Origin: a virus
Direction: 5' to 3' (one strand)
DNA: 54,917 bases
Virus record (IMG/VR): IMGVR_UViG_3300042402_002325
Coordinates: 1-54,917 of that record
Numbering within the stretch: the stretch's first letter is position 1; each line of letters opens with the position of its first letter. Made by a program: the position numbers and the translations under genes. Of the stretch, positions 1 to 54,917 are shown piece after piece. Under the pieces are notes generated by a model that ran no database searches, was not told where the DNA came from, and worked only from the letters and a program-made list of their open reading frames with translations.

Positions 1-570
1 CCTGAAGAAAACCCATGGACTGAGCCAGATGTAGAAATTAAAGATGAAGTTTTAGCAGAACTTATTCCTGAAAAGGGTACTGGGACAGCAGAAGACTTGT
101 CTGGAGTTATTGCTAACCTTACAAGCAAAGATAATAAGCTAGTTACTCTTTCTGCTGAACAAATTACAGCAGTAAGTCAAACCCTTAAAGCATTGACGCA
201 AGAAGCAAAGGTAGAAGTTGCAGAAGATCTTGGTATCAAACCATCAGAAGTTGCACAAATTGCTGAGCAGATGAAATCTAACCCAGCACTTGCTGAAGCA
301 TTTGTTGAGTTTACTGACAGAGCAGGATCTGCAGGGGATACACCAATGCCATTTACATTAGCAGATGCAGTAACAGAAGTACAAACAGAAGCATTTTTAG
401 CAGATCCAATTGGGGCAGTGCTTGATGTAGATGTAGCAGAATTACTATCTAATTTCTCTGAATTAGGTAGCGATATGACAGATGATCAGAGAGAGAAAGC
501 CCAAGAAGTCATTATTCCAGTAATCATTGTTTCACAGATTGCTAATATGATGATTGGTATGAGGAGGTAA
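1..570 (+). CDS. C-terminal part of an unknown, probably structural protein
   Basis: The reading frame is open to the left window edge, so the TTG at 97 is not needed as a start. About 189 residues are visible, rich in Ala, Glu and Val and acidic overall. The last 20 residues are hydrophobic (VIIPVIIVSQIANMMIGM) and could be a membrane or packing helix. No family recognised. Its stop is directly followed by the next gene, whose Shine-Dalgarno AGGAGG (562-567) lies inside this gene's last codons, so the two are probably co-transcribed. Confidence 0.75.
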   Translation, partial: PEENPWTEPDVEIKDEVLAELIPEKGTGTAEDLSGVIANLTSKDNKLVTLSAEQITAVSQTLKALTQEAKVEVAEDLGIKPSEVAQIAEQMKSNPALAEAFVEFTDRAGSAGDTPMPFTLADAVTEVQTEAFLADPIGAVLDVDVAELLSNFSELGSDMTDDQREKAQEVIIPVIIVSQIANMMIGMRR

Positions 571-571
571 T

Positions 572-778
572 ATGAAAATAATCAAAAAAGTTGTGAAGGG
601 ATTCTTCACATGGCTGAAAGACGCTGGAGTTGAAATAATCGCACAAGCTTTTACTCTCCTTGGCTTCTTTATTGCATGGCTAACATTAACAGGATCAGCC
701 AGAGACATTGTTGGGATTGCAGTGCTTGCAACCACAGTTGTATGGCTAATCACAATACCACTACGAAAGGAAAAATAA
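572..778 (+). CDS. Small two-helix membrane protein
   Basis: 68 residues with a basic start (MKIIKKVVKG), two hydrophobic segments (about residues 22-40 and 46-62) and a basic tail (RKEK). A perfect AGGAGG precedes the ATG. The layout, a hairpin of two helices beside a second small membrane gene at 780, resembles holin/antiholin or spanin-like lysis accessories, but no family motif is recognised. Confidence 0.7.
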   Translation: MKIIKKVVKGFFTWLKDAGVEIIAQAFTLLGFFIAWLTLTGSARDIVGIAVLATTVVWLITIPLRKEK

Positions 779-779
779 A

Positions 780-1067
780 ATGACAACTAGAAAAAAGGTA
801 GTAGAAGCTCCAAAAAAGGAGCACCCACAAAAAGCTTTGACAAATGTTTTGATGCGTATCGTAGCAGTCTTTGCTGCTTCTGGTCTATCAGTACTTGGTG
901 CTGGAGCAGTAGTAGGAATTGATACAATTCAGGCAGTAATGCTTGCAGGTCTATTAGGCGTGGCAACAGTTATTGAAAGACTGGCACGAGCTTTTTTGGA
1001 CGATGGCAAGCTTACTATCGCAGAAATAAATGATGCATTTAAAACTGTAGATAAAAAAGCTAATTAG
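780..1067 (+). CDS. Holin-like membrane protein
   Basis: 95 residues: a charged N-terminus (MTTRKKVVEAPKKE), a hydrophobic helix around residues 24-47 (small residues, SGLSVLGAGAVVG), a second around 50-66 (IQAVMLAGLLGVATVIERL) and a charged C-terminus. Size and topology are those of phage holins that let endolysin reach peptidoglycan. It starts one base after the previous stop. A second holin-like protein lies at 13485, so the division of labour is unclear. Confidence 0.55.
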   Translation: MTTRKKVVEAPKKEHPQKALTNVLMRIVAVFAASGLSVLGAGAVVGIDTIQAVMLAGLLGVATVIERLARAFLDDGKLTIAEINDAFKTVDKKAN

Positions 1068-1083
1068 TCATATTTTAGGCTAA

Positions 1084-1112
1084 TTGACACTCGTGCCTAC
1101 CTCTGGTATACT
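1084..1112 (+). promoter_or_regulatory. Consensus sigma70-type promoter
   Basis: TTGACA (1084-1089), a 17-base spacer and TATACT (1107-1112), followed by a leader with GGGGTAG before the ATG at 1140. It drives the Ntn hydrolase gene as a leadered transcript. Confidence 0.8.
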
Positions 1113-1139
1113 GGTAATACAGTAAACTTAGGGGTAGGC

Positions 1140-1658
1140 ATGACTTGTATTGCAGGAATAATGAAGGACGGTAAGGTATACCTTGCTGGAGAACGTGGTG
1201 CCTCTGAGGGTAGCTACATAGTACCAATTGATAAACCAAAGGTATGGAAGTCAGGACCTTATGTTTTTGGTTTTGCAGGAACATTTGATGGACAGATTAT
1301 TCAATACAACTTTGTTCCACCTGCATTAGAGGGCAACCCTGATAAGTTTATGCATGGAAAATTCTTAAAATCACTAAAGGCTTTTTACAGTGAGTGGGAT
1401 ATTGGCGGTAAAGATAGCGAACTATCCCTATTGATTGGAGTAAAAGGAAAGCTGTATGAACATGATGCAGATGGCCTTACATTGGTTTCCTATGACAGAG
1501 ACTTCTGTGCTATAGGATCTGGAGCAGACTTCGCTATGGGTTCTCTTCATGCTACCCAAAATCATAAAGATCCCAAGCGTCGTCTGACTCTGGCACTAAA
1601 TGCAGCGGTTGCATACAGCACATCTTGTATTGGTCCAGTTGACATCATTCAGGGATAA
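1140..1658 (+). CDS. HslV/proteasome-beta-like Ntn hydrolase
   Basis: 172 residues starting MTCIAGIMKDGKVYLAGE. Removal of Met1 would expose Thr1 as the N-terminal nucleophile. Numbering from Thr1, a glutamate sits at position 17 (Asp in HslV and proteasome beta) and a lysine at position 33 (in DKPKV), matching the Thr1/acid17/Lys33 catalytic geometry. The later GSGADFAMG stretch fits the conserved beta-subunit GSG/G(S/T)G region. No ATPase partner (HslU, Mpa) is seen in the window, so it may be a stand-alone peptidase or use a host unfoldase. Preceded by a consensus promoter and a weak RBS. Confidence 0.8.
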   Translation: MTCIAGIMKDGKVYLAGERGASEGSYIVPIDKPKVWKSGPYVFGFAGTFDGQIIQYNFVPPALEGNPDKFMHGKFLKSLKAFYSEWDIGGKDSELSLLIGVKGKLYEHDADGLTLVSYDRDFCAIGSGADFAMGSLHATQNHKDPKRRLTLALNAAVAYSTSCIGPVDIIQG

Positions 1659-1667
1659 GGGTATACT
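1639..1667 (+). promoter_or_regulatory. Leaderless promoter for the 1674 gene
   Basis: TTGACA (1639-1644), 17-base spacer, TATACT (1662-1667), then 6 bases to the ATG at 1674. The expected +1 is at the start codon. Confidence 0.8.
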
Positions 1668-1673
1668 TATAAT

Positions 1674-1892
1674 ATGAACGAAGAGTTTGAAGAAATATTA
1701 AAAGATATTCAGGCATTGGAGTCTGACTATGATGAATTTGAAATCTGGATGGAAAATGGAATCAAGCGTGGCTGGATAACAGAACCATTTTGTAACACAC
1801 ACGAAGGTGACAGTTACATGACAGATGAAGAAATGCAAGAGTGGGAAGAGGGCGGAGACCCTTGTCAAGTAGTTTTTAAAATCAAACAATAA
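1674..1892 (+). CDS. Small acidic protein of unknown function
   Basis: 72 residues, strongly acidic, rich in Glu/Asp and Trp, with two Cys. No RBS is present; the ATG lies 6 bases behind a perfect promoter, which supports leaderless translation and this start. No family recognised. Confidence 0.7.
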   Translation: MNEEFEEILKDIQALESDYDEFEIWMENGIKRGWITEPFCNTHEGDSYMTDEEMQEWEEGGDPCQVVFKIKQ

Positions 1893-1917
1893 CAACAAAT
1901 AAAAAAGGGGTAACAAA

Positions 1918-2772
1918 ATGAAGAAACTAGTAATCGTAGCACTATCCGCAGTACTTGCACTAATGGCTGTTGAGCCAGCAAATGCACAAGCAGCACCAAC
2001 AATTGCAATTATTGACTCTGCAGTTGACTCATCAAAGGTTAAAAATATTGTTCATGAAGTATGTTTTACAACAAATGCTTCATGTTTAAATAAAACTAAT
2101 TATCAAGATGGTAAGGGATCAGCAGGTGTTCTAAGATGGACATCAAGCCTGGATCACGGAAATCGTGTCGCTCAAGCTGCACTTTTTGCCAACCCAAATG
2201 TAAAGATTGTATTTATTAGAATCGCTAACGAAGAAGCTAAAATGGATCGTTTGGACAGCATTTCACGTCAACAGGCAATGAACTGGATTGCACTAAATGC
2301 AAAAACATTTGGTATTACTGCAGTTTCAATAAGCGCATCTCTTGGAGTTAATACACAGGCATCTTGCCAAGTATACGGACTAACTACATCTGATATAAAA
2401 AATAAAGCAAAGCAGTCTTCTCTTTACTCTCAGTTTAAATCTTCAGTAGATACCTTGTCTGCAAATGGTGTTTTAGTATTTGCAGCAGCAGGAAACAATG
2501 GTGTTAGTGGTCTTGGATTTCCAGCATGCATTGACACAGTTGTATCTGTAGGAGCTACAAGACTTAGTGGAACAGCTTTTGCAAGCTATAGTAATCGTGG
2601 ACCAAATCTAAAGGCTGTTGCTAGAGGTGATGCACCTGAACTAGGTTCTGGAACTTCTATTGCTACTCCAATTGCTGCTGTCTTTACAGTAACAAACATT
2701 AATGGCAGATCTTTGAGCCAGTTTATGCAAACACTTCCAAATAAAATTGGATATCCACAGTTTAATAACTAA
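1918..2772 (+). CDS. Secreted subtilisin-like serine protease (S8)
   Basis: 284 residues. Residues 1-26 form a signal peptide (MKKLVIVALSAVLALMAV.. with ANAQA cleavage-type ending). The subtilase triad is visible: Asp33 (IAIIDS), His80 (LDHGNRVA) and Ser247 (GSGTSIATP), with oxyanion Asn193 (AAAGNN). There is no propeptide between signal and catalytic domain, and the protein is short for the family. Four Cys (49/56 and 150/204) could form disulfides, fitting extracellular action. RBS AAAAAGGGG precedes the ATG. It may process virion proteins outside the membrane or degrade host surface proteins; the target is not shown by sequence. Confidence 0.88.
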   Translation: MKKLVIVALSAVLALMAVEPANAQAAPTIAIIDSAVDSSKVKNIVHEVCFTTNASCLNKTNYQDGKGSAGVLRWTSSLDHGNRVAQAALFANPNVKIVFIRIANEEAKMDRLDSISRQQAMNWIALNAKTFGITAVSISASLGVNTQASCQVYGLTTSDIKNKAKQSSLYSQFKSSVDTLSANGVLVFAAAGNNGVSGLGFPACIDTVVSVGATRLSGTAFASYSNRGPNLKAVARGDAPELGSGTSIATPIAAVFTVTNINGRSLSQFMQTLPNKIGYPQFNN

Positions 2773-2783
2773 GTAAAAGGTTT

Positions 2784-2856
2784 TGGTCTGTAGCTCAGTT
2801 GGCAGAGCGGGGCACTGTTAATGCCCATGTCGCAAGTTCAAGTCTTGCCAGACCAG
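2784..2856 (+). tRNA. tRNA-Asn(GTT)
   Basis: Full cloverleaf: acceptor TGGTCTG/CAGACCA, D stem GCTC/GAGC, anticodon stem GGGCA/TGCCC with loop CTGTTAA, T stem GCAAG/CTTGC, discriminator G. CCA is not encoded. Confidence 0.96.
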
Positions 2857-2864
2857 CAAAAGTT

Positions 2865-2873
2865 TGATATAAT
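2865..2873 (+). promoter_or_regulatory. Extended -10 promoter for hsp20
   Basis: TGATATAAT just downstream of tRNA-Asn, followed by a leader of about 50 bases with AAAGGGG before the ATG at 2929. Confidence 0.65.
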
Positions 2874-2928
2874 ATATATGTACTGCCTACGGGGGTACAC
2901 TAACTTATTCGCTTGAAAGGGGAATAAC

Positions 2929-3360
2929 ATGGTAACAAAGTACGCTATGGATCTATTCAATGATCCTTTTTTTATTGGCTTCAATAGGGAGCTAAATCGC
3001 TTAAATAGAGCATATCAAACAAATTCACAATCGTATCCTCCATACAATATTGTAAAACTAGAGGAAGACTCATATCTAGTTTCTATCGCCGTTGCTGGAT
3101 TTTCTAAAGATAACTTAGAGATTACATTAGATGATAGAACATTGTTGGTTAAGGGAGAGATTGAGGATAATACTGATGGAAGAAAAAAGTATCCAGAAGT
3201 TATCCACAATGGAATTGCAGGTCGTAAATTTACACGATCATTTGCACTAGGAGAATATATGGAGATCACTAGTGCTGAGCTAAAGGACGGTATGTTAAGT
3301 TTGCAGGTTGACCGTATCGTTCCAGAAGACAAAAAGCCAAAGACAATCAAAATCAAGTAG
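2929..3360 (+). CDS. hsp20: Hsp20-family small heat-shock protein
   Basis: 143 residues with an alpha-crystallin domain at about residues 35-135: PPYNIVKLEEDSYLVSIAVAGF, then DRTLLVKGE, and the late AELKDGMLSLQV strand. ATP-independent holdase that keeps unfolding proteins soluble; phages are known to carry such genes, probably for virion assembly under stress. RBS AAAGGGG. Confidence 0.92.
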   Translation: MVTKYAMDLFNDPFFIGFNRELNRLNRAYQTNSQSYPPYNIVKLEEDSYLVSIAVAGFSKDNLEITLDDRTLLVKGEIEDNTDGRKKYPEVIHNGIAGRKFTRSFALGEYMEITSAELKDGMLSLQVDRIVPEDKKPKTIKIK

Positions 3361-3371
3361 TACAATATAGT

Positions 3372-3461
3372 AGTCCCCACACAGGACCTTAGTGATGGAT
3401 TAGTTACCCATTGGATAGAGACCGTGGCGCAAGTCAGGTGAATTGCCTGTGTGGGGCTTTT
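3372..3461 (+). ncRNA. Candidate structured small RNA with an 11-bp closing stem
   Basis: CCCCACACAGG (3375-3385) pairs perfectly with CCTGTGTGGGG (3446-3456), enclosing about 60 bases with internal pairing options (ATGG/CCAT) and followed by CTTTTA. A -10-like TACAAT (3361-3366) would start transcription near 3372. It lies between hsp20 and the next gene's own promoter. It has no tRNA T-arm. It could also act simply as the hsp20 terminator. Confidence 0.5.
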
Positions 3462-3467
3462 AATATG

Positions 3468-3476
3468 TGATATAAT
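3468..3476 (+). promoter_or_regulatory. Extended -10 leaderless promoter for the 3483 gene
   Basis: TGATATAAT followed by 6 bases and the ATG at 3483; no good -35. Confidence 0.75.
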
Positions 3477-3482
3477 CAATTT

Positions 3483-4283
3483 ATGAAATCTATATACGAC
3501 ATCAGTCTTCACTCAGCTGAAGGCGCTCCAAACTTTTTAGAACAATATAAAGGAAAGGTAACTATGGTTGTTAATACAACTGTAGGGTGTGGCAATGCAA
3601 ACCAGCTTGAGCCGTTGCAATGGCTACAAGAAAAATACCAAGATCAAGGATTTGCGATAATTGCTATCCCAACCAATGATTATTGTGGTCCAGGAGTTAC
3701 AAAAGGTAAGTGGGCCAAAGGTATAACATGCGGTCTAGATTCACAACAATATGGACAAGAAGTTTACAATACAACCTTTAATTATTCAGAAATCGTAGGT
3801 TCAAACCCCAACGATCTTGCAAATGAGTATAGCGATCATAAGGGTGATCCATCAGTAAATGGATTAGGACAGCCAGTTGGCGAACCACACGAACTATATA
3901 AAGAAATTGGACAGCAAGCTTTGGAGTTATGGAATGTTGCACAAACAATTCCAGGTGCAATAGGAAAAAATGATTATCTATCTCCGTGGCTAAACATGGG
4001 ATTCTATGGTGGTGCACAAATGAGTGGAAACTTTGAAAAATATTTAATTGATTCAGACGGCTATTTAATGAAACATTTTACATGTACTGCTTTAAATTAT
4101 GATATTGAAAAAACTCTTAAAGAAGCATTAATTGAAGCTGGAACTCCAGCTGAAATGGGTGAAGGAAGAACTCCTGAAGTTTTTGCAGAAGAGTTTGCAG
4201 TTATATCTGAAGAAATAGAAAAAGCATTATCAGGTGAAAAATCATTTTTAAATCCAAATGCAAAAGTATTATCTAGCTTATAA
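3483..4283 (+). CDS. Glutathione-peroxidase-like thiol peroxidase
   Basis: 266 residues with a thioredoxin fold of the GPx/BtuE type: YKGKVTMVVNTTVGCG places the peroxidatic Cys36 as in family members, followed by Gln41, then IPTNDYCGPG (family FPCNQFG) and a C-terminal FLID-like YLIDSDGYLMKHF. An unusual insert of about 90 residues (roughly 70-170) separates the conserved blocks, and the acidic C-terminal tail is longer than in bacterial GPx. Most bacterial homologues use thioredoxin, and a thioredoxin gene lies at 7957. Leaderless start. Confidence 0.82.
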   Translation: MKSIYDISLHSAEGAPNFLEQYKGKVTMVVNTTVGCGNANQLEPLQWLQEKYQDQGFAIIAIPTNDYCGPGVTKGKWAKGITCGLDSQQYGQEVYNTTFNYSEIVGSNPNDLANEYSDHKGDPSVNGLGQPVGEPHELYKEIGQQALELWNVAQTIPGAIGKNDYLSPWLNMGFYGGAQMSGNFEKYLIDSDGYLMKHFTCTALNYDIEKTLKEALIEAGTPAEMGEGRTPEVFAEEFAVISEEIEKALSGEKSFLNPNAKVLSSL

Positions 4284-4305
4284 AATTTGATATACTGATG
4301 TCAAG

Positions 4306-4581
4306 ATGACTGACAAAAAAATATTAAATTATAACAAGCAACAATTTAAAAAGCAGCTGTCAGAAATAAAAGAAAAATCTGGCTGTGTAGACTGCGGTAT
4401 AAACAATCCAATAGTGTTAGATTTTGATCACCTACAAGATAAAAAATACAACGTATCAAGGATGATTCATGATGGATTTTCTTGGGCAGCCATAAAAAAA
4501 GAGATAGCAAAATGCGAAGTAGTATGTGCTAACTGTCATAGAATCAGAACCCATTATCGTTTGACACACAAAGCCTCCTAA
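4306..4581 (+). CDS. HNH endonuclease
   Basis: 91 residues. Zinc pair CVDC (27-30), DFDHL as the first HNH histidine region, then CANCHRIRTH with the second Cys pair and catalytic His. Small free-standing HNH nucleases are common in phages as homing or packaging-linked enzymes. TGATATACT (4288-4296) lies 9 bases before the ATG, so the transcript has almost no leader. Confidence 0.85.
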   Translation: MTDKKILNYNKQQFKKQLSEIKEKSGCVDCGINNPIVLDFDHLQDKKYNVSRMIHDGFSWAAIKKEIAKCEVVCANCHRIRTHYRLTHKAS

Positions 4582-4590
4582 TGCTATAAT
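4561..4590 (+). promoter_or_regulatory. Strong promoter of the endolysin operon
   Basis: TTGACA (4561-4566), 18-base spacer ending TGC, TATAAT (4585-4590). A leader with ATAGGAGGG leads to the ATG at 4616. It overlaps the end of the HNH gene. Confidence 0.8.
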
Positions 4591-4615
4591 AGATAGATAC
4601 CTATAGGAGGGTAAA

Positions 4616-5269
4616 ATGGCAACTAAAGGATCACTAGAAGCAATCATTGATATTGCAAAGAAAGAAGTGGGCACAATTGAAGGCCCAAAGGATAACGAAA
4701 CAAAGTATGGTGCATGGATTAAGGTAAACTTCCAGCCATGGTGCCAATCATTTGTTTCTTGGTGTGCATTTACTGCGGGAGTAAAATCATTTCCAAAGTC
4801 TGCATCAACAGTTCAAGCAGCAGATTGGTTTAAGAAGAATGAGCGTTGGTCAGATGCTCGTAACGATGACCCAACTCCAGGAGACTGGATCTATTTTGAT
4901 TTCCCAGATGATGGTGTAAATCGTATTTCACATGTTGGTCTGTGCATTAAGAACAACGGCGATGGAACAATCCAAGTTATTGAAGGAAATACTTCAGGAA
5001 CTGCAAAGGGAGATCAGCGAAATGGCGGTATGTGTGTAGAGAAGACTCGTGCATATGTAAAGAACAATAAGAAGAAGTTAGTTAATGCTGTAGTTGGTTG
5101 GGGCCGTCCAGTTTATACTGGTGAAGAAAATGCTCCACTACTAAACAAGATTGCAGCTTCGGTTGCACCAACACCTGTTAAGACTACATCTCCAGATGCT
5201 GCAAAGAAGGCTGCAAAGCCTGTTGTTAAGAAGCCATCTGGTGGCGGAAAGTCAAGCCAGGTAAAGTAA
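4616..5269 (+). CDS. CHAP-domain endolysin
   Basis: 217 residues. CHAP (cysteine, histidine amidohydrolase/peptidase) domain at about 5-155: WCQSFVSWC with nucleophile Cys43, PGDWIYFDF, His106 (ISHVGLC) and EGN (123-125). It should cut peptidoglycan amide bonds. No separate wall-binding domain; instead residues 175-217 form an Ala/Lys/Pro-rich tail ending SGGGKSSQVK, closely like the tail of the holin-like protein at 13485. Strong promoter and RBS. Confidence 0.9.
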   Translation: MATKGSLEAIIDIAKKEVGTIEGPKDNETKYGAWIKVNFQPWCQSFVSWCAFTAGVKSFPKSASTVQAADWFKKNERWSDARNDDPTPGDWIYFDFPDDGVNRISHVGLCIKNNGDGTIQVIEGNTSGTAKGDQRNGGMCVEKTRAYVKNNKKKLVNAVVGWGRPVYTGEENAPLLNKIAASVAPTPVKTTSPDAAKKAAKPVVKKPSGGGKSSQVK

Positions 5270-5470
5270 ATGGAGTCAACTAAAAAGAGCTCAATTAAAA
5301 CTTTAAGTTGGGAAACATTTCATCTTGTAGTTCTTGCTGGTATTGTATTTTTGTTTACTGGAGAATGGGAATATGCAACTCTAGGTGCACTAATGTATAT
5401 AGCATTTGAAGCTGCAGGATACTTTATACATGAAAGACTTTGGTCAAGGTTTGGAAATAAGATTAAATAA
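5270..5470 (+). CDS. DUF2061-type small membrane protein
   Basis: 66 residues, two hydrophobic helices and a YFIHERLWSRFG ending, which matches the HER.W signature of DUF2061 membrane proteins. It starts at the base after the endolysin stop. A paralogue lies at 7350. Function unknown. Confidence 0.75.
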   Translation: MESTKKSSIKTLSWETFHLVVLAGIVFLFTGEWEYATLGALMYIAFEAAGYFIHERLWSRFGNKIK

Positions 5471-6090
5471 TGATTTCACAAAGTGAACCAAAAATTTACC
5501 CAACATCAATGCCTGGAGCAGGAATTGCTATATACGAAAACGTATGGGAAAATCCTTTACAGTCTATTAAAGATATAGAGATGCTGTGCAGTAATGAAGG
5601 TTCAAACATTAGTTTTGTGAGTTCTGAAGTAATTGAAGACCCTAAAGACGAACAACATAGAAAAACTAAGTATAGAACAAGTAAAGAAATCAGCATATCT
5701 AGACACAAGGATAACAAGTATATTAAAGAGTTTGACGATAAATGTAATGCAGTTATTGATTTGTGCTTAGATTCATATAGACAGCAAATGATGATGGGGC
5801 AGGAACCCTATAATGCTGAGGGTTTTTATTTGTTAAAATACGATGTTGGTGATTATTTTAATTCACATTACGACACTCATCCAACATACAAAAGATCTGT
5901 GTCTGTTTTAATTTATCTCAATGATGATTATGAGGGTGGAGAAATAGAGTTTTTTCATTTTAATACAAAGATCAAACCTAAAGCAGGAACAGTAATCTTG
6001 TTTCCGCCCAACTATCCGTATAGACACATTGCTCATCCAGTTACTAGTGGAACAAAGTATGCAGTAGTAACTTGGTATCACGAAAGGTAG
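5470..6090 (+). CDS. Fe(II)/2-oxoglutarate-dependent oxygenase
   Basis: 206 residues. C-terminal double-stranded beta-helix of the prolyl 4-hydroxylase type: HYD (His133, Asp135), LIYLNDDYEGGE, PKAGTVILFP, distal His189 (HPVTSGTKY) and 2OG-binding Lys196. Start overlaps the previous stop (TAATG). One of eleven such proteins in the window and closest in style to those at 52270 and 53013. Confidence 0.9.
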   Translation: MISQSEPKIYPTSMPGAGIAIYENVWENPLQSIKDIEMLCSNEGSNISFVSSEVIEDPKDEQHRKTKYRTSKEISISRHKDNKYIKEFDDKCNAVIDLCLDSYRQQMMMGQEPYNAEGFYLLKYDVGDYFNSHYDTHPTYKRSVSVLIYLNDDYEGGEIEFFHFNTKIKPKAGTVILFPPNYPYRHIAHPVTSGTKYAVVTWYHER

Positions 6091-6093
6091 AAT

Positions 6094-6276
6094 ATGGCTA
6101 TTTATGAATATGATTGTATGCCTTGTGCAAAACGGTACACAAAAGAACGATCTATTAAGGAAAATGATCCTGGATACACTTGTGAGACTTGCAATGCTTC
6201 TCTTGTTCGTGTATACTCTAATGTAGGAGCAGTTTTTAACGGTACTGGATTTTATTCCACTGACAATAGAAAGTAA
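6094..6276 (+). CDS. FmdB-like zinc-ribbon protein
   Basis: 60 residues beginning MAIYEYDCMPC with a second CETC pair at about 30-33, as in the FmdB/CxxC_CxxC family; a single zinc ribbon with a short C-terminal tail. Role unknown; follows the 2OG oxygenase by 3 bases. Confidence 0.8.
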   Translation: MAIYEYDCMPCAKRYTKERSIKENDPGYTCETCNASLVRVYSNVGAVFNGTGFYSTDNRK

Positions 6277-6294
6277 GAGTATACTATGACTACA

Positions 6295-6543
6295 ATGATT
6301 AAAGATGAAGCTGTAAAGTTAGACTGGACATTAAAGGCAACAGATCGTTGTGATTCTTGTGCAGCAGAAGCACTAGTTCAAGTAACAGGCATTGAGGGAA
6401 TACTAATGTTTTGTGGGCATCACTATAACAGCATAATGAATAATCCAGATAGTTATAAAAAAATGATGTCTTTTGCAATAACGATACTTGATGAGCGTGA
6501 CAAGCTTATTGAAAACAAAGCAAAAGAAGAGCCACACGCATGA
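6295..6543 (+). CDS. DUF7455-type actinobacterial zinc protein
   Basis: 82 residues from this start. RCDSCAAEALVQV followed by FCGHHY is the pattern of the actinobacterial DUF7455 family (CxxC...CxHH). An upstream ATG at 6286 directly abuts TATACT (6280-6285), so it would lie upstream of the expected +1; the ATG at 6295, 9 bases after the -10, is the better start if this promoter is used. Otherwise 6286. Confidence 0.75.
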   Translation: MIKDEAVKLDWTLKATDRCDSCAAEALVQVTGIEGILMFCGHHYNSIMNNPDSYKKMMSFAITILDERDKLIENKAKEEPHA

Positions 6544-7301
6544 TCATTCAGATTATTGGACTGCCTGGCTCTGGTAAAACAGAATTAGCAAAAGCACTAA
6601 AAGAACGTATTAACGCTATTCATCTTAATGCAGATGAGGTCCGTGCAACAGTTAACTCAGATCTTGGATTTACATCAGAAGATCGTATTGAGCAAGCAAG
6701 ACGCATGGGAGAGATGGCAAGACTTATTGCTAAGCAAGGTGTTGCTCCAGTCATCGTTGACTTTGTTTGTCCAACAGACCTAACTCGTGTAGCATTTGGC
6801 AAGCCAGACATTTTGGTATTCATGGACACAATCGCAGAGGGTCGCTTTGAAGACACAAATAAAATGTTTGAAAGACCAACAGAGTTTGATGTATCATTTA
6901 TTAGTCACAACTTAGATGCAGAAGCAAAGGCATCTCATATCATTGATAAGTTTAGTCTTCATGACTGGTCTGCACCTACAACTCTTATGCTGGGTAGGTA
7001 TCAGCCTTGGCACGAAGGCCACCACGCCCTTTACAAAGAGGCTGGAAAGAGAACTGACCAAGTACTTCTTGGAGTCCGCAATACCTACAATACAAGTGAG
7101 AAAGATCCACTTAAGTTTGATCAGGTAAAAGAATATATTGCCAAGGATGAATTTATGGATGGCGCATTAGTATTAAGATTACCTAACATTACTAACATTG
7201 TTTATGGTCGTGATGTGGGATATAAAATTGAGCAAGTAGATTTGGGGGCAGACATTCATGCTATATCGGCTACGCAAAAACGTAAAGAGATGGGTATTTA
7301 A
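6540..7301 (+). CDS. Fusion of APS-kinase-like domain and HxGH nucleotidyltransferase
   Basis: 253 residues, two domains. Residues 1-140 form a P-loop kinase of the CysC (adenylylsulfate kinase) type: GLPGSGKT (7-14) and LNADEVR. Residues 145-253 form a cytidylyl/adenylyltransferase fold: GRYQPWHEGH with HEGH at 158-161 and ISATQKRKE (242-250), the family's ISSTxxR block. The pairing recalls ATP sulfurylase plus APS kinase, which make PAPS, but the second domain is also similar to NMN or pantetheine-phosphate adenylyltransferases. A sulfotransferase-like gene (40392) and DUF2061 neighbours make a PAPS role attractive. ATGA overlap with the previous gene. Confidence 0.8.
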   Translation: MIIQIIGLPGSGKTELAKALKERINAIHLNADEVRATVNSDLGFTSEDRIEQARRMGEMARLIAKQGVAPVIVDFVCPTDLTRVAFGKPDILVFMDTIAEGRFEDTNKMFERPTEFDVSFISHNLDAEAKASHIIDKFSLHDWSAPTTLMLGRYQPWHEGHHALYKEAGKRTDQVLLGVRNTYNTSEKDPLKFDQVKEYIAKDEFMDGALVLRLPNITNIVYGRDVGYKIEQVDLGADIHAISATQKRKEMGI

Positions 7302-7349
7302 AGTTTGGAACATGATTACTAAGGGACCTAAAAATATGGAGTGGCCAGC

Positions 7350-7553
7350 ATGAATGTGTCCAAAAAAAGATCAGCAACAAAAGCAATTACATGGCGTATA
7401 ATTGGAACTGCAGATACATTTGTTATTGCCTGGCTTATAACCAAAGAGCCAGTTACAGCAGGTGCAATCGCAAGTTTTGAGGTAGTTACAAAAACAATCC
7501 TTTATTACTTCCATGAGCGTGGCTGGAATAAAGTTAAATGGGGGAGAAAATAA
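7350..7553 (+). CDS. DUF2061 membrane protein
   Basis: 67 residues: KAITWRIIGTADTFVIAWLI, a second helix, then YYFHERGWNKVKWG, a clear DUF2061 signature. The ATG at 7350 is preferred over GTG 7341 because GGAG (7338-7341) sits 8 bases upstream of it. In some bacteria DUF2061 occurs with sulfate-activation genes, and here it follows the APS-kinase-like fusion. Confidence 0.82.
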   Translation: MNVSKKRSATKAITWRIIGTADTFVIAWLITKEPVTAGAIASFEVVTKTILYYFHERGWNKVKWGRK

Positions 7554-7960
7554 TGTATGAATACTATGTAAGAAAAGTAGAGAACGTAGTAGATGGAGAC
7601 ACTATTGATGTTTTAATTGATTTAGGATTTGACATCCTGTTCTCATCTCGTGTTAGACTAGCTGGTATTGATACCCCTGAGTCTCGCACAAAGGATCTAA
7701 AAGAAAAAGCATTAGGGCTTGAGTCCAAGGAGTATTTAAAAAAGGCTTTAAAGGATGCCAAGTCTGTTGTGATTAAGACTGAGAAAATGGATTCATCTGA
7801 AAAGTATGGTCGCATTTTGGGATGGGTATATATTAATGGAGACACAGCATCTCTTAATGACATGATGATTAATGACGGGTATGCATGGGGATACCTAGGT
7901 GATACCAAGGTAAAAGATTTTGATGCTCTTGCAAAGGCTAGAAAGAAGTCTGGCAAGTGA
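7553..7960 (+). CDS. Staphylococcal-nuclease-like (SNase) nuclease
   Basis: 135 residues. VVDGDTIDV, RVRLAGIDTPE and EKYGRILG carry the catalytic Arg35, Glu43 and Arg87 at the same numbers as the staphylococcal enzyme. No signal peptide, so probably intracellular degradation of host DNA/RNA. Start overlaps the previous stop (TAATG), with GGGGGAG upstream; the ATG at 7538 is inside the previous gene and not needed. Confidence 0.92.
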   Translation: MYEYYVRKVENVVDGDTIDVLIDLGFDILFSSRVRLAGIDTPESRTKDLKEKALGLESKEYLKKALKDAKSVVIKTEKMDSSEKYGRILGWVYINGDTASLNDMMINDGYAWGYLGDTKVKDFDALAKARKKSGK

Positions 7961-8208
7961 GTCACGTACTATACTTTACTGCTGAATGGTGTAATCCTTG
8001 TCAGCGTACCAGACCAATAGCAGAAGAGCTAAAAAAAGATGGAGTGATTGATTTTATTTTTGTTGATGCAGATACAGAAATAGATCTACTTAAAAAGTTT
8101 GGTATCAAGTCTGTACCAACCTACGTACTTCTAGAAGATGGCAGAGAAGTAAAACGTATGAATGGTGCAAAGACTCGTCAAGAGTTCCTGGACTTTGTAG
8201 ATGTTTGA
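7957..8208 (+). CDS. Thioredoxin-like protein
   Basis: 83 residues with WCNPC (Cys12/Cys15), FVDADTEIDLLKKFGIKSVPTYV (cis-Pro) and a full, slightly short thioredoxin fold. GTG start overlapping the SNase stop (GTGA). May reduce the GPx-like and AhpC-like peroxidases or support nucleotide reduction. Confidence 0.9.
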   Translation: MSHVLYFTAEWCNPCQRTRPIAEELKKDGVIDFIFVDADTEIDLLKKFGIKSVPTYVLLEDGREVKRMNGAKTRQEFLDFVDV

Positions 8209-8545
8209 TGATGACTCTATTAGTAAAATAATAGATAACCTTATTCTTGAGGGTGGCATAGAGGTCGCTGGCGTAGACCCTGATACTGGGGAAATGTTAT
8301 ACTCTTTTACTCCAAAGGTCAAAGAAATAATGCCAGAATTGTATCATGACCACCTTAACTTTGTTAATGCTGAGCTTATGGTGCTTTGGGAAAAAGGATA
8401 TGTTGACATAGACTTTCTTCAAGATGACCCTCTAATATCATTAACTAAAAAATCTTATAACCAAGAAGAGGTCGCAAAGCTTTCCAAACAAGAGAAGTGG
8501 TCTCTTCAAGAGCTAAAAAGAGTCGTAAAGCCAAAAGAATTCTGA
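8201..8545 (+). CDS. Hypothetical protein, actinophage-type
   Basis: 114 residues; N-terminal MFDDDSISKIIDNLILEGGIEVAGVDPDTGEMLYSF reads like a winged-helix-sized module and resembles small proteins often found in actinophages. Overlaps the thioredoxin gene by 8 bases. Function not recognised. Confidence 0.7.
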   Translation: MFDDDSISKIIDNLILEGGIEVAGVDPDTGEMLYSFTPKVKEIMPELYHDHLNFVNAELMVLWEKGYVDIDFLQDDPLISLTKKSYNQEEVAKLSKQEKWSLQELKRVVKPKEF

Positions 8546-8551
8546 TATAAT
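8543..8551 (+). promoter_or_regulatory. Extended -10 leaderless promoter for the 8558 gene
   Basis: TGATATAAT overlapping the end of the 8201 gene, 6 bases before the ATG at 8558. Confidence 0.75.
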
Positions 8552-8557
8552 CGTTAT

Positions 8558-9538
8558 ATGATAAAAGAAGGCGACTTTGTTATGGGCACAACATCTGAGG
8601 GTGTTGTACATGGTGTTGTAGAACACATTATGGTTGAGGGTGGGGTATACGGAGTTCCTGGAACAGAGTATGCAATTCAGTCTATGCCACCAGAAAATCC
8701 AGCAATGGCTGTTAGAATTTATGAAGAAAAAGATGGTAAGTGGGAGCCAACCGCATACAGTATTGGTATGATGTATCAGGATGCAACTATAGTAGATATG
8801 GAAAATCATACAATGGATTCAGAGGTAGAGATGGCTATGTACGACTCATCAATTGGCAAATCTCATTGTTGCCCAGCAGAGGCATCAATTGGCAAAGCAT
8901 ATCAAGGTTGTGGATGCGAAACATGCAAAGAGCTAAATGTTGATTGCCCAGACTGTCCAGTTTGTCAAGATGAGATGAACAAGAAAGCACCATGTTGGGA
9001 TGGATATGTACAACGTGGAATGAAGCCTGGAGAAGGCGGTAGGATGGTTCCTAACTGTGTTCCAGTAGAAAAAGCAGATGACTTATTTGAAGACGATGAC
9101 ACAGTTGAATATGATACAGATACAGTATCAAAAGCAGAAGGTTACTCACCACCTGCTGGTGCAAGATCTGCAGCTCGTAGAGCACTTAAGTTTAAAGAAG
9201 ATGGCAAAGCAACTGGTGCAGGAACTGCAGTTGGTTGGACTCGTGCAGGGCAGTTAGCAAGAGGAGAAACAATATCTCTTAGCACTGTTAAAAGAATGTA
9301 CTCATACTTCTCACGCCATGAAGTAGATAAGAAGGGTAAGGACTGGGGCAACTCAGCAAACCCATCTAACGGATACATCATGTGGCTTGCATGGGGTGGC
9401 GACGCAGGTTACTCATGGTCAAGAAGAATTGCTAACCGTGAAAGAGATAAGTCATTATTTTCTGATTTTGGTAAAGACTATACAAACTCTCAATCATTGA
9501 CACACATATTTAAACCACAAGAAAATGGTAACTATTAA
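8558..9538 (+). CDS. Cys-rich protein with conserved phage C-terminal module
   Basis: 326 residues in three parts. Residues 1-95 look beta-rich (GDFVMGTTSEGVVHGVVEHI). Residues 103-146 hold about ten Cys (HCCPAE, GCGCETCKE, CPDCPVCQ), probably zinc-binding. Residues 195-310 carry a module I associate with actinophage proteins: AGARSAARRALKFKEDG, LSTVKRMYSYFSRHEVDK, then YIMWLAWGGDAGYSW. Leaderless start. Function unknown; the last module often accompanies phage head or maturation proteins, which is only a hint. Confidence 0.7.
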   Translation: MIKEGDFVMGTTSEGVVHGVVEHIMVEGGVYGVPGTEYAIQSMPPENPAMAVRIYEEKDGKWEPTAYSIGMMYQDATIVDMENHTMDSEVEMAMYDSSIGKSHCCPAEASIGKAYQGCGCETCKELNVDCPDCPVCQDEMNKKAPCWDGYVQRGMKPGEGGRMVPNCVPVEKADDLFEDDDTVEYDTDTVSKAEGYSPPAGARSAARRALKFKEDGKATGAGTAVGWTRAGQLARGETISLSTVKRMYSYFSRHEVDKKGKDWGNSANPSNGYIMWLAWGGDAGYSWSRRIANRERDKSLFSDFGKDYTNSQSLTHIFKPQENGNY

Positions 9539-9672
9539 TGCCAAAGAAGAAGGCTGGATCATTTAATCCAACACAAATTAAAAATGGCAAGATTGTTCGT
9601 TTAAATAAAAACGGTACAATTAAATCTATTATTGATAACTATACTGTTAAGCATCCTAAAAAGGAAAGCTAA
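9538..9672 (+). CDS. 44-residue basic protein
   Basis: MPKKKAGSFNPTQIKNGKIV... 44 residues, 12 Lys, no Cys. Linked on both sides by TAATG overlaps, so translationally coupled within the operon. Possible nucleic-acid-binding microprotein; no family recognised. Confidence 0.65.
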   Translation: MPKKKAGSFNPTQIKNGKIVRLNKNGTIKSIIDNYTVKHPKKES

Positions 9673-10091
9673 TGATTGAGTTATTAGCTATCAGCTTGAC
9701 ATTGATAGCAGCATGCTCTATAATTATAGTAGCGGTAAAAAGGAATAAAAAGCATTTTGCTAAGATAGTATATACACAAAGTGATATACACATGATAGTA
9801 AAACATTTTGTTCCAAAAGATCTTTTTGATGAACCTAAGCGTCCTTCACAGGCTAGAAAGCATTTGAAGAACAATAGCGTTAGGGTTCTTATGATTGAGG
9901 ATCATGCATATTGGGTACATAACAATATGTTTTATGTGGCTGACACTGATGATGGGTTAGTAAATCCAGAGACAGTTAGGCCAGTAGATACAAACAATAT
10001 GTCAAATAGGGATATTGATAAGATGCTATTCATTTTGGATAGTTTAAAGGATGGAAATTCTGATGATAGTAGCGGTGCATGGAACAACTGA
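9672..10091 (+). CDS. Membrane-anchored hypothetical protein
   Basis: 139 residues with one N-terminal transmembrane helix (4-23) followed by a soluble domain containing KRPSQARKHLKNNSVRVLMIEDHAYWVHNNMFYVAD. The pattern recurs in actinophage genomes as an uncharacterised protein. TAATG start overlap. Confidence 0.7.
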   Translation: MIELLAISLTLIAACSIIIVAVKRNKKHFAKIVYTQSDIHMIVKHFVPKDLFDEPKRPSQARKHLKNNSVRVLMIEDHAYWVHNNMFYVADTDDGLVNPETVRPVDTNNMSNRDIDKMLFILDSLKDGNSDDSSGAWNN

Positions 10092-10413
10092 CTTTGATGA
10101 TTATCAAGTCTTTCTTCGTGCGATGGGGGTTGCTCTTTCTGGAATGCAAGATGGAGATAAAGAGTTTGTAGTTTACTCAGCAGGACCTGCTGCTGTTAAC
10201 TCTTTTGTATCTGAGTTTTGTAACCTTTCTGAAAGAGGTATGAAGTCTCGTGGAAGAAAGATTAAATTTGTACAGGTGCCTACTTGGTACATTGAAGAAA
10301 ATATTAAAAGTGTAAACTATCTTGCTTTTCTTAGCAAGCCTAAGCAGCCTGTATCAAAACTTGTTGCAACTGCTGAAAAAAATAATGTTGAAGTTGGAAT
10401 TTTCCGATACTAA
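10063..10413 (+). CDS. SLOG/YspA-like nucleotide-binding hypothetical protein
   Basis: 116 residues starting MIVAVHGTTDFDDYQVF, similar in layout to Rossmann-like DUF2493/SLOG proteins (strand, glycine turn, aspartate), followed by SAGPAAVNSFVSEFCNLSERGMKSRGRKI. An ATG at 10051 gives four more residues; 10063 places the first strand at the N-terminus as usual. Overlaps the previous gene. Confidence 0.6.
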   Translation: MIVAVHGTTDFDDYQVFLRAMGVALSGMQDGDKEFVVYSAGPAAVNSFVSEFCNLSERGMKSRGRKIKFVQVPTWYIEENIKSVNYLAFLSKPKQPVSKLVATAEKNNVEVGIFRY

Positions 10414-10424
10414 AAGGGGTAAAG

Positions 10425-10634
10425 ATGATAGTAAATAATTTAGAAACAATGGAAAAAATTGTAGCCAAGAACTACAATCTTCATTGGAATGGCTGGACAG
10501 TTGTTGAAACAAAACAGTCTGATATGGCTAAAACAGCAATTAATGGAATCTATCGTAATGGTAAGTGGTTTTTAGCTAAGAACTTTGTACCTGATCGTAA
10601 TGGGTGGGATATTCCAAATAGATATAAGGTATAA
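10425..10634 (+). CDS. Small hypothetical protein
   Basis: 69 residues, four Trp, ends RNGKWFLAKNFVPDRNGWDIPNRYKV. Good RBS (AAAAGGGG) before the ATG. Sits directly upstream of the WhiB gene. No family recognised. Confidence 0.7.
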   Translation: MIVNNLETMEKIVAKNYNLHWNGWTVVETKQSDMAKTAINGIYRNGKWFLAKNFVPDRNGWDIPNRYKV

Positions 10635-10636
10635 AT

Positions 10637-10924
10637 ATGAAACAACACTTATGGAAAGATGAAGGACGTTGTTTTGATTCAGATACCAATTTATTTTTTG
10701 ACAAATATGAAGAAGATGAATCTCTAAGACCAAAAATAGATTCTTTATGCCAATCTTGCCCAGTTCAAAGAACATGCTTTGCTAATGGTATATCTGGAAA
10801 AGAGTGGGGTGTTTGGGGCGGTATATATCTAGAAAATGGAGAAATATCTAGAGAGTTTAGCAGACATAGGAGCAAGGAGAAGTGGGGTGAAATGTGGAAA
10901 AATCTAACAATGGAAAAGAAGTAA
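10637..10924 (+). CDS. whiB: WhiB-family [4Fe-4S] transcriptional regulator
   Basis: 95 residues. Four cluster cysteines in WhiB spacing: Cys12, then Cys38, Cys41 and Cys47 (LCQSCPVQRTC), followed by the G(V/I)WGG turn (GVWGG, 58-62) and a basic C-terminal tail for DNA contact. WhiB proteins are restricted to Actinobacteria and their phages, where phage copies (for example TM4 WhiBTM4) repress host whiB genes and block superinfection. It is the strongest host indicator in the window. Confidence 0.94.
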   Translation: MKQHLWKDEGRCFDSDTNLFFDKYEEDESLRPKIDSLCQSCPVQRTCFANGISGKEWGVWGGIYLENGEISREFSRHRSKEKWGEMWKNLTMEKK

Positions 10925-11199
10925 CCAGCTTTGAATCAATATGCTCAATACTTGGAGACCTTTGGATGGACTACAAGTCAGACAAATATTTTAAAGATTT
11001 TATTGAGTACAACGATATTGGTCTGCCAATTGCATTTTTAGTTGACAACGAACTTGTAGAGCCAAGTAAGCTTGCAACTCAGTATGTTTATGAGACATGG
11101 GACATATTTCTTGCAGCATTAGAAATAAAAGAAGATATTGGCTGGCAGTCACTTGAAGAAGTGTTTAACTTTGTAGATGATGAAAAAAAGGATTTCTAA
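10894..11199 (+). CDS. Hypothetical acidic protein
   Basis: 101 residues from a GTG start overlapping the WhiB gene by 31 bases; two Cys-free acidic helices and an aromatic-rich middle (LATQYVYETWDIFLAALEI). Common genomic style in actinophages; function unknown. Confidence 0.65.
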   Translation: MEKSNNGKEVTSFESICSILGDLWMDYKSDKYFKDFIEYNDIGLPIAFLVDNELVEPSKLATQYVYETWDIFLAALEIKEDIGWQSLEEVFNFVDDEKKDF

Positions 11200-11429
11200 T
11201 GTATACAGATTCAATGCGTAGAGCCTTTCATTCTATCGTTGCACCTAAAGGCTTTGCTGTTAATTTAATAGACAATGAACACTTTCTTACCATTAAGCTT
11301 AATGAGTATGATTTTATTCCAATGACTCATGACGAAAAAATAAAAGCTTTACAGTATGTAGTTCAGTTAAAAAGTGCGCTAGAGATGGAAGGCGCAATTG
11401 TTTTAGTATCTAGGGAAGCGGTAAAATAA
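11199..11429 (+). CDS. Small hypothetical protein
   Basis: 76 residues (MYTDSMRRAFHSIVAPKGFAV..), start coupled by TAATG to the previous gene. Predicted alpha/beta. No family recognised. Confidence 0.68.
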   Translation: MYTDSMRRAFHSIVAPKGFAVNLIDNEHFLTIKLNEYDFIPMTHDEKIKALQYVVQLKSALEMEGAIVLVSREAVK

Positions 11430-11840
11430 ATGGATCTATTCATGGTTATATCTGGAGCAATTATTTTTATTGTCTCATCAATTGCAATTTATATGACTCT
11501 AAAGGTTATTACTTTAACACAAAGAGTTAAGATGTTGGCTATATCTTTAGTAAAAGTTGAAGATGTATTTAATAGTACCAAACAGGAAGAATCTCAAAGC
11601 GATGTTCATAAAGAAAACTTTATTAAATTTTTATCTGATTCTCGTGATTGGGCATATGAATATATTGAGGATGTTCAGTCTGGTCTTAAAAAGTTTGTTA
11701 ATGAAATTGAGCCAGAGATTGCATACTTTGATGAATATGGGTTAGTAGGAGATGCTTATCCACACTATCACTCAATGAAAAAAATATCACAAGAGTATAA
11801 AGAATTAAAAAAGCTATTGCCAGAGGATGAATCTTCTTGA
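11430..11840 (+). CDS. Membrane-anchored coiled-coil-like protein
   Basis: 136 residues; N-terminal transmembrane helix (5-27) then charged helical region with SRDWAYEYIEDVQSGLKKF. Begins at the base after the previous stop. Seen as an uncharacterised gene in other actinophages as far as I recall. Confidence 0.68.
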   Translation: MDLFMVISGAIIFIVSSIAIYMTLKVITLTQRVKMLAISLVKVEDVFNSTKQEESQSDVHKENFIKFLSDSRDWAYEYIEDVQSGLKKFVNEIEPEIAYFDEYGLVGDAYPHYHSMKKISQEYKELKKLLPEDESS

Positions 11841-12595
11841 ACATATACTGGTTTCAAAGACAAGATAAGTTTGACTTTAAAAGTTTATCTGAGGTTTTAG
11901 AAAAGTCTGGATTTACTGGAATTCTTTTTGCTTGGTCCTCATTTGGTGAAGACTACTTTACACATATTGCAAACAAGATAGATCCACAAACAAAAATAAA
12001 GTATATGGTTGCTATAAGACCATATACAGTATCTCCTCAGTATTTGTCTAGAACCTACAGATCAATGAATAATATATCAGAGAACAGAATTCTTGTTAAC
12101 TTCGTATCTGGTTGGGTATATGATGAGGAAAAAAAAGTTGGTGGAATTTTAAACAGCGTTAATGATATGTCATCAAGCATAGATAGATCATCCTACCTAA
12201 TAGAGTATATAAAAACTTTAAATGAGGTAAAAAAAATACTGCCTGATTTTTATATATCAGTAACAAATGAGTTTGTTTTTAATGCTTCTGCAAACAATAA
12301 ATGTATAATCCCTTATTCTTGGTACAAGATAAATAAATTTAATCTAGAACCAACTAGATCAATGATACATATTTCTCCAATAATTAGAGAAAGTCAAGAA
12401 GAGATAGATAGCATTGACAAGTCTGGGTGGCCACAAGATATAGAATTTTTTACAAAAAGCCAATTCAAAGAGTTCTTTTATGGCTTAGAAAGAAAGAATT
12501 TTGATGGTATTTTGATATCTAATAATCTAAGTCAGCATGAAACAAACAACATTGTAAATATTATTAAGGAAATTACTGAAGAAAGTATGAGATAA
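11837..12595 (+). CDS. LLM (bacterial luciferase-like) TIM-barrel protein, copy 1
   Basis: 252 residues. IKYMVAIRPYTVSPQYLSRTYRSMNNISENRILVNFVSGW matches the SsuD/luciferase-like core, where the strand-SPQ-helix-strand places FMN. TTG start overlapping the previous stop. Paralogues lie at 12602 and 26740. Members cleave C-S or oxidise substrates with FMNH2 and O2; no flavin reductase partner is visible in the window. Substrate unknown. Confidence 0.82.
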   Translation: MNIYWFQRQDKFDFKSLSEVLEKSGFTGILFAWSSFGEDYFTHIANKIDPQTKIKYMVAIRPYTVSPQYLSRTYRSMNNISENRILVNFVSGWVYDEEKKVGGILNSVNDMSSSIDRSSYLIEYIKTLNEVKKILPDFYISVTNEFVFNASANNKCIIPYSWYKINKFNLEPTRSMIHISPIIRESQEEIDSIDKSGWPQDIEFFTKSQFKEFFYGLERKNFDGILISNNLSQHETNNIVNIIKEITEESMR

Positions 12596-12601
12596 TAAAG
12601 T

Positions 12602-13483
12602 ATGGAGTTTTATTATTTTGGTGGCAACTTTGATGGCGGACAGATATCAAGGTTAGAAAAAAACAATTTTGCAGGAGTTATGTTTACATACGACTCTACA
12701 CAGGGAGATATGTTTGTTAGAGTTGCCAAGGACATTAAGCTAGAAGAAAACATAAAGTATTTAATAGCTATTAGACCTTACACAATTTCTCCTCAATATC
12801 TTTGCATGATAAATCAATCAATCAATGAAATAGACAGCGGTAGATTGCAAATAAACTTGATATCTGGATATATAAAAGATCATGAATTAGAGTTTGGTGG
12901 GATTATTGGAAACGTAAATGACTCATCAAGTAGAATTGAAAGATCAAACTACATGATTGACTATGTTAATTCTTTAAATACAATGCCAGGTAATTCAGAA
13001 AATAATCTAGATTTTTATGTTTCAACTACAAACGAATACATGTTTGATGTAGTTAAAAAGAATAGTAATAAAATAATATTGCCATATAGGGATTATAGAA
13101 ATGGATTCTGGACAATCATAAATGAACATGGTGGTCAGTCCTTAAGTGATGTTTCTTTTGATTTAAGTGGTATGAATGTTATGGTAGCCCTCACTCCGAT
13201 AATAAGAAAAACACAAGAAGATCTAAACTCTTTAAAAGATTATGCATTAAGGCCAGTGTGGAAAAAGGGAGAAAAATCAGCAGAAGTTACTGATGTTGGA
13301 TACTTTACCTATGAACAATTTGATGATTTAGTTGTTGAGCTTGAAAGTAAAGGAATTAATCAGCTGTTAATTAACGGTTGGCCTATGGAAGAAAGAGAAA
13401 TAATTATTAAATTTATTAAAGAATACACAGAATTGAAGGGGTATAAAAATAAACCTTCATTAGAAAACAACCTAGGAGAATAA
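12602..13483 (+). CDS. LLM TIM-barrel protein, copy 2
   Basis: 293 residues, same order of motifs as copy 1: MFTYDSTQGDMFVRVA, YLIAIRPYTISPQYLCMINQ, LQINLISGY, GGIIGNVNDSSSRIERS. It has an extra loop near 165-200 and a longer C-terminus. Tandem to copy 1, 6 bases apart, suggesting duplication and divergence. Confidence 0.82.
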   Translation: MEFYYFGGNFDGGQISRLEKNNFAGVMFTYDSTQGDMFVRVAKDIKLEENIKYLIAIRPYTISPQYLCMINQSINEIDSGRLQINLISGYIKDHELEFGGIIGNVNDSSSRIERSNYMIDYVNSLNTMPGNSENNLDFYVSTTNEYMFDVVKKNSNKIILPYRDYRNGFWTIINEHGGQSLSDVSFDLSGMNVMVALTPIIRKTQEDLNSLKDYALRPVWKKGEKSAEVTDVGYFTYEQFDDLVVELESKGINQLLINGWPMEEREIIIKFIKEYTELKGYKNKPSLENNLGE

Positions 13484-13484
13484 A

Positions 13485-13784
13485 ATGAATACAGAACAAC
13501 TAAAGGCACTGCTATCTTCATATGGAAGATCAGTACTTGCATCAGGTCTTGCCCTATACATGGCAGGAGTTACAGATCCAAAGGATCTATGGACAGCACT
13601 TGTTGCTGCAATTGCACCAGTTGCAATTAGAGCACTTAACCCTAATGACAAGGCGTTTGGTATCTTGCCAGATGCTAAGGACGTAGAGAAGGCTTTAAAG
13701 TCTGCTAAGGCACCTGCAAAGAAGACTGCCAAAGCACCTGCCAAGAAGTCATCTGGTAGCGGTAAGAATAATCAAGTAGCATAA
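13485..13784 (+). CDS. Holin-like protein with Lys/Ala/Pro tail
   Basis: 99 residues. LLSSYGRSVLASGLALYMAG and LWTALVAAIAPVAIRALNPND form two short hydrophobic helices, a pattern seen in actinophage holin-type proteins. Residues 70-99 form an Ala/Lys/Pro tail ending SGSGKNNQVA, near-identical in style to the endolysin tail (SGGGKSSQVK) at 4616. RBS GGAG before the ATG. Confidence 0.65.
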   Translation: MNTEQLKALLSSYGRSVLASGLALYMAGVTDPKDLWTALVAAIAPVAIRALNPNDKAFGILPDAKDVEKALKSAKAPAKKTAKAPAKKSSGSGKNNQVA

Positions 13785-13787
13785 AGT

Positions 13788-13826
13788 ATAATAGGCAGGG
13801 GGTCAGACTAATACTCTGGCCCCTTT
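13788..13826 (+). ncRNA. Short promoter-plus-hairpin transcript or terminator
   Basis: GGGGTCAGA (13799-13807), loop CTAATAC, TCTGGCCCC (13815-13823), then TTTG: nine pairs with one G.T. It ends the holin-like gene's transcript. A TATAAT at 13788-13793 lies just upstream, so a tiny independent RNA is also possible. Confidence 0.5.
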
Positions 13827-13847
13827 GCCGTGATCATAAAGGAATAT

Positions 13848-14534
13848 ATGTCAAAGACAGCGTTAATTATGTGTACTTATATTAGGTTTGAGAACCTAAA
13901 GACTACCTTTGACTGTATCAGAAAACAAACAAACCAAGACTTTGATTTTTACATAGTTGATAATTCTAATAGAAATGAAAAATTGTTAGGTTATATTAAA
14001 AAATTTGGTAAAGGAGTTGATGTAACTGTACATAACTACCAGAATGAATTTAAACAATTTGCCAGATTCTTAATGGCAAGAGAGTTAGCTCAACAAGGAT
14101 ATGAAAAGATAATCTTTATTGATGATGATGAGATTATTCCGAATACATTTATACAGGAATGTCATGATCAATATGAAGAAAATTCTGTTAAAACATTTTG
14201 GGCTCATTTTGTAGATAAAGTATATAATAATAAGATAAAGTTAGAAAATAATGAAATAGGAAATTATGCAGGAACAGGTGGATTAATATGTCATTCAAGC
14301 TTATTTCTTAATGATGACTTTTTTGATTGTCCTGAGCAGTACTGGATTATTGATGATCTTTGGCTATCGTTTTACATATTAACAAACACAGAGCTTCAAA
14401 TTAAAAATCTTAAAACAAATATACACTTTATAAAAGACAACAAGGCAACTTTTATGACTCTTGGTAATTTAAAGCAAAAGTTCTGTGATGAGTTTATTCT
14501 TCCAGTCTCTAAGTCTTTAGGTTTAAAGATTTAA
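13848..14534 (+). CDS. GT2-type glycosyltransferase
   Basis: 228 residues. KTALIMCTYIRFENLKTTFDCI is the GT-A opening strand, VDNSNRN the nucleotide loop, FIDDDEIIP the DxD metal site, YWIIDDLWLSF the acceptor/base region. ATG at 13848 has AAAGGA upstream and is preferred over 13830. Its 3' end overlaps the opposing glycosyltransferase by 12 bases. Confidence 0.88.
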   Translation: MSKTALIMCTYIRFENLKTTFDCIRKQTNQDFDFYIVDNSNRNEKLLGYIKKFGKGVDVTVHNYQNEFKQFARFLMARELAQQGYEKIIFIDDDEIIPNTFIQECHDQYEENSVKTFWAHFVDKVYNNKIKLENNEIGNYAGTGGLICHSSLFLNDDFFDCPEQYWIIDDLWLSFYILTNTELQIKNLKTNIHFIKDNKATFMTLGNLKQKFCDEFILPVSKSLGLKI

Positions 14535-15557
14535 CAAGTCTTTATATTTTTCATATAAAGCATTATTAGAAAAATTATTAAATCCAATATCAAAAGCATT
14601 AGACTTAGCGGTAGATATATCACTATCATAATAATGATCAATTAAACTAGCAAGCATCTTGGCATCACCTTCATAAATATCAAGCATTGTACGAGTCATT
14701 AGCCTATCAGTCTTTACAGAATCCACCAGCCATTCTTTTGGAAGTATGCTGTTGTTAGGAGATATGTTGGTCATAAAAACGGGTAGAGAGCTTAATAGAG
14801 CCTCATTCATAGGCAAACATAGTCCAGCATATCTTCTAGGCAGAACCATAGCGTCATAGCCCTCGTAAAGGCTCTCCCTGGTATCTGGACTAGAGGTATC
14901 AATGGTTAGTCTTGGATCATCACATTTTATTTCTAGTGGGGTTTGACTTTTAATTACCAGCTCATAATCAGCGTTAGAATAATTAAGCATCTCAATAACC
15001 GTATTGGTTCCATTCCTATCTTTTACTGCTGCCTTGCCACCAATATGTAATATCTTTTTGTGTGTTTTGGACATATTAATATTTTTTGCATTTGAAAATA
15101 AATCAACACTTGTTGGAGGTGGAAGGTGTATTATCTTTGCGCTGTCGCTAAATTTATTTACAACATCTTCAAAGTTCCATGTGCTAGGCGAAACCAGTAT
15201 GTCTGGTAGTTCAAGGTCTGGGTTTACTAAATAGTCTAAGAATTCATAGTTGTATTGAAGAATGGTTTTAACTTTTCTTTTTTTTGCTATAGAAACAAAT
15301 GAATTATTATAAAAAATTTCACAGCTAATTACCACATCCAAGCCATCCAAAAACTCATAAACTTCTTCTTTAGATGCCATCCCATGACTCGTTGTTAAAA
15401 CATTGTAGCCAGAGTACCATTCTGGGTGTTGTTTGTTTTCATTAAAATGTGATGAGTCAATAAGTAAAATCTTATTAGGATTAAGCATCTTAACTAATTC
15501 TCTAGTTTGATTACCCAATCCAGTGTTATCAGATCTTGCGATTATTCCTAATCTCAC
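14523..15557 (-). CDS. GT-B glycosyltransferase (GT4-like)
   Basis: 344 residues. N-terminal MRLGIIARSDNTGLGNQTRELVKML (donor-fold glycine loop), ILHIGGKAAVKDRNGT (start of second Rossmann domain), YDAMVLPRRYAGLCLPMNEALLSSLPV (GT4 E-x7-E-like region with a replaced first Glu). Last gene of a minus-strand glycan operon (18627 to 14523), ATGA-type overlap with the previous gene. Confidence 0.85.
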   Translation of the reverse strand: MRLGIIARSDNTGLGNQTRELVKMLNPNKILLIDSSHFNENKQHPEWYSGYNVLTTSHGMASKEEVYEFLDGLDVVISCEIFYNNSFVSIAKKRKVKTILQYNYEFLDYLVNPDLELPDILVSPSTWNFEDVVNKFSDSAKIIHLPPPTSVDLFSNAKNINMSKTHKKILHIGGKAAVKDRNGTNTVIEMLNYSNADYELVIKSQTPLEIKCDDPRLTIDTSSPDTRESLYEGYDAMVLPRRYAGLCLPMNEALLSSLPVFMTNISPNNSILPKEWLVDSVKTDRLMTRTMLDIYEGDAKMLASLIDHYYDSDISTAKSNAFDIGFNNFSNNALYEKYKDLLNL

Positions 15558-16219
15558 AAGTCCATCTCTCTATATAACTGTCTTAATCCTTTTAGTGTTC
15601 CAATGTCCATATACTTACCACCAGGTTTGACTGCTCTAATGTTTCTGCCATCTAATATCCAGTCCTTTATTTGTTTGCCAGGGTGATCCAGTGTTGGATC
15701 TAAATATCTAATCATATTTTTTCTAAACAACATTGTCCCCCACATATCTGGGTAATCACAGTTATCTACTTTATCTTCAGAACCAATTACTTTATCTCCA
15801 GAAAGCAAGACCTGTCCAACACGACCTTTTATATCATCGCTGCATTCCCAAACACCTAAAACTAAATCAGCATTTGTTTGCTTCATCATTTCTTTATAAA
15901 TATTTACTTGGGCATTCAATATATAGGTATCTGGCATTCCAATTAGAACGGTATCATTTTGTTCGCCAATCATAAACTTGACGGCATCTGACATTGTTGA
16001 CGGTTCACGAACAATTAGTTTAACATTCATATCCATATTTTGTATAATAGGAACCCATTCAGCCCTAGTTGATATACGAACTTCATCACATACTTCTAGC
16101 ATTTGTTCTACATGCCACTGAAGCAATGATCTTTCATCAGAGATAGGCAAACAAAACTTTGGTATACCACCAATTCTAGATGCTTTTCCAGATGCTGGCA
16201 AAATCCCTATTATAGACAT
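15554..16219 (-). CDS. Sugar-phosphate nucleotidyltransferase
   Basis: 221 residues. ILPASGKASRIGGIPKFCLPI corresponds to the GxGTR..P-K nucleotide-binding motif of RmlA/GalU-type enzymes, with GMPDTYIL as the metal-binding Asp region and PGGKYMDIGTLKGL at the end. Makes an NDP-sugar donor for the adjacent transferases. Start overlaps the preceding stop at 16219. Confidence 0.85.
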   Translation of the reverse strand: MSIIGILPASGKASRIGGIPKFCLPISDERSLLQWHVEQMLEVCDEVRISTRAEWVPIIQNMDMNVKLIVREPSTMSDAVKFMIGEQNDTVLIGMPDTYILNAQVNIYKEMMKQTNADLVLGVWECSDDIKGRVGQVLLSGDKVIGSEDKVDNCDYPDMWGTMLFRKNMIRYLDPTLDHPGKQIKDWILDGRNIRAVKPGGKYMDIGTLKGLRQLYREMDL

Positions 16220-17007
16220 TATTTTAAACCATACTTTTTCTTTAATGTTGCTATATCATTTACTGGCCAATAGTCTAAAGATTTTGTAGGATCGTTAAAT
16301 GGGTACTTATATTCTCCCCAACCTTCTCTTGTCCTATCCCCGCCCCACTTGGCCTTAAAGTAATCGTGAAGAGGTTCAATATTAATTCTTAGTCCGTCTA
16401 TTGTTGCACCGCCGTCTATTTGACATGTTACATCAACTTCTGCAGCAGGTGCGTTTATTCTCATTACATAACTTATAGGTGAATTAGGGTGTACAAACTG
16501 ACTACGCCAAGAAACTGCAACATCTGAATCAGGATTATCTATCACTTGTTCTTCAAGGATTCTGCACCTTTGATCCCAATCACAATCATCAAAATTATAT
16601 GGATAAAAATTTTCATCAAAATATCCAATTGCTTCAACTAATTTTTTGTTTATTCCAGCTAAATGCCATCCGTGTTGTGTCCTAAACATTAAACCATTAA
16701 AGCCATTAAGCATGTCAACTATATGAGAAAAGGGTTGATTAAACAACATTGAAGATGAAACAAAAAAGGTCCAGTCGTGATTCTTTTTTAACCCTATATT
16801 CCATGCTCTAGATAAACCAATATTTTCTGACTGATACTCTACTTGAAACCCATACTTCTTTTCAAATACTTCACACTCTCTATTACCACTATTATCTATA
16901 AGCAAAACATTTTTATCTCGTATAGATTCCATGCAGTTATATATTCTTTCTGTTACTCTATACACAGGGATACAAATTAAATAATCAATCTTAGTATCTG
17001 TTTGCAT
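16219..17007 (-). CDS. GT-A glycosyltransferase
   Basis: 262 residues. LICIPVYRVTERIYNCMESI, VLLIDNSGN, ENIGLSRAWNIGL and DENFYPYNFDDCDWDQRC are GT2-like blocks. Paralogous to the protein at 24628 (DENYYPYQCEDDDYYQRY). AGGAGG RBS inside the upstream gene. Confidence 0.85.
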   Translation of the reverse strand: MQTDTKIDYLICIPVYRVTERIYNCMESIRDKNVLLIDNSGNRECEVFEKKYGFQVEYQSENIGLSRAWNIGLKKNHDWTFFVSSSMLFNQPFSHIVDMLNGFNGLMFRTQHGWHLAGINKKLVEAIGYFDENFYPYNFDDCDWDQRCRILEEQVIDNPDSDVAVSWRSQFVHPNSPISYVMRINAPAAEVDVTCQIDGGATIDGLRINIEPLHDYFKAKWGGDRTREGWGEYKYPFNDPTKSLDYWPVNDIATLKKKYGLK

Positions 17008-17686
17008 AAACGTATCCTCCTCTTTCAGGACTTCCTAAAATATCAATACCAAATTGTTTTGCAAGTTTTTCAATCATTTTTCCAAATCTTCCGTCAAAAG
17101 ACTTATCAAACTCAAGAACTATTCTATTGATCTTTGCTAAAGTTTCGTCTGGAGTATTTATAATAAGGTCAAACTCAGCACCTTCAATGTCAATCTTCAT
17201 AACATCAACCTCTTCAATATTATATTTTAAGAATAAAGACTCTAGTGTTATTGCTAAAACATCTGACTTATCTTCTTCTAGATCTACAATACTACTATTT
17301 CCACCACGATTGCTAATTGAAACCATTTCTTCTTTATGCCATATAGCGTTATTAATTACCACAATGCTTTCAGTAGGATTGTTTTGTATATTTTTGTTAA
17401 GAAGATGCAGATTGTTTGCCTGTGGCTCTACAGCATATACTTTAATTTTTTCAGAGTCGCTCCTATTTTTATTAAAATTATCTACAAAAATACTAACAGC
17501 TCCAATGTTTGCACCAACATCAACAAAAACACCAGCACCATTAAACTGTCCTTGATGTATTCTATAAACATTTTCTATCCATGTTTCGTTAACTACCTTA
17601 AAATCAAGGTTATGATCATAGCTGGGATCTTCTGCGCTTTCTCTTATTTCAAAGGTATAGTTGTCATGAGTTAATATAGATGTCAC
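16991..17686 (-). CDS. FkbM-family methyltransferase
   Basis: 231 residues. VFVDVGANIGAVSIF is SAM motif I, VYAVEPQANNLHLLNKNI motif II, VDVMKIDIEGAEFDLI the FkbM signature. Acts on sugars or other small acceptors in glycan decoration. The GTG at 17686, overlapping the upstream TGA (GTGA) with GAGGAGC 8 bases before it, is a better start than the GTG at 17716. Confidence 0.88.
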   Translation of the reverse strand: MTSILTHDNYTFEIRESAEDPSYDHNLDFKVVNETWIENVYRIHQGQFNGAGVFVDVGANIGAVSIFVDNFNKNRSDSEKIKVYAVEPQANNLHLLNKNIQNNPTESIVVINNAIWHKEEMVSISNRGGNSSIVDLEEDKSDVLAITLESLFLKYNIEEVDVMKIDIEGAEFDLIINTPDETLAKINRIVLEFDKSFDGRFGKMIEKLAKQFGIDILGSPERGGYVYANRY

Positions 17687-18627
17687 AGTCCTAGCTCCTC
17701 TAGTATTTGTTGCCACCTATGTTTATATGTATAGTTATTCTTAACAAACTTGTGTCCTGCTAATCTAATCTTTTCACGTTCATCATCGTGTTTAATGTAA
17801 TAATCAATTAACTCTTGAAGTTGTTGAAAGTTTCCATACTCATAAAAAACAACATGCTCTTTATCTTTAAATTCATTTTCTAAACCATTAATATATGGAT
17901 GAATCAAGAATCCACCACGACCCAAAGTCTCATATATTCTGTCTGACCAGTAGTCAGGATATTTAAAGTCAATGCATAAGGTATCACCAACAACTACTTT
18001 GGTAGACCAGTAAAGCTTATTAAGGTTTATACCACGCACTGACTTAACTCCGCCATTACCGTAGTGTTCAAACCTATTACCGTACGAAGTGTCTAACCAA
18101 TCAATTAATTTTGAACGGTATGGCCATTCATCATGATACTTTTTGCTGCCAACAAATATAACATCGTGTTTTTTGGTAACGTCTCTAATAATACATTCAG
18201 GACCAAATACACCAGCAGGTAAGTAATGTCCTTTAACTTTGGTGTTTTGATTAAACCATTCAGACATTTTTTTATCAACAGTAAAGAAATGATCAATCAT
18301 TTTATATACAGGAAATGACTCTAGGTCTTTTTCTCTTTTAAGGCCAAACCATAGATCAAGGTGATATGTCATGCTTGTAATATTTAAATCTTTTAATGTC
18401 TCAAGCAGCTTTTCCATTGTTATTTTACCTGGTGTATTCCATCCATGCGTATGTATCCAAATAAATAAATCACTCTTTATACACTCAGATAAAATGTCTT
18501 CTGCTTTAGCATCAGACTCTTGCATTCTAATAACTCTGTGTCCTAAGCTTTCTAGTGAGTTTGCGTGATGAGACTCACTTGTGTAGTCAACACGGAAATT
18601 ACCCAAAAAAACTATATTTAACACCAT
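17683..18627 (-). CDS. CgeB-like GT-B glycosyltransferase
   Basis: 314 residues. HDVIFVGSKKYHDEWPYR starts the second domain; YWSDRIYETLGRGGFLIHPY and the following FYEYGNFQQLQELIDYYIKHDDEREKI are typical of CgeB/Glyco_trans_1_2 proteins. First gene of the minus glycan operon, with AAAGGAGAC before the ATG. Confidence 0.85.
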   Translation of the reverse strand: MVLNIVFLGNFRVDYTSESHHANSLESLGHRVIRMQESDAKAEDILSECIKSDLFIWIHTHGWNTPGKITMEKLLETLKDLNITSMTYHLDLWFGLKREKDLESFPVYKMIDHFFTVDKKMSEWFNQNTKVKGHYLPAGVFGPECIIRDVTKKHDVIFVGSKKYHDEWPYRSKLIDWLDTSYGNRFEHYGNGGVKSVRGINLNKLYWSTKVVVGDTLCIDFKYPDYWSDRIYETLGRGGFLIHPYINGLENEFKDKEHVVFYEYGNFQQLQELIDYYIKHDDEREKIRLAGHKFVKNNYTYKHRWQQILEELGL

Positions 18628-18671
18628 GTCTCCTTTGTTTTAAGCCCAATTCTATTATACACCATGGAGTC

Positions 18672-18680
18672 TGGTATACT
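18672..18680 (+). promoter_or_regulatory. Extended -10 leaderless promoter for the 18687 gene
   Basis: TGGTATACT, then 6 bases to the ATG. It excludes a longer N-terminus beginning at 18555, which would lie upstream of this promoter. Confidence 0.75.
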
Positions 18681-18686
18681 AGTTTT

Positions 18687-19256
18687 ATGAATACTATAGA
18701 ACACCATGAGGGTATCTATGAAATAAAAAACTTTATAGATAAAGATACAATAGATTTTTTATTGTCCAAGATAAATGTCAAAGACAACGAAGGCTGGCAT
18801 ACAGAAAGTCTTGGAAATAATGTTTTTTTTAGCTATGACGAAGACTTTGTATCTTGTGTTAATAAAATCAATAACAGTATAGTGGAATGTTTTAAAAATA
18901 TTTATGACTCTACTGGAATACAAAATATTAGAAGGCTAAAATCTGGAGAGTTTATGAACGCTCACTTTGATTCTGGAATGCCACCAAAAAAGACTAATCC
19001 AAGAGAAGATGATTTTACAGAATATGGTGCAGGAAATTATATTGTTTTTGGAATAGTCTTATACTTAAATGATGAATTTAAAGGTGGAGAAACATTTTAT
19101 CGTGATATAGACTTAAAAATAAAACCAACTGTTGGTTCTTTAATAATTCACAAATCAAACATATTGCATGAAGTATTAGAGATAAAAGATGGTGAAAGAT
19201 ATTCTATATCTTCATTTATAAAAGGAAACGAAGACACATCTTTTATTTTTAAATAA
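18687..19256 (+). CDS. Fe(II)/2OG oxygenase
   Basis: 189 residues. HFD (His93, Asp95), IVLYLNDEFKGGETFY, PTVGSLIIH, distal His161 and Arg171 (GERYSISSF). Embedded in the glycan region between two methyltransferase/glycosyltransferase groups. Its stop overlaps the opposing methyltransferase by 8 bases. Leaderless start at 18687. Confidence 0.88.
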   Translation: MNTIEHHEGIYEIKNFIDKDTIDFLLSKINVKDNEGWHTESLGNNVFFSYDEDFVSCVNKINNSIVECFKNIYDSTGIQNIRRLKSGEFMNAHFDSGMPPKKTNPREDDFTEYGAGNYIVFGIVLYLNDEFKGGETFYRDIDLKIKPTVGSLIIHKSNILHEVLEIKDGERYSISSFIKGNEDTSFIFK

Positions 19257-19917
19257 AATTACCCTTCCATGTTTCTCCAGTTATGCTAAGATATTCAGAA
19301 GCATTCATACCTAGAGATTTATCAATCCAAAGGTCTTCATTAAATCCTCCTGCTACAAGTTCATATCCATAGGCAAACAATATCTCTCTTTGCATGTCTC
19401 TTACTTTGGAAATTCTTAAGTCGTGATTGTAACAGTGCTCTATGCTTATTGTGTTGAATCTATACCTTGATAGAGGTAAGTTAATTAAAGCCAATAGGTT
19501 AGCAAAATCTGGTGTTTTATCTATATCAATTTGCAAAAAATCTATTTGTTTAGGAAATGAGTTATCTTCAAAGTACTTATCCCAATTAAAGGATATTGCG
19601 TCAGCAAACACGCATTCGTTAGATCTATTTTTGTTATATTCTTTTGCTGCATCCTCAATTATGTCTATGCCAACACCTTTCCAATTAAAATATTTTTCTA
19701 ACATATATGTGTTGTTGTTTTGTTTCCAATGGCTTGATCCTATTTCTACATAGTATCCACCTTCTTTGTCATTGTTAAACCTTAAAGCAAATGCAGCATG
19801 CACTGTAGATTCTGGTATGTTTAAGTACAAATCTTCAACAGTAAAAATTCTTACATCTACATTCTTGTTTTGAATATAATCAAACATTGGTATAGTTTTA
19901 ATAGGTTCTAGGTTCAT
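19249..19917 (-). CDS. FkbM-like methyltransferase
   Basis: 222 residues. GGYYVEIGSSHWKQNNNTYMLEK is a SAM motif I variant, followed by WKGVGIDIIEDA and IDFLQIDIDKTPDFANLL. ATG 19917 is chosen because TGGTACAAT (-10) ends 7 bases upstream on the minus strand; the ATG at 19926 overlaps the -10 box itself. Confidence 0.78.
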   Translation of the reverse strand: MNLEPIKTIPMFDYIQNKNVDVRIFTVEDLYLNIPESTVHAAFALRFNNDKEGGYYVEIGSSHWKQNNNTYMLEKYFNWKGVGIDIIEDAAKEYNKNRSNECVFADAISFNWDKYFEDNSFPKQIDFLQIDIDKTPDFANLLALINLPLSRYRFNTISIEHCYNHDLRISKVRDMQREILFAYGYELVAGGFNEDLWIDKSLGMNASEYLSITGETWKGNFI

Positions 19918-19924
19918 ACTAATC

Positions 19925-19933
19925 ATTGTACCA
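19925..19933 (-). promoter_or_regulatory. Extended -10 leaderless promoter for the 19917 gene
   Basis: Minus strand TGGTACAAT, 7 bases before ATG 19917, just downstream of tRNA-Arg. Confidence 0.7.
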
Positions 19934-19940
19934 CTTACAG

Positions 19941-20012
19941 CGCCCCTAGAAGGATTTGAACCTCCGACCTAACGGGTAGAAACCGTCCGCTCTTCCGCTG
20001 AGCTATAAAGGC
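19941..20012 (-). tRNA. tRNA-Arg(TCT)
   Basis: Minus strand: acceptor GCCTTTA/TAGGGGC, D stem GCTC/GAGC, anticodon stem GACGG/CCGTT with loop TTTCTAC, T arm GGAGG-TTCAAAT-CCTTC, discriminator G. Reads AGA/AGG, frequent in these AT-rich genes. Confidence 0.94.
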
Positions 20013-20016
20013 TTTG

Positions 20017-20090
20017 TACATCTGGTAGGACTTGAACCTACGGCTCTCTGCATATAAGGCAGGTACTCTAACCAACTGAGTTACAGATGT
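20017..20090 (-). tRNA. tRNA-Ile(TAT)
   Basis: Minus strand: acceptor ACATCTG/CAGATGT, D stem ACTC/GAGT, anticodon loop CTTATAT, T arm GTAGG-TTCAAGT-CCTAC. The UAU anticodon reads AUA directly, unlike the usual bacterial CAU-lysidine route. Confidence 0.93.
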
Positions 20091-20097
20091 TTGTTGT

Positions 20098-20120
20098 GGG
20101 CAGTTTTAGTCATACCCAGG
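20098..20120 (-). ncRNA. Conserved 3' hairpin element, copy A
   Basis: Minus strand CCTGGGTATGACTAAAACTG then CCC: stem GGGTA/TGCCC with a U.G pair, 10-base loop, 8 bases after the ahpD stop and just before tRNA-Ile. Homologous to copies B-E. Confidence 0.65.
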
Positions 20121-20127
20121 ACTTTTG

Positions 20128-20640
20128 CTAAGCTGAAAGTATCTTTGCTAATGCATTAACTGTTGCTGCAATTCTTCCGATATCACGCAACTGTTCAACT
20201 GTATAGCCTTCTTCTTTCAATGTTTCATAGTGTGCTTTAACACAGAAATGACACTTACCAACAATAGAAGAAGCAAGAGAGTATGCCTCAAACTTTGCCT
20301 TTGTTGTACCACCATGAGATGCAATTGCATTCATACGAAGTTGTGCTGGTAGTCCAGTAAGATTAGCATCATCTGCCATTTCTAAATATGGATACCAAAC
20401 ATTGTTTTGTGCCATGATTGCCCCTGCAGTTAATGCAGCATTTCTTTCTACCTCGTCAGTTGCACTTGCTGTAATGAAAGCAACAAGCTTACCATTGCCA
20501 GTTGAAAAAGCAGCTGCAAGAGCAAGATATGTAGCATGCTCAGAATCAATAGATGACCTATTAATCACTGCATCAAGATTTAACTTAATGTCTTTTGCAT
20601 ACTCTGGAAGGTTTTCCTTAAGCTGATCAACCCAAGACAT
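20128..20640 (-). CDS. ahpD: AhpD-like alkylhydroperoxidase
   Basis: 170 residues of the AhpD/carboxymuconolactone decarboxylase fold. CHFC (Cys130, Cys133), His137 and Glu118 sit at the positions of the mycobacterial AhpD proton-relay residues. It would re-reduce AhpC or act directly on peroxides. Start overlaps the ahpC stop (TAATG). Confidence 0.92.
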   Translation of the reverse strand: MSWVDQLKENLPEYAKDIKLNLDAVINRSSIDSEHATYLALAAAFSTGNGKLVAFITASATDEVERNAALTAGAIMAQNNVWYPYLEMADDANLTGLPAQLRMNAIASHGGTTKAKFEAYSLASSIVGKCHFCVKAHYETLKEEGYTVEQLRDIGRIAATVNALAKILSA

Positions 20641-21176
20641 TATAGAGTCTCTCCTCCAAGAGGTCTATTGCATGCACAAAGCTCTCCTGTTTGTAGTGCA
20701 TCAAGCACACGAAGAGCTTCATCTGCATTACGACCAACATCAAGATTATTTACTGTAATGTGTTGAATAGTGTTTTCTGGATCAACAATAAATGTTGCAC
20801 GATATGTAACACCAGATGAATGATGGATACCAAGATCTCCAGCTAACTGATGTGCTGTGTCTGCAAATGCCCATGAGTTTGTCTTTTTTAGATCATCATG
20901 TGCGTTACGCCATGCAACCTTACAGAACTCATTGTCAACTGAACCAGTCATAAGAACTGCATCACGATCATTAAAATCATTTACAAGTGCATCATATGCA
21001 ACAATTTCTGTTGGGCATACGAACGTAAAGTCCTTTGGATAAAACACAATGATCTTCCATTTGCCTGGAAAAGAATCTTGCGTTAGTACTTCAAATGAGG
21101 AATCGTCATACGTCAATGCCCCAGGCTTAACTCCAGTAACGGCAAAGTTACCAAGCTTTTCTCCTATAGTTTTCAT
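20640..21176 (-). CDS. ahpC: AhpC-type peroxiredoxin
   Basis: 178 residues. FYPKDFTFVCPTE with peroxidatic Cys54; C-terminal GELCACNRPLGG with resolving Cys167/169, the actinobacterial AhpC style. Detoxifies peroxides and peroxynitrite. AAGGAG precedes the ATG and tRNA-Met lies directly upstream, so ahpC-ahpD sit in a tRNA-flanked unit. Confidence 0.94.
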   Translation of the reverse strand: MKTIGEKLGNFAVTGVKPGALTYDDSSFEVLTQDSFPGKWKIIVFYPKDFTFVCPTEIVAYDALVNDFNDRDAVLMTGSVDNEFCKVAWRNAHDDLKKTNSWAFADTAHQLAGDLGIHHSSGVTYRATFIVDPENTIQHITVNNLDVGRNADEALRVLDALQTGELCACNRPLGGETL

Positions 21177-21215
21177 TTATTCTCCTTATATAAGTAGATC
21201 ATTTTATAGATCTCG

Positions 21216-21289
21216 TGCACCAGGTAGGACTTGAACCTACGACGACCAAATTATGAGTTTGGGGCTCTAACCAACTGAGCTACTGGAGC
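21216..21289 (-). tRNA. tRNA-Met(CAT)
   Basis: Minus strand: acceptor GCTCCAG/CTGGTGC (one T-T mismatch), D stem GCTC/GAGC, anticodon stem CCAAA/TTTGG with loop CTCATAA, T arm GTAGG-TTCAAGT-CCTAC. Elongator Met most likely; lysidine-modified Ile2 cannot be excluded by eye. Confidence 0.92.
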
Positions 21290-21297
21290 TAATACCA

Positions 21298-21405
21298 CTA
21301 TTCTTTTTCTTGCTTAATTCCAACAGTCATTACTAGGTACGATATAAAGTATCCCAATAAAAAAGACGGTACTGTTAAAAGTATTGCTAGCATACATAAT
21401 GACAT
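21298..21405 (-). CDS. 35-residue single-helix membrane protein
   Basis: MSLCMLAILLTVPSFLLGY... one transmembrane helix (3-26) and a KQEKE tail. TAATG overlap with the upstream small gene supports it. Function unknown. Confidence 0.55.
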   Translation of the reverse strand: MSLCMLAILLTVPSFLLGYFISYLVMTVGIKQEKE

Positions 21406-21515
21406 TAGTTAATCCTATCTAAATCTTCAAGACTATTAATACCATAAAGATTAATCATTTCTTCAACAGTAAACTCTAAGTCAAACTCTTCTTCAGTATC
21501 CACCTGTGCACTCAT
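21405..21515 (-). CDS. 36-residue acidic protein
   Basis: MSAQVDTEEEFDLEFTVEEM... highly acidic, no Cys. Overlaps its upstream neighbour by 23 bases and is coupled by TAATG to the next gene. Confidence 0.5.
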   Translation of the reverse strand: MSAQVDTEEEFDLEFTVEEMINLYGINSLEDLDRIN

Positions 21516-21702
21516 TTCTTGTATGATATAAACGAATCTTTGTCATTATTTTGCGGGACGGAGCAAAAAGGTCATCTTTACAAGTTAAACACTTATAAGA
21601 CCATTCACCAGTAAAGAAGTCATGAACATAACCCTTAGCGTTAGCATACTTCTTGGCTACGAAGGTTTGAAAAGGATCTGGTATATCGTAATGTTTAAGC
21701 AT
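21493..21702 (-). CDS. Zinc-finger-like hypothetical protein
   Basis: 69 residues; CLTC near residues 38-41 and a later H-x5-C (LYHTRNEC) could bind one zinc. The ATG at 21702 has GGAGGCGAG before it and is preferred over 21759, which lies inside the upstream membrane gene. Confidence 0.65.
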   Translation of the reverse strand: MLKHYDIPDPFQTFVAKKYANAKGYVHDFFTGEWSYKCLTCKDDLFAPSRKIMTKIRLYHTRNECTGGY

Positions 21703-21925
21703 CTCGCCTCCAATGCAGATATGATCTAATATAAACAGCACCATAGGCAACTGCTGCAAAGATAAATCCGTATTGGTCTGTGACTAAGGCATAGGCTATC
21801 CACAGGCACTCATTGAACAATAGTACGAACCATCCCCACAGAGTTTTTCTTCCAACAAAGTAAATACCAGATACACCAATACAAGCAAGTACCCAGTGTG
21901 CATATTCAGCAATCCATTCAATCAT
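21695..21925 (-). CDS. Small polytopic membrane protein
   Basis: 76 residues with three hydrophobic helices: HWVLACIGVSGIYFVG, WGWFVLLFNECLWIAYAL, YGFIFAAVAYGAVYIRSYL. The G.K..WGW...N..LW.AYA..T.QYGF pattern recalls PnuC-like or actinophage membrane proteins. TATACT lies 6 bases upstream of the ATG, so the start is leaderless. Confidence 0.72.
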   Translation of the reverse strand: MIEWIAEYAHWVLACIGVSGIYFVGRKTLWGWFVLLFNECLWIAYALVTDQYGFIFAAVAYGAVYIRSYLHWRRDA

Positions 21926-21931
21926 ATATTC

Positions 21932-21937
21932 AGTATA
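21932..21937 (-). promoter_or_regulatory. Leaderless -10 for the 21925 gene
   Basis: Minus strand TATACT, 6 bases before ATG 21925, within the end of the neighbouring gene. Confidence 0.65.
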
Positions 21938-21939
21938 CC

Positions 21940-22089
21940 CTAAGACCGTGTATCAGTCAAGTGCTCTCCCCTTGCAACCTTAGCTGCAAGAATACGCATA
22001 CCAAGGGCATTTGTAACAGAGTCTTCAATTGGAATAGACTCAATAGCTCTTGCAATTTCTTCTCTTAACATCATATAATCTAGGCTCAT
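21940..22089 (-). CDS. 49-residue helical protein
   Basis: MSLDYMMLREEIARAIESIP.. amphipathic helices, no family recognised. Supported by a perfect promoter (TTGACA, 17, TATACT) ending 6 bases before the ATG, hence leaderless. Confidence 0.65.
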   Translation of the reverse strand: MSLDYMMLREEIARAIESIPIEDSVTNALGMRILAAKVARGEHLTDTRS

Positions 22090-22095
22090 ATACCA

Positions 22096-22124
22096 AGTAT
22101 ACACTCTATATAATATGATGTCAA
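22096..22124 (-). promoter_or_regulatory. Consensus leaderless promoter for the 22089 gene
   Basis: Minus strand TTGACA (22124-22119), 17 bases, TATACT (22101-22096), 6 bases to ATG 22089. Divergent to the pstS promoter. Confidence 0.82.
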
Positions 22125-22190
22125 GTATAACATTAGGTGAACACTTGGTTAAATGAGCCTATTATCTGTCAAAATATAGTTTATTTACTA

Positions 22191-22196
22191 TATACT
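22191..22196 (+). promoter_or_regulatory. Leaderless -10 for pstS
   Basis: TATACT, 6 bases before ATG 22203; a weak CTGTCA lies 19 bases upstream. No repeated Pho-box-like direct repeats are evident. Confidence 0.65.
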
Positions 22197-22202
22197 CTTA
22201 TT

Positions 22203-23327
22203 ATGAGACTTAAGCTTATCGCAATAGCAGTCGTTGCTGCTTTATCTATTTCTACCCCAGCCTTTGCAACAGAAAATATTGTTGGCAATGGAGCATCATT
22301 TCCATCAAACCTGATTGACGAATGCAGATCATCTTATGCCAAGTCCACAGGCAATCTTGTTACATACTCAGCAAACGGATCTGGTGCTGGAAAGACTTCA
22401 TCTGATAAAGGCATTGGAGATTTCTGGTTTTCAGACTCAGCACACACTGCATCAACAAAGAAGCCATCTGTAATACACATCCCAGTTGTTGCAGCACCTA
22501 TTGCGGTTATGCATAACCTTCCAGGAAACAGACAGTTATATTTGTCATCAACTACAGTCGCTAAAATTTTTGCGGGGGATATAACAATGTGGAATGACCC
22601 TGCTATTAGGGCTGATAACAACAGAAAGATTCAAGAAGTTATCTATAGAAAAGATAGGTCTGGCAATTTAGTTAAAGATAAGTCTGGTAATCCAGTAGTT
22701 CTAAGAACAACAAGCAAGAGTATTGTTTATACTTTACCAAACCAAAAGATCAAGGTTGTTTACAGGCTAGACAGTTCTGGAACAACTAATAACTTTGTTA
22801 GATTTATGAAGGCAAACTCACCAGAAATTTGGACAAAGGCAGTATCTGATTCATTCTCTACATCATTTCCAAAGAGCATTAATGACATTGGAAACATGGG
22901 AAGAATTGTTGGAGCAAACCAATCACAGGGAGTTGCAACACTTGCATCAAAGACTAAGTATTCTATTACATATGCAGAGGTATCATTTGCTAAGTTCTTT
23001 AAACTAAAGGTGGCGAACATAGGAAATGCATCAGGAAACTTTGTTGCACCAGATAGTGCAAATGTATCAGCGTTCTTGGGTGAGGCATCAATTGACTCAA
23101 ACAACATACTTACCTACGACTATGCCACCAAAGAGCCTGGAGCCTATCCTCTAGGGATTGTATCCTACCTTCTAGCAGATACAGCAGGCAAGAACAAAGC
23201 ATCTGTAAAGGAATGGGCAAAGTATTTGGTTAGTGCAGAGTGTGTTAATGCTAAGCCAGAACTAGGGTTTACTTTGCTAACAGGAAAGTTCTTAGAGTTT
23301 GTAAACAAACAGATCAATCGTCTGTAG
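22203..23327 (+). CDS. pstS: PstS-type phosphate-binding protein
   Basis: 374 residues. Signal peptide 1-22 (MRLKLIAIAVVAALSISTPAFA). ENIVGNGASFPSNLIDECRSSY, YSANGSGAGKT, DFWFSDSAHT, FAGDITMWNDPAI, RLDSSGTTNNFVRF are the PstS phosphate-binding blocks. No lipobox Cys at the cleavage site, so it is likely released or loosely bound unless the host handles it differently. Auxiliary metabolic gene boosting phosphate capture during infection. ATG 22203 follows the signal-peptide logic and the -10 box; 22137 would lie upstream of the promoter. Confidence 0.9.
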   Translation: MRLKLIAIAVVAALSISTPAFATENIVGNGASFPSNLIDECRSSYAKSTGNLVTYSANGSGAGKTSSDKGIGDFWFSDSAHTASTKKPSVIHIPVVAAPIAVMHNLPGNRQLYLSSTTVAKIFAGDITMWNDPAIRADNNRKIQEVIYRKDRSGNLVKDKSGNPVVLRTTSKSIVYTLPNQKIKVVYRLDSSGTTNNFVRFMKANSPEIWTKAVSDSFSTSFPKSINDIGNMGRIVGANQSQGVATLASKTKYSITYAEVSFAKFFKLKVANIGNASGNFVAPDSANVSAFLGEASIDSNNILTYDYATKEPGAYPLGIVSYLLADTAGKNKASVKEWAKYLVSAECVNAKPELGFTLLTGKFLEFVNKQINRL

Positions 23328-23577
23328 TGTTATGCCACTTGCTTGTATCAACAGTATAGTATGTACCCCAACGCTCATATGGTTTATTAAATATAACCCA
23401 TATCTTGCTATGGAATTTAAAACGGTACCCATATCTACCCTGCTCATCTAAATCAAAAGCCTTAAGTAAACTCCTAGTAGCAATAGAACTACAGGCGTTA
23501 CTGAACCATCTAAGAGGAAGTATCTTTGTCTTTTCTGTCTTGGTTATCTTGTTGAGGAACCCATCTGAGTTTGCCAT
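23314..23577 (-). CDS. Hypothetical protein overlapping pstS end
   Basis: 87 residues from ATG 23577 (93 from 23595). Basic N-terminus, then LLKAFDLDEQGRYGYRFKFHSKIWVIFNKPYERWGTYYTVD, aromatic-rich. 3' end overlaps pstS by 14 bases; 5' part overlaps the 23510 small gene in another frame. Unknown function. Confidence 0.55.
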   Translation of the reverse strand: MANSDGFLNKITKTEKTKILPLRWFSNACSSIATRSLLKAFDLDEQGRYGYRFKFHSKIWVIFNKPYERWGTYYTVDTSKWHNTTDD

Positions 23578-23641
23578 CTTTATACTCTCTTTCATATCCC
23601 AAAGCTTTCCAGTCCATCTGCATAATACGTGGTTCTTTCAT
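23510..23641 (-). CDS. 43-residue leaderless small protein
   Basis: MKEPRIMQMDWKALGYEREY... charged, no Cys. ATG 23641 lies 6 bases after TATACT (minus strand 23653-23648) with TTTACT 17 bases further up. Overlaps the next gene's start by 68 bases. Confidence 0.6.
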   Translation of the reverse strand: MKEPRIMQMDWKALGYEREYKDGKLRWVPQQDNQDRKDKDTSS

Positions 23642-23647
23642 ATAGTA

Positions 23648-23653
23648 AGTATA
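23648..23653 (-). promoter_or_regulatory. Leaderless -10 for the 23641 gene
   Basis: Minus strand TATACT, 6 bases before the ATG; -35-like TTTACT with 17-base spacing. Confidence 0.68.
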
Positions 23654-23678
23654 CTATATTGCCATCAAAAAGTAAAGT

Positions 23679-24380
23679 CTATTTATTACATATAATTTTA
23701 ATAAATTTGCCACCGTTATTTTTATAGTATTTGCGGGCATTTATAGATATGGAGGTTAGCAAATCTCTTGCTTCTTTGTCATCTATATTTTTAAAGTTTT
23801 CAATGTCTTCTTCACAAGACATAATAACCTTCTTGGTTATGTCTAACGAAACAACATTTTTAAATTTATCAGTATTGTTCAAAAAATATCTAATTACATG
23901 GTTGTTGTCAAGATAAGAGAATGTACCTCCTGGAGATAAAACCCTATATACCTCATTAAAAAATAAATTTGGATTCTCATAACAATGTGAAGATTCTACG
24001 CTTGTTACAATATCAAATTGATTTTCTAAATAATCTAATTTTTCTGCATCAGAAACTTTATATTCTACATCAATGCTATTGTTATTAATGCAATATTCTA
24101 TGTGATTTACATTAAGATCACAGGCATATATTTTTTTTAAATCAAGATGTTTTCTGTATACTTCAACACCCCCACCTCTTCCACAACCTATGTCTAGCAA
24201 AGTCTTGTCCTTTGTTTCTATTGTTTCAAGTGCATTTATATATAGGCTGGCTTGGTTTTTTAAAAAATCATTATTTAAAAATGGATAAGATGGCGAGTAT
24301 CCATGATTCATAAAGGTTATTTTAGACCTTACAAATAAATCATTTAGTTTATTATAGGTTTCTTGTTGATTAGATAGCAT
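23679..24380 (-). CDS. Class I SAM methyltransferase (Methyltransf_11 type)
   Basis: 233 residues. TLLDIGCGRGGGVEVY (motif I), IYACDLN (II), FDIVTSVESSHCYENPNLFFNEVYRVLSPGGTFSYLD (III-IV). Resembles small-molecule or lipid/quinone methyltransferases. Leaderless start behind TGATATACT. Confidence 0.87.
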   Translation of the reverse strand: MLSNQQETYNKLNDLFVRSKITFMNHGYSPSYPFLNNDFLKNQASLYINALETIETKDKTLLDIGCGRGGGVEVYRKHLDLKKIYACDLNVNHIEYCINNNSIDVEYKVSDAEKLDYLENQFDIVTSVESSHCYENPNLFFNEVYRVLSPGGTFSYLDNNHVIRYFLNNTDKFKNVVSLDITKKVIMSCEEDIENFKNIDDKEARDLLTSISINARKYYKNNGGKFIKIICNK

Positions 24381-24386
24381 AAATAA

Positions 24387-24395
24387 AGTATATCA
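24387..24395 (-). promoter_or_regulatory. Extended -10 leaderless promoter for the 24380 gene
   Basis: Minus strand TGATATACT, 6 bases before ATG 24380. Confidence 0.75.
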
Positions 24396-24406
24396 GATAT
24401 ACAAGG

Positions 24407-24640
24407 CTATTGCTTGCCCTTGATTTTTACCCAAGTGCCAATATTTCCACTGCTAACCTTTGATCGTAATATTTCTGCAAAGCTTGTTCCTATTTCAGAA
24501 CCTATATATTCTTCCCCTGTTTCAAGATCAGTTAGTTTCCATTTTTCTGGAGCCTTAGTATGTATAACTAATTCAACTGGCTTATCAAATGATTCTACTT
24601 CTGATCCATCCTTAAGTATTCTTTTGTTTATTTTTCCCAT
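24407..24640 (-). CDS. Hypothetical beta-rich small protein
   Basis: 77 residues (MGKINKRILKDGSEVESFDKPVELVIHTKAPEKW split by strands; ends GTWVKIKGKQ). Overlaps the upstream glycosyltransferase by 13 bases. No family recognised. Confidence 0.65.
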   Translation of the reverse strand: MGKINKRILKDGSEVESFDKPVELVIHTKAPEKWKLTDLETGEEYIGSEIGTSFAEILRSKVSSGNIGTWVKIKGKQ

Positions 24641-25290
24641 TGCTGCTCTCTTATTCTATCTATACTCCACTGACCCACTACTTGAAAGTTTTGAGATTTT
24701 TTTGATTCATAGTATTCTTTATTTTTTTCACGTCTCTTGTATGCTTGTTCCTTAAGTTCAAGGTTATTTGCAATAGTTTGAGATATGCCATCTGGGGAGT
24801 AAACAGGAAAATTTTTATTATAAAAAGATAAATCTGTGTGTATTTCTTTTGCTATTAAATATCTTTGATAGTAGTCGTCGTCTTCGCATTGGTATGGATA
24901 GTAGTTTTCATCAAATAAACCAATCTTTCTAATAAAATCTTCACCAATTGAAAAACAGCTCCATCCTTCTTCTGAGCAATTAATTGCTGATTCACTACTG
25001 TGACTATATGCTAACTCTAGTGCACCCTTTGCAAATACTATGTCTGCAGAAGAAAAGAACCAAAACTTTTCATTAGGGTAAAGCTTTATAGTTAAGTTCC
25101 AAGATGCAGCCAAACCAAGGTTAAAGGGCAGGTTAAGAACTCTTATATTTAAGTCATGTCTTTTAGGTCTGTACTTTTGTTCACCATTATTTATTATTAA
25201 TATTTCTTTTATTGGAAAGTCTATGGACTCTAATGCTTTATCTAATAGTTCGTATTTATTTAAAACTGGTATTGCTAAAACTGGTATCAT
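24628..25290 (-). CDS. GT-A glycosyltransferase, paralogue of 16219
   Basis: 220 residues. VLAIPVLNKYELLDKALESI, ILIINNGEQKY, NLGLAASWNLTI, then DENYYPYQCEDDDYYQRY. Short C-terminus. TAATG overlap with the upstream zinc microprotein. Confidence 0.84.
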   Translation of the reverse strand: MIPVLAIPVLNKYELLDKALESIDFPIKEILIINNGEQKYRPKRHDLNIRVLNLPFNLGLAASWNLTIKLYPNEKFWFFSSADIVFAKGALELAYSHSSESAINCSEEGWSCFSIGEDFIRKIGLFDENYYPYQCEDDDYYQRYLIAKEIHTDLSFYNKNFPVYSPDGISQTIANNLELKEQAYKRREKNKEYYESKKSQNFQVVGQWSIDRIREQQWEK

Positions 25291-25415
25291 TACGACACAA
25301 GACCCATAGATAGGTGATCTAAACAGACATCTGCCACTACATAGTCAGAGTGATCTACGACTACATCGTAATGCGTTGCGTCCTTTTCACAAAAAAAGCA
25401 TCTGGTTTTCTTCAT
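25290..25415 (-). CDS. 41-residue CxxC microprotein
   Basis: MKKTRCFFCEKDATHYDVVV... with CFFC and a later VCLDH: a possible C2-CH zinc site. Leaderless: minus strand TGGTATGAT lies 6 bases before ATG 25415. Coupled to the glycosyltransferase. Confidence 0.65.
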   Translation of the reverse strand: MKKTRCFFCEKDATHYDVVVDHSDYVVADVCLDHLSMGLVS

Positions 25416-25421
25416 ATATAT

Positions 25422-25430
25422 ATCATACCA
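25422..25430 (-). promoter_or_regulatory. Extended -10 leaderless promoter for the 25415 gene
   Basis: Minus strand TGGTATGAT, 6 bases before the ATG. Confidence 0.65.
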
Positions 25431-25440
25431 CAGACGAATA

Positions 25441-25449
25441 TGATATAAT
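25441..25449 (+). promoter_or_regulatory. Extended -10 promoter with leader and RBS
   Basis: TGATATAAT followed by a short leader with GGGGGCGG before ATG 25468; an example of a leadered gene among many leaderless ones. Confidence 0.7.
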
Positions 25450-25467
25450 GAATAATAAGGGGGCGGT

Positions 25468-26076
25468 ATGTTTTTTATTTATGATGATGACTTTTTAACA
25501 GAGGAAGAAATTCAGGCTGTGGAGACTAGGTTTTGGCACAGCAATATACCTTTTAGATTTGTAAAAAATGCTTCCCCAGTAGTCAAAGATAATACAGGTG
25601 TTGTTGACATAAAGATTCAAGATGTATCTTTTTTTACTGTTGAGGTTAGTCAAGATCAGCCAGAATCAAAGATATTTTTTGATATAATTAAAAAATTTAC
25701 AGAAAAACATGGTATTGAGTTTGAAGGATTTAGAAGGGTTAAGCTCAATATTATGACACCAACAGTTGAAAGATCACAAAAGACTTTGTATCCACATATA
25801 GATTATAACGAACCACACTATATTTTCTTATACTACCCTAGCGATTCTGATGGAGACACCATAATCTATAATGAAACCTACTCAGGTAATTTTGTTAAAG
25901 AGGCTACAATTAGCAAAAGAATTACACCAAAACGTGGAGCAGCATTTATTGTAGATGGTAGACACTTTCACTCAATTACAACCCCTTCGGAGCATGCTTT
26001 TCGTGGAGTAATAAATTCCAATTTAACAATAAATAGTTGGGATGCTTTAAAGTTCGGCGGCGACATAGAGGTATAA
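25468..26076 (+). CDS. Fe(II)/2OG oxygenase, divergent type
   Basis: 202 residues. HID (His110, Asp112), PKRGAAFIVDG, distal His168 (HFHSIT) and Arg179 (HAFRGVIN). Lacks the YLNDDYEGGE strand of the other copies (has DGDTIIYNE), so it belongs to a different subfamily. Confidence 0.82.
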   Translation: MFFIYDDDFLTEEEIQAVETRFWHSNIPFRFVKNASPVVKDNTGVVDIKIQDVSFFTVEVSQDQPESKIFFDIIKKFTEKHGIEFEGFRRVKLNIMTPTVERSQKTLYPHIDYNEPHYIFLYYPSDSDGDTIIYNETYSGNFVKEATISKRITPKRGAAFIVDGRHFHSITTPSEHAFRGVINSNLTINSWDALKFGGDIEV

Positions 26077-26086
26077 AACCATCTCA

Positions 26087-26101
26087 TGCTCCAAAGGAGC
26101 A
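26087..26101. terminator. Small hairpin between convergent genes
   Basis: TGCTCC-AAA-GGAGCA, six pairs, without a U tract; weak candidate for bidirectional 3'-end formation. Confidence 0.3.
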
Positions 26102-26599
26102 CTATTGGTTATCATCCTGCATTGGCGATGTACCCAATATGGTGGCATTCTTAATAACATTACATCTTCCGTGAGAAGGTCTGACATTTTCAATAGTATC
26201 TGCACCACCCCTAGATATAGGATGAACATGGTCTATATGTAAACCCTTTTCCCAGCCAGGATCACCACATTTTCTGGGGGAATTCAAATCAATATCTTCA
26301 TTACATATATGACATATAGCCCCATAAAGATCTAAAACATCTTGGTCTGTGTAGTATCCATAGTCAACACCTACTTTTCTAGCCCTAGTTCTTCTGCTTT
26401 GATAAGTGTATTGGTGTTTCTTTCTACTAATCTTTCTTAAACTATTTATAGTGTCTTTTCTAATGATGCGTTCATTTCTCCAATAAGCTCTTTCAGCATC
26501 AGTACATGGCTGGCATGGCTCTTGCTTCATGTCTCGTCTGTGCCAGTCATAGCCAGAGCGTGTACCATGTGCTGGTTCTTGCTTATGCCTTAGAGACAC
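26102..26599 (-). CDS. HNH endonuclease with N-terminal Cys/His module
   Basis: 165 residues from GTG 26599. Residues 9-34 (AHGTRSGYDWHRRDMKQEPCQPC) match a Cys/His module common in actinobacterial HNH and regulatory proteins; residues 96-160 hold the HNH core CHICN, LHIDHVHPISRGGADTIENVRPSHGRCN. GTG 26599 has GGAAGGA upstream and slightly overlaps the 26583 gene; the frame is open back to GTG 26668. Confidence 0.78.
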   Translation of the reverse strand: MSLRHKQEPAHGTRSGYDWHRRDMKQEPCQPCTDAERAYWRNERIIRKDTINSLRKISRKKHQYTYQSRRTRARKVGVDYGYYTDQDVLDLYGAICHICNEDIDLNSPRKCGDPGWEKGLHIDHVHPISRGGADTIENVRPSHGRCNVIKNATILGTSPMQDDNQ

Positions 26600-26693
26600 A
26601 CCAAATCCTTCCATCTGACATGGTTTGATGAGTTTCCCAGAACAGTGGATCTTTGTATGACAAACCACATTTTTGGCATTCGTTTTTCTTCAT
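26583..26693 (-). CDS. 36-residue zinc-finger microprotein
   Basis: MKKNECQKCGLSYKDPLFWE... CxxC near the start, one late Cys and a His (THQ). Leaderless: minus strand TGAGACAAT ends 6 bases before ATG 26693. It overlaps the HNH gene in another frame and may be its coupled leader cistron. Confidence 0.55.
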   Translation of the reverse strand: MKKNECQKCGLSYKDPLFWETHQTMSDGRIWCVSKA

Positions 26694-26699
26694 ATACTT

Positions 26700-26708
26700 A
26701 TTGTCTCA
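26700..26708 (-). promoter_or_regulatory. Weak extended -10 leaderless promoter for the 26693 gene
   Basis: Minus strand TGAGACAAT, 6 bases before the ATG. Confidence 0.5.
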
Positions 26709-26739
26709 GAAAAAGCTAGATAAGTCAAGCAAAACCAGA

Positions 26740-27531
26740 TCATCCATATTTTTTATTATATTGTTTAACAAAGTCAATTATCTTATATTTTTCATGATCA
26801 TGGTCAGCCTTGAATTTACCATGTGTAAAAAGAACGATGTCATTTATTCCAGATTCTTTAAGATTGTTTATGGTTAAGTTTAGCTCATCTGTTGTTGTAA
26901 ACATGATGTCCTGGGGTATCCTGTCTAAACCTTTTAAGTAAGATAAGAATTCTTCATCATCTTCAATAACTGGGCATATTGATACAATTCTTGGCTTGCT
27001 CATTTGCCTAAAACCATCAAACTTTTTGTATGGCTCAAAGCCAACTATATTATAGTCTGCATGCTGCTCAACCAAGGAGAATACTTCCTCTGTCATTCCA
27101 GTTATACATAGCTTGGTTTTGACTCCTCTTTTATCACAAAAGTCATTGAATATAGGTAGGTACTTAGCCATATACTCTTTCCTGTCTTTAAAAGACCTTT
27201 CAAACTCTTCTGGGAACATTGACCCACCAAGGGCTAGCTCCTTTTCTATAATAAAACCTGCAACAAAGTTGATCCAAACTCTGTCTGGCTGGATATCATT
27301 GAGAGACTTAATTATCATGGCCAGGTACTGTGGAGATACAGTATGAGGCCTTACTCCAACAATATACTTTAGCTTTTGGTTAATATCCAGAGCCCTTGCT
27401 ATCTTTATAAAATGACTATTTGAACCAACACCATAGGGTATTAGCATTGCATAAAACCCAGCATCCTCTAACTCTTTTGAGATAACATCTGTAGGGGCAG
27501 TTTCTACTTGATCAAAGAAATAAAAGTTCAT
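26740..27531 (-). CDS. LLM TIM-barrel protein, copy 3
   Basis: 263 residues. LKYIVGVRPHTVSPQYLAMIIKSLNDIQPDRVWINFVAGF is the same signature as copies 1 and 2; LALGGSMFPEEFERSFKDRKEYM follows. ATG 27531 lies 6 bases after TATAAT (minus strand), which rules out the ATG at 27549. Confidence 0.82.
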   Translation of the reverse strand: MNFYFFDQVETAPTDVISKELEDAGFYAMLIPYGVGSNSHFIKIARALDINQKLKYIVGVRPHTVSPQYLAMIIKSLNDIQPDRVWINFVAGFIIEKELALGGSMFPEEFERSFKDRKEYMAKYLPIFNDFCDKRGVKTKLCITGMTEEVFSLVEQHADYNIVGFEPYKKFDGFRQMSKPRIVSICPVIEDDEEFLSYLKGLDRIPQDIMFTTTDELNLTINNLKESGINDIVLFTHGKFKADHDHEKYKIIDFVKQYNKKYG

Positions 27532-27537
27532 GCTTTC

Positions 27538-27543
27538 ATTATA
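27538..27543 (-). promoter_or_regulatory. Leaderless -10 for the 27531 gene
   Basis: Minus strand TATAAT, 6 bases before ATG 27531. Confidence 0.7.
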
Positions 27544-27628
27544 CATCACTTAAAATTTCGGGGAACTTAAAAGAGGCATCGTAATCCCTATAGTAAATAA
27601 CCCCTATATACCTTATAGCCAGATAGGA

Positions 27629-27637
27629 TGATATACT
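27629..27637 (+). promoter_or_regulatory. Extended -10 leaderless promoter for the 27644 gene
   Basis: TGATATACT, 6 bases before the GTG start at 27644. Confidence 0.72.
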
Positions 27638-27643
27638 AAGCCT

Positions 27644-27964
27644 GTGGAGAATATAAACAATATACCTGGAATATGCGAGAAAGAGTGCAGTTGTTGTCCA
27701 AATAGACCACCAGTAAAGCCAACTCCTGCTACATGTACAGGCAGTGGATCAATAGGGCATGAGGAGTGGGAGTATGAAGCAGTAGGCTTTTCTCCATGTG
27801 CAAAGTATGTAGCCCATGCACGAAGTAACCCCTGTGATTTTATTAATAATATGCCTGTTGTAGAGGTTTCTAAAGATCCTCATAAATGTGAATGTGCTAC
27901 AAGCTTTTGTCCATGTGGTGAGTTTTTATCACATTTAATCTCTGAGCCATGCACTGCTAAATAG
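27644..27964 (+). CDS. Cys-rich protein with internal repeat
   Basis: 106 residues, 13 Cys. N-terminal CEKECSCCPNRPP; then two related units, SPCAKYVAHARSNPC and CPCGEFLSHLISEPC, each with C-x3-(Y/L) and a closing PC. No signal peptide, so metal binding is likelier than disulfides. GTG start, leaderless. No family recognised. Confidence 0.7.
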   Translation: MENINNIPGICEKECSCCPNRPPVKPTPATCTGSGSIGHEEWEYEAVGFSPCAKYVAHARSNPCDFINNMPVVEVSKDPHKCECATSFCPCGEFLSHLISEPCTAK

Positions 27965-27983
27965 CCAAAAGAGTGTACCGTTT

Positions 27984-28640
27984 TTAAAAATACGATAGGT
28001 TGTATTTATCAACAAAATCTGTATACTTGATATCTTGACCACAGTTGTCAATGAGGAAGTCTGCAGTAAACCCTGTTTTAAACTCTTGAGTATGCCAAGC
28101 TGAAGTAAACTCATAAGATACTTTATTGGACTTCTCAACTTCATCAATAAACCAATCAAATGTATGCTTTTCGTAGATAGGTACCGCCTTCTTATAAGCA
28201 TCAATTGCATACTGCTCACCAGCTTTTATTATATTTTTCATTATTTCTGATTTTGGTTTGACAGCGTAATTAGCATTGTTTGTGCCCCATCCCCCATTAT
28301 GACTAGATGGGACAACTAATATATCACAGTCTTTTACGCCTTGTAATAAGTAATCAAGAGGTTTTACACATACAGAATCCATGTCTGCGTACACTCCTCC
28401 ATGCTCATAGGTAACTATGTATCTCCATATGTCTGATTGTGTGACTGGCTCTTGTATCAGATAGGACTGCGATAAAATATCATATGACTTGATTGACTCT
28501 AATCTTTCATGATGATTTAAGTACCTATAATCCCATCCAGGGTTAAGGTTTTTCCAGGTTTGTGCTGTCTGCTTAAGATGGATAGGCAGTTCGTCAAATT
28601 CATAGTTATGTGTTTGCCATATGATCTTTGGTACCTGCAT
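27984..28640 (-). CDS. GT32-like (OCH1-type) glycosyltransferase, copy 1
   Basis: 218 residues. VPKIIWQTH, TWKNLNPGWDYRYL, QSDIWRYIVTYEHGGVYADMDSVC (DxD) are hallmarks of Gly_transf_sug transferases. Paralogue at 42979. Leaderless start behind TGATATACT. Confidence 0.88.
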   Translation of the reverse strand: MQVPKIIWQTHNYEFDELPIHLKQTAQTWKNLNPGWDYRYLNHHERLESIKSYDILSQSYLIQEPVTQSDIWRYIVTYEHGGVYADMDSVCVKPLDYLLQGVKDCDILVVPSSHNGGWGTNNANYAVKPKSEIMKNIIKAGEQYAIDAYKKAVPIYEKHTFDWFIDEVEKSNKVSYEFTSAWHTQEFKTGFTADFLIDNCGQDIKYTDFVDKYNLSYF

Positions 28641-28646
28641 TGTTTC

Positions 28647-28655
28647 AGTATATCA
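28647..28655 (-). promoter_or_regulatory. Extended -10 leaderless promoter for the 28640 gene
   Basis: Minus strand TGATATACT, 6 bases before ATG 28640, next to the first DnaA box. Confidence 0.75.
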
Positions 28656-28660
28656 GAGAG

Positions 28661-28714
28661 TTATCCACATGTCAATAGGCTAAAAATACCATAGTTATCC
28701 ACAAGTTATCCACA
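28661..28714. promoter_or_regulatory. Three perfect DnaA boxes (origin-like)
   Basis: TTATCCACA at 28661-28669, 28695-28703 and 28706-28714, all in the same orientation, beside AT-rich DNA (ATATTTTTTATATATGG). In a 390-base gap without genes (28653-29041). Confidence 0.6.
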
Positions 28715-29041
28715 TATAAATCTTACTGATATTTTTTATATATGGTTTACATCTGTCTGGAATATGTCTACTGGGTTATTGAGCTCTTATACAGATGGGG
28801 CCGTAATGTCAACGGCTTTAAAACCTCCCATACCAAACCTTCAAACCTTACATATGGCCTGCATTATATACCCAAACCTCACATTTGTCAAGTATCAAAC
28901 CTTACAAACCTTATATAAAACCATATACAAAATCGTCCGAAATGTCCAATAATATTATATAAAGGTTTGATAATATTTAAAAATATATCAAAAACCAGGA
29001 GAAAAGGTTTGATATCGTAATGTCTTATATACTATAGGGAT

Positions 29042-29266
29042 TTAGAGTGGTAGTTGTTCTTGTATATACCGTCCCGCAGAATGAGTGACAGGATTATTAG
29101 TCACGTTTTGGGCGGGGGACTTAGGAAAGAAAGCTTTAAGAGTTATAACACTATACAACATACCACATATAGCACCAAAGTCTTGATTAAAGATTTCTCC
29201 ATCAGAAGGTTGATCATGGCGATGAGAGCTTTGATTATACATATTAGCAAAATGTCTTGGACTCAT
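29042..29266 (-). CDS. 74-residue hypothetical inside the repeat field
   Basis: MSPRHFANMYNQSSHRHDQPSDGEIFNQDFGAICGMLY shows a His-rich start and a hydrophobic middle. Supported by an extended -10 TGTTATAAT exactly 6 bases before the ATG on the minus strand. A gene here would be flanked by the inverted repeats. Confidence 0.6.
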   Translation of the reverse strand: MSPRHFANMYNQSSHRHDQPSDGEIFNQDFGAICGMLYSVITLKAFFPKSPAQNVTNNPVTHSAGRYIQEQLPL

Positions 29267-29272
29267 AAAACC

Positions 29273-29281
29273 ATTATAACA
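29273..29281 (-). promoter_or_regulatory. Extended -10 leaderless promoter for the 29266 gene
   Basis: Minus strand TGTTATAAT, 6 bases before ATG 29266. Confidence 0.68.
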
Positions 29282-29484
29282 TGGTTTGACAAATAAGGTT
29301 TGATAGGCTAGAATAGGAGATTTTTTTTGGTCGTTCTTAATGTCAAATTAGGAGAAAATTTTTGAGCTGTCGTAATGTCAAAAAATGGGAAAGAAAAGGT
29401 TTGATCGTAATAAGGTTTGAAGAAGTGGTTTGACCACCTCGGGCACAACGGCAGGCTTTTGTCAAGCCCACCGCTGCAGCATTT

Positions 29485-29697
29485 CTAGAATAGTTTGTAG
29501 TTGTTGTAGTGATTGTATTGCTCTTGCTTAGTTGCTTCCGCTGAGTCTGCAATAGTAATTAAACGATTGTAGATTACGTTGGGAGATGATTGGGCAAGAT
29601 GATGTCCCACTAAGTCAAGGTCAAGGCGTAGGTCTGCCAAAACATTGGATAGTTGCATGGCTATCTTTTCTTCTTTGGTTATTAGTTTTCGTCTCAT
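29485..29697 (-). CDS. Small helical early protein
   Basis: 70 residues, MRRKLITKEEKIAMQLSNVLADLRLDLDLVGHHLAQSSPNVIYNRL: a typical actinophage early-region protein, all helical. GGGAGAAC before the ATG; TGATACAAT at minus 29722-29714 is its promoter. Confidence 0.72.
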   Translation of the reverse strand: MRRKLITKEEKIAMQLSNVLADLRLDLDLVGHHLAQSSPNVIYNRLITIADSAEATKQEQYNHYNNYKLF

Positions 29698-29713
29698 AGT
29701 TCTCCCTCAGTTC

Positions 29714-29722
29714 ATTGTATCA
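29714..29722 (-). promoter_or_regulatory. Extended -10 promoter for the 29697 gene
   Basis: Minus strand TGATACAAT with a short leader and GGGAG RBS. Confidence 0.6.
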
Positions 29723-29780
29723 AAAATAAGGGGGGAGCGCAACCCACCACAAATCGCACTCCCCCGTTGCAGCGTCTGCT

Positions 29781-30149
29781 TTATACCGCTGCGTGCTCAG
29801 GTAAATATGCTTGGATAAAGTTATCCCATTTGACGGGCACGGAATCAGTAACAGTTTTATTAACAAAGTCAATAACCACAGTCTGCTCCCCCAGGTCATA
29901 GTTAGTTCCACGGATTGAATAGATTCCAAAACCCGTTTCATCTAGAATGCTATCTTGCATAAGATAACTAATAATCATTCTGGTCCCATATGATGAATCA
30001 TTCCAGCGGGGCTTGGCATGTTCTAAAGCTTTAGCAATGTCAACTTCCCATCCGTCCTGGCCCCAGTGACTGTAAAGTACAACAGATGATGTTGGCTCTC
30101 CTACTGCAGGCTCAGCGTCTTTGAATACAAAGTTAATCCGTGCTCCCAT
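29781..30149 (-). CDS. Hypothetical early protein
   Basis: 122 residues starting MGARINFVFKDAEP, beta-rich (SSVVLYSHWGQDGWEVDIAKALEHAKPRWNDSSYGTRMIISYLM). TAATG overlap with the upstream gene fixes the start at 30149 rather than 30164. Similar proteins occur in actinophages without known role. Confidence 0.72.
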   Translation of the reverse strand: MGARINFVFKDAEPAVGEPTSSVVLYSHWGQDGWEVDIAKALEHAKPRWNDSSYGTRMIISYLMQDSILDETGFGIYSIRGTNYDLGEQTVVIDFVNKTVTDSVPVKWDNFIQAYLPEHAAV

Positions 30150-30346
30150 TACTTTTCCTCCCAATCAAATGACATCATGTCAAGGATTAGTTCTGACAGA
30201 GTATCAATTTTGGTTTGTAGTGTAATCATTGCTGTTAGTTCTTCTGGTGTGTCTGCAACCTCATCAAGTGGAATAAGTTCACATTCCAGTTCATCAATGA
30301 TGGCTTCAATAAAGTTAACAACTTCTAGTAGTGACTCTTTGTGCAT
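30149..30346 (-). CDS. Acidic helical small protein
   Basis: 65 residues, MHKESLLEVVNFIEAIIDELECELIPLDEVAD, acidic and helical. AAGGA before the ATG. No family recognised. Confidence 0.68.
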   Translation of the reverse strand: MHKESLLEVVNFIEAIIDELECELIPLDEVADTPEELTAMITLQTKIDTLSELILDMMSFDWEEK

Positions 30347-30376
30347 TCTTGTTCCTTATCTGTAGTGTGTTCTTCA

Positions 30377-30385
30377 ATTGTATCA
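30377..30385 (-). promoter_or_regulatory. Extended -10 promoter for the 30346 gene
   Basis: Minus strand TGATACAAT with a leader of about 30 bases. Confidence 0.6.
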
Positions 30386-30407
30386 AATAACGTTAACTGT
30401 GTCCAGT

Positions 30408-30638
30408 TCATTCGTCGTCTCCAAGTTCTTCTATGCATGCCGTGCAAAATTCGCCTTCAGGGTCCTGCTTAGGGGCTTCTTGACAGTTATCACAGTCTTG
30501 ATCATCAGTCTCAGTCTCTGCTTGTACCCTGACCCATTCGCATAGTTCACCCTCGTGTACATCTGCAGTAAAATCGCTAATGGCTTTAAACCATCCTTCA
30601 TCAACAGCAAGTTCAATAAGATAAGTAGTCTTAGGCAT
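30408..30638 (-). CDS. Zinc-ribbon hypothetical protein
   Basis: 76 residues beginning MPKTTYLIELAVDEGWFKAI; C-terminal CDNC...CTAC forms a two-CxxC ribbon. ATG 30638 overlaps the upstream gene's stop by 8 bases with GAGGACC upstream; a longer form to 30740 lies inside the upstream gene. Confidence 0.7.
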   Translation of the reverse strand: MPKTTYLIELAVDEGWFKAISDFTADVHEGELCEWVRVQAETETDDQDCDNCQEAPKQDPEGEFCTACIEELGDDE

Positions 30639-31326
30639 GTTGGTCCTCATATCTAGTTTGGTGTACTTCACACATGTCATTGCTCCAGCCACATAGAGGG
30701 CATGGATAGTCTCCACAGTCATCACAACCAGTGATTTCATTATCTAGGTAGGTACCGTCGCAATTACGGCACATGTTGTCATACTGTGACTCTGAGATAA
30801 CTTTACCACGAAGCAGTTCACATTCGCCACCCCAGCCAGTCTCTTCTTCATATGACAATGTAAATAATAAATCAGGGTACTGTTCAGAAAGAGTACACAA
30901 TGCACTCATAGGACGAGACCAAGCAGTCTCAAAGTTATAGTAGACAACATGGTTCTCACCATTGACTGTATCTTCCATATATGTATCAGGATTAGTCTCA
31001 AGAGATGAGACGGCTACATCCCACTTAGTTCCCCAGTTGCGAACATTCCAATCGTACCAATGGTCTGACTTAAACTTCATGGCCTCTTCAAAGTTATCAT
31101 TCTTAGGTTGAGGACCGTCGTATGCTTCCATGTCAGTTGGTTTAATTATATTCCAGAATGCAAATACAGGGTTTGGATATGTTACCTGTTGCTTTTCCAT
31201 TTGCTGTGTCTTTACATTCCATTGGTCATGGACACGAACGAATGGTGAATTCATCTGCTCCATTAACTTCTTTACAGAGTCAGGGCTACCCTCAATGGTA
31301 AGTCCGTTATATACCCAGTTTGGCAT
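30631..31326 (-). CDS. YubB/DUF1281 ferredoxin-like fold protein with zinc tail
   Basis: 231 residues. MPNWVYNGLTIEGSPDSVKKL and RNWGTKWDVAV with YYNFETAWSRPMSAL are the DUF1281/YubB pattern found on plasmids and phages. A C-terminal Cys cluster (CRNC, CDDC, CPLC, C) adds two zinc ribbons. Function unknown. Confidence 0.82.
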   Translation of the reverse strand: MPNWVYNGLTIEGSPDSVKKLMEQMNSPFVRVHDQWNVKTQQMEKQQVTYPNPVFAFWNIIKPTDMEAYDGPQPKNDNFEEAMKFKSDHWYDWNVRNWGTKWDVAVSSLETNPDTYMEDTVNGENHVVYYNFETAWSRPMSALCTLSEQYPDLLFTLSYEEETGWGGECELLRGKVISESQYDNMCRNCDGTYLDNEITGCDDCGDYPCPLCGWSNDMCEVHQTRYEDQHA

Positions 31327-31603
31327 GGTGGTCTCTTTCTATTTGTTGGCGGTCAATACTTAAATTATACGTCAAGGCATACAGTTCTGTCAAGGCTTCT
31401 AGGTACCCCTCAGCATAGGTGCGCTCCATACTATCCATGGCCTCACCTGAATAATCTTCTTGCTCCTGTGCTTCTTGCAACCGTACTTCTGCGTCTACCA
31501 TGGCTACCTTAAGATGACCATGTATTAAATCTATTAGTGGTATAGAGATATCCTCTAAAGCTTTTTCCAAATGCGGCGGTATGAAAGGATAATCTTTACT
31601 CAC
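31307..31603 (-). CDS. Hypothetical helical protein
   Basis: 98 residues, GTG start overlapping the upstream gene by 8 bases; HLEKALEDISIPLIDLIHGHLKVAMVDAEVRLQEAQEQ suggests coiled coil. Overlaps the downstream gene by 20 bases. Confidence 0.65.
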   Translation of the reverse strand: MSKDYPFIPPHLEKALEDISIPLIDLIHGHLKVAMVDAEVRLQEAQEQEDYSGEAMDSMERTYAEGYLEALTELYALTYNLSIDRQQIERDHHAKLGI

Positions 31604-31766
31604 TAATTAACTCCAATACATAATCGTATGCGTCTAGTGCTCCTAGGTAGTAGTCATCTGACTCCCAATGAAATCCCTCTCCAGGCTCATCACCTTGTAG
31701 GGCTTGTTCCATGTCTTGCTCAATACTTATCTTGTGAATCTTTAGATACTCGCTTAGTGTGTTCAT
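31596..31766 (-). CDS. 56-residue acidic protein
   Basis: MNTLSEYLKIHKISIEQDME... acidic with aromatic centre (GFHWESDDYYLGALDAY). An alternative ATG at 31772 adds MD. Operon member by overlap. Confidence 0.6.
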   Translation of the reverse strand: MNTLSEYLKIHKISIEQDMEQALQGDEPGEGFHWESDDYYLGALDAYDYVLELISE

Positions 31767-31775
31767 GTCCATATA

Positions 31776-32015
31776 TTAATTATAGGGGTTGGTGTTGATT
31801 TTTACAAGTTGTGTGGGTGTGACCTTAATCACAGGTTCATAGTCAGGGGTTGGATCTTCATCCACATGGGTAACAGTGGCATCAAACTTGTTTAATAAGA
31901 TTACATGTGATGTGGCATGGCAAATACAGGCGGGATCAATTTGAGGCTCAACAGATGCAGTAATCTCTATAAGAGCATCGCAGTCAGTACATAGATAAGT
32001 AAACTTAGTCCACAT
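31776..32015 (-). CDS. Zinc-binding hypothetical protein
   Basis: 79 residues. CTDC near residues 9-12 and CIC-H (30-33) could form one zinc site. TAATG overlap with the upstream gene. A perfect CRP-type box lies in its 3' part. Confidence 0.68.
   Translation of the reverse strand: MWTKFTYLCTDCDALIEITASVEPQIDPACICHATSHVILLNKFDATVTHVDEDPTPDYEPVIKVTPTQLVKINTNPYN
31818..31833. promoter_or_regulatory. CRP/GlxR-like box, intragenic
   Basis: TGTGACCTTAATCACA, perfect TGTGA-N6-TCACA, inside the 31776 gene; may be chance or decoy. Confidence 0.4.
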
Positions 32016-32176
32016 TAGTCAAAGTACCCTTCTGCCCATAAGCCATTCATAAACTCTGTTACTTTAAATAAGTTATCATGTAGCCATGGGTCATCATCAG
32101 GATTAACAGTAGTTAAAGCAGAATGCACAGCGCTAATCATTTCATCTATATCTTCTTTACAATAACCTAGCATCAT
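32015..32176 (-). CDS. 53-residue acidic protein
   Basis: MMLGYCKEDIDEMISAVHSA... acidic, with WLHDNLFKVTEFMNGLWAEG. Coupled on both sides by stop/start overlaps. Confidence 0.6.
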   Translation of the reverse strand: MMLGYCKEDIDEMISAVHSALTTVNPDDDPWLHDNLFKVTEFMNGLWAEGYFD

Positions 32177-32334
32177 TCCTCATCCCACCAGTATTTGACA
32201 ATTGTATTCAAGGTAGTGTGGATGTTACAATCACAATCCCCACCATTCATGTTTTCCATGTATTCAAGATGTTGTTCGTTGTCCATGTACATCTCATTGA
32301 CTAGTTCATCAATCGTTCTCATTGTTTGGGTCAT
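32173..32334 (-). CDS. 53-residue acidic protein with CxC
   Basis: MTQTMRTIDELVNEMYMDNE... then GGDCDCNIHTTLN. The shorter start (32334) is preferred to 32370. Overlaps the downstream gene by 4 bases. Confidence 0.6.
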   Translation of the reverse strand: MTQTMRTIDELVNEMYMDNEQHLEYMENMNGGDCDCNIHTTLNTIVKYWWDEE

Positions 32335-32414
32335 GATATTAATTTTACAGGAATCTGCGAAAAAAAGCAAGTCCTCTTAATTAAATTTTCTGAGATTAAT
32401 TATATAGCTTCTTA

Positions 32415-32427
32415 AAATGTCCGTTTT
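32415..32427. repeat. AAAACGGACATTT-type repeat (inverted copy)
   Basis: AAATGTCCGTTTT, the exact inverse of copies at 39375 and 43766, in a gap before tRNA-Asp. Confidence 0.5.
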
Positions 32428-32455
32428 GTCCAAATTGCCTCGGCCCAAATTCTTG

Positions 32456-32529
32456 CGATCTGTATGGGACTTGAACCCACGACCTCTACCGTGACAGGGT
32501 AGCGCTCTAACCAACTGAGCTAACAGACC
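32456..32529 (-). tRNA. tRNA-Asp(GTC)
   Basis: Minus strand: acceptor GGTCTGT/ACAGATC, D stem GCTC/GAGC, anticodon stem CTACC/GGTAG with loop CTGTCAC, T arm GTGGG-TTCAAGT-CCCAT, discriminator G. Confidence 0.95.
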
Positions 32530-32532
32530 ATT

Positions 32533-32556
32533 GAGCAGTTTTACATCATGCTCAGG
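32533..32556 (-). ncRNA. Conserved 3' hairpin element, copy B
   Basis: Stem GAGCA/TGCTC around an 11-base loop ending TAAAAC (minus strand), with CCT before it; 8-9 bases after the DUF932 gene stop and just before tRNA-Asp. Confidence 0.7.
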
Positions 32557-32564
32557 ATTTTTTA

Positions 32565-33581
32565 TTATGCTAGTTGCATAACATTCTGCACAACTTTTAG
32601 CAAACGATTTTTTTCTGCGTTGATAGCAGGGTCAAATCCGCTTGCGCTTGCAAGGATAGATTCGTTAGAACCACCACGAGCAGAACGATACCAATCTAAA
32701 CGCTCTGTTAGTGCATTGAAAGCACCCCATGCGTTACCAGCAATCATTCCGTTAAACTCGCCTGTGTAGATGTCATTGATAACATCAACCTTGTTTTCCC
32801 ACTTCTTTAGTGCGCCCTTAGTGTCCTTGTCAGGCTGAGGGTATGCAGCAAGAATGATGTCGTTGAATTGCTTAGCATTGACTTCCTTCTCAATCATTGC
32901 CTTAGCCATGATGTCAAATGAATCCATGTAAGAGTTAGCCATACCTAGTGTCTGGCGTGCAATAGCAACCTTACCAGATGCGGTCTGAGTGTGGCGAATC
33001 TTGAAAGATTGCTTGACACCATTCTTGATTTTCTTTTGATTAAGTGCAAGATTGAGAGTGTTAGCGCACACAACACGAACAGGTGTAATGCTTGCTTGAA
33101 TAGCGATTGAGCCATCATGTGATGTGTTGATAAGTAAATAAGTCTTTACCTTATCTGCAACGCCGTTAGGGTCTAGAACAGTTTCACGCTCTAGTGCTAA
33201 TGCACCAAATACAACACGTCCACCCTTGATTGAGCCAGCGGTTTCCCATCGTCCGCCACCATCTAGAATGTTATCACCAAATGAGAATAAATCTTCATTC
33301 TGCATAACATGGTAGCGCTCACCTACGACACCAAGAATGTCTGTCTGTGAATTGTCTGTTGGGTTAGTACGCAAAACGTACTGATAGTTTTTGTCGCTTG
33401 TTAAATGTGATGGAGTTTCCAAATCTTCCAGACGAACATTCCAGCCGTTGAGGTTAGCAGCCTCTAACATTTGTGCTGTATTTTTTTCTTCTGTGAATAC
33501 GGTACCCAATCCATGCCAAGCAGGTTCACGGAAAGATGCGAATGATGTTTTTCCGTTTTGTGTTTCTAGGTCATGTGCCAT
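32565..33581 (-). CDS. DUF932 phage/plasmid-like protein (TIGR03299)
   Basis: 338 residues. AWHGLGTVFTEEK, LGVVGERYHVMQNEDLFSF, VFGALALERET, VVCANTLNLAL and AWGAFNALTERLDW are typical of the DUF932/TIGR03299 family. ATG 33581 fits the family start (MAHDLETQNG) and has AGAAAG upstream; the frame runs open to 33698. Known from phages and plasmids; proposed roles in nucleic-acid handling are unproven. Confidence 0.9.
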   Translation of the reverse strand: MAHDLETQNGKTSFASFREPAWHGLGTVFTEEKNTAQMLEAANLNGWNVRLEDLETPSHLTSDKNYQYVLRTNPTDNSQTDILGVVGERYHVMQNEDLFSFGDNILDGGGRWETAGSIKGGRVVFGALALERETVLDPNGVADKVKTYLLINTSHDGSIAIQASITPVRVVCANTLNLALNQKKIKNGVKQSFKIRHTQTASGKVAIARQTLGMANSYMDSFDIMAKAMIEKEVNAKQFNDIILAAYPQPDKDTKGALKKWENKVDVINDIYTGEFNGMIAGNAWGAFNALTERLDWYRSARGGSNESILASASGFDPAINAEKNRLLKVVQNVMQLA

Positions 33582-33612
33582 GAGTTTTCTTCTTTCTGTT
33601 GTTGTTAATACA

Positions 33613-33641
33613 ATCATACACGAATGGGCTGACAAATGCAA
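33613..33641 (-). promoter_or_regulatory. TTGTCAG-type early promoter for the DUF932 gene
   Basis: Minus strand TTGCAT directly followed by TTGTCA, 11 bases, TATGAT (33618-33613). Leader to ATG 33581. Confidence 0.72.
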
Positions 33642-33700
33642 ATCTATATAGTTAAAAATGGGAGAAAATGGACATTTTTTTAATGTGTCGTAAATCATAG

Positions 33701-33716
33701 TGTGATGTGGATCACA
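33701..33716. promoter_or_regulatory. CRP/GlxR-like box
   Basis: TGTGATGTGGATCACA, perfect TGTGA-N6-TCACA, about 100 bases upstream of the DUF932 promoter start. Confidence 0.6.
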
Positions 33717-33758
33717 GGGCCCGAGCTGAATTTTTATGCAACGGCATGAATAAAAGGT

Positions 33759-33782
33759 GAGCAGTTTTAAAACGTGCTCAGG
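33759..33782 (-). ncRNA. Conserved 3' hairpin element, copy C
   Basis: Minus strand CCTGAGCACGTTTTAAAAC then TGCTC; GAGCA/TGCTC stem, 11-base loop, after the 33802 stop. Confidence 0.7.
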
Positions 33783-33801
33783 TTTATTAGTAGACCCCCT
33801 A

Positions 33802-34218
33802 CTAAATATCTATGCGGTCCACACTGGATGATAGGTACGCAACGCCTTCAGGATATGATACAGAATCAAAATCAATGTCATGAATTAAATTCTGTGCACT
33901 CTCTTCATCACGTGCATTAACTGTAACTGAATACATTACTGTAACTTCAAGTTCAAATTCTTTTGTTAACTCAAAGCCACAGATGCTAGCAATCTCTTCT
34001 GCATCTGATTCTGTAATTTGTGCATTGTCAAGCGCTTCTAAGGTCCACTCTTGCATTTCATTACGCATACGGTTACGCTCTGCAGCCTCACCATATGAGC
34101 GCTGAGTTACTGTTTGAATGTGTGATTCAAGATTAGCAATACGCTCTTTGTTTGATACTAATTGTGACTCAAGAAATTCTCTTGTCATGTAGTGTGTGTC
34201 TGTTTTTAGTTGGTCCAT
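33802..34218 (-). CDS. Coiled-coil early protein
   Basis: 138 residues from ATG 34218 (MDQLKTDTHYMTREFLESQL). Residues 12-60 helical coiled coil, then a beta-rich C-terminus (ELEVTVMYSVTVNARDEESAQNL). A pattern seen in actinophage early genes. Function unknown. Confidence 0.7.
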   Translation of the reverse strand: MDQLKTDTHYMTREFLESQLVSNKERIANLESHIQTVTQRSYGEAAERNRMRNEMQEWTLEALDNAQITESDAEEIASICGFELTKEFELEVTVMYSVTVNARDEESAQNLIHDIDFDSVSYPEGVAYLSSSVDRIDI

Positions 34219-34252
34219 TGGGGGCCTGCTTTCTGTTAGTTTGTTTAGTTTA

Positions 34253-34282
34253 ATTGTACAGGTGCCCACTGACAAATGTCAA
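34253..34282 (-). promoter_or_regulatory. TTGTCAG-type early promoter for the 34218 gene
   Basis: Minus strand TTGACA (34282-34277), TTGTCA (34275-34270), 11 bases, TACAAT (34258-34253): TTGTCAG lies inside an 18-base -35/-10 spacer. Confidence 0.75.
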
Positions 34283-34382
34283 GCTTGATCCAGCACCCTT
34301 GCGGGAAGCAGTTTAGCGACATACTTAGGTCGTTTCCACTCTATTTATTTATACACGCATTTCTGTGGTCGTGTTGATTTAT

Positions 34383-34808
34383 TTAGAGATAACGAGCAAT
34401 CGCATTGTATGTAGAAGTATTGACTACTTCCTCATCTGTCATCTTGAGAATACGAATTGCGTTCTCAATTTCCTGCTTCTGCTCTAAGTAGTTATGACGA
34501 CCAATTTGCTCAAAGTCACGCTCAGGCTCTTTTGGTAGGTCTGCCTCTGATGTTGTTAAATCAAAGTCAATGTTGAGTGTGTTGTTCCAAGAACGATAGT
34601 TTGTTCTAACATTTTCTGCTTTCTTGATGTTAGAAATAGCATAAGCAAAGATTTCCTTGCGCCACTTTTCCATAGCCTTGTTATACTTTGCTTCGTTTGC
34701 TTCTTGTGAGGTGTAAGACTTTTCTAGTTCTGCTAGACGAACTTCTAGTGCCTTGATTACCTTTGGTGTTGCGATTTTTACTGAGATGGATTTCCCGTTT
34801 CTTGCCAT
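34383..34808 (-). CDS. Helical early protein
   Basis: 141 residues; ISVKIATPKVIKALEVRLAELEKSYTSQEANEAKYNKAMEKWRKE contains a long charged helix. Known style of actinophage early gene; role unknown. RBS within AAAAGAGAAAAC. Confidence 0.72.
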   Translation of the reverse strand: MARNGKSISVKIATPKVIKALEVRLAELEKSYTSQEANEAKYNKAMEKWRKEIFAYAISNIKKAENVRTNYRSWNNTLNIDFDLTTSEADLPKEPERDFEQIGRHNYLEQKQEIENAIRILKMTDEEVVNTSTYNAIARYL

Positions 34809-34841
34809 GTGTTTTCTCTTTTCTTTTGGTGGTTTATTTAT

Positions 34842-34864
34842 AGTATAGGGGGTAGGTCTGACAT
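34842..34864 (-). promoter_or_regulatory. TTGTCAG-type early promoter for the 34808 gene
   Basis: Minus strand ATGTCAG, 11 bases after ATGTCA, TATACT (34847-34842). Confidence 0.72.
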
Positions 34865-34873
34865 TTTTAGTGT

Positions 34874-34897
34874 GAGCAGTTTAGAGTCATGCTCAGG
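34874..34897 (-). ncRNA. Conserved 3' hairpin element, copy D
   Basis: Minus strand CCTGAGCATGACTCTAAAC then TGCTC; GAGCA/TGCTC stem, 11-base loop, downstream of the 34914 stop. Confidence 0.7.
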
Positions 34898-34913
34898 ACA
34901 TAGAACTAACTAA

Positions 34914-35081
34914 TTACGCATTAGCCTTCCATGTTGTCCAGCGTGTGTTGCCATTTACATCTAACTTCACACGAACTGTGTCCTTTGCAGTAGGTGAGAT
35001 TTCAAGAATTGTTCCTGTTACCTTTGACTTCTGAGATGTGTAGAGGTCGCCTACCTTGTATGTGTTTGTTGCTACTGTCAT
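34914..35081 (-). CDS. 55-residue SH3-like small protein
   Basis: MTVATNTYKVGDLYTSQKSK... beta strands with a KVGD.Y start and VRVKLDVNGNTRWTTW end, SH3/KOW-like. AAGGAG before ATG 35081. Confidence 0.7.
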   Translation of the reverse strand: MTVATNTYKVGDLYTSQKSKVTGTILEISPTAKDTVRVKLDVNGNTRWTTWKANA

Positions 35082-35115
35082 TTTGTTTCTCCTTTTTAGT
35101 TTGTTGTATGTATTA

Positions 35116-35138
35116 AGTATAACATTTCCTACTGACAT
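35116..35138 (-). promoter_or_regulatory. TTGTCAG-type early promoter for the 35081 gene
   Basis: Minus strand ATGTCA (35138-35133), 11 bases, TATACT (35121-35116). Confidence 0.72.
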
Positions 35139-35186
35139 TTTTCAACTCCATTTCTTGTATTTCTCACTATTTGAGACGCTTGCGGG

Positions 35187-35202
35187 TGTGATTTATGTCA
35201 CA
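35187..35202. promoter_or_regulatory. CRP/GlxR-like box
   Basis: TGTGATTTATGTCACA, perfect, about 85 bases upstream of the start of the 35116 promoter. Confidence 0.6.
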
Positions 35203-35262
35203 TTATTGGTTGATTAGCAAGACTAACAACCCTATTAGTGATAGGATAACTAGACTTTCCAT
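35203..35262 (-). CDS. 19-residue hydrophobic microprotein
   Basis: MESLVILSLIGLLVLLINQ, one transmembrane-length helix. Excellent GAGGAGATAA before the ATG inside the end of the 35271 gene. Same length and style as the microprotein at 38545. Confidence 0.5.
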   Translation of the reverse strand: MESLVILSLIGLLVLLINQ

Positions 35263-35270
35263 TTATCTCC

Positions 35271-35993
35271 TCATTTCTTACTTGACGAGAATACTATGTC
35301 ACTCTTAGAGTATACACACAATGAGCAAGAAACGCAAGCGCTTCCATTTGTTGAGATTAGGGGAATGGCTTTCTTATTCTCAGGACACTTAGCCCCTACC
35401 TTACCAATCATCTCTTTCATGTCTGCCTGTCCTACTAAGAAATTCTTAGCAAGGTAGGCAAGCTTTATGCCATGATCTTTTTTCAGGGTAACACCAATAG
35501 ACTTATTCTCACTATCCGTAGAATAGTATAAAGAAAGATTAGCAATGTCCTTTAGCATTACCGCTGCGCTCTTCACACGTGTGTATACCCAAAATTGAAT
35601 ATCAGGATTATTAAGGATGACATGCTTCCATGCGAACGTATAAGTATCATTAAAGAAATCGCCGTCCCAGTGAATACGAAATAGCATAGGCGCTTCACGC
35701 TTTACACAATCAGCCTTAAAGTCTTTAATCATCTCTTCAAGCAATGCTTCAATGGTGTCATGGTCTGCGTCTTTGACTAACTCCCAATTGTGCAATAAGT
35801 TTTTCTTTACTGTTGGGAAGACTTTTTCCAATTTGCCAGCATAACAAACACTCTCGCATACGCTAGTCGCTCCAGGACATGAATAGTTTTTCCCTGCGGG
35901 TAATCCGAATGTGTTAGCGATACTTGCTTGTTTTCCATTAGGGGTGACGGCATTTGCTACTTTCCTATCTTTGCTTCTGAGTAATTTTGTCAT
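35271..35993 (-). CDS. Gene-88-like (GP88) actinophage protein
   Basis: 240 residues starting MTKLLRSKDRKVANAVTPNG. Cys pattern CPGATSVCESVCYAGK near 37-50 and a C-terminal CVSCSLCVYSK match the L5 gene 88 family; HWDGDFFNDTYTFAW is another conserved block. The Cys groups may hold an Fe-S cluster or zinc. ATG 35993 preferred over 36041, which overlaps a separate small gene. Confidence 0.82.
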   Translation of the reverse strand: MTKLLRSKDRKVANAVTPNGKQASIANTFGLPAGKNYSCPGATSVCESVCYAGKLEKVFPTVKKNLLHNWELVKDADHDTIEALLEEMIKDFKADCVKREAPMLFRIHWDGDFFNDTYTFAWKHVILNNPDIQFWVYTRVKSAAVMLKDIANLSLYYSTDSENKSIGVTLKKDHGIKLAYLAKNFLVGQADMKEMIGKVGAKCPENKKAIPLISTNGSACVSCSLCVYSKSDIVFSSSKK

Positions 35994-35998
35994 GGTGG

Positions 35999-36139
35999 CT
36001 ACTCGCTTTCTTTCTTTAATTTTAGCATAAGGGACTGACATTTTTTTCTATTGTATTTCTTTTTATTTGGGACAGCGGAGGCTGCATTAGAACGACGTAA
36101 TTCCATTAATCGTCTTAATTCCTCAGCATTTTTCTTCAT
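35999..36139 (-). CDS. 46-residue basic protein
   Basis: MKKNAEELRRLMELRRSNAA... about one third Lys/Arg. It ends 5 bases before the GP88 start. Upstream RBS is weak, and the GP88 promoter would lie inside it, so support is moderate. Confidence 0.4.
   Translation of the reverse strand: MKKNAEELRRLMELRRSNAASAVPNKKKYNRKKCQSLMLKLKKESE
36019..36041 (-). promoter_or_regulatory. TTGTCAG-type early promoter for the GP88 gene
   Basis: Minus strand ATGTCA (36041-36036), 11 bases, TAAAAT (36024-36019). Confidence 0.6.
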
Positions 36140-36184
36140 GTAATAATCTTACCAGAAATGGGAGAAAATATCAACTTACGTAAT

Positions 36185-36200
36185 TGTGGCGTAGATCACA
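36185..36200. promoter_or_regulatory. CRP/GlxR-like box (one mismatch)
   Basis: TGTGGCGTAGATCACA, next to a GGGCC-TC-GGCCC hairpin downstream of the 36216 gene. Confidence 0.5.
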
Positions 36201-36215
36201 GGGCCTCGGCCCCTT

Positions 36216-36449
36216 TTAGTCTAAGTAGACGTACCAATCAACTTCTTCATCAAATGCAAACTGAACAACTTCTGATTCACCAAAATCATTTGTGATTTCA
36301 ATGTCATAGTTATCTCCTGTTGAATCGCATTCAATAAAAGTTACTTCAACGATTTCATCATTGTAACTGATTAGATCGCCAATCTGCAATGCATCAACTT
36401 TCAATGCATCAGCTTTTACAAGTTCCATGTCATTTATTGTAGCACTCAT
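36216..36449 (-). CDS. Acidic beta-rich small protein
   Basis: 77 residues; LQIGDLISYNDEIVEVTFIECDSTGDNYDIEIT suggests a small barrel. Starts directly after the previous stop. Unknown role. Confidence 0.68.
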   Translation of the reverse strand: MSATINDMELVKADALKVDALQIGDLISYNDEIVEVTFIECDSTGDNYDIEITNDFGESEVVQFAFDEEVDWYVYLD

Positions 36450-36770
36450 TTATTCTAACCCCAATCCTAATTCAAATCCCAAGTCTTCATCATAGTCTTC
36501 AATGTTTTCTGGCAACCATGCGTGCAGGTGGTGTTGCTCAATGATAGCCCAAACTGGTGCAGCAGTTAAGCCCTTGTAAGAAATACCATCTGGCATTTCA
36601 ATAGTCTCGTCCCACTTATCCTCATGAGCAAAGTCAATAGCCTGTATGCATACTGGCACCATGCTTAGCGGTACTGGTGGATAGTGATTACCCTGTAGGT
36701 GATAACCAATAGCCTGTTCAAGGCTTATGTCAATGTTTTCTGCTAAGTCTGTTGCGAAATTGCTTCCCAT
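36450..36770 (-). CDS. Conserved actinophage early protein
   Basis: 106 residues. NFATDLAENIDISLEQAIGYHLQGNHYPPVPLSMVPVCIQAID is a pattern I recognise from many mycobacterio- and other actinophages; no function is assigned there. Supports an actinobacterial host. Confidence 0.8.
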   Translation of the reverse strand: MGSNFATDLAENIDISLEQAIGYHLQGNHYPPVPLSMVPVCIQAIDFAHEDKWDETIEMPDGISYKGLTAAPVWAIIEQHHLHAWLPENIEDYDEDLGFELGLGLE

Positions 36771-36985
36771 TATCGTGTTACCACCAATCCTGTTGTGTAA
36801 AGAGTTTTTGTGTGCATCTTGCCACTAGGTTCTGACAAGTTAATTGTTGCGTATTCTTTTGCATCTCCACTATCAACAAATTGCTGAAAAGTTTCAACGG
36901 CAGTTAGAGCATCACTATAACGACCAATCCAAACAGGTGTAGGTGCAGAGTCATAGGTAGCGGTGACAGAGTATAGGTATTCCAT
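36770..36985 (-). CDS. Small hypothetical protein
   Basis: 71 residues, MEYLYSVTATYDSAPTPVWIGRYSDALTAVETFQ; alpha/beta. Coupled by overlaps to both neighbours. Confidence 0.68.
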   Translation of the reverse strand: MEYLYSVTATYDSAPTPVWIGRYSDALTAVETFQQFVDSGDAKEYATINLSEPSGKMHTKTLYTTGLVVTR

Positions 36986-37161
36986 TATGCGTTCTCCAAT
37001 GTGTATTCGTTCATTTCATTACTAGCGTACCATGTGGTGTATTCATTGTAAAGCATGACACCCTTGTCACACTCACAAAAATCTGTATCGTATTCGCCAT
37101 GACCATTACCCCAAAAGAGTACGCCCTCATCATAGCAATCCATGCAATCCCAAGTGTTCAT
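36985..37161 (-). CDS. 58-residue Cys microprotein
   Basis: MNTWDCMDCYDEGVLFWGNG... CMDC and CEC form a likely zinc knuckle. TAATG overlap with the next gene. Confidence 0.62.
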   Translation of the reverse strand: MNTWDCMDCYDEGVLFWGNGHGEYDTDFCECDKGVMLYNEYTTWYASNEMNEYTLENA

Positions 37162-37163
37162 TA

Positions 37164-37373
37164 TTAGTCTCCAATCTTTACTGCAAGTATGCGGTATGTA
37201 TCTTTTAGATTAAGTGGTGCTGAGTAGTGGGGGCGAACCTGAACAAGATAACTTTCGCAATCTTGATACCATACATCAGACTTTTCTGCTGAGATAATTT
37301 CTCCCGTAAGTGTGCGGGACTTATAAGTTTTTCCTACAAGTAGGTTTTCTATTGTATAGACATTTGCTGACAT
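37164..37373 (-). CDS. Small hypothetical early protein
   Basis: 69 residues from MSANVYTIENLLVGKTYKSR; beta-rich. AAAGAGG upstream of ATG 37373, so 37379 is not needed. First gene after a TTGTCAG-type promoter. Confidence 0.68.
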   Translation of the reverse strand: MSANVYTIENLLVGKTYKSRTLTGEIISAEKSDVWYQDCESYLVQVRPHYSAPLNLKDTYRILAVKIGD

Positions 37374-37416
37374 GAGCAACCTCTTTCTTTTTGTTTAATT
37401 ACTTTATTACTCTGTA

Positions 37417-37439
37417 ATCCTATCATGGGTGTCTGACAA
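37417..37439 (-). promoter_or_regulatory. TTGTCAG-type early promoter for the 37373-36216 operon
   Basis: Minus strand TTGTCA (37439-37434), 11 bases, TAGGAT (37422-37417). Confidence 0.7.
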
Positions 37440-37487
37440 AAAACTAATTACTAGCGAGTAGTCTTAAATAGTGAGACGCTCAAAAAA

Positions 37488-37503
37488 TGTGAGAAAAATC
37501 ACA
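37488..37503. promoter_or_regulatory. CRP/GlxR-like box
   Basis: TGTGAGAAAAATCACA, perfect, about 85 bases upstream of the start of the 37417 promoter. Confidence 0.58.
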
Positions 37504-37514
37504 ACCACGTAAAG

Positions 37515-37523
37515 TTATCCACA
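37515..37523. promoter_or_regulatory. DnaA box
   Basis: TTATCCACA, single perfect copy with CCTGTGGAAAACC just downstream. Confidence 0.4.
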
Positions 37524-37567
37524 ACAGCCTGTGGAAAACCTGTCGGGCAGCTTTTTTGAAAAAGATC

Positions 37568-37591
37568 AAGCAGTTTTAAAACTTGCTTAGG
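37568..37591 (-). ncRNA. Conserved 3' hairpin element, copy E
   Basis: Minus strand CCTAAGCAAGTTTTAAAAC then TGCTT; the first pair changes from G-C to A-U with pairing kept. 9 bases after the 37601 stop. Confidence 0.7.
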
Positions 37592-37600
37592 TTTTTTATT

Positions 37601-37825
37601 TTACAAGTTAGGATTGTATCTTGTTGATTGTTGCATGTGTGCAAACACATCTCGTTCATCTACCATGCAAGCAGAATAAAATTTATCCTCATCAAATCTT
37701 GGATTGTCAGAAGCAAACCATTCGCTAAATTCAAAAACTAAATCTTGAAAATCTAGTGAGTCAATTTTATTGATAAACTTATTTAGAATGCTTGCAGTTT
37801 CTACATAGTCTTTGCGTGTCATCAT
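37601..37825 (-). CDS. Conserved actinophage-type early protein
   Basis: 74 residues, MMTRKDYVETASILNKFINK.. with FEFSEWFASDNPRFDEDKFYSAC, a common uncharacterised phage protein pattern. Overlaps the upstream gene by one base. Confidence 0.75.
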   Translation of the reverse strand: MMTRKDYVETASILNKFINKIDSLDFQDLVFEFSEWFASDNPRFDEDKFYSACMVDERDVFAHMQQSTRYNPNL

Positions 37826-38028
37826 TATTGGACCACCTTTAGAATTGCGTATGAACCGCCTGCGTTAATTTCATCAAGGATAGGTCCTAACTTTGGAGCG
37901 ATTAACTCTTTTAGCATTGACTCAAGCATTTGTATGCGTAGTGTTTCAGGTAGTGCACTCATTGTTGCAGTTACAGGGTGGCCCTCTTGAAATTCAGTTA
38001 CGAATTTTAGGTTGTGTTCAATTTTCAT
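37825..38028 (-). CDS. Small hypothetical protein
   Basis: 67 residues; MKIEHNLKFVTEFQEGHPVT then a helix LRIQMLESMLKELIAPKLGPIL. Unknown. Confidence 0.65.
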   Translation of the reverse strand: MKIEHNLKFVTEFQEGHPVTATMSALPETLRIQMLESMLKELIAPKLGPILDEINAGGSYAILKVVQ

Positions 38029-38048
38029 TTATTAGTTTTCCTATTCTT

Positions 38049-38246
38049 TTAGTTTGAGTTAGTAAGTGTACGAGTGCCACGAAGTGTGCCACTAATTCCA
38101 AGAGTATCGCAAGCGATTTTAACAGATACGCCAACAGGTAATTGTGTTGGGTATTGTGATACGAATTGAGCAACAGCACCACGAGAGGCGAGGTTGATTT
38201 TTTTAGTAGAACCATTAAAGGTTTCTAGTGTTACAGTGTAAGTCAT
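38049..38246 (-). CDS. Small beta-rich early protein
   Basis: 65 residues, MTYTVTLETFNGSTKKINLASRGAVAQFV. Good RBS (AAAGGAAG). First gene after the 38280 promoter. Confidence 0.68.
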   Translation of the reverse strand: MTYTVTLETFNGSTKKINLASRGAVAQFVSQYPTQLPVGVSVKIACDTLGISGTLRGTRTLTNSN

Positions 38247-38279
38247 TGAGTGACTTCCTTTCGTTTAATTGATAAGACT

Positions 38280-38302
38280 ATCCTATCAGGGGGGTCTGAC
38301 AA
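38280..38302 (-). promoter_or_regulatory. TTGTCAG-type early promoter for the 38246-37601 operon
   Basis: Minus strand TTGTCA (38302-38297), 11 bases, TAGGAT (38285-38280). Confidence 0.72.
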
Positions 38303-38329
38303 ATCTTGACATTTATTCGCTAGGCTCAT

Positions 38330-38345
38330 TGTGATTTGTATCACA
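38330..38345. promoter_or_regulatory. CRP/GlxR-like box
   Basis: TGTGATTTGTATCACA, perfect, about 65 bases upstream of the start of the 38280 promoter. Confidence 0.6.
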
Positions 38346-38458
38346 CTTATTTGCTAGGCTCACTGCCTGATTTATCTTTATTTAATTGTATAAGTAGAAT
38401 ACTACACTACAAAAGCCAAAAAGTCAAGACGACACGCCGTAAATTGGAGAAATAATCG

Positions 38459-38474
38459 TGTGACCTTAAACACA
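38459..38474. promoter_or_regulatory. CRP/GlxR-like box (one mismatch)
   Basis: TGTGACCTTAAACACA in the 300-base gap 38247-38544, which otherwise holds the promoter, another box and a terminator. Confidence 0.45.
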
Positions 38475-38507
38475 TTATTCCTGAGAGTCAACTGAGAAGC
38501 CCCGAGC

Positions 38508-38541
38508 AAAAAATCGCAGCTTTTTATTTCTGCGATCTTTT
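38508..38541 (-). terminator. Rho-independent terminator of the 39289-38545 operon
   Basis: Minus strand ATCGCAG-loop-CTGCGAT (38536-38530 / 38519-38513) followed by TTTTTT. A strong stem and U-run just after the 38545 microprotein. Confidence 0.8.
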
Positions 38542-38544
38542 TTA

Positions 38545-38604
38545 TTAACTATGAATTGCAATTACAAAAGCAAAACAAGTTATTGCGATTAGAATAACTA
38601 ACAA
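38545..38604 (-). CDS. 19-residue hydrophobic microprotein (TTG start)
   Basis: MLVILIAITCFAFVIAIHS, one transmembrane-length helix, TTG start with GGAG 7 bases upstream. Last cistron before the terminator. Twin of the 35203 peptide in length and style. Confidence 0.42.
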   Translation of the reverse strand: MLVILIAITCFAFVIAIHS

Positions 38605-38605
38605 T

Positions 38606-38749
38606 TTATTCTCCTAACAATTCTAAAATCATTTGCAAATCTTTTTCATTTAGCAAAACTTGAGAAGCACCCCAAAGCCATGCAAGATAATTATCTCCGT
38701 GCTTTTCTTTTGCAAGAGTAGCAATGTCTTTTGTTAAAACTTCGTTCAT
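38606..38749 (-). CDS. 47-residue small protein
   Basis: MNEVLTKDIATLAKEKHGDN... helical, ends LGE. Coupled by TAATG to the upstream gene. Confidence 0.6.
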   Translation of the reverse strand: MNEVLTKDIATLAKEKHGDNYLAWLWGASQVLLNEKDLQMILELLGE

Positions 38750-38913
38750 TAGTTATTCTCCTTGTATAAAAAGTCCCAAGCCTCACGGCATAACACAATT
38801 GATTTGCAATTGTCACAACAGATAACCCCATGAGGGTTAAGGTCTAAGTCATAGACATCAACCATTGTAGATGTAGCACCGCATACTGATGCTAAAGGTA
38901 AAAAAGTACTCAT
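38749..38913 (-). CDS. 54-residue Cys microprotein
   Basis: MSTFLPLASVCGATSTMVDV... CCDNC plus C-R; probable zinc knuckle. TAATG overlaps on both sides. Confidence 0.6.
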   Translation of the reverse strand: MSTFLPLASVCGATSTMVDVYDLDLNPHGVICCDNCKSIVLCREAWDFLYKENN

Positions 38914-39059
38914 TAGTTTTCTTCTTTCTCTAAAAGGTATTGATTATTAAGAGGGCGACTATTGCTAGAGAACATAGCCTCTATGCTAGCCTTATTTTTT
39001 TCTAATTGAGCAAGTCTTTTTTCTTGTTGCTCTTTAAGTATTCTGTTATAAGTATCCAT
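38913..39059 (-). CDS. 48-residue coiled-coil protein
   Basis: MDTYNRILKEQQEKRLAQLE... one long charged helix. Coupled by TAATG to the next gene. Confidence 0.62.
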   Translation of the reverse strand: MDTYNRILKEQQEKRLAQLEKNKASIEAMFSSNSRPLNNQYLLEKEEN

Positions 39060-39064
39060 TACGA

Positions 39065-39289
39065 TTACTCCCAACTTCTAGTTGTAGCGAACACCTGACG
39101 ATTGCTAGGTGTGTAGTTTTCTAACTCTGTTAGAGAAACTTCTAGGATAGTACCTCTTTGAGATACTAGGTCTAAGTACTCATTAGCGTATACTTCGCTA
39201 GGTACTGTTAGAGAAACATTACCAAACTCTTTTGATAGAGGGTAGTTAGGATTAGAGTTATACTCTACTTTGTATTTTAGTGAAAACAT
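39065..39289 (-). CDS. Small beta-rich early protein
   Basis: 74 residues, MFSLKYKVEYNSNPNYPLSKEFGNV; RBS AAAGGAAAAC. First gene of the leftward operon at the divergent junction. Confidence 0.68.
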   Translation of the reverse strand: MFSLKYKVEYNSNPNYPLSKEFGNVSLTVPSEVYANEYLDLVSQRGTILEVSLTELENYTPSNRQVFATTRSWE

Positions 39290-39339
39290 TTTGTTTTCCT
39301 TTCTTAGTTAAAACCTTTTTAACTTTCTTTATACTAGTA

Positions 39340-39362
39340 AGTATAACAGAGGGGTCTGACAA
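39340..39362 (-). promoter_or_regulatory. TTGTCAG-type early promoter, leftward
   Basis: Minus strand TTGTCA (39362-39357), 11 bases, TATACT (39345-39340); drives the 39289-38545 operon. Confidence 0.76.
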
Positions 39363-39374
39363 ATTGGGGGGTGC

Positions 39375-39387
39375 AAAACGGACATTT
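39375..39387. repeat. AAAACGGACATTT repeat copy
   Basis: Exact match to the copy at 43766 and inverse of the 32415 copy; followed by a second AGGACATT half. Confidence 0.5.
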
Positions 39388-39394
39388 AGGACAT

Positions 39395-39426
39395 TGTGAC
39401 GTAGAACACATGTGACGTACATCATG
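39395..39426. promoter_or_regulatory. Tandem CRP/GlxR-like boxes at the divergent junction
   Basis: TGTGACGTAGAACACA (one mismatch, 39395-39410) directly followed by TGTGACGTACATCATG (two mismatches), between the leftward and rightward early promoters. Confidence 0.5.
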
Positions 39427-39445
39427 TGGATAAACCTGTGGATAA
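39425..39445. promoter_or_regulatory. Two DnaA boxes at the divergent junction
   Basis: TGTGGATAA at 39425-39433 and 39437-39445, inverse of TTATCCACA, spaced 12 bases. Confidence 0.5.
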
Positions 39446-39495
39446 CTGCCCGAGGCGGTGTGGGCTAAATCACATGCGACACGCCGTGTTTGGAC

Positions 39496-39524
39496 TTGCA
39501 TTTGTCAGGGTAGTGTGATAGTAT
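39496..39524 (+). promoter_or_regulatory. TTGTCAG-type early promoter, rightward
   Basis: TTGCAT (39496-39501), TTGTCA (39502-39507), 11 bases, TAGTAT (39519-39524). Same layout as the 33613 promoter. Confidence 0.74.
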
Positions 39525-39558
39525 TCTACTATACAAACTAAAGAAAGGTGTTCATCAA

Positions 39559-39732
39559 ATGGATACACTAAACAGAGTAAGAGCAGAACAACAAGCACGC
39601 TATGCGGTAGCCCATGAGAAGGCTATGGCTAAGTCCCCTTGGATTAGAGAGAGCGTGCAGGCATACCGCAACGCTACACCAGAGCAGATTGCTGAGGTAG
39701 AAGCCTACCGCAAGCGTATGCTTGGCTGGTAG
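39559..39732 (+). CDS. 57-residue basic helical protein
   Basis: MDTLNRVRAEQQARYAVAHE... helical, with ATPEQIAEVEAYRKRMLGW. GAAAGG upstream of the ATG. First gene of the rightward early operon. Confidence 0.7.
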   Translation: MDTLNRVRAEQQARYAVAHEKAMAKSPWIRESVQAYRNATPEQIAEVEAYRKRMLGW

Positions 39733-39758
39733 TGTGACCAACACCACACGCTAAAAGC

Positions 39759-39787
39759 TTGACTTTTGTCCCTATCCCTACTAGTAT
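39759..39787 (+). promoter_or_regulatory. Second rightward early promoter
   Basis: TTGACT (39759-39764), 17 bases containing TTGTCCC, TAGTAT (39782-39787). Variant of the same class with a one-base shift. Confidence 0.55.
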
Positions 39788-39824
39788 TATCACTATCAAC
39801 AAACTACAGAAAGAAGAACAGACA

Positions 39825-39992
39825 ATGACAATCACATACTCAATTTGGCAAGGCTCTAAACTACTAAGCATTGACAACATCGCACATGAGGTCAAGGCTA
39901 TTGACCACCTCATCGCATCACTAAACGATAGCGAACTAGGCAAGGTCAAGAAGTTCACCGCTAACATTCAAAAGATTGAGGCAGGTAAGTAA
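39825..39992 (+). CDS. 55-residue early protein
   Basis: MTITYSIWQGSKLLSIDNIA... alpha/beta. ATG 39825 has AGAAAGAAGAA upstream; the TTG at 39759 lies in the promoter and is excluded. Confidence 0.68.
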   Translation: MTITYSIWQGSKLLSIDNIAHEVKAIDHLIASLNDSELGKVKKFTANIQKIEAGK

Positions 39993-39995
39993 GCA

Positions 39996-40139
39996 ATGAC
40001 TATTGAACTCAACGAATACGGATTCATGCTTGACATGGGTGACTTTATCTATCTATCACTATCATGGGCAATGTTATTGACTAGCGCAGTTATTATTGCA
40101 GGGTATAAGTTCTATACAGTACGAAAGGCTACTAAATGA
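39996..40139 (+). CDS. 47-residue membrane protein
   Basis: MTIELNEYGFMLDMGDFIYL... one transmembrane helix (SLSWAMLLTSAVIIAG) and a basic tail. ATGA overlap with the next gene. Confidence 0.6.
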   Translation: MTIELNEYGFMLDMGDFIYLSLSWAMLLTSAVIIAGYKFYTVRKATK

Positions 40140-40237
40140 CATCAGCACTTTACGCACACACATGCGAGACATGTGGAGACACAGGCATCATTCTATTTGA
40201 TGGCAACACCACACGCATAGACCCTTGCAAGTGTTAG
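40136..40237 (+). CDS. 33-residue zinc microprotein
   Basis: MTSALYAHTCETCGDTGIIL... CETC plus C-x-C (PCKC): complete small zinc ribbon. Last cistron before a terminator. Confidence 0.6.
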   Translation: MTSALYAHTCETCGDTGIILFDGNTTRIDPCKC

Positions 40238-40269
40238 AGGGCGTACCAGTACCAAGATGGTGGGCATAC

Positions 40270-40293
40270 AGTAGTGTGCTCACTATTTTTTTT
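40270..40293 (+). terminator. Rho-independent terminator of the rightward early operon
   Basis: AGTAGTG-TGCT-CACTATT, seven pairs with one G.T, running into eight T. Confidence 0.72.
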
Positions 40294-40375
40294 GTTATTT
40301 TTTTCTTTATACGTGTATCATACACAACTACAAAATATTCAGATTTTTGGGAAAATGAAAATATATTCAGATTAG

Positions 40376-40384
40376 TGGTATAAT
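40376..40384 (+). promoter_or_regulatory. Extended -10 leaderless promoter for the 40392 gene
   Basis: TGGTATAAT, 7 bases before ATG 40392. Confidence 0.72.
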
Positions 40385-40391
40385 CGTACCT

Positions 40392-41003
40392 ATGACTATA
40401 TACGTAGATGGCTTTGAAAGATCTGGAAATACATTTTTGGGTGAGGCAATGGGATGGACACTTGAAACAGAGCTTTGGACTCTTCGCTCACACAAAATAT
40501 CTAACCTACAAGAAAAGCTACCAGAGCACATATTTGTAGTCCCAGTTAGAGATGCTCTACCTACTTTGGTTTCTGCCAAGGTATACAGAGATTATATCTG
40601 GGCTAATAACCTACAAGTAAATGATCGCACAGGAGACCCTGCAGAGCTTGTACAAAGACTTACAGAATACGTTGACTACCTATTGACTGACGAAGATGTC
40701 TTTATTGCTCCATTTGATAAGTTTACATCAGACCACAATGCTGTGATTGATACATTTGTAGCAAAGTATCCAGACTTTGATGTAGCCAACAGATACTCTG
40801 AAGAAGAAATAGTTGAAAAGTCACCTTTGACAGAAGAGCAAAAGCAAGACCCATTTGTTGGTAATTTTAAAAGAGCTGGTGCTGATGAAGAAAAGGCAGC
40901 TGCTGAAAATATATTTTTAACTACATACGCATCAGAGATAGAAAGTATTCAGAATAAAATTAATACTCTTTATCAAAGATATGAAAACTATAACAAGATA
41001 TAG
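40392..41003 (+). CDS. Sulfotransferase-like protein
   Basis: 203 residues. YVDGFERSGNTFLGEAM (7-16 core) corresponds to the 5'-phosphosulfate-binding loop of sulfotransferases, and FVVPVRDALPTLVSA to the 3'-phosphate-binding strand (R-D...S). C-terminal half is charged and helical. Would use PAPS, possibly made with help of the 6540 fusion. Short for the family, so remote. Confidence 0.6.
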   Translation: MTIYVDGFERSGNTFLGEAMGWTLETELWTLRSHKISNLQEKLPEHIFVVPVRDALPTLVSAKVYRDYIWANNLQVNDRTGDPAELVQRLTEYVDYLLTDEDVFIAPFDKFTSDHNAVIDTFVAKYPDFDVANRYSEEEIVEKSPLTEEQKQDPFVGNFKRAGADEEKAAAENIFLTTYASEIESIQNKINTLYQRYENYNKI

Positions 41004-41005
41004 GA

Positions 41006-41011
41006 TACAAT
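41006..41011 (+). promoter_or_regulatory. Leaderless -10 for the 41018 microgene
   Basis: TACAAT, 6 bases before ATG 41018. Confidence 0.5.
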
Positions 41012-41017
41012 AAGAAT

Positions 41018-41104
41018 ATGACTGAAGATACATACGATGGACCATTGTGTTGTGCTGCATGCACATGCACTGCTTCACATAGCTCAAAGCCTAAAGACGA
41101 ATAA
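41018..41104 (+). CDS. 28-residue Cys-rich microprotein
   Basis: MTEDTYDGPLCCAACTCTAS... CC-x2-C-x-C, four Cys within seven residues, like a tiny metal-binding peptide. No RBS; -10 box at leaderless distance. Confidence 0.5.
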   Translation: MTEDTYDGPLCCAACTCTASHSSKPKDE

Positions 41105-41129
41105 TCTTAATATTTTAAAGGGGTAAACA

Positions 41130-41312
41130 ATGTCAATACTAGACAATCTTGAAGCCTATCTTGATTTTCTTGATCAAGAACCAGAAAACCTGTCTACAAA
41201 AATTTTTTCAGAAACGGTATGCATAAATTGCTCCGAAAAGGAATCTACCCATATGCCTAATACAGACAATATGGGCAGAGACAAGTTTTGGGAAAACTTA
41301 GAAATTATTTAG
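41130..41312 (+). CDS. 60-residue acidic CxxC protein
   Basis: MSILDNLEAYLDFLDQEPEN... with CINC. AAAGGGG RBS. 3' end overlaps the opposite-strand gene by 4 bases. Confidence 0.62.
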   Translation: MSILDNLEAYLDFLDQEPENLSTKIFSETVCINCSEKESTHMPNTDNMGRDKFWENLEII

Positions 41313-41512
41313 TCTTCAGTTTTTTCTAGTTCCCACATGCGTATATCAACAAAGCCGTATAGAGACTCGTACGCAGTTTTTTCTTCTTCTGCTTCAACGA
41401 TAATCCTAACACTTTCTTCAACGTTTAATCCTGGGCTGTAATCTTTTTGAGCATTTTCTTTGTAAGTCTCTTCTATTACGCTCAGTATAGGCTTATAGTA
41501 ATGCTTAGGCAA
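41309..41512 (-). CDS. Small acidic protein
   Basis: 67 residues, MPKHYYKPILSVIEETYKEN; acidic helices. Last in a minus operon starting at 42506. Confidence 0.65.
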   Translation of the reverse strand: MPKHYYKPILSVIEETYKENAQKDYSPGLNVEESVRIIVEAEEEKTAYESLYGFVDIRMWELEKTED

Positions 41513-41702
41513 TTATGTTCGCCTCCTTTAGCTTATCGTATACATTTGCTAGCATAAAGGCTAGAGATTGCTGGCTTTGCTCAATCTTTTCCTCAACTTC
41601 TTGTGCATTCATTCCATTTTGCAAACAAATGTTTCTGTTGTCTTCATTAAGGCTGTTTAGCATAAGGACAACTGTTTCTGTCTTTTTTTGTTCTTCAGTC
41701 AT
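41505..41702 (-). CDS. Small helical protein
   Basis: 65 residues, MTEEQKKTETVVLMLNSLNED; helical. Overlaps downstream gene by 8 bases. Confidence 0.65.
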   Translation of the reverse strand: MTEEQKKTETVVLMLNSLNEDNRNICLQNGMNAQEVEEKIEQSQQSLAFMLANVYDKLKEANIIA

Positions 41703-41706
41703 TTTA

Positions 41707-41904
41707 TCACCATTTCTCTATTGGACATTTTGCTTGTTCTAATTTAGTTTTGAGCTTCATAAAACAACCACACTTCATACAAGTCTGATTGCCTTTACGA
41801 AAGAACTCACACGTTTTACATATTGATAAACGGTATTGCTCAAGCTCTTCAGGACTTCTAGGAGAACCATTAATAAGATCCCAAGGACGAACCTCTTTGC
41901 TCAT
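41707..41904 (-). CDS. Widespread phage zinc protein
   Basis: 65 residues. VRPWDLINGS, CKTCEFF, CMKCGCFMKLKTKLEQAKCPIEKW: a short two-CxxC protein found in many phages of aquatic bacteria. Function unknown. ATGA overlap with upstream gene. Confidence 0.8.
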   Translation of the reverse strand: MSKEVRPWDLINGSPRSPEELEQYRLSICKTCEFFRKGNQTCMKCGCFMKLKTKLEQAKCPIEKW

Positions 41905-42506
41905 AATATCTCCAATTTTGTCGGTATACCAATGATATCACAAGAAACTGTAGTCCACAACTGATGAGACATAGTAGGACGTATAGTAGCAGACATTCCT
42001 GGTATATCCATTACATATTTATAGCCTTTGCCATGCTTAGATTCTTTTCTTGACCAATGCTCAAAACCATAATCAAGGTTTATTGCTTCAAAGACAAATA
42101 GATGATATGTCTTAGGATCAATTTTTGACGGGATAGAGGACCAATCCTGGTCTGCTTTGGCTAAACACACATAGTAATCAGCATGAGTAGATGCAACAGA
42201 CTCTACCATCTTCTCTAATGTCTCGTGTTTGCCAAGCCTAGACCCAGATATAACCAATGTAGCCTTCTCTGGGTCATATCTTCCTGACTTGACACTTATA
42301 CTATGCCCAGTATCTAAAGTCATGTCTATACTGATGCTATGGCTTCTATCAGGCTTCCAATCATTTGGCATACCGTTTTCATTTAGGACATCGGAAACTA
42401 GTTCTTCTAAAAATTCAGATGTACAAGGTAAACGATATACAGAATGATGGATTGCCAATTTAGATAGCAAGCCACCAATTAAAACATTTCTAAGTTCATC
42501 AAGCAT
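41901..42506 (-). CDS. PD-(D/E)xK-like nuclease candidate
   Basis: 201 residues. SISIDMTLDTGHSISVKSG gives Asp...x-V-K in the spacing of restriction-type nucleases, but the usual acidic residue before x-K is replaced, so the call is tentative. C-terminus holds several Trp/His. A -10-like TACACT with TGA lies 9 bases upstream of the ATG. Confidence 0.45.
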   Translation of the reverse strand: MLDELRNVLIGGLLSKLAIHHSVYRLPCTSEFLEELVSDVLNENGMPNDWKPDRSHSISIDMTLDTGHSISVKSGRYDPEKATLVISGSRLGKHETLEKMVESVASTHADYYVCLAKADQDWSSIPSKIDPKTYHLFVFEAINLDYGFEHWSRKESKHGKGYKYVMDIPGMSATIRPTMSHQLWTTVSCDIIGIPTKLEIL

Positions 42507-42676
42507 AGTAAACCCAGTGTATCAGACATGTTGGGATTGTGTCAATCCATGTGTGTCTGTGTAATGGTTTGATATCTCTATTTCGGCGACGACTTTAATA
42601 CAATTCATTTACTGGCGAAACTTAAAGGCAGCACTTTATTTTTTTGTATCTACCCGCCGAACTTTATCTTAAATAA

Positions 42677-42685
42677 TGATATAAT
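42677..42685 (+). promoter_or_regulatory. Extended -10 promoter with minimal leader
   Basis: TGATATAAT, 9 bases before ATG 42695. Confidence 0.65.
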
Positions 42686-42694
42686 TATCTTATT

Positions 42695-42961
42695 ATGACA
42701 ATTCAAGATTGGGCTTCGTTGATTGTAGCAATTCTTACAATTGTCTCATCATTCGGTTTAGCTGTAAGATGGCTTGTAAAGCATTACCTAAGCGAGCTTA
42801 AGCCGAATTCTGGATCAAGCTTAAGAGACCAGGTTAATAGACTAGAGGCTGCTTTAGACGAGCAAAGAATAGATTCTATTGAATCTAGAAATCGCCAAGA
42901 ATCAAAGCTTGACGAGATGTATAGAATCTTGATTAAACATATTGCCAATACTGACAAATAA
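42695..42961 (+). CDS. Membrane-anchored coiled-coil phage protein
   Basis: 88 residues. WASLIVAILTIVSSFGLAVRWLVKHYL is one transmembrane helix; SSLRDQVNRLEAALDEQRIDSIE a coiled coil. Style of actinophage lysis/tail-linked membrane proteins. Confidence 0.75.
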   Translation: MTIQDWASLIVAILTIVSSFGLAVRWLVKHYLSELKPNSGSSLRDQVNRLEAALDEQRIDSIESRNRQESKLDEMYRILIKHIANTDK

Positions 42962-42967
42962 TATATC

Positions 42968-42973
42968 TATAAT
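42968..42973 (+). promoter_or_regulatory. Leaderless -10 for the 42979 gene
   Basis: TATAAT, 5 bases before ATG 42979. Confidence 0.55.
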
Positions 42974-42978
42974 ATATT

Positions 42979-43674
42979 ATGATTCCAAAAATAATATGGC
43001 AGACACATGAGCCTGAATATTTAGATCTTAAAAATAATCAATTAAACGTAATACATACTTGGAAAAATCTTAATCCTGATTGGGAGCATAAATATGTTAG
43101 CTCAAAATCTAGGGAAAAGGACATAGAGTCATTTGACAGCTTTTTGTATGAGTGCTATAAGGCTTCTAGCGGGGTAAATCAAGCAGACATATGGAGACTT
43201 GTCACTATCTATAACAATGGTGGGTTTTATGCTGATATGGACTCTATATGCCTAATGACTTTAGATGATTTGCTTTTAAATGATTATAATAACCAAGAAA
43301 TGATATGTACACCACCAGGATATCAAACAGATAGCTACGAGAATTGTTCTAATAATTCAAATTTTGCTGCAGTTAAAAATAGCACCATTATAAAATCAAT
43401 GCTAGATAAAATAATATTAGAGTATAAAAAAGAAAAAATAATGCTTGAAGCAAAAGGTTCTTCTTTAAATTCTCTTGTTGATGGCTACCCGTGTTGGCAA
43501 ATTTTTTGTGATATTTGCAGTATCAACAAAGATAAAATACTTTTCAATAAAGACTATGTAAAACACTGCCACGACTTTAAAGATAAATTTGAGGAAGATA
43601 TTGTGGTATTGTATAAAGGTCAAAAGATAAAATATTCAACTTTGTCTATAAGTAATAATTGGAATATATATTAA
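42979..43674 (+). CDS. GT32-like glycosyltransferase, copy 2
   Basis: 231 residues. IPKIIWQTHEPEYL, TWKNLNPDWEHKY, QADIWRLVTIYNNGGFYADMDSIC (DxD). Paralogue of 27984 with extra Cys. It sits just before the tail-type genes, so it may decorate virion fibres. Confidence 0.87.
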   Translation: MIPKIIWQTHEPEYLDLKNNQLNVIHTWKNLNPDWEHKYVSSKSREKDIESFDSFLYECYKASSGVNQADIWRLVTIYNNGGFYADMDSICLMTLDDLLLNDYNNQEMICTPPGYQTDSYENCSNNSNFAAVKNSTIIKSMLDKIILEYKKEKIMLEAKGSSLNSLVDGYPCWQIFCDICSINKDKILFNKDYVKHCHDFKDKFEEDIVVLYKGQKIKYSTLSISNNWNIY

Positions 43675-43765
43675 CTATATAATATCTTTTAAAAACCCTT
43701 ATACAGTATATTCTTTTCTTTATATATTTTAAGTATACACTATCCTTATTCTGGCTATTGTGTAT

Positions 43766-43778
43766 AAAACGGACATTT
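43766..43778. repeat. AAAACGGACATTT repeat copy
   Basis: Exact copy of 39375 in the gap 43675-43969; a related AAAATGTCCAATTTG lies at 43848. Confidence 0.5.
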
Positions 43779-43881
43779 GGTATATTTATCATTATAACTT
43801 TTTTGTAACAATTTCAAATACCCTGGCTTTATAAAATTTTTATGTCTAAAATGTCCAATTTGTATATATTTAAATAAATAA

Positions 43882-43952
43882 TGTTATACTTTAAGTCTGC
43901 TAGTACTCAGATTCTAACCCACCCCACTGCGTCTGAGTACTAGCTTTATTTT
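43882..43952 (+). ncRNA. Candidate sRNA: promoter plus 12-bp hairpin
   Basis: TGTTATACT (43882-43890), then CTAGTACTCAGA (43900-43911) pairing perfectly with TCTGAGTACTAG (43932-43943) around a 20-base C-rich loop, followed by CTTTATTTTAT. Expected RNA about 50-55 nt. Confidence 0.6.
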
Positions 43953-43953
43953 A

Positions 43954-43962
43954 TGGTATAAT
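43954..43962 (+). promoter_or_regulatory. Extended -10 leaderless promoter for the 43970 gene
   Basis: TGGTATAAT, 7 bases before ATG 43970. Confidence 0.72.
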
Positions 43963-43969
43963 CAATCAT

Positions 43970-44371
43970 ATGTGCACCCCAGCAATAGAAAAATTAGGAG
44001 CAACTCCAGCTCACATACAGTGGACAGTTGTTCGTGGAGATTCATCAAGCCTAGCTGTTCAATTTCTTGAAGATGATGAATCCACTGGCTGGGACATAGA
44101 GGATTGGGACTTTGCAGCAACTGCCTATGACGTATCTGGTGATTTTCTTGATGAGCTAGCAGTCAATATCTCTGGTCATACCGTAACAATTTTTGCATCA
44201 GCAGATCTTACAAAAAACTGGGGAACAAAATATACTTCAATAGTATCTGAATTACCATTTGACCTACAGGCAACCATACCCGCTGGAGAAGATGATATAG
44301 AACCAACTGTTTGGACTCCAGTACTTGGAACAATTTGTGTTCTGGGTGACATAACCCCTGGAGGTTTATAA
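43970..44371 (+). CDS. BppU-like phage structural protein
   Basis: 133 residues. IQWTVVRGDSSSLAVQFLEDD and the following beta strands (ATAYDVSGDFL, VNISGHTVTIF) match the N-terminal fold of BppU-type and actinophage minor tail proteins that attach fibres to the baseplate. Confidence 0.68.
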   Translation: MCTPAIEKLGATPAHIQWTVVRGDSSSLAVQFLEDDESTGWDIEDWDFAATAYDVSGDFLDELAVNISGHTVTIFASADLTKNWGTKYTSIVSELPFDLQATIPAGEDDIEPTVWTPVLGTICVLGDITPGGL

Positions 44372-44457
44372 TGCCAGTCATTAAAGTTGAGACATCTCAA
44401 ACAAACCTTCCACCAGTTATAAAAATTGGAAAAAAGGTTTTTAAGGTAAAGAAATAA
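44371..44457 (+). CDS. 28-residue tail-region microprotein
   Basis: MPVIKVETSQTNLPPVIKIG... basic, beta-like. Starts immediately after the 43970 gene stop (TAATG). Similar tiny cistrons follow tail genes in actinophages. Confidence 0.5.
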   Translation: MPVIKVETSQTNLPPVIKIGKKVFKVKK

Positions 44458-44466
44458 AATCAGTCC

Positions 44467-45186
44467 ATGTCAACTAGCATGGATTTTCCAGGTAAGTCTA
44501 AAAAATATTCAGATAATGTAAACAACTCTTATCAACTTGAGCAGTCAGTTTCTTTTATAGCTGTACCTGGACCACAAGGAGAGCAGGGCCCAAAGGGTGA
44601 TAAAGGCGATTCTGGACCAGAAGGTAAACAAGGACCACAGGGAGAGCCTGGAAAACCTGGTAAAGATGGAAAAAACGGTAGGGATGGAATAGCAGGAGAA
44701 AGCAGCTTGTCTCCATCAGGTCAAAGAACTGGTTGGGCTCTTTATACAAATAAAGATCAAAAAGATATTACTCTTGGTGCAACAAAAGGAAATGATGGCT
44801 GGGTTAGCTTTAGCTTTGATTGTAGGGGCAAGAACAATGAACTTTATTTACCCGAAAATAACGTTTCGTTATATAATTCACAATCACAAAAAATCAACCT
44901 TAAAGCACTAAAGGTGGGATCAATTGTAACAGTACGTTATGATATTATTCTAACTACCCTTACCAACAACACTGAGGTTTGGTTTAGAACCTATATACCA
45001 GAGTCTGATTTTTGGCCTACTACCTTTGCTGGAAACCTAAAATATCAGTTCTCATACGACATGTCACTAGAGCACACCTTTTTTATAGAAAATGACATGG
45101 TTAGAAACTATGGTGGGTTGCCACAAATATTGACAGATAATGATGCTTCAATGGTTGCCAAATCTATTTATATATCTGTTAGGTAA
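44467..45186 (+). CDS. Collagen-like tail fibre protein
   Basis: 239 residues. About 15 Gly-X-Y triplets at residues 35-79 (GPQGEQGPKGDKGDSG..), including Y-position prolines (GEP, GKP), then a beta-rich C-terminal domain (ITLGATKGNDGWVSFSF ... MVAKSIYISVR) probably trimeric. Typical of phage fibres. Y-position prolines are the classic target of prolyl 4-hydroxylases, and eight 2OG oxygenases lie downstream. Confidence 0.88.
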   Translation: MSTSMDFPGKSKKYSDNVNNSYQLEQSVSFIAVPGPQGEQGPKGDKGDSGPEGKQGPQGEPGKPGKDGKNGRDGIAGESSLSPSGQRTGWALYTNKDQKDITLGATKGNDGWVSFSFDCRGKNNELYLPENNVSLYNSQSQKINLKALKVGSIVTVRYDIILTTLTNNTEVWFRTYIPESDFWPTTFAGNLKYQFSYDMSLEHTFFIENDMVRNYGGLPQILTDNDASMVAKSIYISVR

Positions 45187-45210
45187 AATATCAAAAACTG
45201 TATAATCTTA

Positions 45211-45219
45211 TGGTACAAT
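45211..45219 (+). promoter_or_regulatory. Extended -10 leaderless promoter for the 45227 gene
   Basis: TGGTACAAT, 7 bases before ATG 45227. Confidence 0.68.
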
Positions 45220-45226
45220 TACTGCT

Positions 45227-46303
45227 ATGAGTCCTAAAAAGCCTGGTGTCGTAGAAGCGCAAAGTAAGTCAGCACCACTACCACCAACCATTGGGACCGC
45301 TACAGATGTTGGCGGAAATCTAGCTTACAATGCTGGACAAGTATCAGTAACTTTTACAGCACCAACATTTAATGGTAAGCTTCCAATAACTACCTATACA
45401 GTTACTTCATCACCTGGTGGATTTACTAACACAGGATCATCTTCACCAATTGTTGTTGCAGGATTAAATACAGCACCTTCATCCTCTTACACATTTACTG
45501 TTACCGCAACAAATGCAGCAGGAACTTCATCTGCATCAGCTGCATCAAACGCAGTTGCACCAACATCAGTGCCACAAGCTCCAACAATTGGAACAGCATC
45601 TGGAGGAACTTCTGGAGTTGTCTCTGTTCCATTTACAGCTAACAATAATGGAAATAAATCAGTAACAATATTTACAGCAACATCAACTTCTGGGCGTACA
45701 GCAACAAGCGCATCATCTCCTATTGCATTTACAGAAGTAGCAGCAGGAACTTATACATATACTGTTACCGCAACAAATGCAAATGGAACATCTCTTGCAT
45801 CTGCAGCGTCTAATCCTGTTGTTTCTACTTTTGGTCCATTCTTTCCTCCATTCTTTCCATTCTTCCCTCCATTTTTTCCTCCGTTCTTCCCACCATTCTT
45901 TCCACCATTCTTCCCACCGTTCTTCCCACCATTTTTCCCACCGTTCTTCCCATTCTTCCCTCCTTTCTTCCCTCCTTTCTTCCCACCATTCTTCCCGCCA
46001 TTCTTCCCTCCATTCTTCCCGTTCTTCCCTCCTTTCTTCCCACCGTTCTTCCCTCCATTCTTTCCGTTCTTCCCTCCTTTCTTCCCACCTTTCTTCCCTC
46101 CATTCTTCCCATTCTTCCCTCCTTTCTTCCCATTCTTCCCACCGTTCTTCCCATTCTTCCCACCGTTCTTCCCGTTCTTCCCGTTCTTCCCATCATTTGC
46201 ACCACTACCTCCATTCTTCCCACCGTTCTTCCCGTTCTTCCCAGGATTCGTTGGACCGTTCTTCCCAGGATTCGGATCACCAGGTGGAGGATTCTTCGTC
46301 TAA
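45227..46303 (+). CDS. FN3-domain tail protein with long FFPP repeat
   Basis: 358 residues. Two fibronectin type III-like domains (about 19-112 and 113-202, each closing with YTFTVTATNAAGTS / YTYTVTATNANGTS), then residues 203-330 made almost only of Phe and Pro (units PFFPPFF and PFFPFF), ending in a Gly/Phe tail. FN3 domains are common on phage tails; the aromatic-proline repeat is very unusual and could form a polyproline-II rod or a sticky surface. Leaderless start. Confidence 0.82.
   Translation: MSPKKPGVVEAQSKSAPLPPTIGTATDVGGNLAYNAGQVSVTFTAPTFNGKLPITTYTVTSSPGGFTNTGSSSPIVVAGLNTAPSSSYTFTVTATNAAGTSSASAASNAVAPTSVPQAPTIGTASGGTSGVVSVPFTANNNGNKSVTIFTATSTSGRTATSASSPIAFTEVAAGTYTYTVTATNANGTSLASAASNPVVSTFGPFFPPFFPFFPPFFPPFFPPFFPPFFPPFFPPFFPPFFPFFPPFFPPFFPPFFPPFFPPFFPFFPPFFPPFFPPFFPFFPPFFPPFFPPFFPFFPPFFPFFPPFFPFFPPFFPFFPFFPSFAPLPPFFPPFFPFFPGFVGPFFPGFGSPGGGFFV
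45833..46250 (+). repeat. Polypyrimidine CCATTCTTCCC-type tandem repeat
   Basis: The plus strand is about 95% C/T, in units of TTCTTCCC(A/G/T)CC. It encodes the FFPP repeat. Long polypyrimidine strand asymmetry can slip in replication or form triplex DNA. Confidence 0.85.
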
Positions 46304-46315
46304 GAGATAAAAATT

Positions 46316-46358
46316 CCCTAGTGTTTGTTTAAATAAAACATTCATTAGGGTTTTTTTT
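46316..46358 (+). terminator. Rho-independent terminator after the FFPP gene
   Basis: CCCTAGTG (46316-46323) pairs with CATTAGGG (46343-46350, one G.T), followed by eight T. Confidence 0.8.
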
Positions 46359-46382
46359 GTTAAAAAAGTTTTACTTGAATTA

Positions 46383-46391
46383 TGGTATACT
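46383..46391 (+). promoter_or_regulatory. Extended -10 promoter of the oxygenase array
   Basis: TGGTATACT, with a leader and GGGGGG RBS before ATG 46420. Confidence 0.72.
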
Positions 46392-46419
46392 TAAATTAAA
46401 TTATTGGGGGGTATATTTA

Positions 46420-47133
46420 ATGTATGAACAAGATGAAAATAAAAATCCTTGGTTTACTAAAGACAGGTCAGAAACTGTTTCTAATCGTGTAGCAGAAAGA
46501 TTTTTAGATAATGGAATCTCTGTTGAAAATTTAGCTTTAGGTCTACACATGTATAAAAATACATTTTCTTTAGATGATGCTAACAGATACATTAACACTT
46601 TAGAGTCAAACCTTGGAAATGATAAAGTTTATAATTGGTCAGATGCTACAGTTACAAATTCTCCAAACCCAATTAAAAAAGCAAGAGACTGCGTTGATTT
46701 TAAGTACAAGCAAGAAAATTTAGGACCACGAAATAGCGACAATGAGCATCTACTAGATCTACATGAAGAGATATATCAAAAACTAAAATACTGTATAGAT
46801 GACTATGCTAAATACTGGGGAATAAGTGTAGTGTATTATGAGGCATTTAACTTTGTAAAATATGAAGGTGTAGGAACACACTTTAATATTCATGCTGATC
46901 ACGGTCCAGCATATAATTGCACCGTTTCTGCTGTAATATATATAAATGATGACTATGTTGGAGGAGATCTAAAGTTTCCAAGATTAGACAACTTAGTCTA
47001 TAAACCAAAAGTTGGAGACATTGCAATTTTTCCATCTAACTACATATACGAGCATGCCTCTCTGCCTATGGAGTCAGGAACAAAATATTGTGTTGTTGTT
47101 ATGACAGATATAAATGAACTAGGGCACAAGTAA
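46420..47133 (+). CDS. Fe(II)/2OG oxygenase, array copy 1
   Basis: 237 residues. HAD (His158, Asp160), VIYINDDYVGGDLKF, KVGDIAIFP, distal His212, Lys222 (GTKYCVVV). Start at MYEQDEN after GGGGGG; the upstream part of the open frame contains the promoter. First of the array and most like copy 2 (47921). Confidence 0.9.
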   Translation: MYEQDENKNPWFTKDRSETVSNRVAERFLDNGISVENLALGLHMYKNTFSLDDANRYINTLESNLGNDKVYNWSDATVTNSPNPIKKARDCVDFKYKQENLGPRNSDNEHLLDLHEEIYQKLKYCIDDYAKYWGISVVYYEAFNFVKYEGVGTHFNIHADHGPAYNCTVSAVIYINDDYVGGDLKFPRLDNLVYKPKVGDIAIFPSNYIYEHASLPMESGTKYCVVVMTDINELGHK

Positions 47134-47138
47134 AATCT

Positions 47139-47909
47139 ATGAATTCACAAAATGTAGTTTTTAGATCTTTTAGGCCATGGCTAAACAAAGATAGCAAGTC
47201 TGTTCCTTCACCAACACAGGATACGATTCCAGAATGGTATAAAAAAGCAGATAGATTTGCAAAAAAAGTTAATGGTGAATACTACGAAGCATCAGCACAA
47301 GTTTGCCCTTTTCCAAAAGAAGGTACAACCAGCGATTATGGAAAAATTCCAACATGGAAAGCTTGCCCAGCAATTATGGATGCTTTTTCAACAGGCTATG
47401 TTTTAAAAACTCCATGTGATATTACTTTTTTTAAAAATGCGTATGGAATAATAGACGTTAAAATTGATGATCAAAAACACAAAGATTTTTGTACGCAAAG
47501 ATCAGAAATGGCACAATTTGAACAACCAAAGGGCTATCATAAAACTCATTTTGCCTGGTTTTCTGATTGGGGATTACAGTTACCAGATGGATATAGTGCT
47601 CTATTCATGCAACCAATGAATAGGTTTGATTTACCTTTTTTAAATACTACAGGGGTTGTTGATAGTGATAAAGTTCATCAGCTTGGAACTTTTCCATTTT
47701 TTTTAATTAAGGATTGGGAAGGAACTATTCCAGCAGGAACACCGTATATGCAGATATTGCCATTTAAAAGAGAAAACTGGGATCATCAGTTAGAAATATT
47801 AGACTCAGAAACAATATACAAAGAAAGAACCGAAAATGTAAAACTTTTCCGCCAACCAGACGGCGGTATTTATAAAAATAAAGTTTGGTCTAGAAGAGAA
47901 TACAAATAA
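47139..47909 (+). CDS. Cupin-like protein of oxygenase arrays (DUF6065-like?)
   Basis: 256 residues. DTIPEWYKKADRF, MDAFSTGYVLKTPCD, FAWFSDWGLQLPDGYSALFMQP, DLPFLNTTGVVDSDKV, IPAGTPYMQILPFKRENW. A beta-sandwich family I have seen beside 2OG oxygenases in aquatic phages; the DUF number is uncertain. No catalytic motif; may bind substrate peptides. Confidence 0.6.
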   Translation: MNSQNVVFRSFRPWLNKDSKSVPSPTQDTIPEWYKKADRFAKKVNGEYYEASAQVCPFPKEGTTSDYGKIPTWKACPAIMDAFSTGYVLKTPCDITFFKNAYGIIDVKIDDQKHKDFCTQRSEMAQFEQPKGYHKTHFAWFSDWGLQLPDGYSALFMQPMNRFDLPFLNTTGVVDSDKVHQLGTFPFFLIKDWEGTIPAGTPYMQILPFKRENWDHQLEILDSETIYKERTENVKLFRQPDGGIYKNKVWSRREYK

Positions 47910-47920
47910 AAGGGGTAATA

Positions 47921-48577
47921 ATGAAAACTTGGACAGATAAGATAGACTACGGCAATGGAATCATTTGCTATAAAAATGTAATAAAGGATGAAATTAAAGT
48001 AATTGAAAGAATTGAGGCAAACTTAAAGCCAGAAGGTGACACAACTGGCTATCACTGGTATCCAGCATATGTTGGCTATAAGCAATTAATGCCAGAGTAT
48101 AGAGATTGCAATGACTTTAAGTTTAAAAAAACAGACATTGAAAACGACACTAGCGAAACATCATTAAACCTTCAATCTTTATGGCAAGATGTTTATGATG
48201 CACAGTTTCCAGCAGTTGAAGATTATAGACAACAGTTTAACATTATGAATTTAAAGTACTGGGAAGCATTTAACTTCATTAAATATGGTCCAGGACAACA
48301 CTTTCAAGAGCATCATGATCATGGGTTTTCTTATAACTGTACAGTATCTTTAGTTGCATATGTTAACGATGACTATGATGGCGGAGAGCTGTACTTTAGA
48401 CTACAGAACCTTACAGTTAAGCCAGAAGCTGGAGATCTTTTTATTTTCCCTTCAAACTTTATGTATCCTCATAGAGCTATGCCAGTACATGCTGGTACAA
48501 AATACTCTATCGTAACTATGCTTGATTATAACAAAAAGTTCCATACACCAGAAATGTATGTTGCAGAGGAAGAATAA
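47921..48577 (+). CDS. Fe(II)/2OG oxygenase, array copy 2
   Basis: 218 residues. HHD (His131, Asp133), VAYVNDDYDGGELYF, EAGDLFIFP, His184, Lys194. AAAGGGG RBS. Shares KYWEAFNFIKYGPGQHF with copy 1 (YEAFNFVKYEGVGTHF), so these two are sister genes. Confidence 0.9.
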   Translation: MKTWTDKIDYGNGIICYKNVIKDEIKVIERIEANLKPEGDTTGYHWYPAYVGYKQLMPEYRDCNDFKFKKTDIENDTSETSLNLQSLWQDVYDAQFPAVEDYRQQFNIMNLKYWEAFNFIKYGPGQHFQEHHDHGFSYNCTVSLVAYVNDDYDGGELYFRLQNLTVKPEAGDLFIFPSNFMYPHRAMPVHAGTKYSIVTMLDYNKKFHTPEMYVAEEE

Positions 48578-49305
48578 TGTTAAATATATCTGTTGAAAGA
48601 TCTTTAGATTCAAAGATTATAATCTCTCCAATGTCAATAAAACGAGATTGGATGGATGTGACTCCAGAAAAACATGCTTATAGGTGTTTTCCAGTTACAC
48701 AGGCAAATATGATTGGTTGGAATCTTTCATGTACAGATGATATTGTTTTTATTTGGAATGGAATTAATGACACAAGCTCTGATAACGTTACTATTTTGCA
48801 AGGATCAGATATAACCTATACTGGCAGAGGTCAATCTACTGTAAGCTTCCACACAGGACTAACTTTTAGAACTGAAAAAGATGTTAGTATGTTTACTATT
48901 AATCCAGTAAACTATTTTAATGAAGATTTTGAAACAATGTCTTCCTTAATAAGCACTTCATGGCTAGATACTGCATTTCCTTTAGCAATTAAAGCAAGGT
49001 CAGCTAATAAAGAAATAACAATAAAAGCTGGAACCCCTTTGGCCACTATAGTTCCAGTTTCTTTATCTGCTATGGATAATAGCGTTATTGAAATTTTTGA
49101 CTATTCAGATCCAGATCGTAAAAGACAGATGGCACATCAATCATATGGTGAAGCTGCACAAGAAATTAATAAATCAGGTAAGTGGACTGATTGGTATAGG
49201 GACGCAATAAATGAAAAAGGTGAGAGTGTTGGCTCTCATGAAACCAAGGTTTTGCGTCTTTCTGTTAAGGACAACACAAAAGAAAAAGGAAATGGTATAA
49301 TCTAA
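48577..49305 (+). CDS. Cupin-like array protein, second copy
   Basis: 242 residues. CFPVTQANMIGWNLSCTDDIVFIWNG, STVSFHTGLTFRTEKDVSMFTINP, IKAGTPLATIVPV: same overall layout as 47139. TAATG overlap with the oxygenase before it. Confidence 0.6.
   Translation: MLNISVERSLDSKIIISPMSIKRDWMDVTPEKHAYRCFPVTQANMIGWNLSCTDDIVFIWNGINDTSSDNVTILQGSDITYTGRGQSTVSFHTGLTFRTEKDVSMFTINPVNYFNEDFETMSSLISTSWLDTAFPLAIKARSANKEITIKAGTPLATIVPVSLSAMDNSVIEIFDYSDPDRKRQMAHQSYGEAAQEINKSGKWTDWYRDAINEKGESVGSHETKVLRLSVKDNTKEKGNGII
49293..49301 (+). promoter_or_regulatory. Extended -10 leaderless promoter inside the array
   Basis: TGGTATAAT at the end of the 48577 gene, 6 bases before ATG 49308. The array thus has an internal promoter. 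Confidence 0.7.
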
Positions 49306-49307
49306 TT

Positions 49308-49982
49308 ATGGACAATATAAACGCTTCTGTTGTAGTTAGAAAGCCTTCATTAACACCTTCTGGTTGGTTTGGCAGTGGAAAAGAAATGATTGTAGAGCTT
49401 GAAAATTTTATGACTCAAGAAGAAATGGACTTTTTAGAAAAGGCTGCAAAGTCTTTAACAATTTGGGATGTTACAGAAAGCCATGTCAATGAAAACGGAA
49501 CAGTTGTTTATGACTCAGAGTACTGGAAAGATAGGGTTGCAACACAACCAAGCTTAGACAAAAATGACCCAAAAATATCACCAGTTATTGCGGGATTATT
49601 TCAAAGACTTAAGCCAATTGTAGAAGAATTTTATAAAGTTAAAGTAACTCCAACTGGAACTACTATTGTTAAATGGCTTCCAGGACAATTTCAAAAACCT
49701 CATGCTGACAAAGAGTTGCATGAAGGGCCAGATGCTGGATTGCCAAATGATTTTCCAAACTACGATCTTTCAAGCCTTTTCTATTTAAACGAAGATTACG
49801 AAGGTGGCGAATTATATTTCCCAAACCAAGGAGTTCAGTTTAAGCCAAAGAAAGGTGCTGCTTACTTTTTTCCAGGTGACATGAATTACATTCACGGAGT
49901 AACAGAGATTAAAAGTGGACTTAGGTTTACTTGCCCATTTTTTTGGGAAATTACAGAGCACACAGGGGACAGGAAACCGTAA
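49308..49982 (+). CDS. Fe(II)/2OG oxygenase, array copy 3
   Basis: 224 residues. HAD (His132, Asp134), LFYLNEDYEGGELYFP, KKGAAYFFPG, His196, Arg206 (GLRFTCPFFW). Prolyl-hydroxylase-like subgroup with Arg instead of Lys. Confidence 0.9.
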   Translation: MDNINASVVVRKPSLTPSGWFGSGKEMIVELENFMTQEEMDFLEKAAKSLTIWDVTESHVNENGTVVYDSEYWKDRVATQPSLDKNDPKISPVIAGLFQRLKPIVEEFYKVKVTPTGTTIVKWLPGQFQKPHADKELHEGPDAGLPNDFPNYDLSSLFYLNEDYEGGELYFPNQGVQFKPKKGAAYFFPGDMNYIHGVTEIKSGLRFTCPFFWEITEHTGDRKP

Positions 49983-50855
49983 ATGGAAAAACAAAACCTT
50001 GAGCCAATAGAGATTTATCCCAATATTCTTGTCTATAAAAACATGTTTAGGGATATTCAGAAGTCTTACAAAATTTTAACAGACTCATTGGTAGAGTCAG
50101 AAGATAGACTTTTTAGTCCATGGACCAAGTGGTCTCATTTTGGAGAATATTTAAGTCCAATATTCCCTTCTTTTAATCAGATGATGCCTTATGCCAATAT
50201 AAAAGAGCTTCAGCCAACAACAATAACTCAAAAAGAACAACAAGACTTTTTTATAGAAATGCTAGACAACTTTTTTCTAGTTACAGAAGACTATATTAAC
50301 AGAAATAACATAGAGGTAGACAAAGATGCAATCTCTATAGATGAACAAGGATATACAACTCCAACATGGCAATGGTCAGGTGGATCAATAGGAAAATATC
50401 ACGTAAGCGATAGTAATCAAAAAGTTGGAATGAACTATCATTCAGACTATACTAGAGAGCAAAGAGATGCTCCAGGATATAAGTTTGTAATCACCTGTAC
50501 AATTTATTTTAATGATGATTATGAAGGCGGAGAAGTTGACTTTGTAATGGGAGACAAACTTGTAAAATATAAGCCAGAAGCAGGAGATATGTTGGTGTTT
50601 CCATCAGGCCACCCAGACTATTTAACAGAAGATGGAAAGCCTTATCTTCATGGTGTAATGCCAGCTTATAATAAAAATAAATTTTTAGCAAGAATGTACT
50701 GGCAAAAATATGAAAAAGGATCCGACGAGTGGTATGAAAAAGAAAAACAATTTGGTAAAGAGGTTTGGGCAGAAATGCAACCCGAATTACACAAACAGTT
50801 TAGACTAGATCATCCACAAAGAGACGTTATAGAAAATGGAGTAAGATTACAATGA
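49983..50855 (+). CDS. Fe(II)/2OG oxygenase, array copy 4
   Basis: 290 residues, longest copy. HSD (His153, Asp155), IYFNDDYEGGEVDF, EAGDMLVFPSG, His223 (LHGVMP), Lys233 and a charged C-terminal extension. Starts one base after the previous stop. Confidence 0.9.
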   Translation: MEKQNLEPIEIYPNILVYKNMFRDIQKSYKILTDSLVESEDRLFSPWTKWSHFGEYLSPIFPSFNQMMPYANIKELQPTTITQKEQQDFFIEMLDNFFLVTEDYINRNNIEVDKDAISIDEQGYTTPTWQWSGGSIGKYHVSDSNQKVGMNYHSDYTREQRDAPGYKFVITCTIYFNDDYEGGEVDFVMGDKLVKYKPEAGDMLVFPSGHPDYLTEDGKPYLHGVMPAYNKNKFLARMYWQKYEKGSDEWYEKEKQFGKEVWAEMQPELHKQFRLDHPQRDVIENGVRLQ

Positions 50856-51598
50856 ATCTAAATAATAAAACTAGAATAACAAAAGATATCGTTATCTATG
50901 AAGATTTTATTACTAGTGAAGAGTGTAAAAAAATGATTCAAGCCCTAGATGCTCAAGCAGATAACGGAGCGCTTTCTTGGATGCCTATATCATTCTATGA
51001 ATCATACTCTTCTGTTCTACCACAAGATAATGATCAAGAAGTACTTGATGCTGGATTGCCTCCAACTATTTTTTCAGACATTGAAGCAAAAATGCCAGAG
51101 GCAATAGCATCAGTTCATGATCTTGATCCAAAAACAATTTCTAAAATTGGATACCACACCCAAAAATGGGAGCCAGGAGCATATGCAAGAATTCATTCAG
51201 ACAATACTGATGAACACGGAAACTCTGGAGCATTTACAAGAAGCAGATATGCAGGATTCTTATATTTAAACGATGATTTTACAGGTGGGCTTTTGAGGTT
51301 CCCAGATCAGAACATAGAGATTCAACCAAAAGTTGGAATGCTTGCTGTTTTTGACGGGGGATTTAATAATATGCACGAAGTATCTTTAATAGAAAGTGGA
51401 GTAAGATATACAATTGGATCTTTTTGGGATGATAGAGAAGAAGATGCTTATCCTCAAGAAGTTAGAGATGCTTGGGCAGAAGAAATGAAAGAAACCAGAG
51501 CCAAGCAAGAAATTGAAAGAGCAGAATGGCAAGAACTTCTAAAGCAGGGCTGGAAGCTTGATAAAGACGGAAACAAATATAAGGCAGAAGAATTATAA
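50852..51598 (+). CDS. Fe(II)/2OG oxygenase, array copy 5
   Basis: 248 residues. HSD (His115, Asp117), FLYLNDDFTGGLLRFP, KVGMLAVFDG, His175, Arg185, then a Glu/Lys-rich helical tail (residues 205-248). ATGA overlap with copy 4. Confidence 0.9.
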   Translation: MNLNNKTRITKDIVIYEDFITSEECKKMIQALDAQADNGALSWMPISFYESYSSVLPQDNDQEVLDAGLPPTIFSDIEAKMPEAIASVHDLDPKTISKIGYHTQKWEPGAYARIHSDNTDEHGNSGAFTRSRYAGFLYLNDDFTGGLLRFPDQNIEIQPKVGMLAVFDGGFNNMHEVSLIESGVRYTIGSFWDDREEDAYPQEVRDAWAEEMKETRAKQEIERAEWQELLKQGWKLDKDGNKYKAEEL

Positions 51599-51600
51599 AA

Positions 51601-52260
51601 ATGGCTAATTTTTTAGAAAAAGAATTAAAGGAAAATAACTTTAATGTAAAAGAAATAGTACCTGACCTTTTATTAATTGAAGACTATTTACACAAAGAGG
51701 AGCTAGACTACATCCTTGATCTTATAAACAAAACACCAGAGGATGATTGGTATATTGAGTATTTGTCTAATTTAAAAAGATTTTGTTTAGAAAAGTTTGG
51801 AAGAAGCGATGTTGATAATCTGGTTGCTGAAGGAAAATTTGAAATAACACAGGGCTGGGAAGATAAAAACTTAAACATATCTTCAGATCCAATATATAAA
51901 ACAATATATACTAGACTTGACAAACTTGTTTTAGAAGCAGATAATTCTTTAAATTTAAGCGGTTTTGCAACTATACAAAGAATGCAAACAGGAGTTGAGC
52001 TAAAATCACATACAGATCAACATACAGATCCATCAATCAAGTATGCTGCTATTTTATATCTAAATGATGACTATGTAAACGGAGAGCTTTTCTTTAAAAA
52101 TAAAGATATTTCTTTAAGACCAAAACCAGGATCGCTTTTAATTTTTCCAGGAAATGAAGAGTTTGAGCACGGAGTTAAACATGTTGGAGAAGGTCCAATA
52201 AGGTATGTTTTGGTTGGTTTTATTAAGATAACAGATTTTTATGAAAATAATAAATACTAA
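51601..52260 (+). CDS. Fe(II)/2OG oxygenase, array copy 6
   Basis: 219 residues. HTD (His137, Asp139), ILYLNDDYVNGELFF, KPGSLLIFPG, His190, Arg201 (IRYVLVGF). Confidence 0.9.
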   Translation: MANFLEKELKENNFNVKEIVPDLLLIEDYLHKEELDYILDLINKTPEDDWYIEYLSNLKRFCLEKFGRSDVDNLVAEGKFEITQGWEDKNLNISSDPIYKTIYTRLDKLVLEADNSLNLSGFATIQRMQTGVELKSHTDQHTDPSIKYAAILYLNDDYVNGELFFKNKDISLRPKPGSLLIFPGNEEFEHGVKHVGEGPIRYVLVGFIKITDFYENNKY

Positions 52261-52269
52261 GGAGAAAAG

Positions 52270-53013
52270 ATGAATGTAGAAAAGCTAGACCCAAAGGTTT
52301 ATTACTATACAGATGCAATAGAGAATTTTGAAACCTTTCAAAAAACACTTAAAGATCTTGACGAACTTGGCACACCAGAAGACTCAGAGGTTAATCTTTG
52401 GAATAGCTGGACATCATCTAACGATAAAACTTTTATATATGGAGAAACCAAAACATTTGACTTAAATCAAATAAGCAGAATAGATGGTGAAGTAGCTGAA
52501 AAAAGCAAATACGTATATGATGCAATAATGAAAACTCTATATGATGTATGTAAAGACTACGCATCCTCTCTTGGTGATTTTGATGAACCTAGACTGTTCC
52601 CAACTTTTAATATTAAAAAATACAATACTGGTATGGCCATGGGCGCACACTTTGATCAGTTAGACGGTGATCAAACATTAAGATATTCTTTGGTGATGTA
52701 CTTAAACGATGACTGTGAAGGTGGAGAAATATCATTCCAGCTAAAAGACTATGACGGAGGATGGAATAGCTCAGAAGGATGGGTTAGCGGTGCCCCTCAT
52801 GTAGACCTAGACTATGATGTTGCTGTTGCCAACAAAGCAATAGATTTTGGAGTAAAGCCTAAAGCAAATAGCGTAATTATATTTCCAGCATATGCACCAT
52901 ACTTTCATACAGCGCATACCGTAAAGTCTGGTGTAAAGTACATGGTTCCTGGACACTGGATACATAACCACATGGACATGTATCCTCAAAAATCTAACAT
53001 GGGAGTAATGTAA
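52270..53013 (+). CDS. Fe(II)/2OG oxygenase, array copy 7
   Basis: 247 residues. HFD (His127, Asp129), VMYLNDDCEGGEISF, KANSVIIFPA, His216 (HTAHTVKSG), Lys223. Very similar to copy 8, a recent duplication. An insert at about 160-195 lies in the jelly-roll loop. Confidence 0.91.
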   Translation: MNVEKLDPKVYYYTDAIENFETFQKTLKDLDELGTPEDSEVNLWNSWTSSNDKTFIYGETKTFDLNQISRIDGEVAEKSKYVYDAIMKTLYDVCKDYASSLGDFDEPRLFPTFNIKKYNTGMAMGAHFDQLDGDQTLRYSLVMYLNDDCEGGEISFQLKDYDGGWNSSEGWVSGAPHVDLDYDVAVANKAIDFGVKPKANSVIIFPAYAPYFHTAHTVKSGVKYMVPGHWIHNHMDMYPQKSNMGVM

Positions 53014-53717
53014 TGCAAAGAGAAATACTTGAAGAAAACATATATTATTATAAAAATGCAATCCCAGATCCAAAAAAGTTTATAGAGATCATTGAGTCCA
53101 CTGAGAATGAAGACTTTGGAACTTCTTTAACTAAGTGGAATGAGTGGACAGCCTGTAGTGGAGAAATGTATCTATATGGTTCTCAAAAAACTATTGAGCC
53201 ATCTGATTTTGAAAAAACGGCAGATAAAGATAGCAACCCTGTTAGTTATATATATAACACAATTACTGACTTATTTTACAATGTCTGTAAAGACTATGCA
53301 GTATCAAAAGGAGACATGGAGGAGCCAATGATTCTTCCAGCTTTTGACATTAAAAAGTACAGCGCTGGAACTTTTATGGGTGCACACTTTGACCAACAAG
53401 AAGGCGACACTAGACTTAGATACTCCTTAGTTATTTATTTAAATGATGATTATGAGGGTGGAGAGTTGTCCTTTACAATAGAATCTCCAGATGCTCCAAT
53501 TATTCAGGGTAAGCCAGAAGAAGACTATGATGTATCAAAAGACTCAGATAGAATAACAATAGGAATTAAACCAGAGGCTGGAAGCGTAATTATATTCCCA
53601 TCCTCTCCTCCTTATCATCATACAGCACACCTTGTAAAAAGTGGTTTTAAGTACATGATCCCTATGCACTGGTATAACGATTTATCTGGCGGTACACAGC
53701 CTACGGACAATAGATGA
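53013..53717 (+). CDS. Fe(II)/2OG oxygenase, array copy 8
   Basis: 234 residues. HFD (His125, Asp127), VIYLNDDYEGGELSF, EAGSVIIFPS, His206 (HTAHLVKSG), Lys213. Shares KDYA, MGAHFDQ and LRYSLV with copy 7. Stop/start overlaps on both sides (TAATG, ATGA). Confidence 0.91.
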   Translation: MQREILEENIYYYKNAIPDPKKFIEIIESTENEDFGTSLTKWNEWTACSGEMYLYGSQKTIEPSDFEKTADKDSNPVSYIYNTITDLFYNVCKDYAVSKGDMEEPMILPAFDIKKYSAGTFMGAHFDQQEGDTRLRYSLVIYLNDDYEGGELSFTIESPDAPIIQGKPEEDYDVSKDSDRITIGIKPEAGSVIIFPSSPPYHHTAHLVKSGFKYMIPMHWYNDLSGGTQPTDNR

Positions 53718-54382
53718 AAACAGCTATAGTAACGGGGGCTAGCAAGGGCGTTGGCTATGCTACAGTAAAACTTCTTTCTGAGAGTGGCTACAAGGTAATA
53801 GCTGTCTCTAGAAACCTTTCTAAGGTCAATGAGCTTGTATCAGATAATGTTGAAACATATAAGATGGATATTACAAATCCTAATGAAATTAAAGCATTTT
53901 TTGAAAAATATAAAGACATTACACTTGATCTTTTAGTAAACAACGCAGGCGGTGGATCAGGTCCAACAATGCTTATTAATGAAACAATGGATAACTTTAG
54001 AATAGCATACGAAATAAATGTATCTGGACCAATGTATCTATCTCAGCTTTTTGTTCCATGTATGCAAAGGTCTGATTCTCCAACAATAATATTTGTCAGC
54101 TCTTTAGGAGGAAAAGTTCCATATCGCAGCGGTGGAAATTATATTAATGCCAAAAGAGGCATGATGGCTTTAGTTGATACAATGAGGCTAGAGTTCCCTG
54201 CATACGGAATTAAGGTTACTGAAATATGCCCAGGAACAATTGACACACAAGTAGAAAAACGTGACATAGCATTAACTGCTGAAGATCTTGCGGAGTCTAT
54301 TAGATGGGTTTCAGAGTTGCCAAGCCATTTTAATATAAATCATATTGAAATGAATCATATTAGCAGTAGTAAGTTTGGGTAA
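53714..54382 (+). CDS. Short-chain dehydrogenase/reductase (SDR)
   Basis: 222 residues. TGASKGVG (7-14), NNAGG (76-80), Ser129/130, Y143-x3-K147, PGTIDTQV: full classical SDR with NAD(P) site. Overlaps copy 8 (ATGA), so it ends the array operon. It could further oxidise or reduce a hydroxylated product. Confidence 0.92.
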   Translation: MKTAIVTGASKGVGYATVKLLSESGYKVIAVSRNLSKVNELVSDNVETYKMDITNPNEIKAFFEKYKDITLDLLVNNAGGGSGPTMLINETMDNFRIAYEINVSGPMYLSQLFVPCMQRSDSPTIIFVSSLGGKVPYRSGGNYINAKRGMMALVDTMRLEFPAYGIKVTEICPGTIDTQVEKRDIALTAEDLAESIRWVSELPSHFNINHIEMNHISSSKFG

Positions 54383-54384
54383 AC

Positions 54385-54917
54385 TTAGGCAGGAAACTTG
54401 GACATCCAGAACTTAGTTCTTGGAGTCATACCTTTCCAAGCAGACCAATTCTTTCCACCGTTACTCATATGATATGCAACCTGTGCATTAATAACAGGAT
54501 TTAAAAGCTCACTATTAAAGTTTATTCCAAACTTGTCCTGACGACCTTCTTTTAACATTCCAAGCATATTAATTTGGAATATTCCATAAGAGTTATCACC
54601 AGTCTTTACATTGCCATTAAAAGCCAGTGGTCGTCCGTTAGACTCCTTCTTGGCTACAGCCCAAGCCTTCACCAAGCCTTGGCCACGAAAACCAACGGCA
54701 TATAGCAATTCCTTTAGTTGACGATCTGTAAGACTAACAGCATCTTGATATTTATGTAGAACATCTAGGTTCTTTTTTACTGCTACCAAACTTTTAGGCT
54801 TAGAAACCAAAAAAACCGCCTTGGCGGTTGAAGGTTCAGCTATAGCTGGTTTACTCAGATTATTTTCAGTACTTAAAGCATTAGCTGCATTACTTAGTGG
54901 TGCAATTAGCCCCAGTG
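54385..54917 (-). CDS. Secreted lytic transglycosylase (5' partial)
   Basis: Frame open to the right window edge. Visible start LGLIAPLSNAANALSTENN looks like the end of a signal peptide, then a linker and an SLT-type domain: AWAVAKKESNGRPLAFNGN with the catalytic Glu, NSYGIFQINM, NPVINAQVAYHMSNGGKNWSAW. Cuts glycan strands of peptidoglycan; may be a virion or host-wall enzyme. The TTG at 54810 is probably not the true start. Confidence 0.8.
   Translation of the reverse strand, partial: LGLIAPLSNAANALSTENNLSKPAIAEPSTAKAVFLVSKPKSLVAVKKNLDVLHKYQDAVSLTDRQLKELLYAVGFRGQGLVKAWAVAKKESNGRPLAFNGNVKTGDNSYGIFQINMLGMLKEGRQDKFGINFNSELLNPVINAQVAYHMSNGGKNWSAWKGMTPRTKFWMSKFPA
54809..54829 (-). terminator. 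Terminator-like hairpin inside the transglycosylase linker
   Basis: Minus strand ACCGC-CAAG-GCGGT followed by seven T (54815-54809), in frame within the linker between signal peptide and catalytic domain. Confidence 0.45.

Follow-up and report, generated by a model that had tools for sequence, protein, structure and literature searches.

Organization of the hub

The window, i.e., the whole stretch of DNA that was analysed, is a single virus record of 54,917 bases with a GC content of 36%. Its phage-type genes include PstS-like, glycosyltransferase, DUF932, and GP88 genes. Two adjacent genes beside tRNA genes (20128-21176), which we take to be AhpD-like and peroxiredoxin-like, are about 98% identical to G002 (114,443 bp), and a proline/phenylalanine-rich tandem repeat of approximately 400 bp with FFP motifs (45835-46243) is situated inside the ORF 45227-46303.

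A candidate origin hub of approximately 800 bases occupies positions 28653-29433. All elements that a preliminary description had placed in this region were found in position, among them three perfect DnaA boxes close together and a leaderless gene amid the repeats, the ATG of which follows a TATAAT box by 6 nt. Absent from that description were the consensus promoter P2, the promoter P3 with its box-holding spacer, and a second tandem DnaA pair. The features are as follows:

28647..28675, minus strand: promoter P3, TTGACA-[DnaA box]-TATACT, for a glycosyltransferase-like gene (27984-28640) whose ATG follows after 6 nt
28661..28669, plus strand: third DnaA box, same orientation as the pair, inside the spacer of P3
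28695..28714, plus strand: tandem pair of perfect DnaA boxes TTATCCACA (28695 and 28706, start-to-start 11 bp), exact match
28715..28750, minus strand: AT-rich flank with the conserved element ATCAGTAAGATTTATA, adjoining the DnaA pair; candidate unwinding or DnaA-extension DNA
28802..28810, plus strand: CGTAATGTC, copy 1
28834..28912, plus strand: left half of the repeat field, CAAACCTT four times (28834, 28842, 28896, 28905) and CAAACCTC once (28873)
28863..28891, minus strand: promoter P2, TTGACA-17-TATAAT, perfect match, pointing at the DnaA boxes
28948..29048, no strand: 100-bp duplex with the third-lowest stability in the window; candidate for unwinding
28962..29011, minus strand: two reverse copies of CAAACCTT, read as AAGGTTTG (starts 28962, 29004)
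29016..29024, plus strand: CGTAATGTC, copy 2
29042..29266, minus strand: leaderless small gene, 74 aa, variable slot; product predicted to form two helices, with a disordered tail (last residues QEQLPL)
29273..29278, minus strand: P1 -10 box TATAAT of the leaderless gene, 6 nt 5' of the ATG, with a CAAACCTT copy at the -35 position
29295..29419, minus strand: three reverse copies of CAAACCTT, read as AAGGTTTG (starts 29295, 29396, 29412)
near 29281 and near 29425: repeat variants CAAACCAT and CAAACCAC, respectively
29336 and 29337: variants of CGTAATGTC, namely CTTAATGTC and TTAATGTC, respectively
29371..29379, plus strand: CGTAATGTC, copy 3
39425-39445 (context 39360-39460), minus strand: TTATCCACAGGTTTATCCACA, a second pair of DnaA boxes in tandem, within a non-coding gap and following GCAAAACGGACATTTAGGACATTGTGACG

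Chance was modelled by 200 dinucleotide-preserving shuffles of the window. Nine copies of CAAACCTT within 600 bp compare to a shuffle maximum of 3, three copies of TTATCCACA within 60 bp to a maximum of 1, and three copies of CGTAATGTC within 600 bp likewise to a maximum of 1. The clustering of the hub elements is real and lies far beyond chance.

The AT content amounts to 78% at 28700-28749, which adjoins the DnaA pair, and to 84% at 28950-28999; the third least stable duplex sits approximately 230 bp from the pair. In an alignment of 27 distinct regions the motif TCAGTAA beside the pair is invariant, with a single first-base change upstream as the sole exception.

Conservation in relatives and phasing of the DnaA boxes

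Searches with the 74-aa leaderless gene yielded 13, then 39, and then 69 viral contigs, which together with the window make up 70 loci. Tandem DnaA pairs, 11-12 bp apart, are present in 66 of these 70 gene-bearing loci; here and in all later pair counts TGTGGATAT was accepted as well, and L063 is thus counted as paired. Two of the four pairless loci (L066 and L076) end before the pair site, and L089 and L090 are devoid of a pair despite enough DNA. The hub also occurs without the 74-aa gene type in two DnaE-bearing contigs, L195 and L201. Near the vacant slot position, both carry G+C-rich inverted repeats of the CCCCCGC...GCGGGGG type (L195 1105-1145, L201 1090-1145).

A gene-independent scan for TCAGTAA adjoining a DnaA box matched at least 120 stretches, and 80 loci were compared. 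Among the matches listed, the tandem pair is present in 71 of the 80 loci. Considering those 62 paired loci among them with at least 300 bp upstream, P2 was observed in 59, ATTACGA in 62, CTCCACT in 58, and at least three copies of CAAACC/GGTTTG in 55, and the gene type of the window was found in only 17 of the 60 listed loci with 800 bp upstream. Judged by these sequences, the hub core is independent of the slot gene, as it is found in many more phages, mostly without this gene. Loss of the repeats in relatives, which the preliminary description had counted against its reading, was not observed; the repeats are kept. BLAST searches against phages gave no match, either for near relatives of window positions 1-25000 or for distant relatives of 27500-31500, and Rfam returned nothing at E up to 1 in 27500-30500.

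For the slot, the repeats, and the phasing, 122 hubs were hand-listed out of the 70 and 80 loci, chosen by a pair or core match plus enough flank, and identical ones were merged. The DnaA pair is present in 92 of the 97 distinct hubs with downstream DNA. A third box within 130 bp accompanies 64 of these 92 paired hubs, in all 64 cases on the same strand and never on the opposite one, at distances from the second box of 20-21, 32-34, 43-44, 52-56, 74-78, and 87 bp. The third boxes are thus phased by approximately 10.9 bp, corresponding to one side of the helix, with P of approximately 5e-5 against uniform distinct distances, a value that serves as a guide only, since related phages and neighbouring distance values are not independent. 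Hence box orientation and phased spacing are conserved, as in oriC-type origins.

Exact DnaA boxes number 2 to 8 per record, and an exact tandem pair was found in 8 of 16 records searched; each of the 8 records without it measures less than 92 kb and may be a fragment. Due to the second tandem pair, located 10.7 kb from the hub, the hub may not be the sole origin of the window. Second tandem pairs were also found in G004, G007, G008, G014, G015, and G016. The sequence GCAAAACGGACATTTAGGACATTGTGACG preceding the second pair of the window resembles CGGACAT repeats that flank the boxes of Streptomyces phage Wakanda.

Repeat field and promoters

Nine of the 13 copies of CAAACCTT in the window are located at the hub, as are 8 of 29 in G002, and most of the non-hub copies in both are intragenic. 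Each of the five AAGGTTTG copies is followed by an A. The preliminary description had proposed either iterons of a replication origin or a repressor-binding field. Taken strictly, the first proposal finds no support, since the repeats are 8-9 bp long, irregularly spaced, and present in both orientations, in contrast to the regular direct iterons of approximately 17-22 bp, overlap promoters, and have no Rep-type initiator gene adjacent to them. The second holds in so far as the repeats overlap promoters, and they may serve origin and repression both.

Of 99 distinct hubs, 83 contain more CAAACC than CAAACA, which is usually missing from them entirely; 13 hubs have more CAAACA (e.g., 18 versus one CAAACC in L284) and three tie. 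CAAACG and CAAACT are rare in all hubs. This change of a letter as a set between lineages implies a binder acting in trans. Due to the fact that the type of slot protein does not track the switch between CAAACC and CAAACA, the binder is probably another protein. The slot protein itself was considered for this role and is unsupported, as similar proteins occur beside CAAACC hubs (L249, L281) and beside a CAAACA hub (L284). Another candidate repeat binder is a phrog_9440 protein, which shows a weak match to HTH domains and is encoded at 17278-17820 (minus strand) in L023 and at 44802-45332 (plus strand) in L104. It is conserved, carries an HTH annotation in Wakanda, and in both phage groups its gene stands within a few genes of that for DnaB. 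In several relatives (e.g., L012, L053, and L249) CTCCACT occurs three times with a 10-bp period between P2 and the DnaA pair, on a strand that is nearly G-free; these repeats are kept in most relatives and missing from the clade of the window.

A centromere-like role or a role in packaging, with a segregation protein or a terminase binding to the CAAACC repeats, is most improbable. Such a site would fit repeats that are clustered, face both ways, and evolve in concert, but it leaves the DnaA boxes unexplained, and a scan of part of the genes showed neither ParA nor ParB.

P2 was searched for with at most two mismatches and spacers of 15-19 allowed. It is situated between the gene and the boxes in 69 of the 70 gene-bearing loci, with a spacer of 17 in all 69, the remaining locus (L076) being cut, and precedes the DnaA pair by 175-240 bp. 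In nearly all relatives TATAAT is found 6 nt before the ATG of the slot gene. Promoters with a DnaA box within the spacer and a leaderless start directly after were observed in 12 of the 97 distinct hubs, window included. The third DnaA box in the P3 spacer suggests that DnaA could control the leaderless glycosyltransferase-like gene.

The overlap of the repeats with both P1 and P2, as well as the third box inside P3 in the window, one of 12 such hubs overall, would also be expected of a transcription-control hub, that is an immunity or early-gene switch with a regulator on CAAACC over P1 and P2 and with DnaA acting only as a transcription factor, e.g., repressing P3. We regard such a switch as unlikely. 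The tandem pair, the phased extra boxes, and the unstable DNA exceed the needs of repression, the 27 aligned regions showed no conserved coding sequence from P2 to the boxes, and the repeats concentrate at the hub and not at promoters genome-wide. A replication origin with promoter-overlapping repeats is the reading that we prefer.

The leaderless gene slot

For the 74-aa protein, AlphaFold predicts helices at residues 4-10 and 22-46 and a disordered tail, at low confidence (mean pLDDT 63). No match was found in Pfam or PHROGs, none in 50,697 phage records, and none of 34 pattern matches in genome contigs was confirmed. Three broad types of slot proteins were distinguished, namely the type of the window (HFA...SHRHD...GMLYS..TLKAFFP), a second type (HFA.YAK.DPK.YQAFSDNMWNSFV...FF.FTP), and a third type ([NY]FSK.GGPYF), some members of which have a hydrophobic stretch. 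Slot proteins mostly share a similar short N-terminus, e.g., MSPRHFA, MPRDHFA, or MGRNYFS. Of the 99 distinct hubs, 86 contain a leaderless ORF of 35 aa or more, a few of these ORFs (e.g., in L075, L213, and L234) being neighbours and not slot genes. Upstream of P2 in the hubs L211 to L285, the slot holds unrelated-looking leaderless small proteins with similar N-termini, some apparently membrane-spanning. As far as can be read from these sequences, the leaderless gene is a variable slot and not part of the origin core.

Within the clade of the window, dN/dS of the slot gene is approximately 1.4 to 1.5, which suggests relaxed or diversifying change. Among the 47 distinct proteins of the window type, 24 end in QL[T/P/S]L[F/W], 5 in QEQLP[L/F], and 18 in neither. 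Apart from the three slot genes, none of the 764 ORFs in G002, G010, and the window has such a C-terminus. We take these motifs (QLxLF or QxxLxL) to be similar to sliding-clamp-binding peptides. An RNA or DNA element in the gene core had been considered as well. The invariance of synonymous sites seen with 9 sequences weakened with 26 (same-codon mean of 0.79 in the gene core versus 0.70 elsewhere), and therefore no such element is claimed.

Replication genes and host

G002 encodes DnaE, DnaB, a DnaG-like primase, RecA, and SSB. The replication genes are located elsewhere in the genome, away from the hub. The closest cultured DnaE proteins, with 55% identity, are those of Streptomyces phages, and thus an actinobacterial host is likely from sequence similarity. 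Domains of DnaA (PF08299) and of the clamp (PF02768) were absent in all five records searched, three of which are fragments of approximately 50-55 kb; controls of these searches were positive in 10 and 11 of 14 genomes.

The missing phage DnaA in these five records and the strong consensus of the boxes would suit a DnaA sink as well, in which the boxes titrate host DnaA and thereby stop host replication. This is very unlikely, given only 2 to 8 exact boxes per record, and titration needs no strict phasing, one-strand orientation, or box-directed promoter.

Box regions of cultured Streptomyces phages

In the Stanwilliamsviridae phage Wakanda, DnaA boxes at 119039, 119051, and 119307 are situated in an unannotated gap of 1.4 kb. 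This box region is matched by 40 Streptomyces phage records (BLASTN), and in many of these the matched stretch carries no annotated feature. All seven regions read (Wakanda, Moab, Gilson, Annadreamy, Comrade, BillNye, and Byblos) contain a box cluster and, approximately 200-270 bp from it, another box; four of them (Moab, Gilson, Annadreamy, and Byblos) have same-strand box pairs 12 bp apart. Such same-strand pairs are shared with the hub of the window, and Moab and Annadreamy have TGTGGATAAACCTGTGGATAACT, which occurs in freshwater relatives as well. In contrast to the hub, neither the CAAACC field nor the leaderless 74-aa gene was seen, the flanking repeats are others, and the GC content of Wakanda is approximately 53%. 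In the Samistivirus phages Braelyn and Paradiddles, only two convergent boxes and one single box were observed near 120-123 kb.

Cluster BE phages are presumed virulent, and clusters BE and BK are sister groups, according to the parts of PMC10690885 available to us; the term "DnaA" is absent from its main text to that extent. Likewise, the available parts of the Coruscant paper (PMC7650747) contain neither "DnaA" nor "origin of replication". Searches of open-access full texts brought up no origin description for Stanwilliamsviridae or the relatives studied here.

A putative origin fired by host DnaA

Most likely, the hub represents the main replication origin of the phage, fired by host DnaA and equipped with promoter-overlapping repeats. 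The origin reading of the preliminary description is thus retained, with the exception of the iterons, on account of the boxes, their phasing, the promoter, and the repeats, conserved in many relatives, and of the box module in cultured phages. GC skew, proposed there as a check, lends no support to this reading, as it follows gene direction and does not switch at the hub; such a switch is usual in chromosomes and not defining for phages.

From anatomy, conservation, phasing, and phage gene content, we infer DnaA binding, DNA opening, transcription, and origin activity. Host DnaA would load on the tandem boxes, then extend over the phased boxes of a single strand, and open the AT-rich DNA beside them. 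The phage DnaB helicase and primase would be loaded on the opened DNA, followed by phage DnaE, which would run on the sliding clamp of the host. Opening or priming may be aided by transcription that starts at P2 and enters the boxes, similar to transcription through ori-lambda. The timing of promoters and origin may be governed by a protein, encoded by phage or host, that binds the CAAACC and ATTACGA repeats, which either overlap P1 and P2 or lie next to them.

Tandem perfect TTATCCACA boxes, phased extra boxes, and AT-rich neighbouring DNA are common to the hub and bacterial oriC-type origins. Different from these, the hub belongs to a phage, lies next to a leaderless small gene and to CAAACC repeats that overlap promoters, and has neither a dnaA-dnaN neighbourhood nor a skew switch. 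In P1 oriR and other iteron origins, host DnaA boxes are located beside a repeat field that overlaps a promoter. This arrangement resembles that of the hub, whose repeats, however, are shorter, irregular, and in both orientations and which has no adjacent Rep initiator. Stoperators of actinophages are short asymmetric repeats near promoters, scattered genome-wide; the hub repeats are likewise short, asymmetric, and near promoters, but concentrated instead of spread over the genome. In lambda, initiation is stimulated when transcription from pR passes the origin, as stated in the part of PMC3985674 available to us. Repeats and transcription passing through the origin are thus features in common, whereas ori-lambda relies on the lambda O and P proteins and the hub has DnaA boxes, with no such genes recognised. 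An earlier example of a small phage protein with an effect on initiation is the prophage protein YfdR, which binds DnaA and moderately inhibits the DnaA-DnaB interaction (PMC4776307, available in part). The parts of the hub are known; their arrangement was not found in print in the open-access texts searched.

It is tempting to speculate further, although we consider this wider picture rather doubtful, that in large actinophages of the virulent type, which have a replisome of their own, host DnaA fires an origin containing a hypervariable slot for leaderless genes. The small early proteins from this slot would keep their N-terminus and swap their bodies; many have a putative clamp-binding tail, by which they would capture the host clamp at the origin or block it there. 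The repeats would switch their specificity as a set, from CAAACC to CAAACA, as expected of origins competing with co-infecting relatives or attacked by host defences.

The finding provides a precise, testable origin for a large group of phages, and since the box module is carried by cultured Streptomyces phages, it is testable now. The hub marks a fast-changing slot for small proteins within the origin, which deserves a separate study. If the reading is true, a phage with a polymerase, helicase, and primase of its own would still rely on host DnaA and the host clamp at its origin.

Follow-up and report, generated by a model that had tools for sequence, protein, structure and literature searches.

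What does a phage do with eight adjacent genes for Fe(II)/2-oxoglutarate (2OG) oxygenases? Such enzymes are common in aquatic phages, with published ideas on their role ranging from DNA repair to nitrogen signalling, and the locus described here offers many of them a concrete candidate substrate that can be tested. Our window is the whole stretch of DNA that was analysed, 54,917 nucleotides of IMG/VR record IMGVR_UViG_3300042402_002325. Just upstream of the oxygenase array it encodes a protein ending in a phenylalanine–proline repeat, here called the FFPP protein. We put at roughly 0.6 the probability that the P4H-like oxygenase block is a post-translational modification module that hydroxylates this tail-region protein, a reading built on sequence comparison.

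Eight P4H-like oxygenases in one block

The array genes are packed as one operon-like block at 46420–53717; from 46420 through to 54382, neighbouring genes are separated by -4 to +11 bp. The genes of the block are as follows.

46420..47133, + strand, A1, P4H-like Fe(II)/2OG oxygenase (PF13640, E 9.3e-10; HxD/H/K)
47139..47909, + strand, C1, DUF6065/phrog_7084 family protein (phrog_7084, E 1.9e-36)
47921..48577, + strand, A2, P4H-like Fe(II)/2OG oxygenase (PF13640, E 5.5e-15; orthologues in a second lineage)
48577..49305, + strand, C2, DUF6065 protein with a dUTPase-like predicted fold (PF19541, E 1.5e-31; model pLDDT 94.1)
49308..49982, + strand, A3, P4H-like Fe(II)/2OG oxygenase (PF13640, E 3.5e-9; model pLDDT 92.7)
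49983..50855, + strand, A4, P4H-like Fe(II)/2OG oxygenase (PF13640, E 3.3e-9)
50852..51598, + strand, A5, P4H-like Fe(II)/2OG oxygenase (PF13640, E 3.8e-8)
51601..52260, + strand, A6, P4H-like Fe(II)/2OG oxygenase (PF13640, E 8.3e-12)
52270..53013, + strand, A7, P4H-like Fe(II)/2OG oxygenase (PF13640, E 4.5e-9)
53013..53717, + strand, A8, P4H-like Fe(II)/2OG oxygenase (PF13640, E 3.1e-11)
53714..54382, + strand, SDR oxidoreductase (PF00106, E 6.5e-41)

All eight array genes exceed the PF13640 (2OG-FeII_Oxy_3) cut-off in profile searches (E 3.8e-8 to 5.5e-15), and in an alignment of the window copies each retains HxD, the distal His and the Lys/Arg, as a preliminary description of this DNA had stated. 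The active sites are intact well beyond the window, with the Fe and 2OG residues kept in 832 of 840 oxygenases across all loci and most of the exceptions truncated at a contig end. The same description counted three further copies elsewhere.

5470..6090, + strand, B1, stand-alone P4H-like oxygenase (PF13640, E 1.2e-16)
18687..19256 (frame opens at 18555), + strand, B2, stand-alone P4H-like oxygenase (PF13640, E 4.9e-8)
25468..26076, + strand, B3, weak, diverged oxygenase-like protein (phrog_274, E 1.8e-25; phrog_61, E 0.0013)

The first two exceed the PF13640 cut-off, but B3 is weak, matching phrog_274 and phrog_61 only, and a Pfam search with it gave no match. Among the copies tested, B1 is the nearest to solved prolyl 4-hydroxylases; phmmer matches it to the P4Hs of B. 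anthracis (E 9e-9) and PBCV-1 (E 1.4e-6).

The third enzyme of the array, A3, which is the copy that was modelled, is predicted to have a double-stranded beta-helix fold resembling known protein prolyl hydroxylases. The top Foldseek match of the model is the PBCV-1 collagen prolyl hydroxylase (5c5t, E 7e-10), and VIA-align 2 gives Z scores of 16.5 to P3H1, 16.4 to PHD2 and 15.6 to PBCV-1.

Pairwise identity among the window copies is 14–44%, and most copies fall into orthologue groups common to different phages, cleanly for A5, A6 and A7 and nearly so for the others (80 relatives of A8 were collected). Recent tandem duplication was therefore dropped as an account of the array.

The upstream genes

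Three genes upstream of the array bear on what it might modify.

43970..44371, + strand, small protein encoded ahead of the collagen-like gene (phrog_1084, a family of unknown function, E 4.6e-5)
44467..45186, + strand, collagen-like protein with 15 Gly-X-Y triplets (PF01391, E 1.4e-8)
45227..46303, + strand, fn3 plus (FFPP/FFP)n repeat protein, the proposed substrate (PF00041, E 1.4e-5)

The Phe/Pro repeat protein noticed earlier is borne out, with an N-terminal fn3 domain as an addition; it ends in a 138-residue FFPP/FFP repeat containing 72 Phe and 62 Pro. The repeat is conserved as amino acids, at 47% Phe and 44% Pro across 127 distinct domains, while the Pro codons vary. Lys and Arg do not occur within the FFPP repeats of the window and the relatives inspected, so trypsin would leave them uncut and a modification would tend to escape standard proteomics. 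The FFPP protein had no match in the cultured-phage collection, in a search limited by low-complexity filtering.

The collagen-like assignment of the 44467 protein holds, but the Gly-X-Pro triplets attributed to it are scarce (2 of 15, with Gly-Pro-X in 4 of 15). The small 43970 protein is conserved in near relatives. A candidate promoter motif, TATGGTAYAAT, shared by the regions upstream of 43970 and 45227, was rejected as not above chance (6 occurrences in the window against 4.3 expected). It is not general either, being found in 4 of 25 FFPP upstream regions and 1 of 34 A1 upstream regions, and scans for promoters and terminators returned chance-level numbers.

The FFPP gene is the constant partner of the array

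We scanned IMG/VR for FFPP with a DNA pattern blind to oxygenases, counting records of at least 25 kb, and used as a control 29 records drawn by a random motif and not matched for habitat. PF13640 was present in 35 of 37 FFPP-encoding records, often in 6–10 copies, against 3 of the 29 random-motif records (Fisher p 7e-13, which overstates independence because of kinship among IMG/VR records). The two FFPP records without it, G005 and G034, are both fragments of 37–38 kb. Conversely, FFPP was found in 24 of 25 array-bearing records and in none of the 29 controls (p 2e-14, with independence again overstated by kinship), the lone exception being a 20-kb fragment. DUF6065 accompanies FFPP in 30 of 37 records. 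The genes are also close together: of the 75 FFPP genes with 3 kb of downstream sequence, 64 are followed within that distance by an oxygenase or a DUF6065 gene. Marine single-cell viruses carrying relatives of A3 are without FFPP.

The pairing of fibre and oxygenase that the preliminary description proposed to look for in related phages is thus found, for FFPP. Apart from the 20-kb fragment, the array-bearing records do not keep the array while losing FFPP, but about half of the records examined lack the collagen-like gene, which exceeds the cut-off in 19 of 39. FFPP, not the collagen-like protein, is therefore the constant partner, and the collagen-like gene is an optional neighbour. The idea of a phage hydroxylating its own fibre is thus partly supported and remains the best reading where FFPP is concerned, given the co-occurrence, the adjacency, the unrelated backbones described below and the likeness of the enzymes to protein prolyl hydroxylases.

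The array could instead hydroxylate other virion proteins, collagen-like or tail-fibre, with FFPP a neighbour, scaffold or co-structural partner. The upstream collagen-like gene and its presence in about half of the records fit this, as do the tail-fibre genes found next to FFPP in L041 and G020. We nevertheless consider it unlikely, as the other half of the records do without a collagen-like gene, the window triplets seldom have Pro at the Y position, and FFPP is the component common to unrelated backbones.

Published proposals for cyanophage 2OG oxygenases suggest a target in the host or a small molecule: DNA repair (PMC2984593), 2OG and nitrogen stress (PMC3037559), or a secondary metabolite or capsule (PMC7824862). 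Here too the enzymes could act on a host surface glycan or secondary metabolite, or serve 2OG/nitrogen signalling or repair of DNA, and genes for glycosyltransferases and FkbM methyltransferases are numerous in the window. Such a role seems improbable, since it predicts neither a tight pairing with a Phe–Pro repeat in unrelated phages nor the position of the block in the tail-fibre region.

DUF6065 proteins and a possible modification of DNA

The two genes interleaved with the oxygenases, 47139 and 48577, had been called cupin-like. Neither has a cupin Pfam match, although absence from a match list is not exclusion, and they fall instead into the phrog_7084 and DUF6065 families (C2 also matches phrog_7084, E 1.2e-9). 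C2 is predicted to have a dUTPase-like fold: the best 40 Foldseek matches of its model (E <= 0.001) are all dUTPases, and VIA-align 2 aligns it to dUTPases with Z about 11 over 114–127 residues at 8–14% identity. By eye, without formal scoring, a VVDSD stretch resembling dUTPase motif 3 is present in C1 and absent from C2. A search of the cultured-phage collection with C2 gave no match.

DUF6065 is also found apart from 2OG oxygenases, both in haloarchaeal viruses and on bacterial chromosomes. A genome scan with a narrower DUF6065 alignment gave nine loci, of which L333, L335 and L338 look like phage contigs with an array; the remainder are solitary genes with no 2OG gene adjoining, and the bacterial context therefore suggests no function. 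The SDR closes the block, as first described, and is often last in others, but it is not constant, L041 and L056 among others being without it. Hydroxylation gives neither the SDR nor DUF6065 a clear role.

A dUTPase-like fold invites a different explanation, hypermodification of DNA bases, in which the oxygenases oxidise thymine or 5-methylcytosine in the manner of Tet/JBP, DUF6065 is a nucleotide enzyme and glycosyltransferases decorate the bases. A3 has a weak Tet_JBP match (1.7e-4), the 13830 gene has a weak match to a TET-associated glycosyltransferase (7.2e-5, below the cut-off), and a ribonucleotide reductase lies downstream of the L041 block and near DUF6065 in HF2-type viruses. However, none of 16 large FFPP records, which may be incomplete, has a C5 DNA methylase (PF00145), and in none does Tet_JBP exceed the cut-off. 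The best structural matches, those of A3, are protein prolyl hydroxylases. In G020 some 45 kb separate the reductase from the array, and in sequenced relatives the reductase occupies the same place although there is no array. As the FFPP pairing is also left unexplained, we regard DNA modification as very improbable.

Unrelated phage backbones

The pairing of FFPP with oxygenases recurs in three unrelated backbones: one is Stanwilliamsviridae-like, and the other two carry tail-sheath genes. In the Stanwilliamsviridae comparison, based on a related capsid protein and head protease, relatives L024 and L041 show 63% and 54% identity, and G071, which is closely related to the array of the window, shows 43% identity to L024. 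No head gene was identified in the window, which is a genome fragment. Two sequenced Stanwilliamsviridae isolates have neither FFPP nor the array. Of the other backbones, G020 has tail sheath phrog_23 and G013 has phrog_2839, with its sole PF13640 gene about 5 kb past the FFPP gene. The carriers are uncultured phages that probably infect Actinobacteria. Array and FFPP together, spread as they are across unrelated backbones, are best read as a mobile module.

Proposed modification of the FFPP protein

Because the two co-occur so consistently across unrelated phages, it is the FFPP protein that the enzymes most likely modify. Co-occurrence by itself does not identify a substrate, and P4H-like enzymes are active on other kinds of substrate as well. 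We suggest that the P4H-like oxygenases hydroxylate the Phe–Pro repeat encoded just upstream, with the DUF6065 proteins as accessories. Proline would be the most likely residue, since the neighbours in fold and sequence are protein prolyl hydroxylases and Pro makes up about 44% of the repeat. The separate orthologue groups may divide the sites among them, taking the first or second Pro of FFPP or the Pro of FFP, differing in 3- or 4-hydroxylation, or acting on Phe/Tyr. The expected product, probably located in the tail, would be a stiffer, more soluble, hydrogen-bonding Phe–Pro rod. More speculatively, the new hydroxyls could carry sugars.

A wider proposal, which we make tentatively, is a mobile system unlike any described, in which non-redundant oxygenases and a dUTPase-fold accessory might turn a tail Phe–Pro polymer into a hydroxylated and possibly glycosylated fibre. 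This phage-made hydroxyproline-rich material could serve in receptor binding, as a spacer or for protection. If FFPP is indeed the substrate, phages would make extensively hydroxylated structural proteins with a dedicated toolkit that they exchange horizontally, and hydroxylated Phe–Pro polymers might be produced with these enzymes.

Comparison with known systems

The open-licence literature yielded nothing relevant on FFPP repeats or phage protein hydroxylation. Mimivirus, with its collagen lysyl hydroxylase/glycosyltransferase, applies 2OG hydroxylation to a repetitive structural protein of its own. That enzyme is bifunctional and lysyl and acts on collagen, whereas the array enzymes are single-domain and P4H-like, with a Phe–Pro repeat as the proposed target. 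The repeats of plant hydroxyproline-rich glycoproteins are Ser-Pro or Ala-Pro, in contrast to the Phe-Phe-Pro(-Pro) found here, where sugars are speculative. In one published account (PMC7960765), plant P4H paralogues hydroxylate Pro-rich proteins, extensins and arabinogalactan proteins, which then carry sugars.

Cyanophage 2OG-Fe(II) oxygenases belong, like the array, to the PF13640/phrog_61 families and are often several per genome (PMC3037559), with a reported structural likeness to EGLN3 (PMC12774648). They differ in being scattered or near replication genes in Sf-CH3 and S-SCSM2R, and a pairing with FFPP was not found in the cyanophage literature examined.

Viral prolyl hydroxylases are already known. 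The chlorovirus PBCV-1 encodes a P4H, but no hydroxyproline could be detected in PBCV-1 virions (PMC7019647). This enzyme, vCPH, shares with the array a P4H-like character and an intact Fe/2OG site, but is described as one enzyme of an algal virus, without an assigned role, whereas the bacteriophages here carry as many as eight or more paralogues side by side, next to one conserved Phe–Pro repeat protein.

A conserved array of divergent oxygenases

The 54,917-base window is probably a fragment of a virus genome. Eleven tightly packed genes lie on a single strand at 46420-54382, with intergenic gaps of -4 to +11 bp, and two genes for putative fibre proteins stand just 5' of them:

44467-45186 (+): collagen-like protein
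45227-46303 (+): FFPP protein, combining fn3 with a Phe-Pro repeat of 138 residues
46420-54382: A1, C1, A2, C2, A3, A4, A5, A6, A7, A8, SDR (A1-A8, oxygenases; C1 at 47139 and C2 at 48577, DUF6065/phrog_7084 proteins)
53714-54382 (+): SDR, an oxidoreductase gene, the last of the block

A preliminary description had proposed eight Fe(II)/2OG oxygenases with intact active sites, an operon closed by an SDR and proline-rich proteins directly upstream, and the gene content bears this out. All eight A proteins score over the Pfam cut-off for PF13640 (2OG-FeII_Oxy_3) and retain HxD, the distal His and a Lys or Arg. As they are only 14-44% identical to one another, recent tandem duplication is ruled out as the origin of the array.

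With the A8 protein as query, IMG/VR yielded 203 confirmed relatives, and 80 loci were kept. Gene order is strongly conserved across these (FFPP protein, A1, C1, A2, C2, A3, A4, A5, A6, sometimes A7, A8, often SDR), though some genes are lost, inserted or locally reordered. In a tree of 128 oxygenases A5, A6 and A7 each form one well-supported clade, A1, A2, A3, A4 and A8 each very nearly do so, and relatives of A2 and A3 are also present in a second phage lineage. The long preservation of these orthologues as separate sequences suggests that they have distinct roles. The full set of iron and 2OG residues is intact in 832 of 840 oxygenases, the exceptions being mostly truncated at contig ends.

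Three loci (L333, L335 and L338) are contigs in bacterial MAGs (Chitinophagaceae, Verrucomicrobiales and Gammaproteobacteria) that resemble phage contigs with oxygenase/DUF6065 arrays; their placement is likely to reflect binning errors. Clear 2OG oxygenases also match phrog_274, phrog_2297 and phrog_3531, whose names ('DNA endonuclease V', 'DNA endonuclease' and 'ferrochelatase') probably mislead when applied to proteins of this kind.

Likeness to prolyl hydroxylases

B1, a stand-alone oxygenase at 5470, matches at the sequence level the prolyl 4-hydroxylases of Bacillus anthracis (9e-9) and PBCV-1 (1.4e-6). The predicted structure of A3, one of the eight array copies (pLDDT 92.7), has its nearest Foldseek match in the PBCV-1 collagen prolyl hydroxylase. 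With VIA-align 2, P3H1 (Z 16.5, rmsd 4.7, 185 aligned), PHD2 (Z 16.4, rmsd 3.1, 164 aligned) and PBCV-1 vCPH (Z 15.6, rmsd 3.1, 163 aligned) are tied. The model suggests a prolyl-hydroxylase-like fold, and a common fold is no proof of substrate. No hydroxyproline was found in virions of PBCV-1, whose enzyme is described there with no assigned role (PMC7019647).

The FFPP protein accompanies the oxygenases

IMG/VR was scanned, blind to oxygenases, for DNA able to encode FFPPFFPPFFP, giving at least 120 matches. Among the first 80 listed, 37 records were of at least 25 kb; 35 of these carry PF13640, mostly in 6-11 copies, and 30 carry DUF6065. PF13640 occurs in 3 of 29 control records of at least 20 kb holding a random 14-base motif (1-3 copies each), and none of the 29 has FFPP-coding DNA. 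Conversely, FFPP-coding DNA is present in 24 of the 25 records of at least 20 kb that bear the array. As the records are interrelated and the control is of unmatched habitat, the effect size carries more weight than the Fisher p-values (7e-13 for PF13640, 2e-14 for FFPP). An oxygenase or DUF6065 gene lies within 3 kb downstream of 64 of the 75 FFPP genes with that much downstream sequence. Two loci with no FFPP seen beside the array (L024 and L026) encode it at another place on the contig.

The expected fibre/oxygenase pairing recurs in related phages for the FFPP protein. The collagen-like protein, also proposed as a fibre with Gly-X-Pro triplets, is present in the window but has only two such triplets, and a collagen-like gene is found in 19 of 39 records. 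In some phages it may serve as a further substrate, but it cannot be the constant one.

At least three unrelated backbones bear the pairing. In relatives of the window, the capsid protein shows 63% identity, and the head protease about 54%, to Streptomyces phages of the Stanwilliamsviridae. Ribonucleotide reductase and portal genes are arranged correspondingly in two sequenced isolates of this type, both of which lack PF13640 and FFPP. The second backbone, G020 (105 kb), lacks a Stanwilliamsviridae-like capsid protein and encodes a tail sheath; its portal shows 43% identity to Brevibacterium and Gordonia phages, and its genes for tail fibre, FFPP, three oxygenases and DUF6065 are consecutive. 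In G013 (88 kb) the tail sheath is of another kind, and the only PF13640 gene lies, like the two DUF6065 genes, no more than about 6 kb from the FFPP gene. A mobile functional module is thus the best description of the pairing. Isolates resembling the first two backbones infect Actinobacteria, suggesting actinobacterial hosts.

What the array may modify

The interleaved genes had been called cupin-like. The C2 model (pLDDT 94.1) instead matches dUTPases, by Foldseek at E about 1e-4 and by VIA-align 2 at Z about 11 over 114-127 residues with about 10% identity, so the cupin label is not upheld for C2. Haloarchaeal viruses and alphaproteobacterial contigs also carry DUF6065, there without 2OG genes, and we treat it as a putative accessory protein of the module. 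In the Hafunaviridae HRTV-17 and HF2, whose genomes have no PF13640 gene, DUF6065/phrog_7084 proteins lie between the tail-fibre module and a class II ribonucleotide reductase.

DNA hypermodification by the oxygenases gains something from this dUTPase-like predicted fold and from weak Tet_JBP and TAGT matches. However, neither a C5 methylase nor a Tet_JBP match over cut-off occurs in any of 16 large FFPP records, and the ribonucleotide reductase near the array is accounted for by backbone synteny. For cyanophage 2OG enzymes, roles directed at the host or at small molecules have been put forward (PMC2984593, PMC3037559, PMC7824862); these would not predict the pairing with FFPP.

The most economical explanation is that the array oxygenases hydroxylate the FFPP repeat, most likely at proline. 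Different paralogues would act at different repeat positions or with different chemistries, and hydroxylation would make a very hydrophobic Phe-Pro chain stiffer and more soluble. The window encodes glycosyltransferases, and more speculatively the added hydroxyls could carry sugars. Both this type of enzyme and viral prolyl hydroxylation as an idea are already known. In the open-licence literature we found no account of phages that pair an array of oxygenases with a Phe-Pro repeat protein; as far as we have checked, what is new is the multi-enzyme module, together with its likely substrate and its mobility among phages.

The repeat and its surroundings

Phe accounts for 47% of the repeat across 127 distinct domains, Pro for 44% and Tyr for 3%, and FFPP, FFP, YFPP or YFP make up about 89% of units. 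The repeat is often near the C-terminus, downstream of fn3-like domains, and in both L041 and G020 the gene lies after one for a tail fibre. Proline codons differ (CCA 58%, CCG 27%, CCT 14%, CCC 2%) but the residues are retained, pointing to selection at the protein level.

Codon use in the repeats (window 45227-46303 and FFPP genes in L009-L212) is inverted relative to the rest of the window, with TTC at 89% of Phe versus 14% and CCG at 27% of Pro versus 3%. This possibly reflects avoidance of slippage-prone T-runs or unit-wise DNA expansion. Long overlapping open reading frames in other frames at 45777-46310 (+) and 45825-46280 (-) are by-products of the stop-free repeat and not likely genes.

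Elsewhere in the window, glycosyltransferase and FkbM-like methyltransferase genes cluster at 13830-28640, alongside a PstS-like phosphate-binding protein at 22137. A PF00255 glutathione-peroxidase-like gene lies at 3483-4283; others adjoin oxygenase/FFPP blocks in L119 (8184-9119) and, by eye, L335 and L338. Some FFPP proteins have a Hint/intein-like domain after the repeat (L048:2-742, L099, L122, L201; PF13403 in L048 at 5.5e-5, below cut-off) and about 39 of the 127 distinct proteins have Cys-rich tails, extensions possibly involved in C-terminal autoprocessing or cross-linking.
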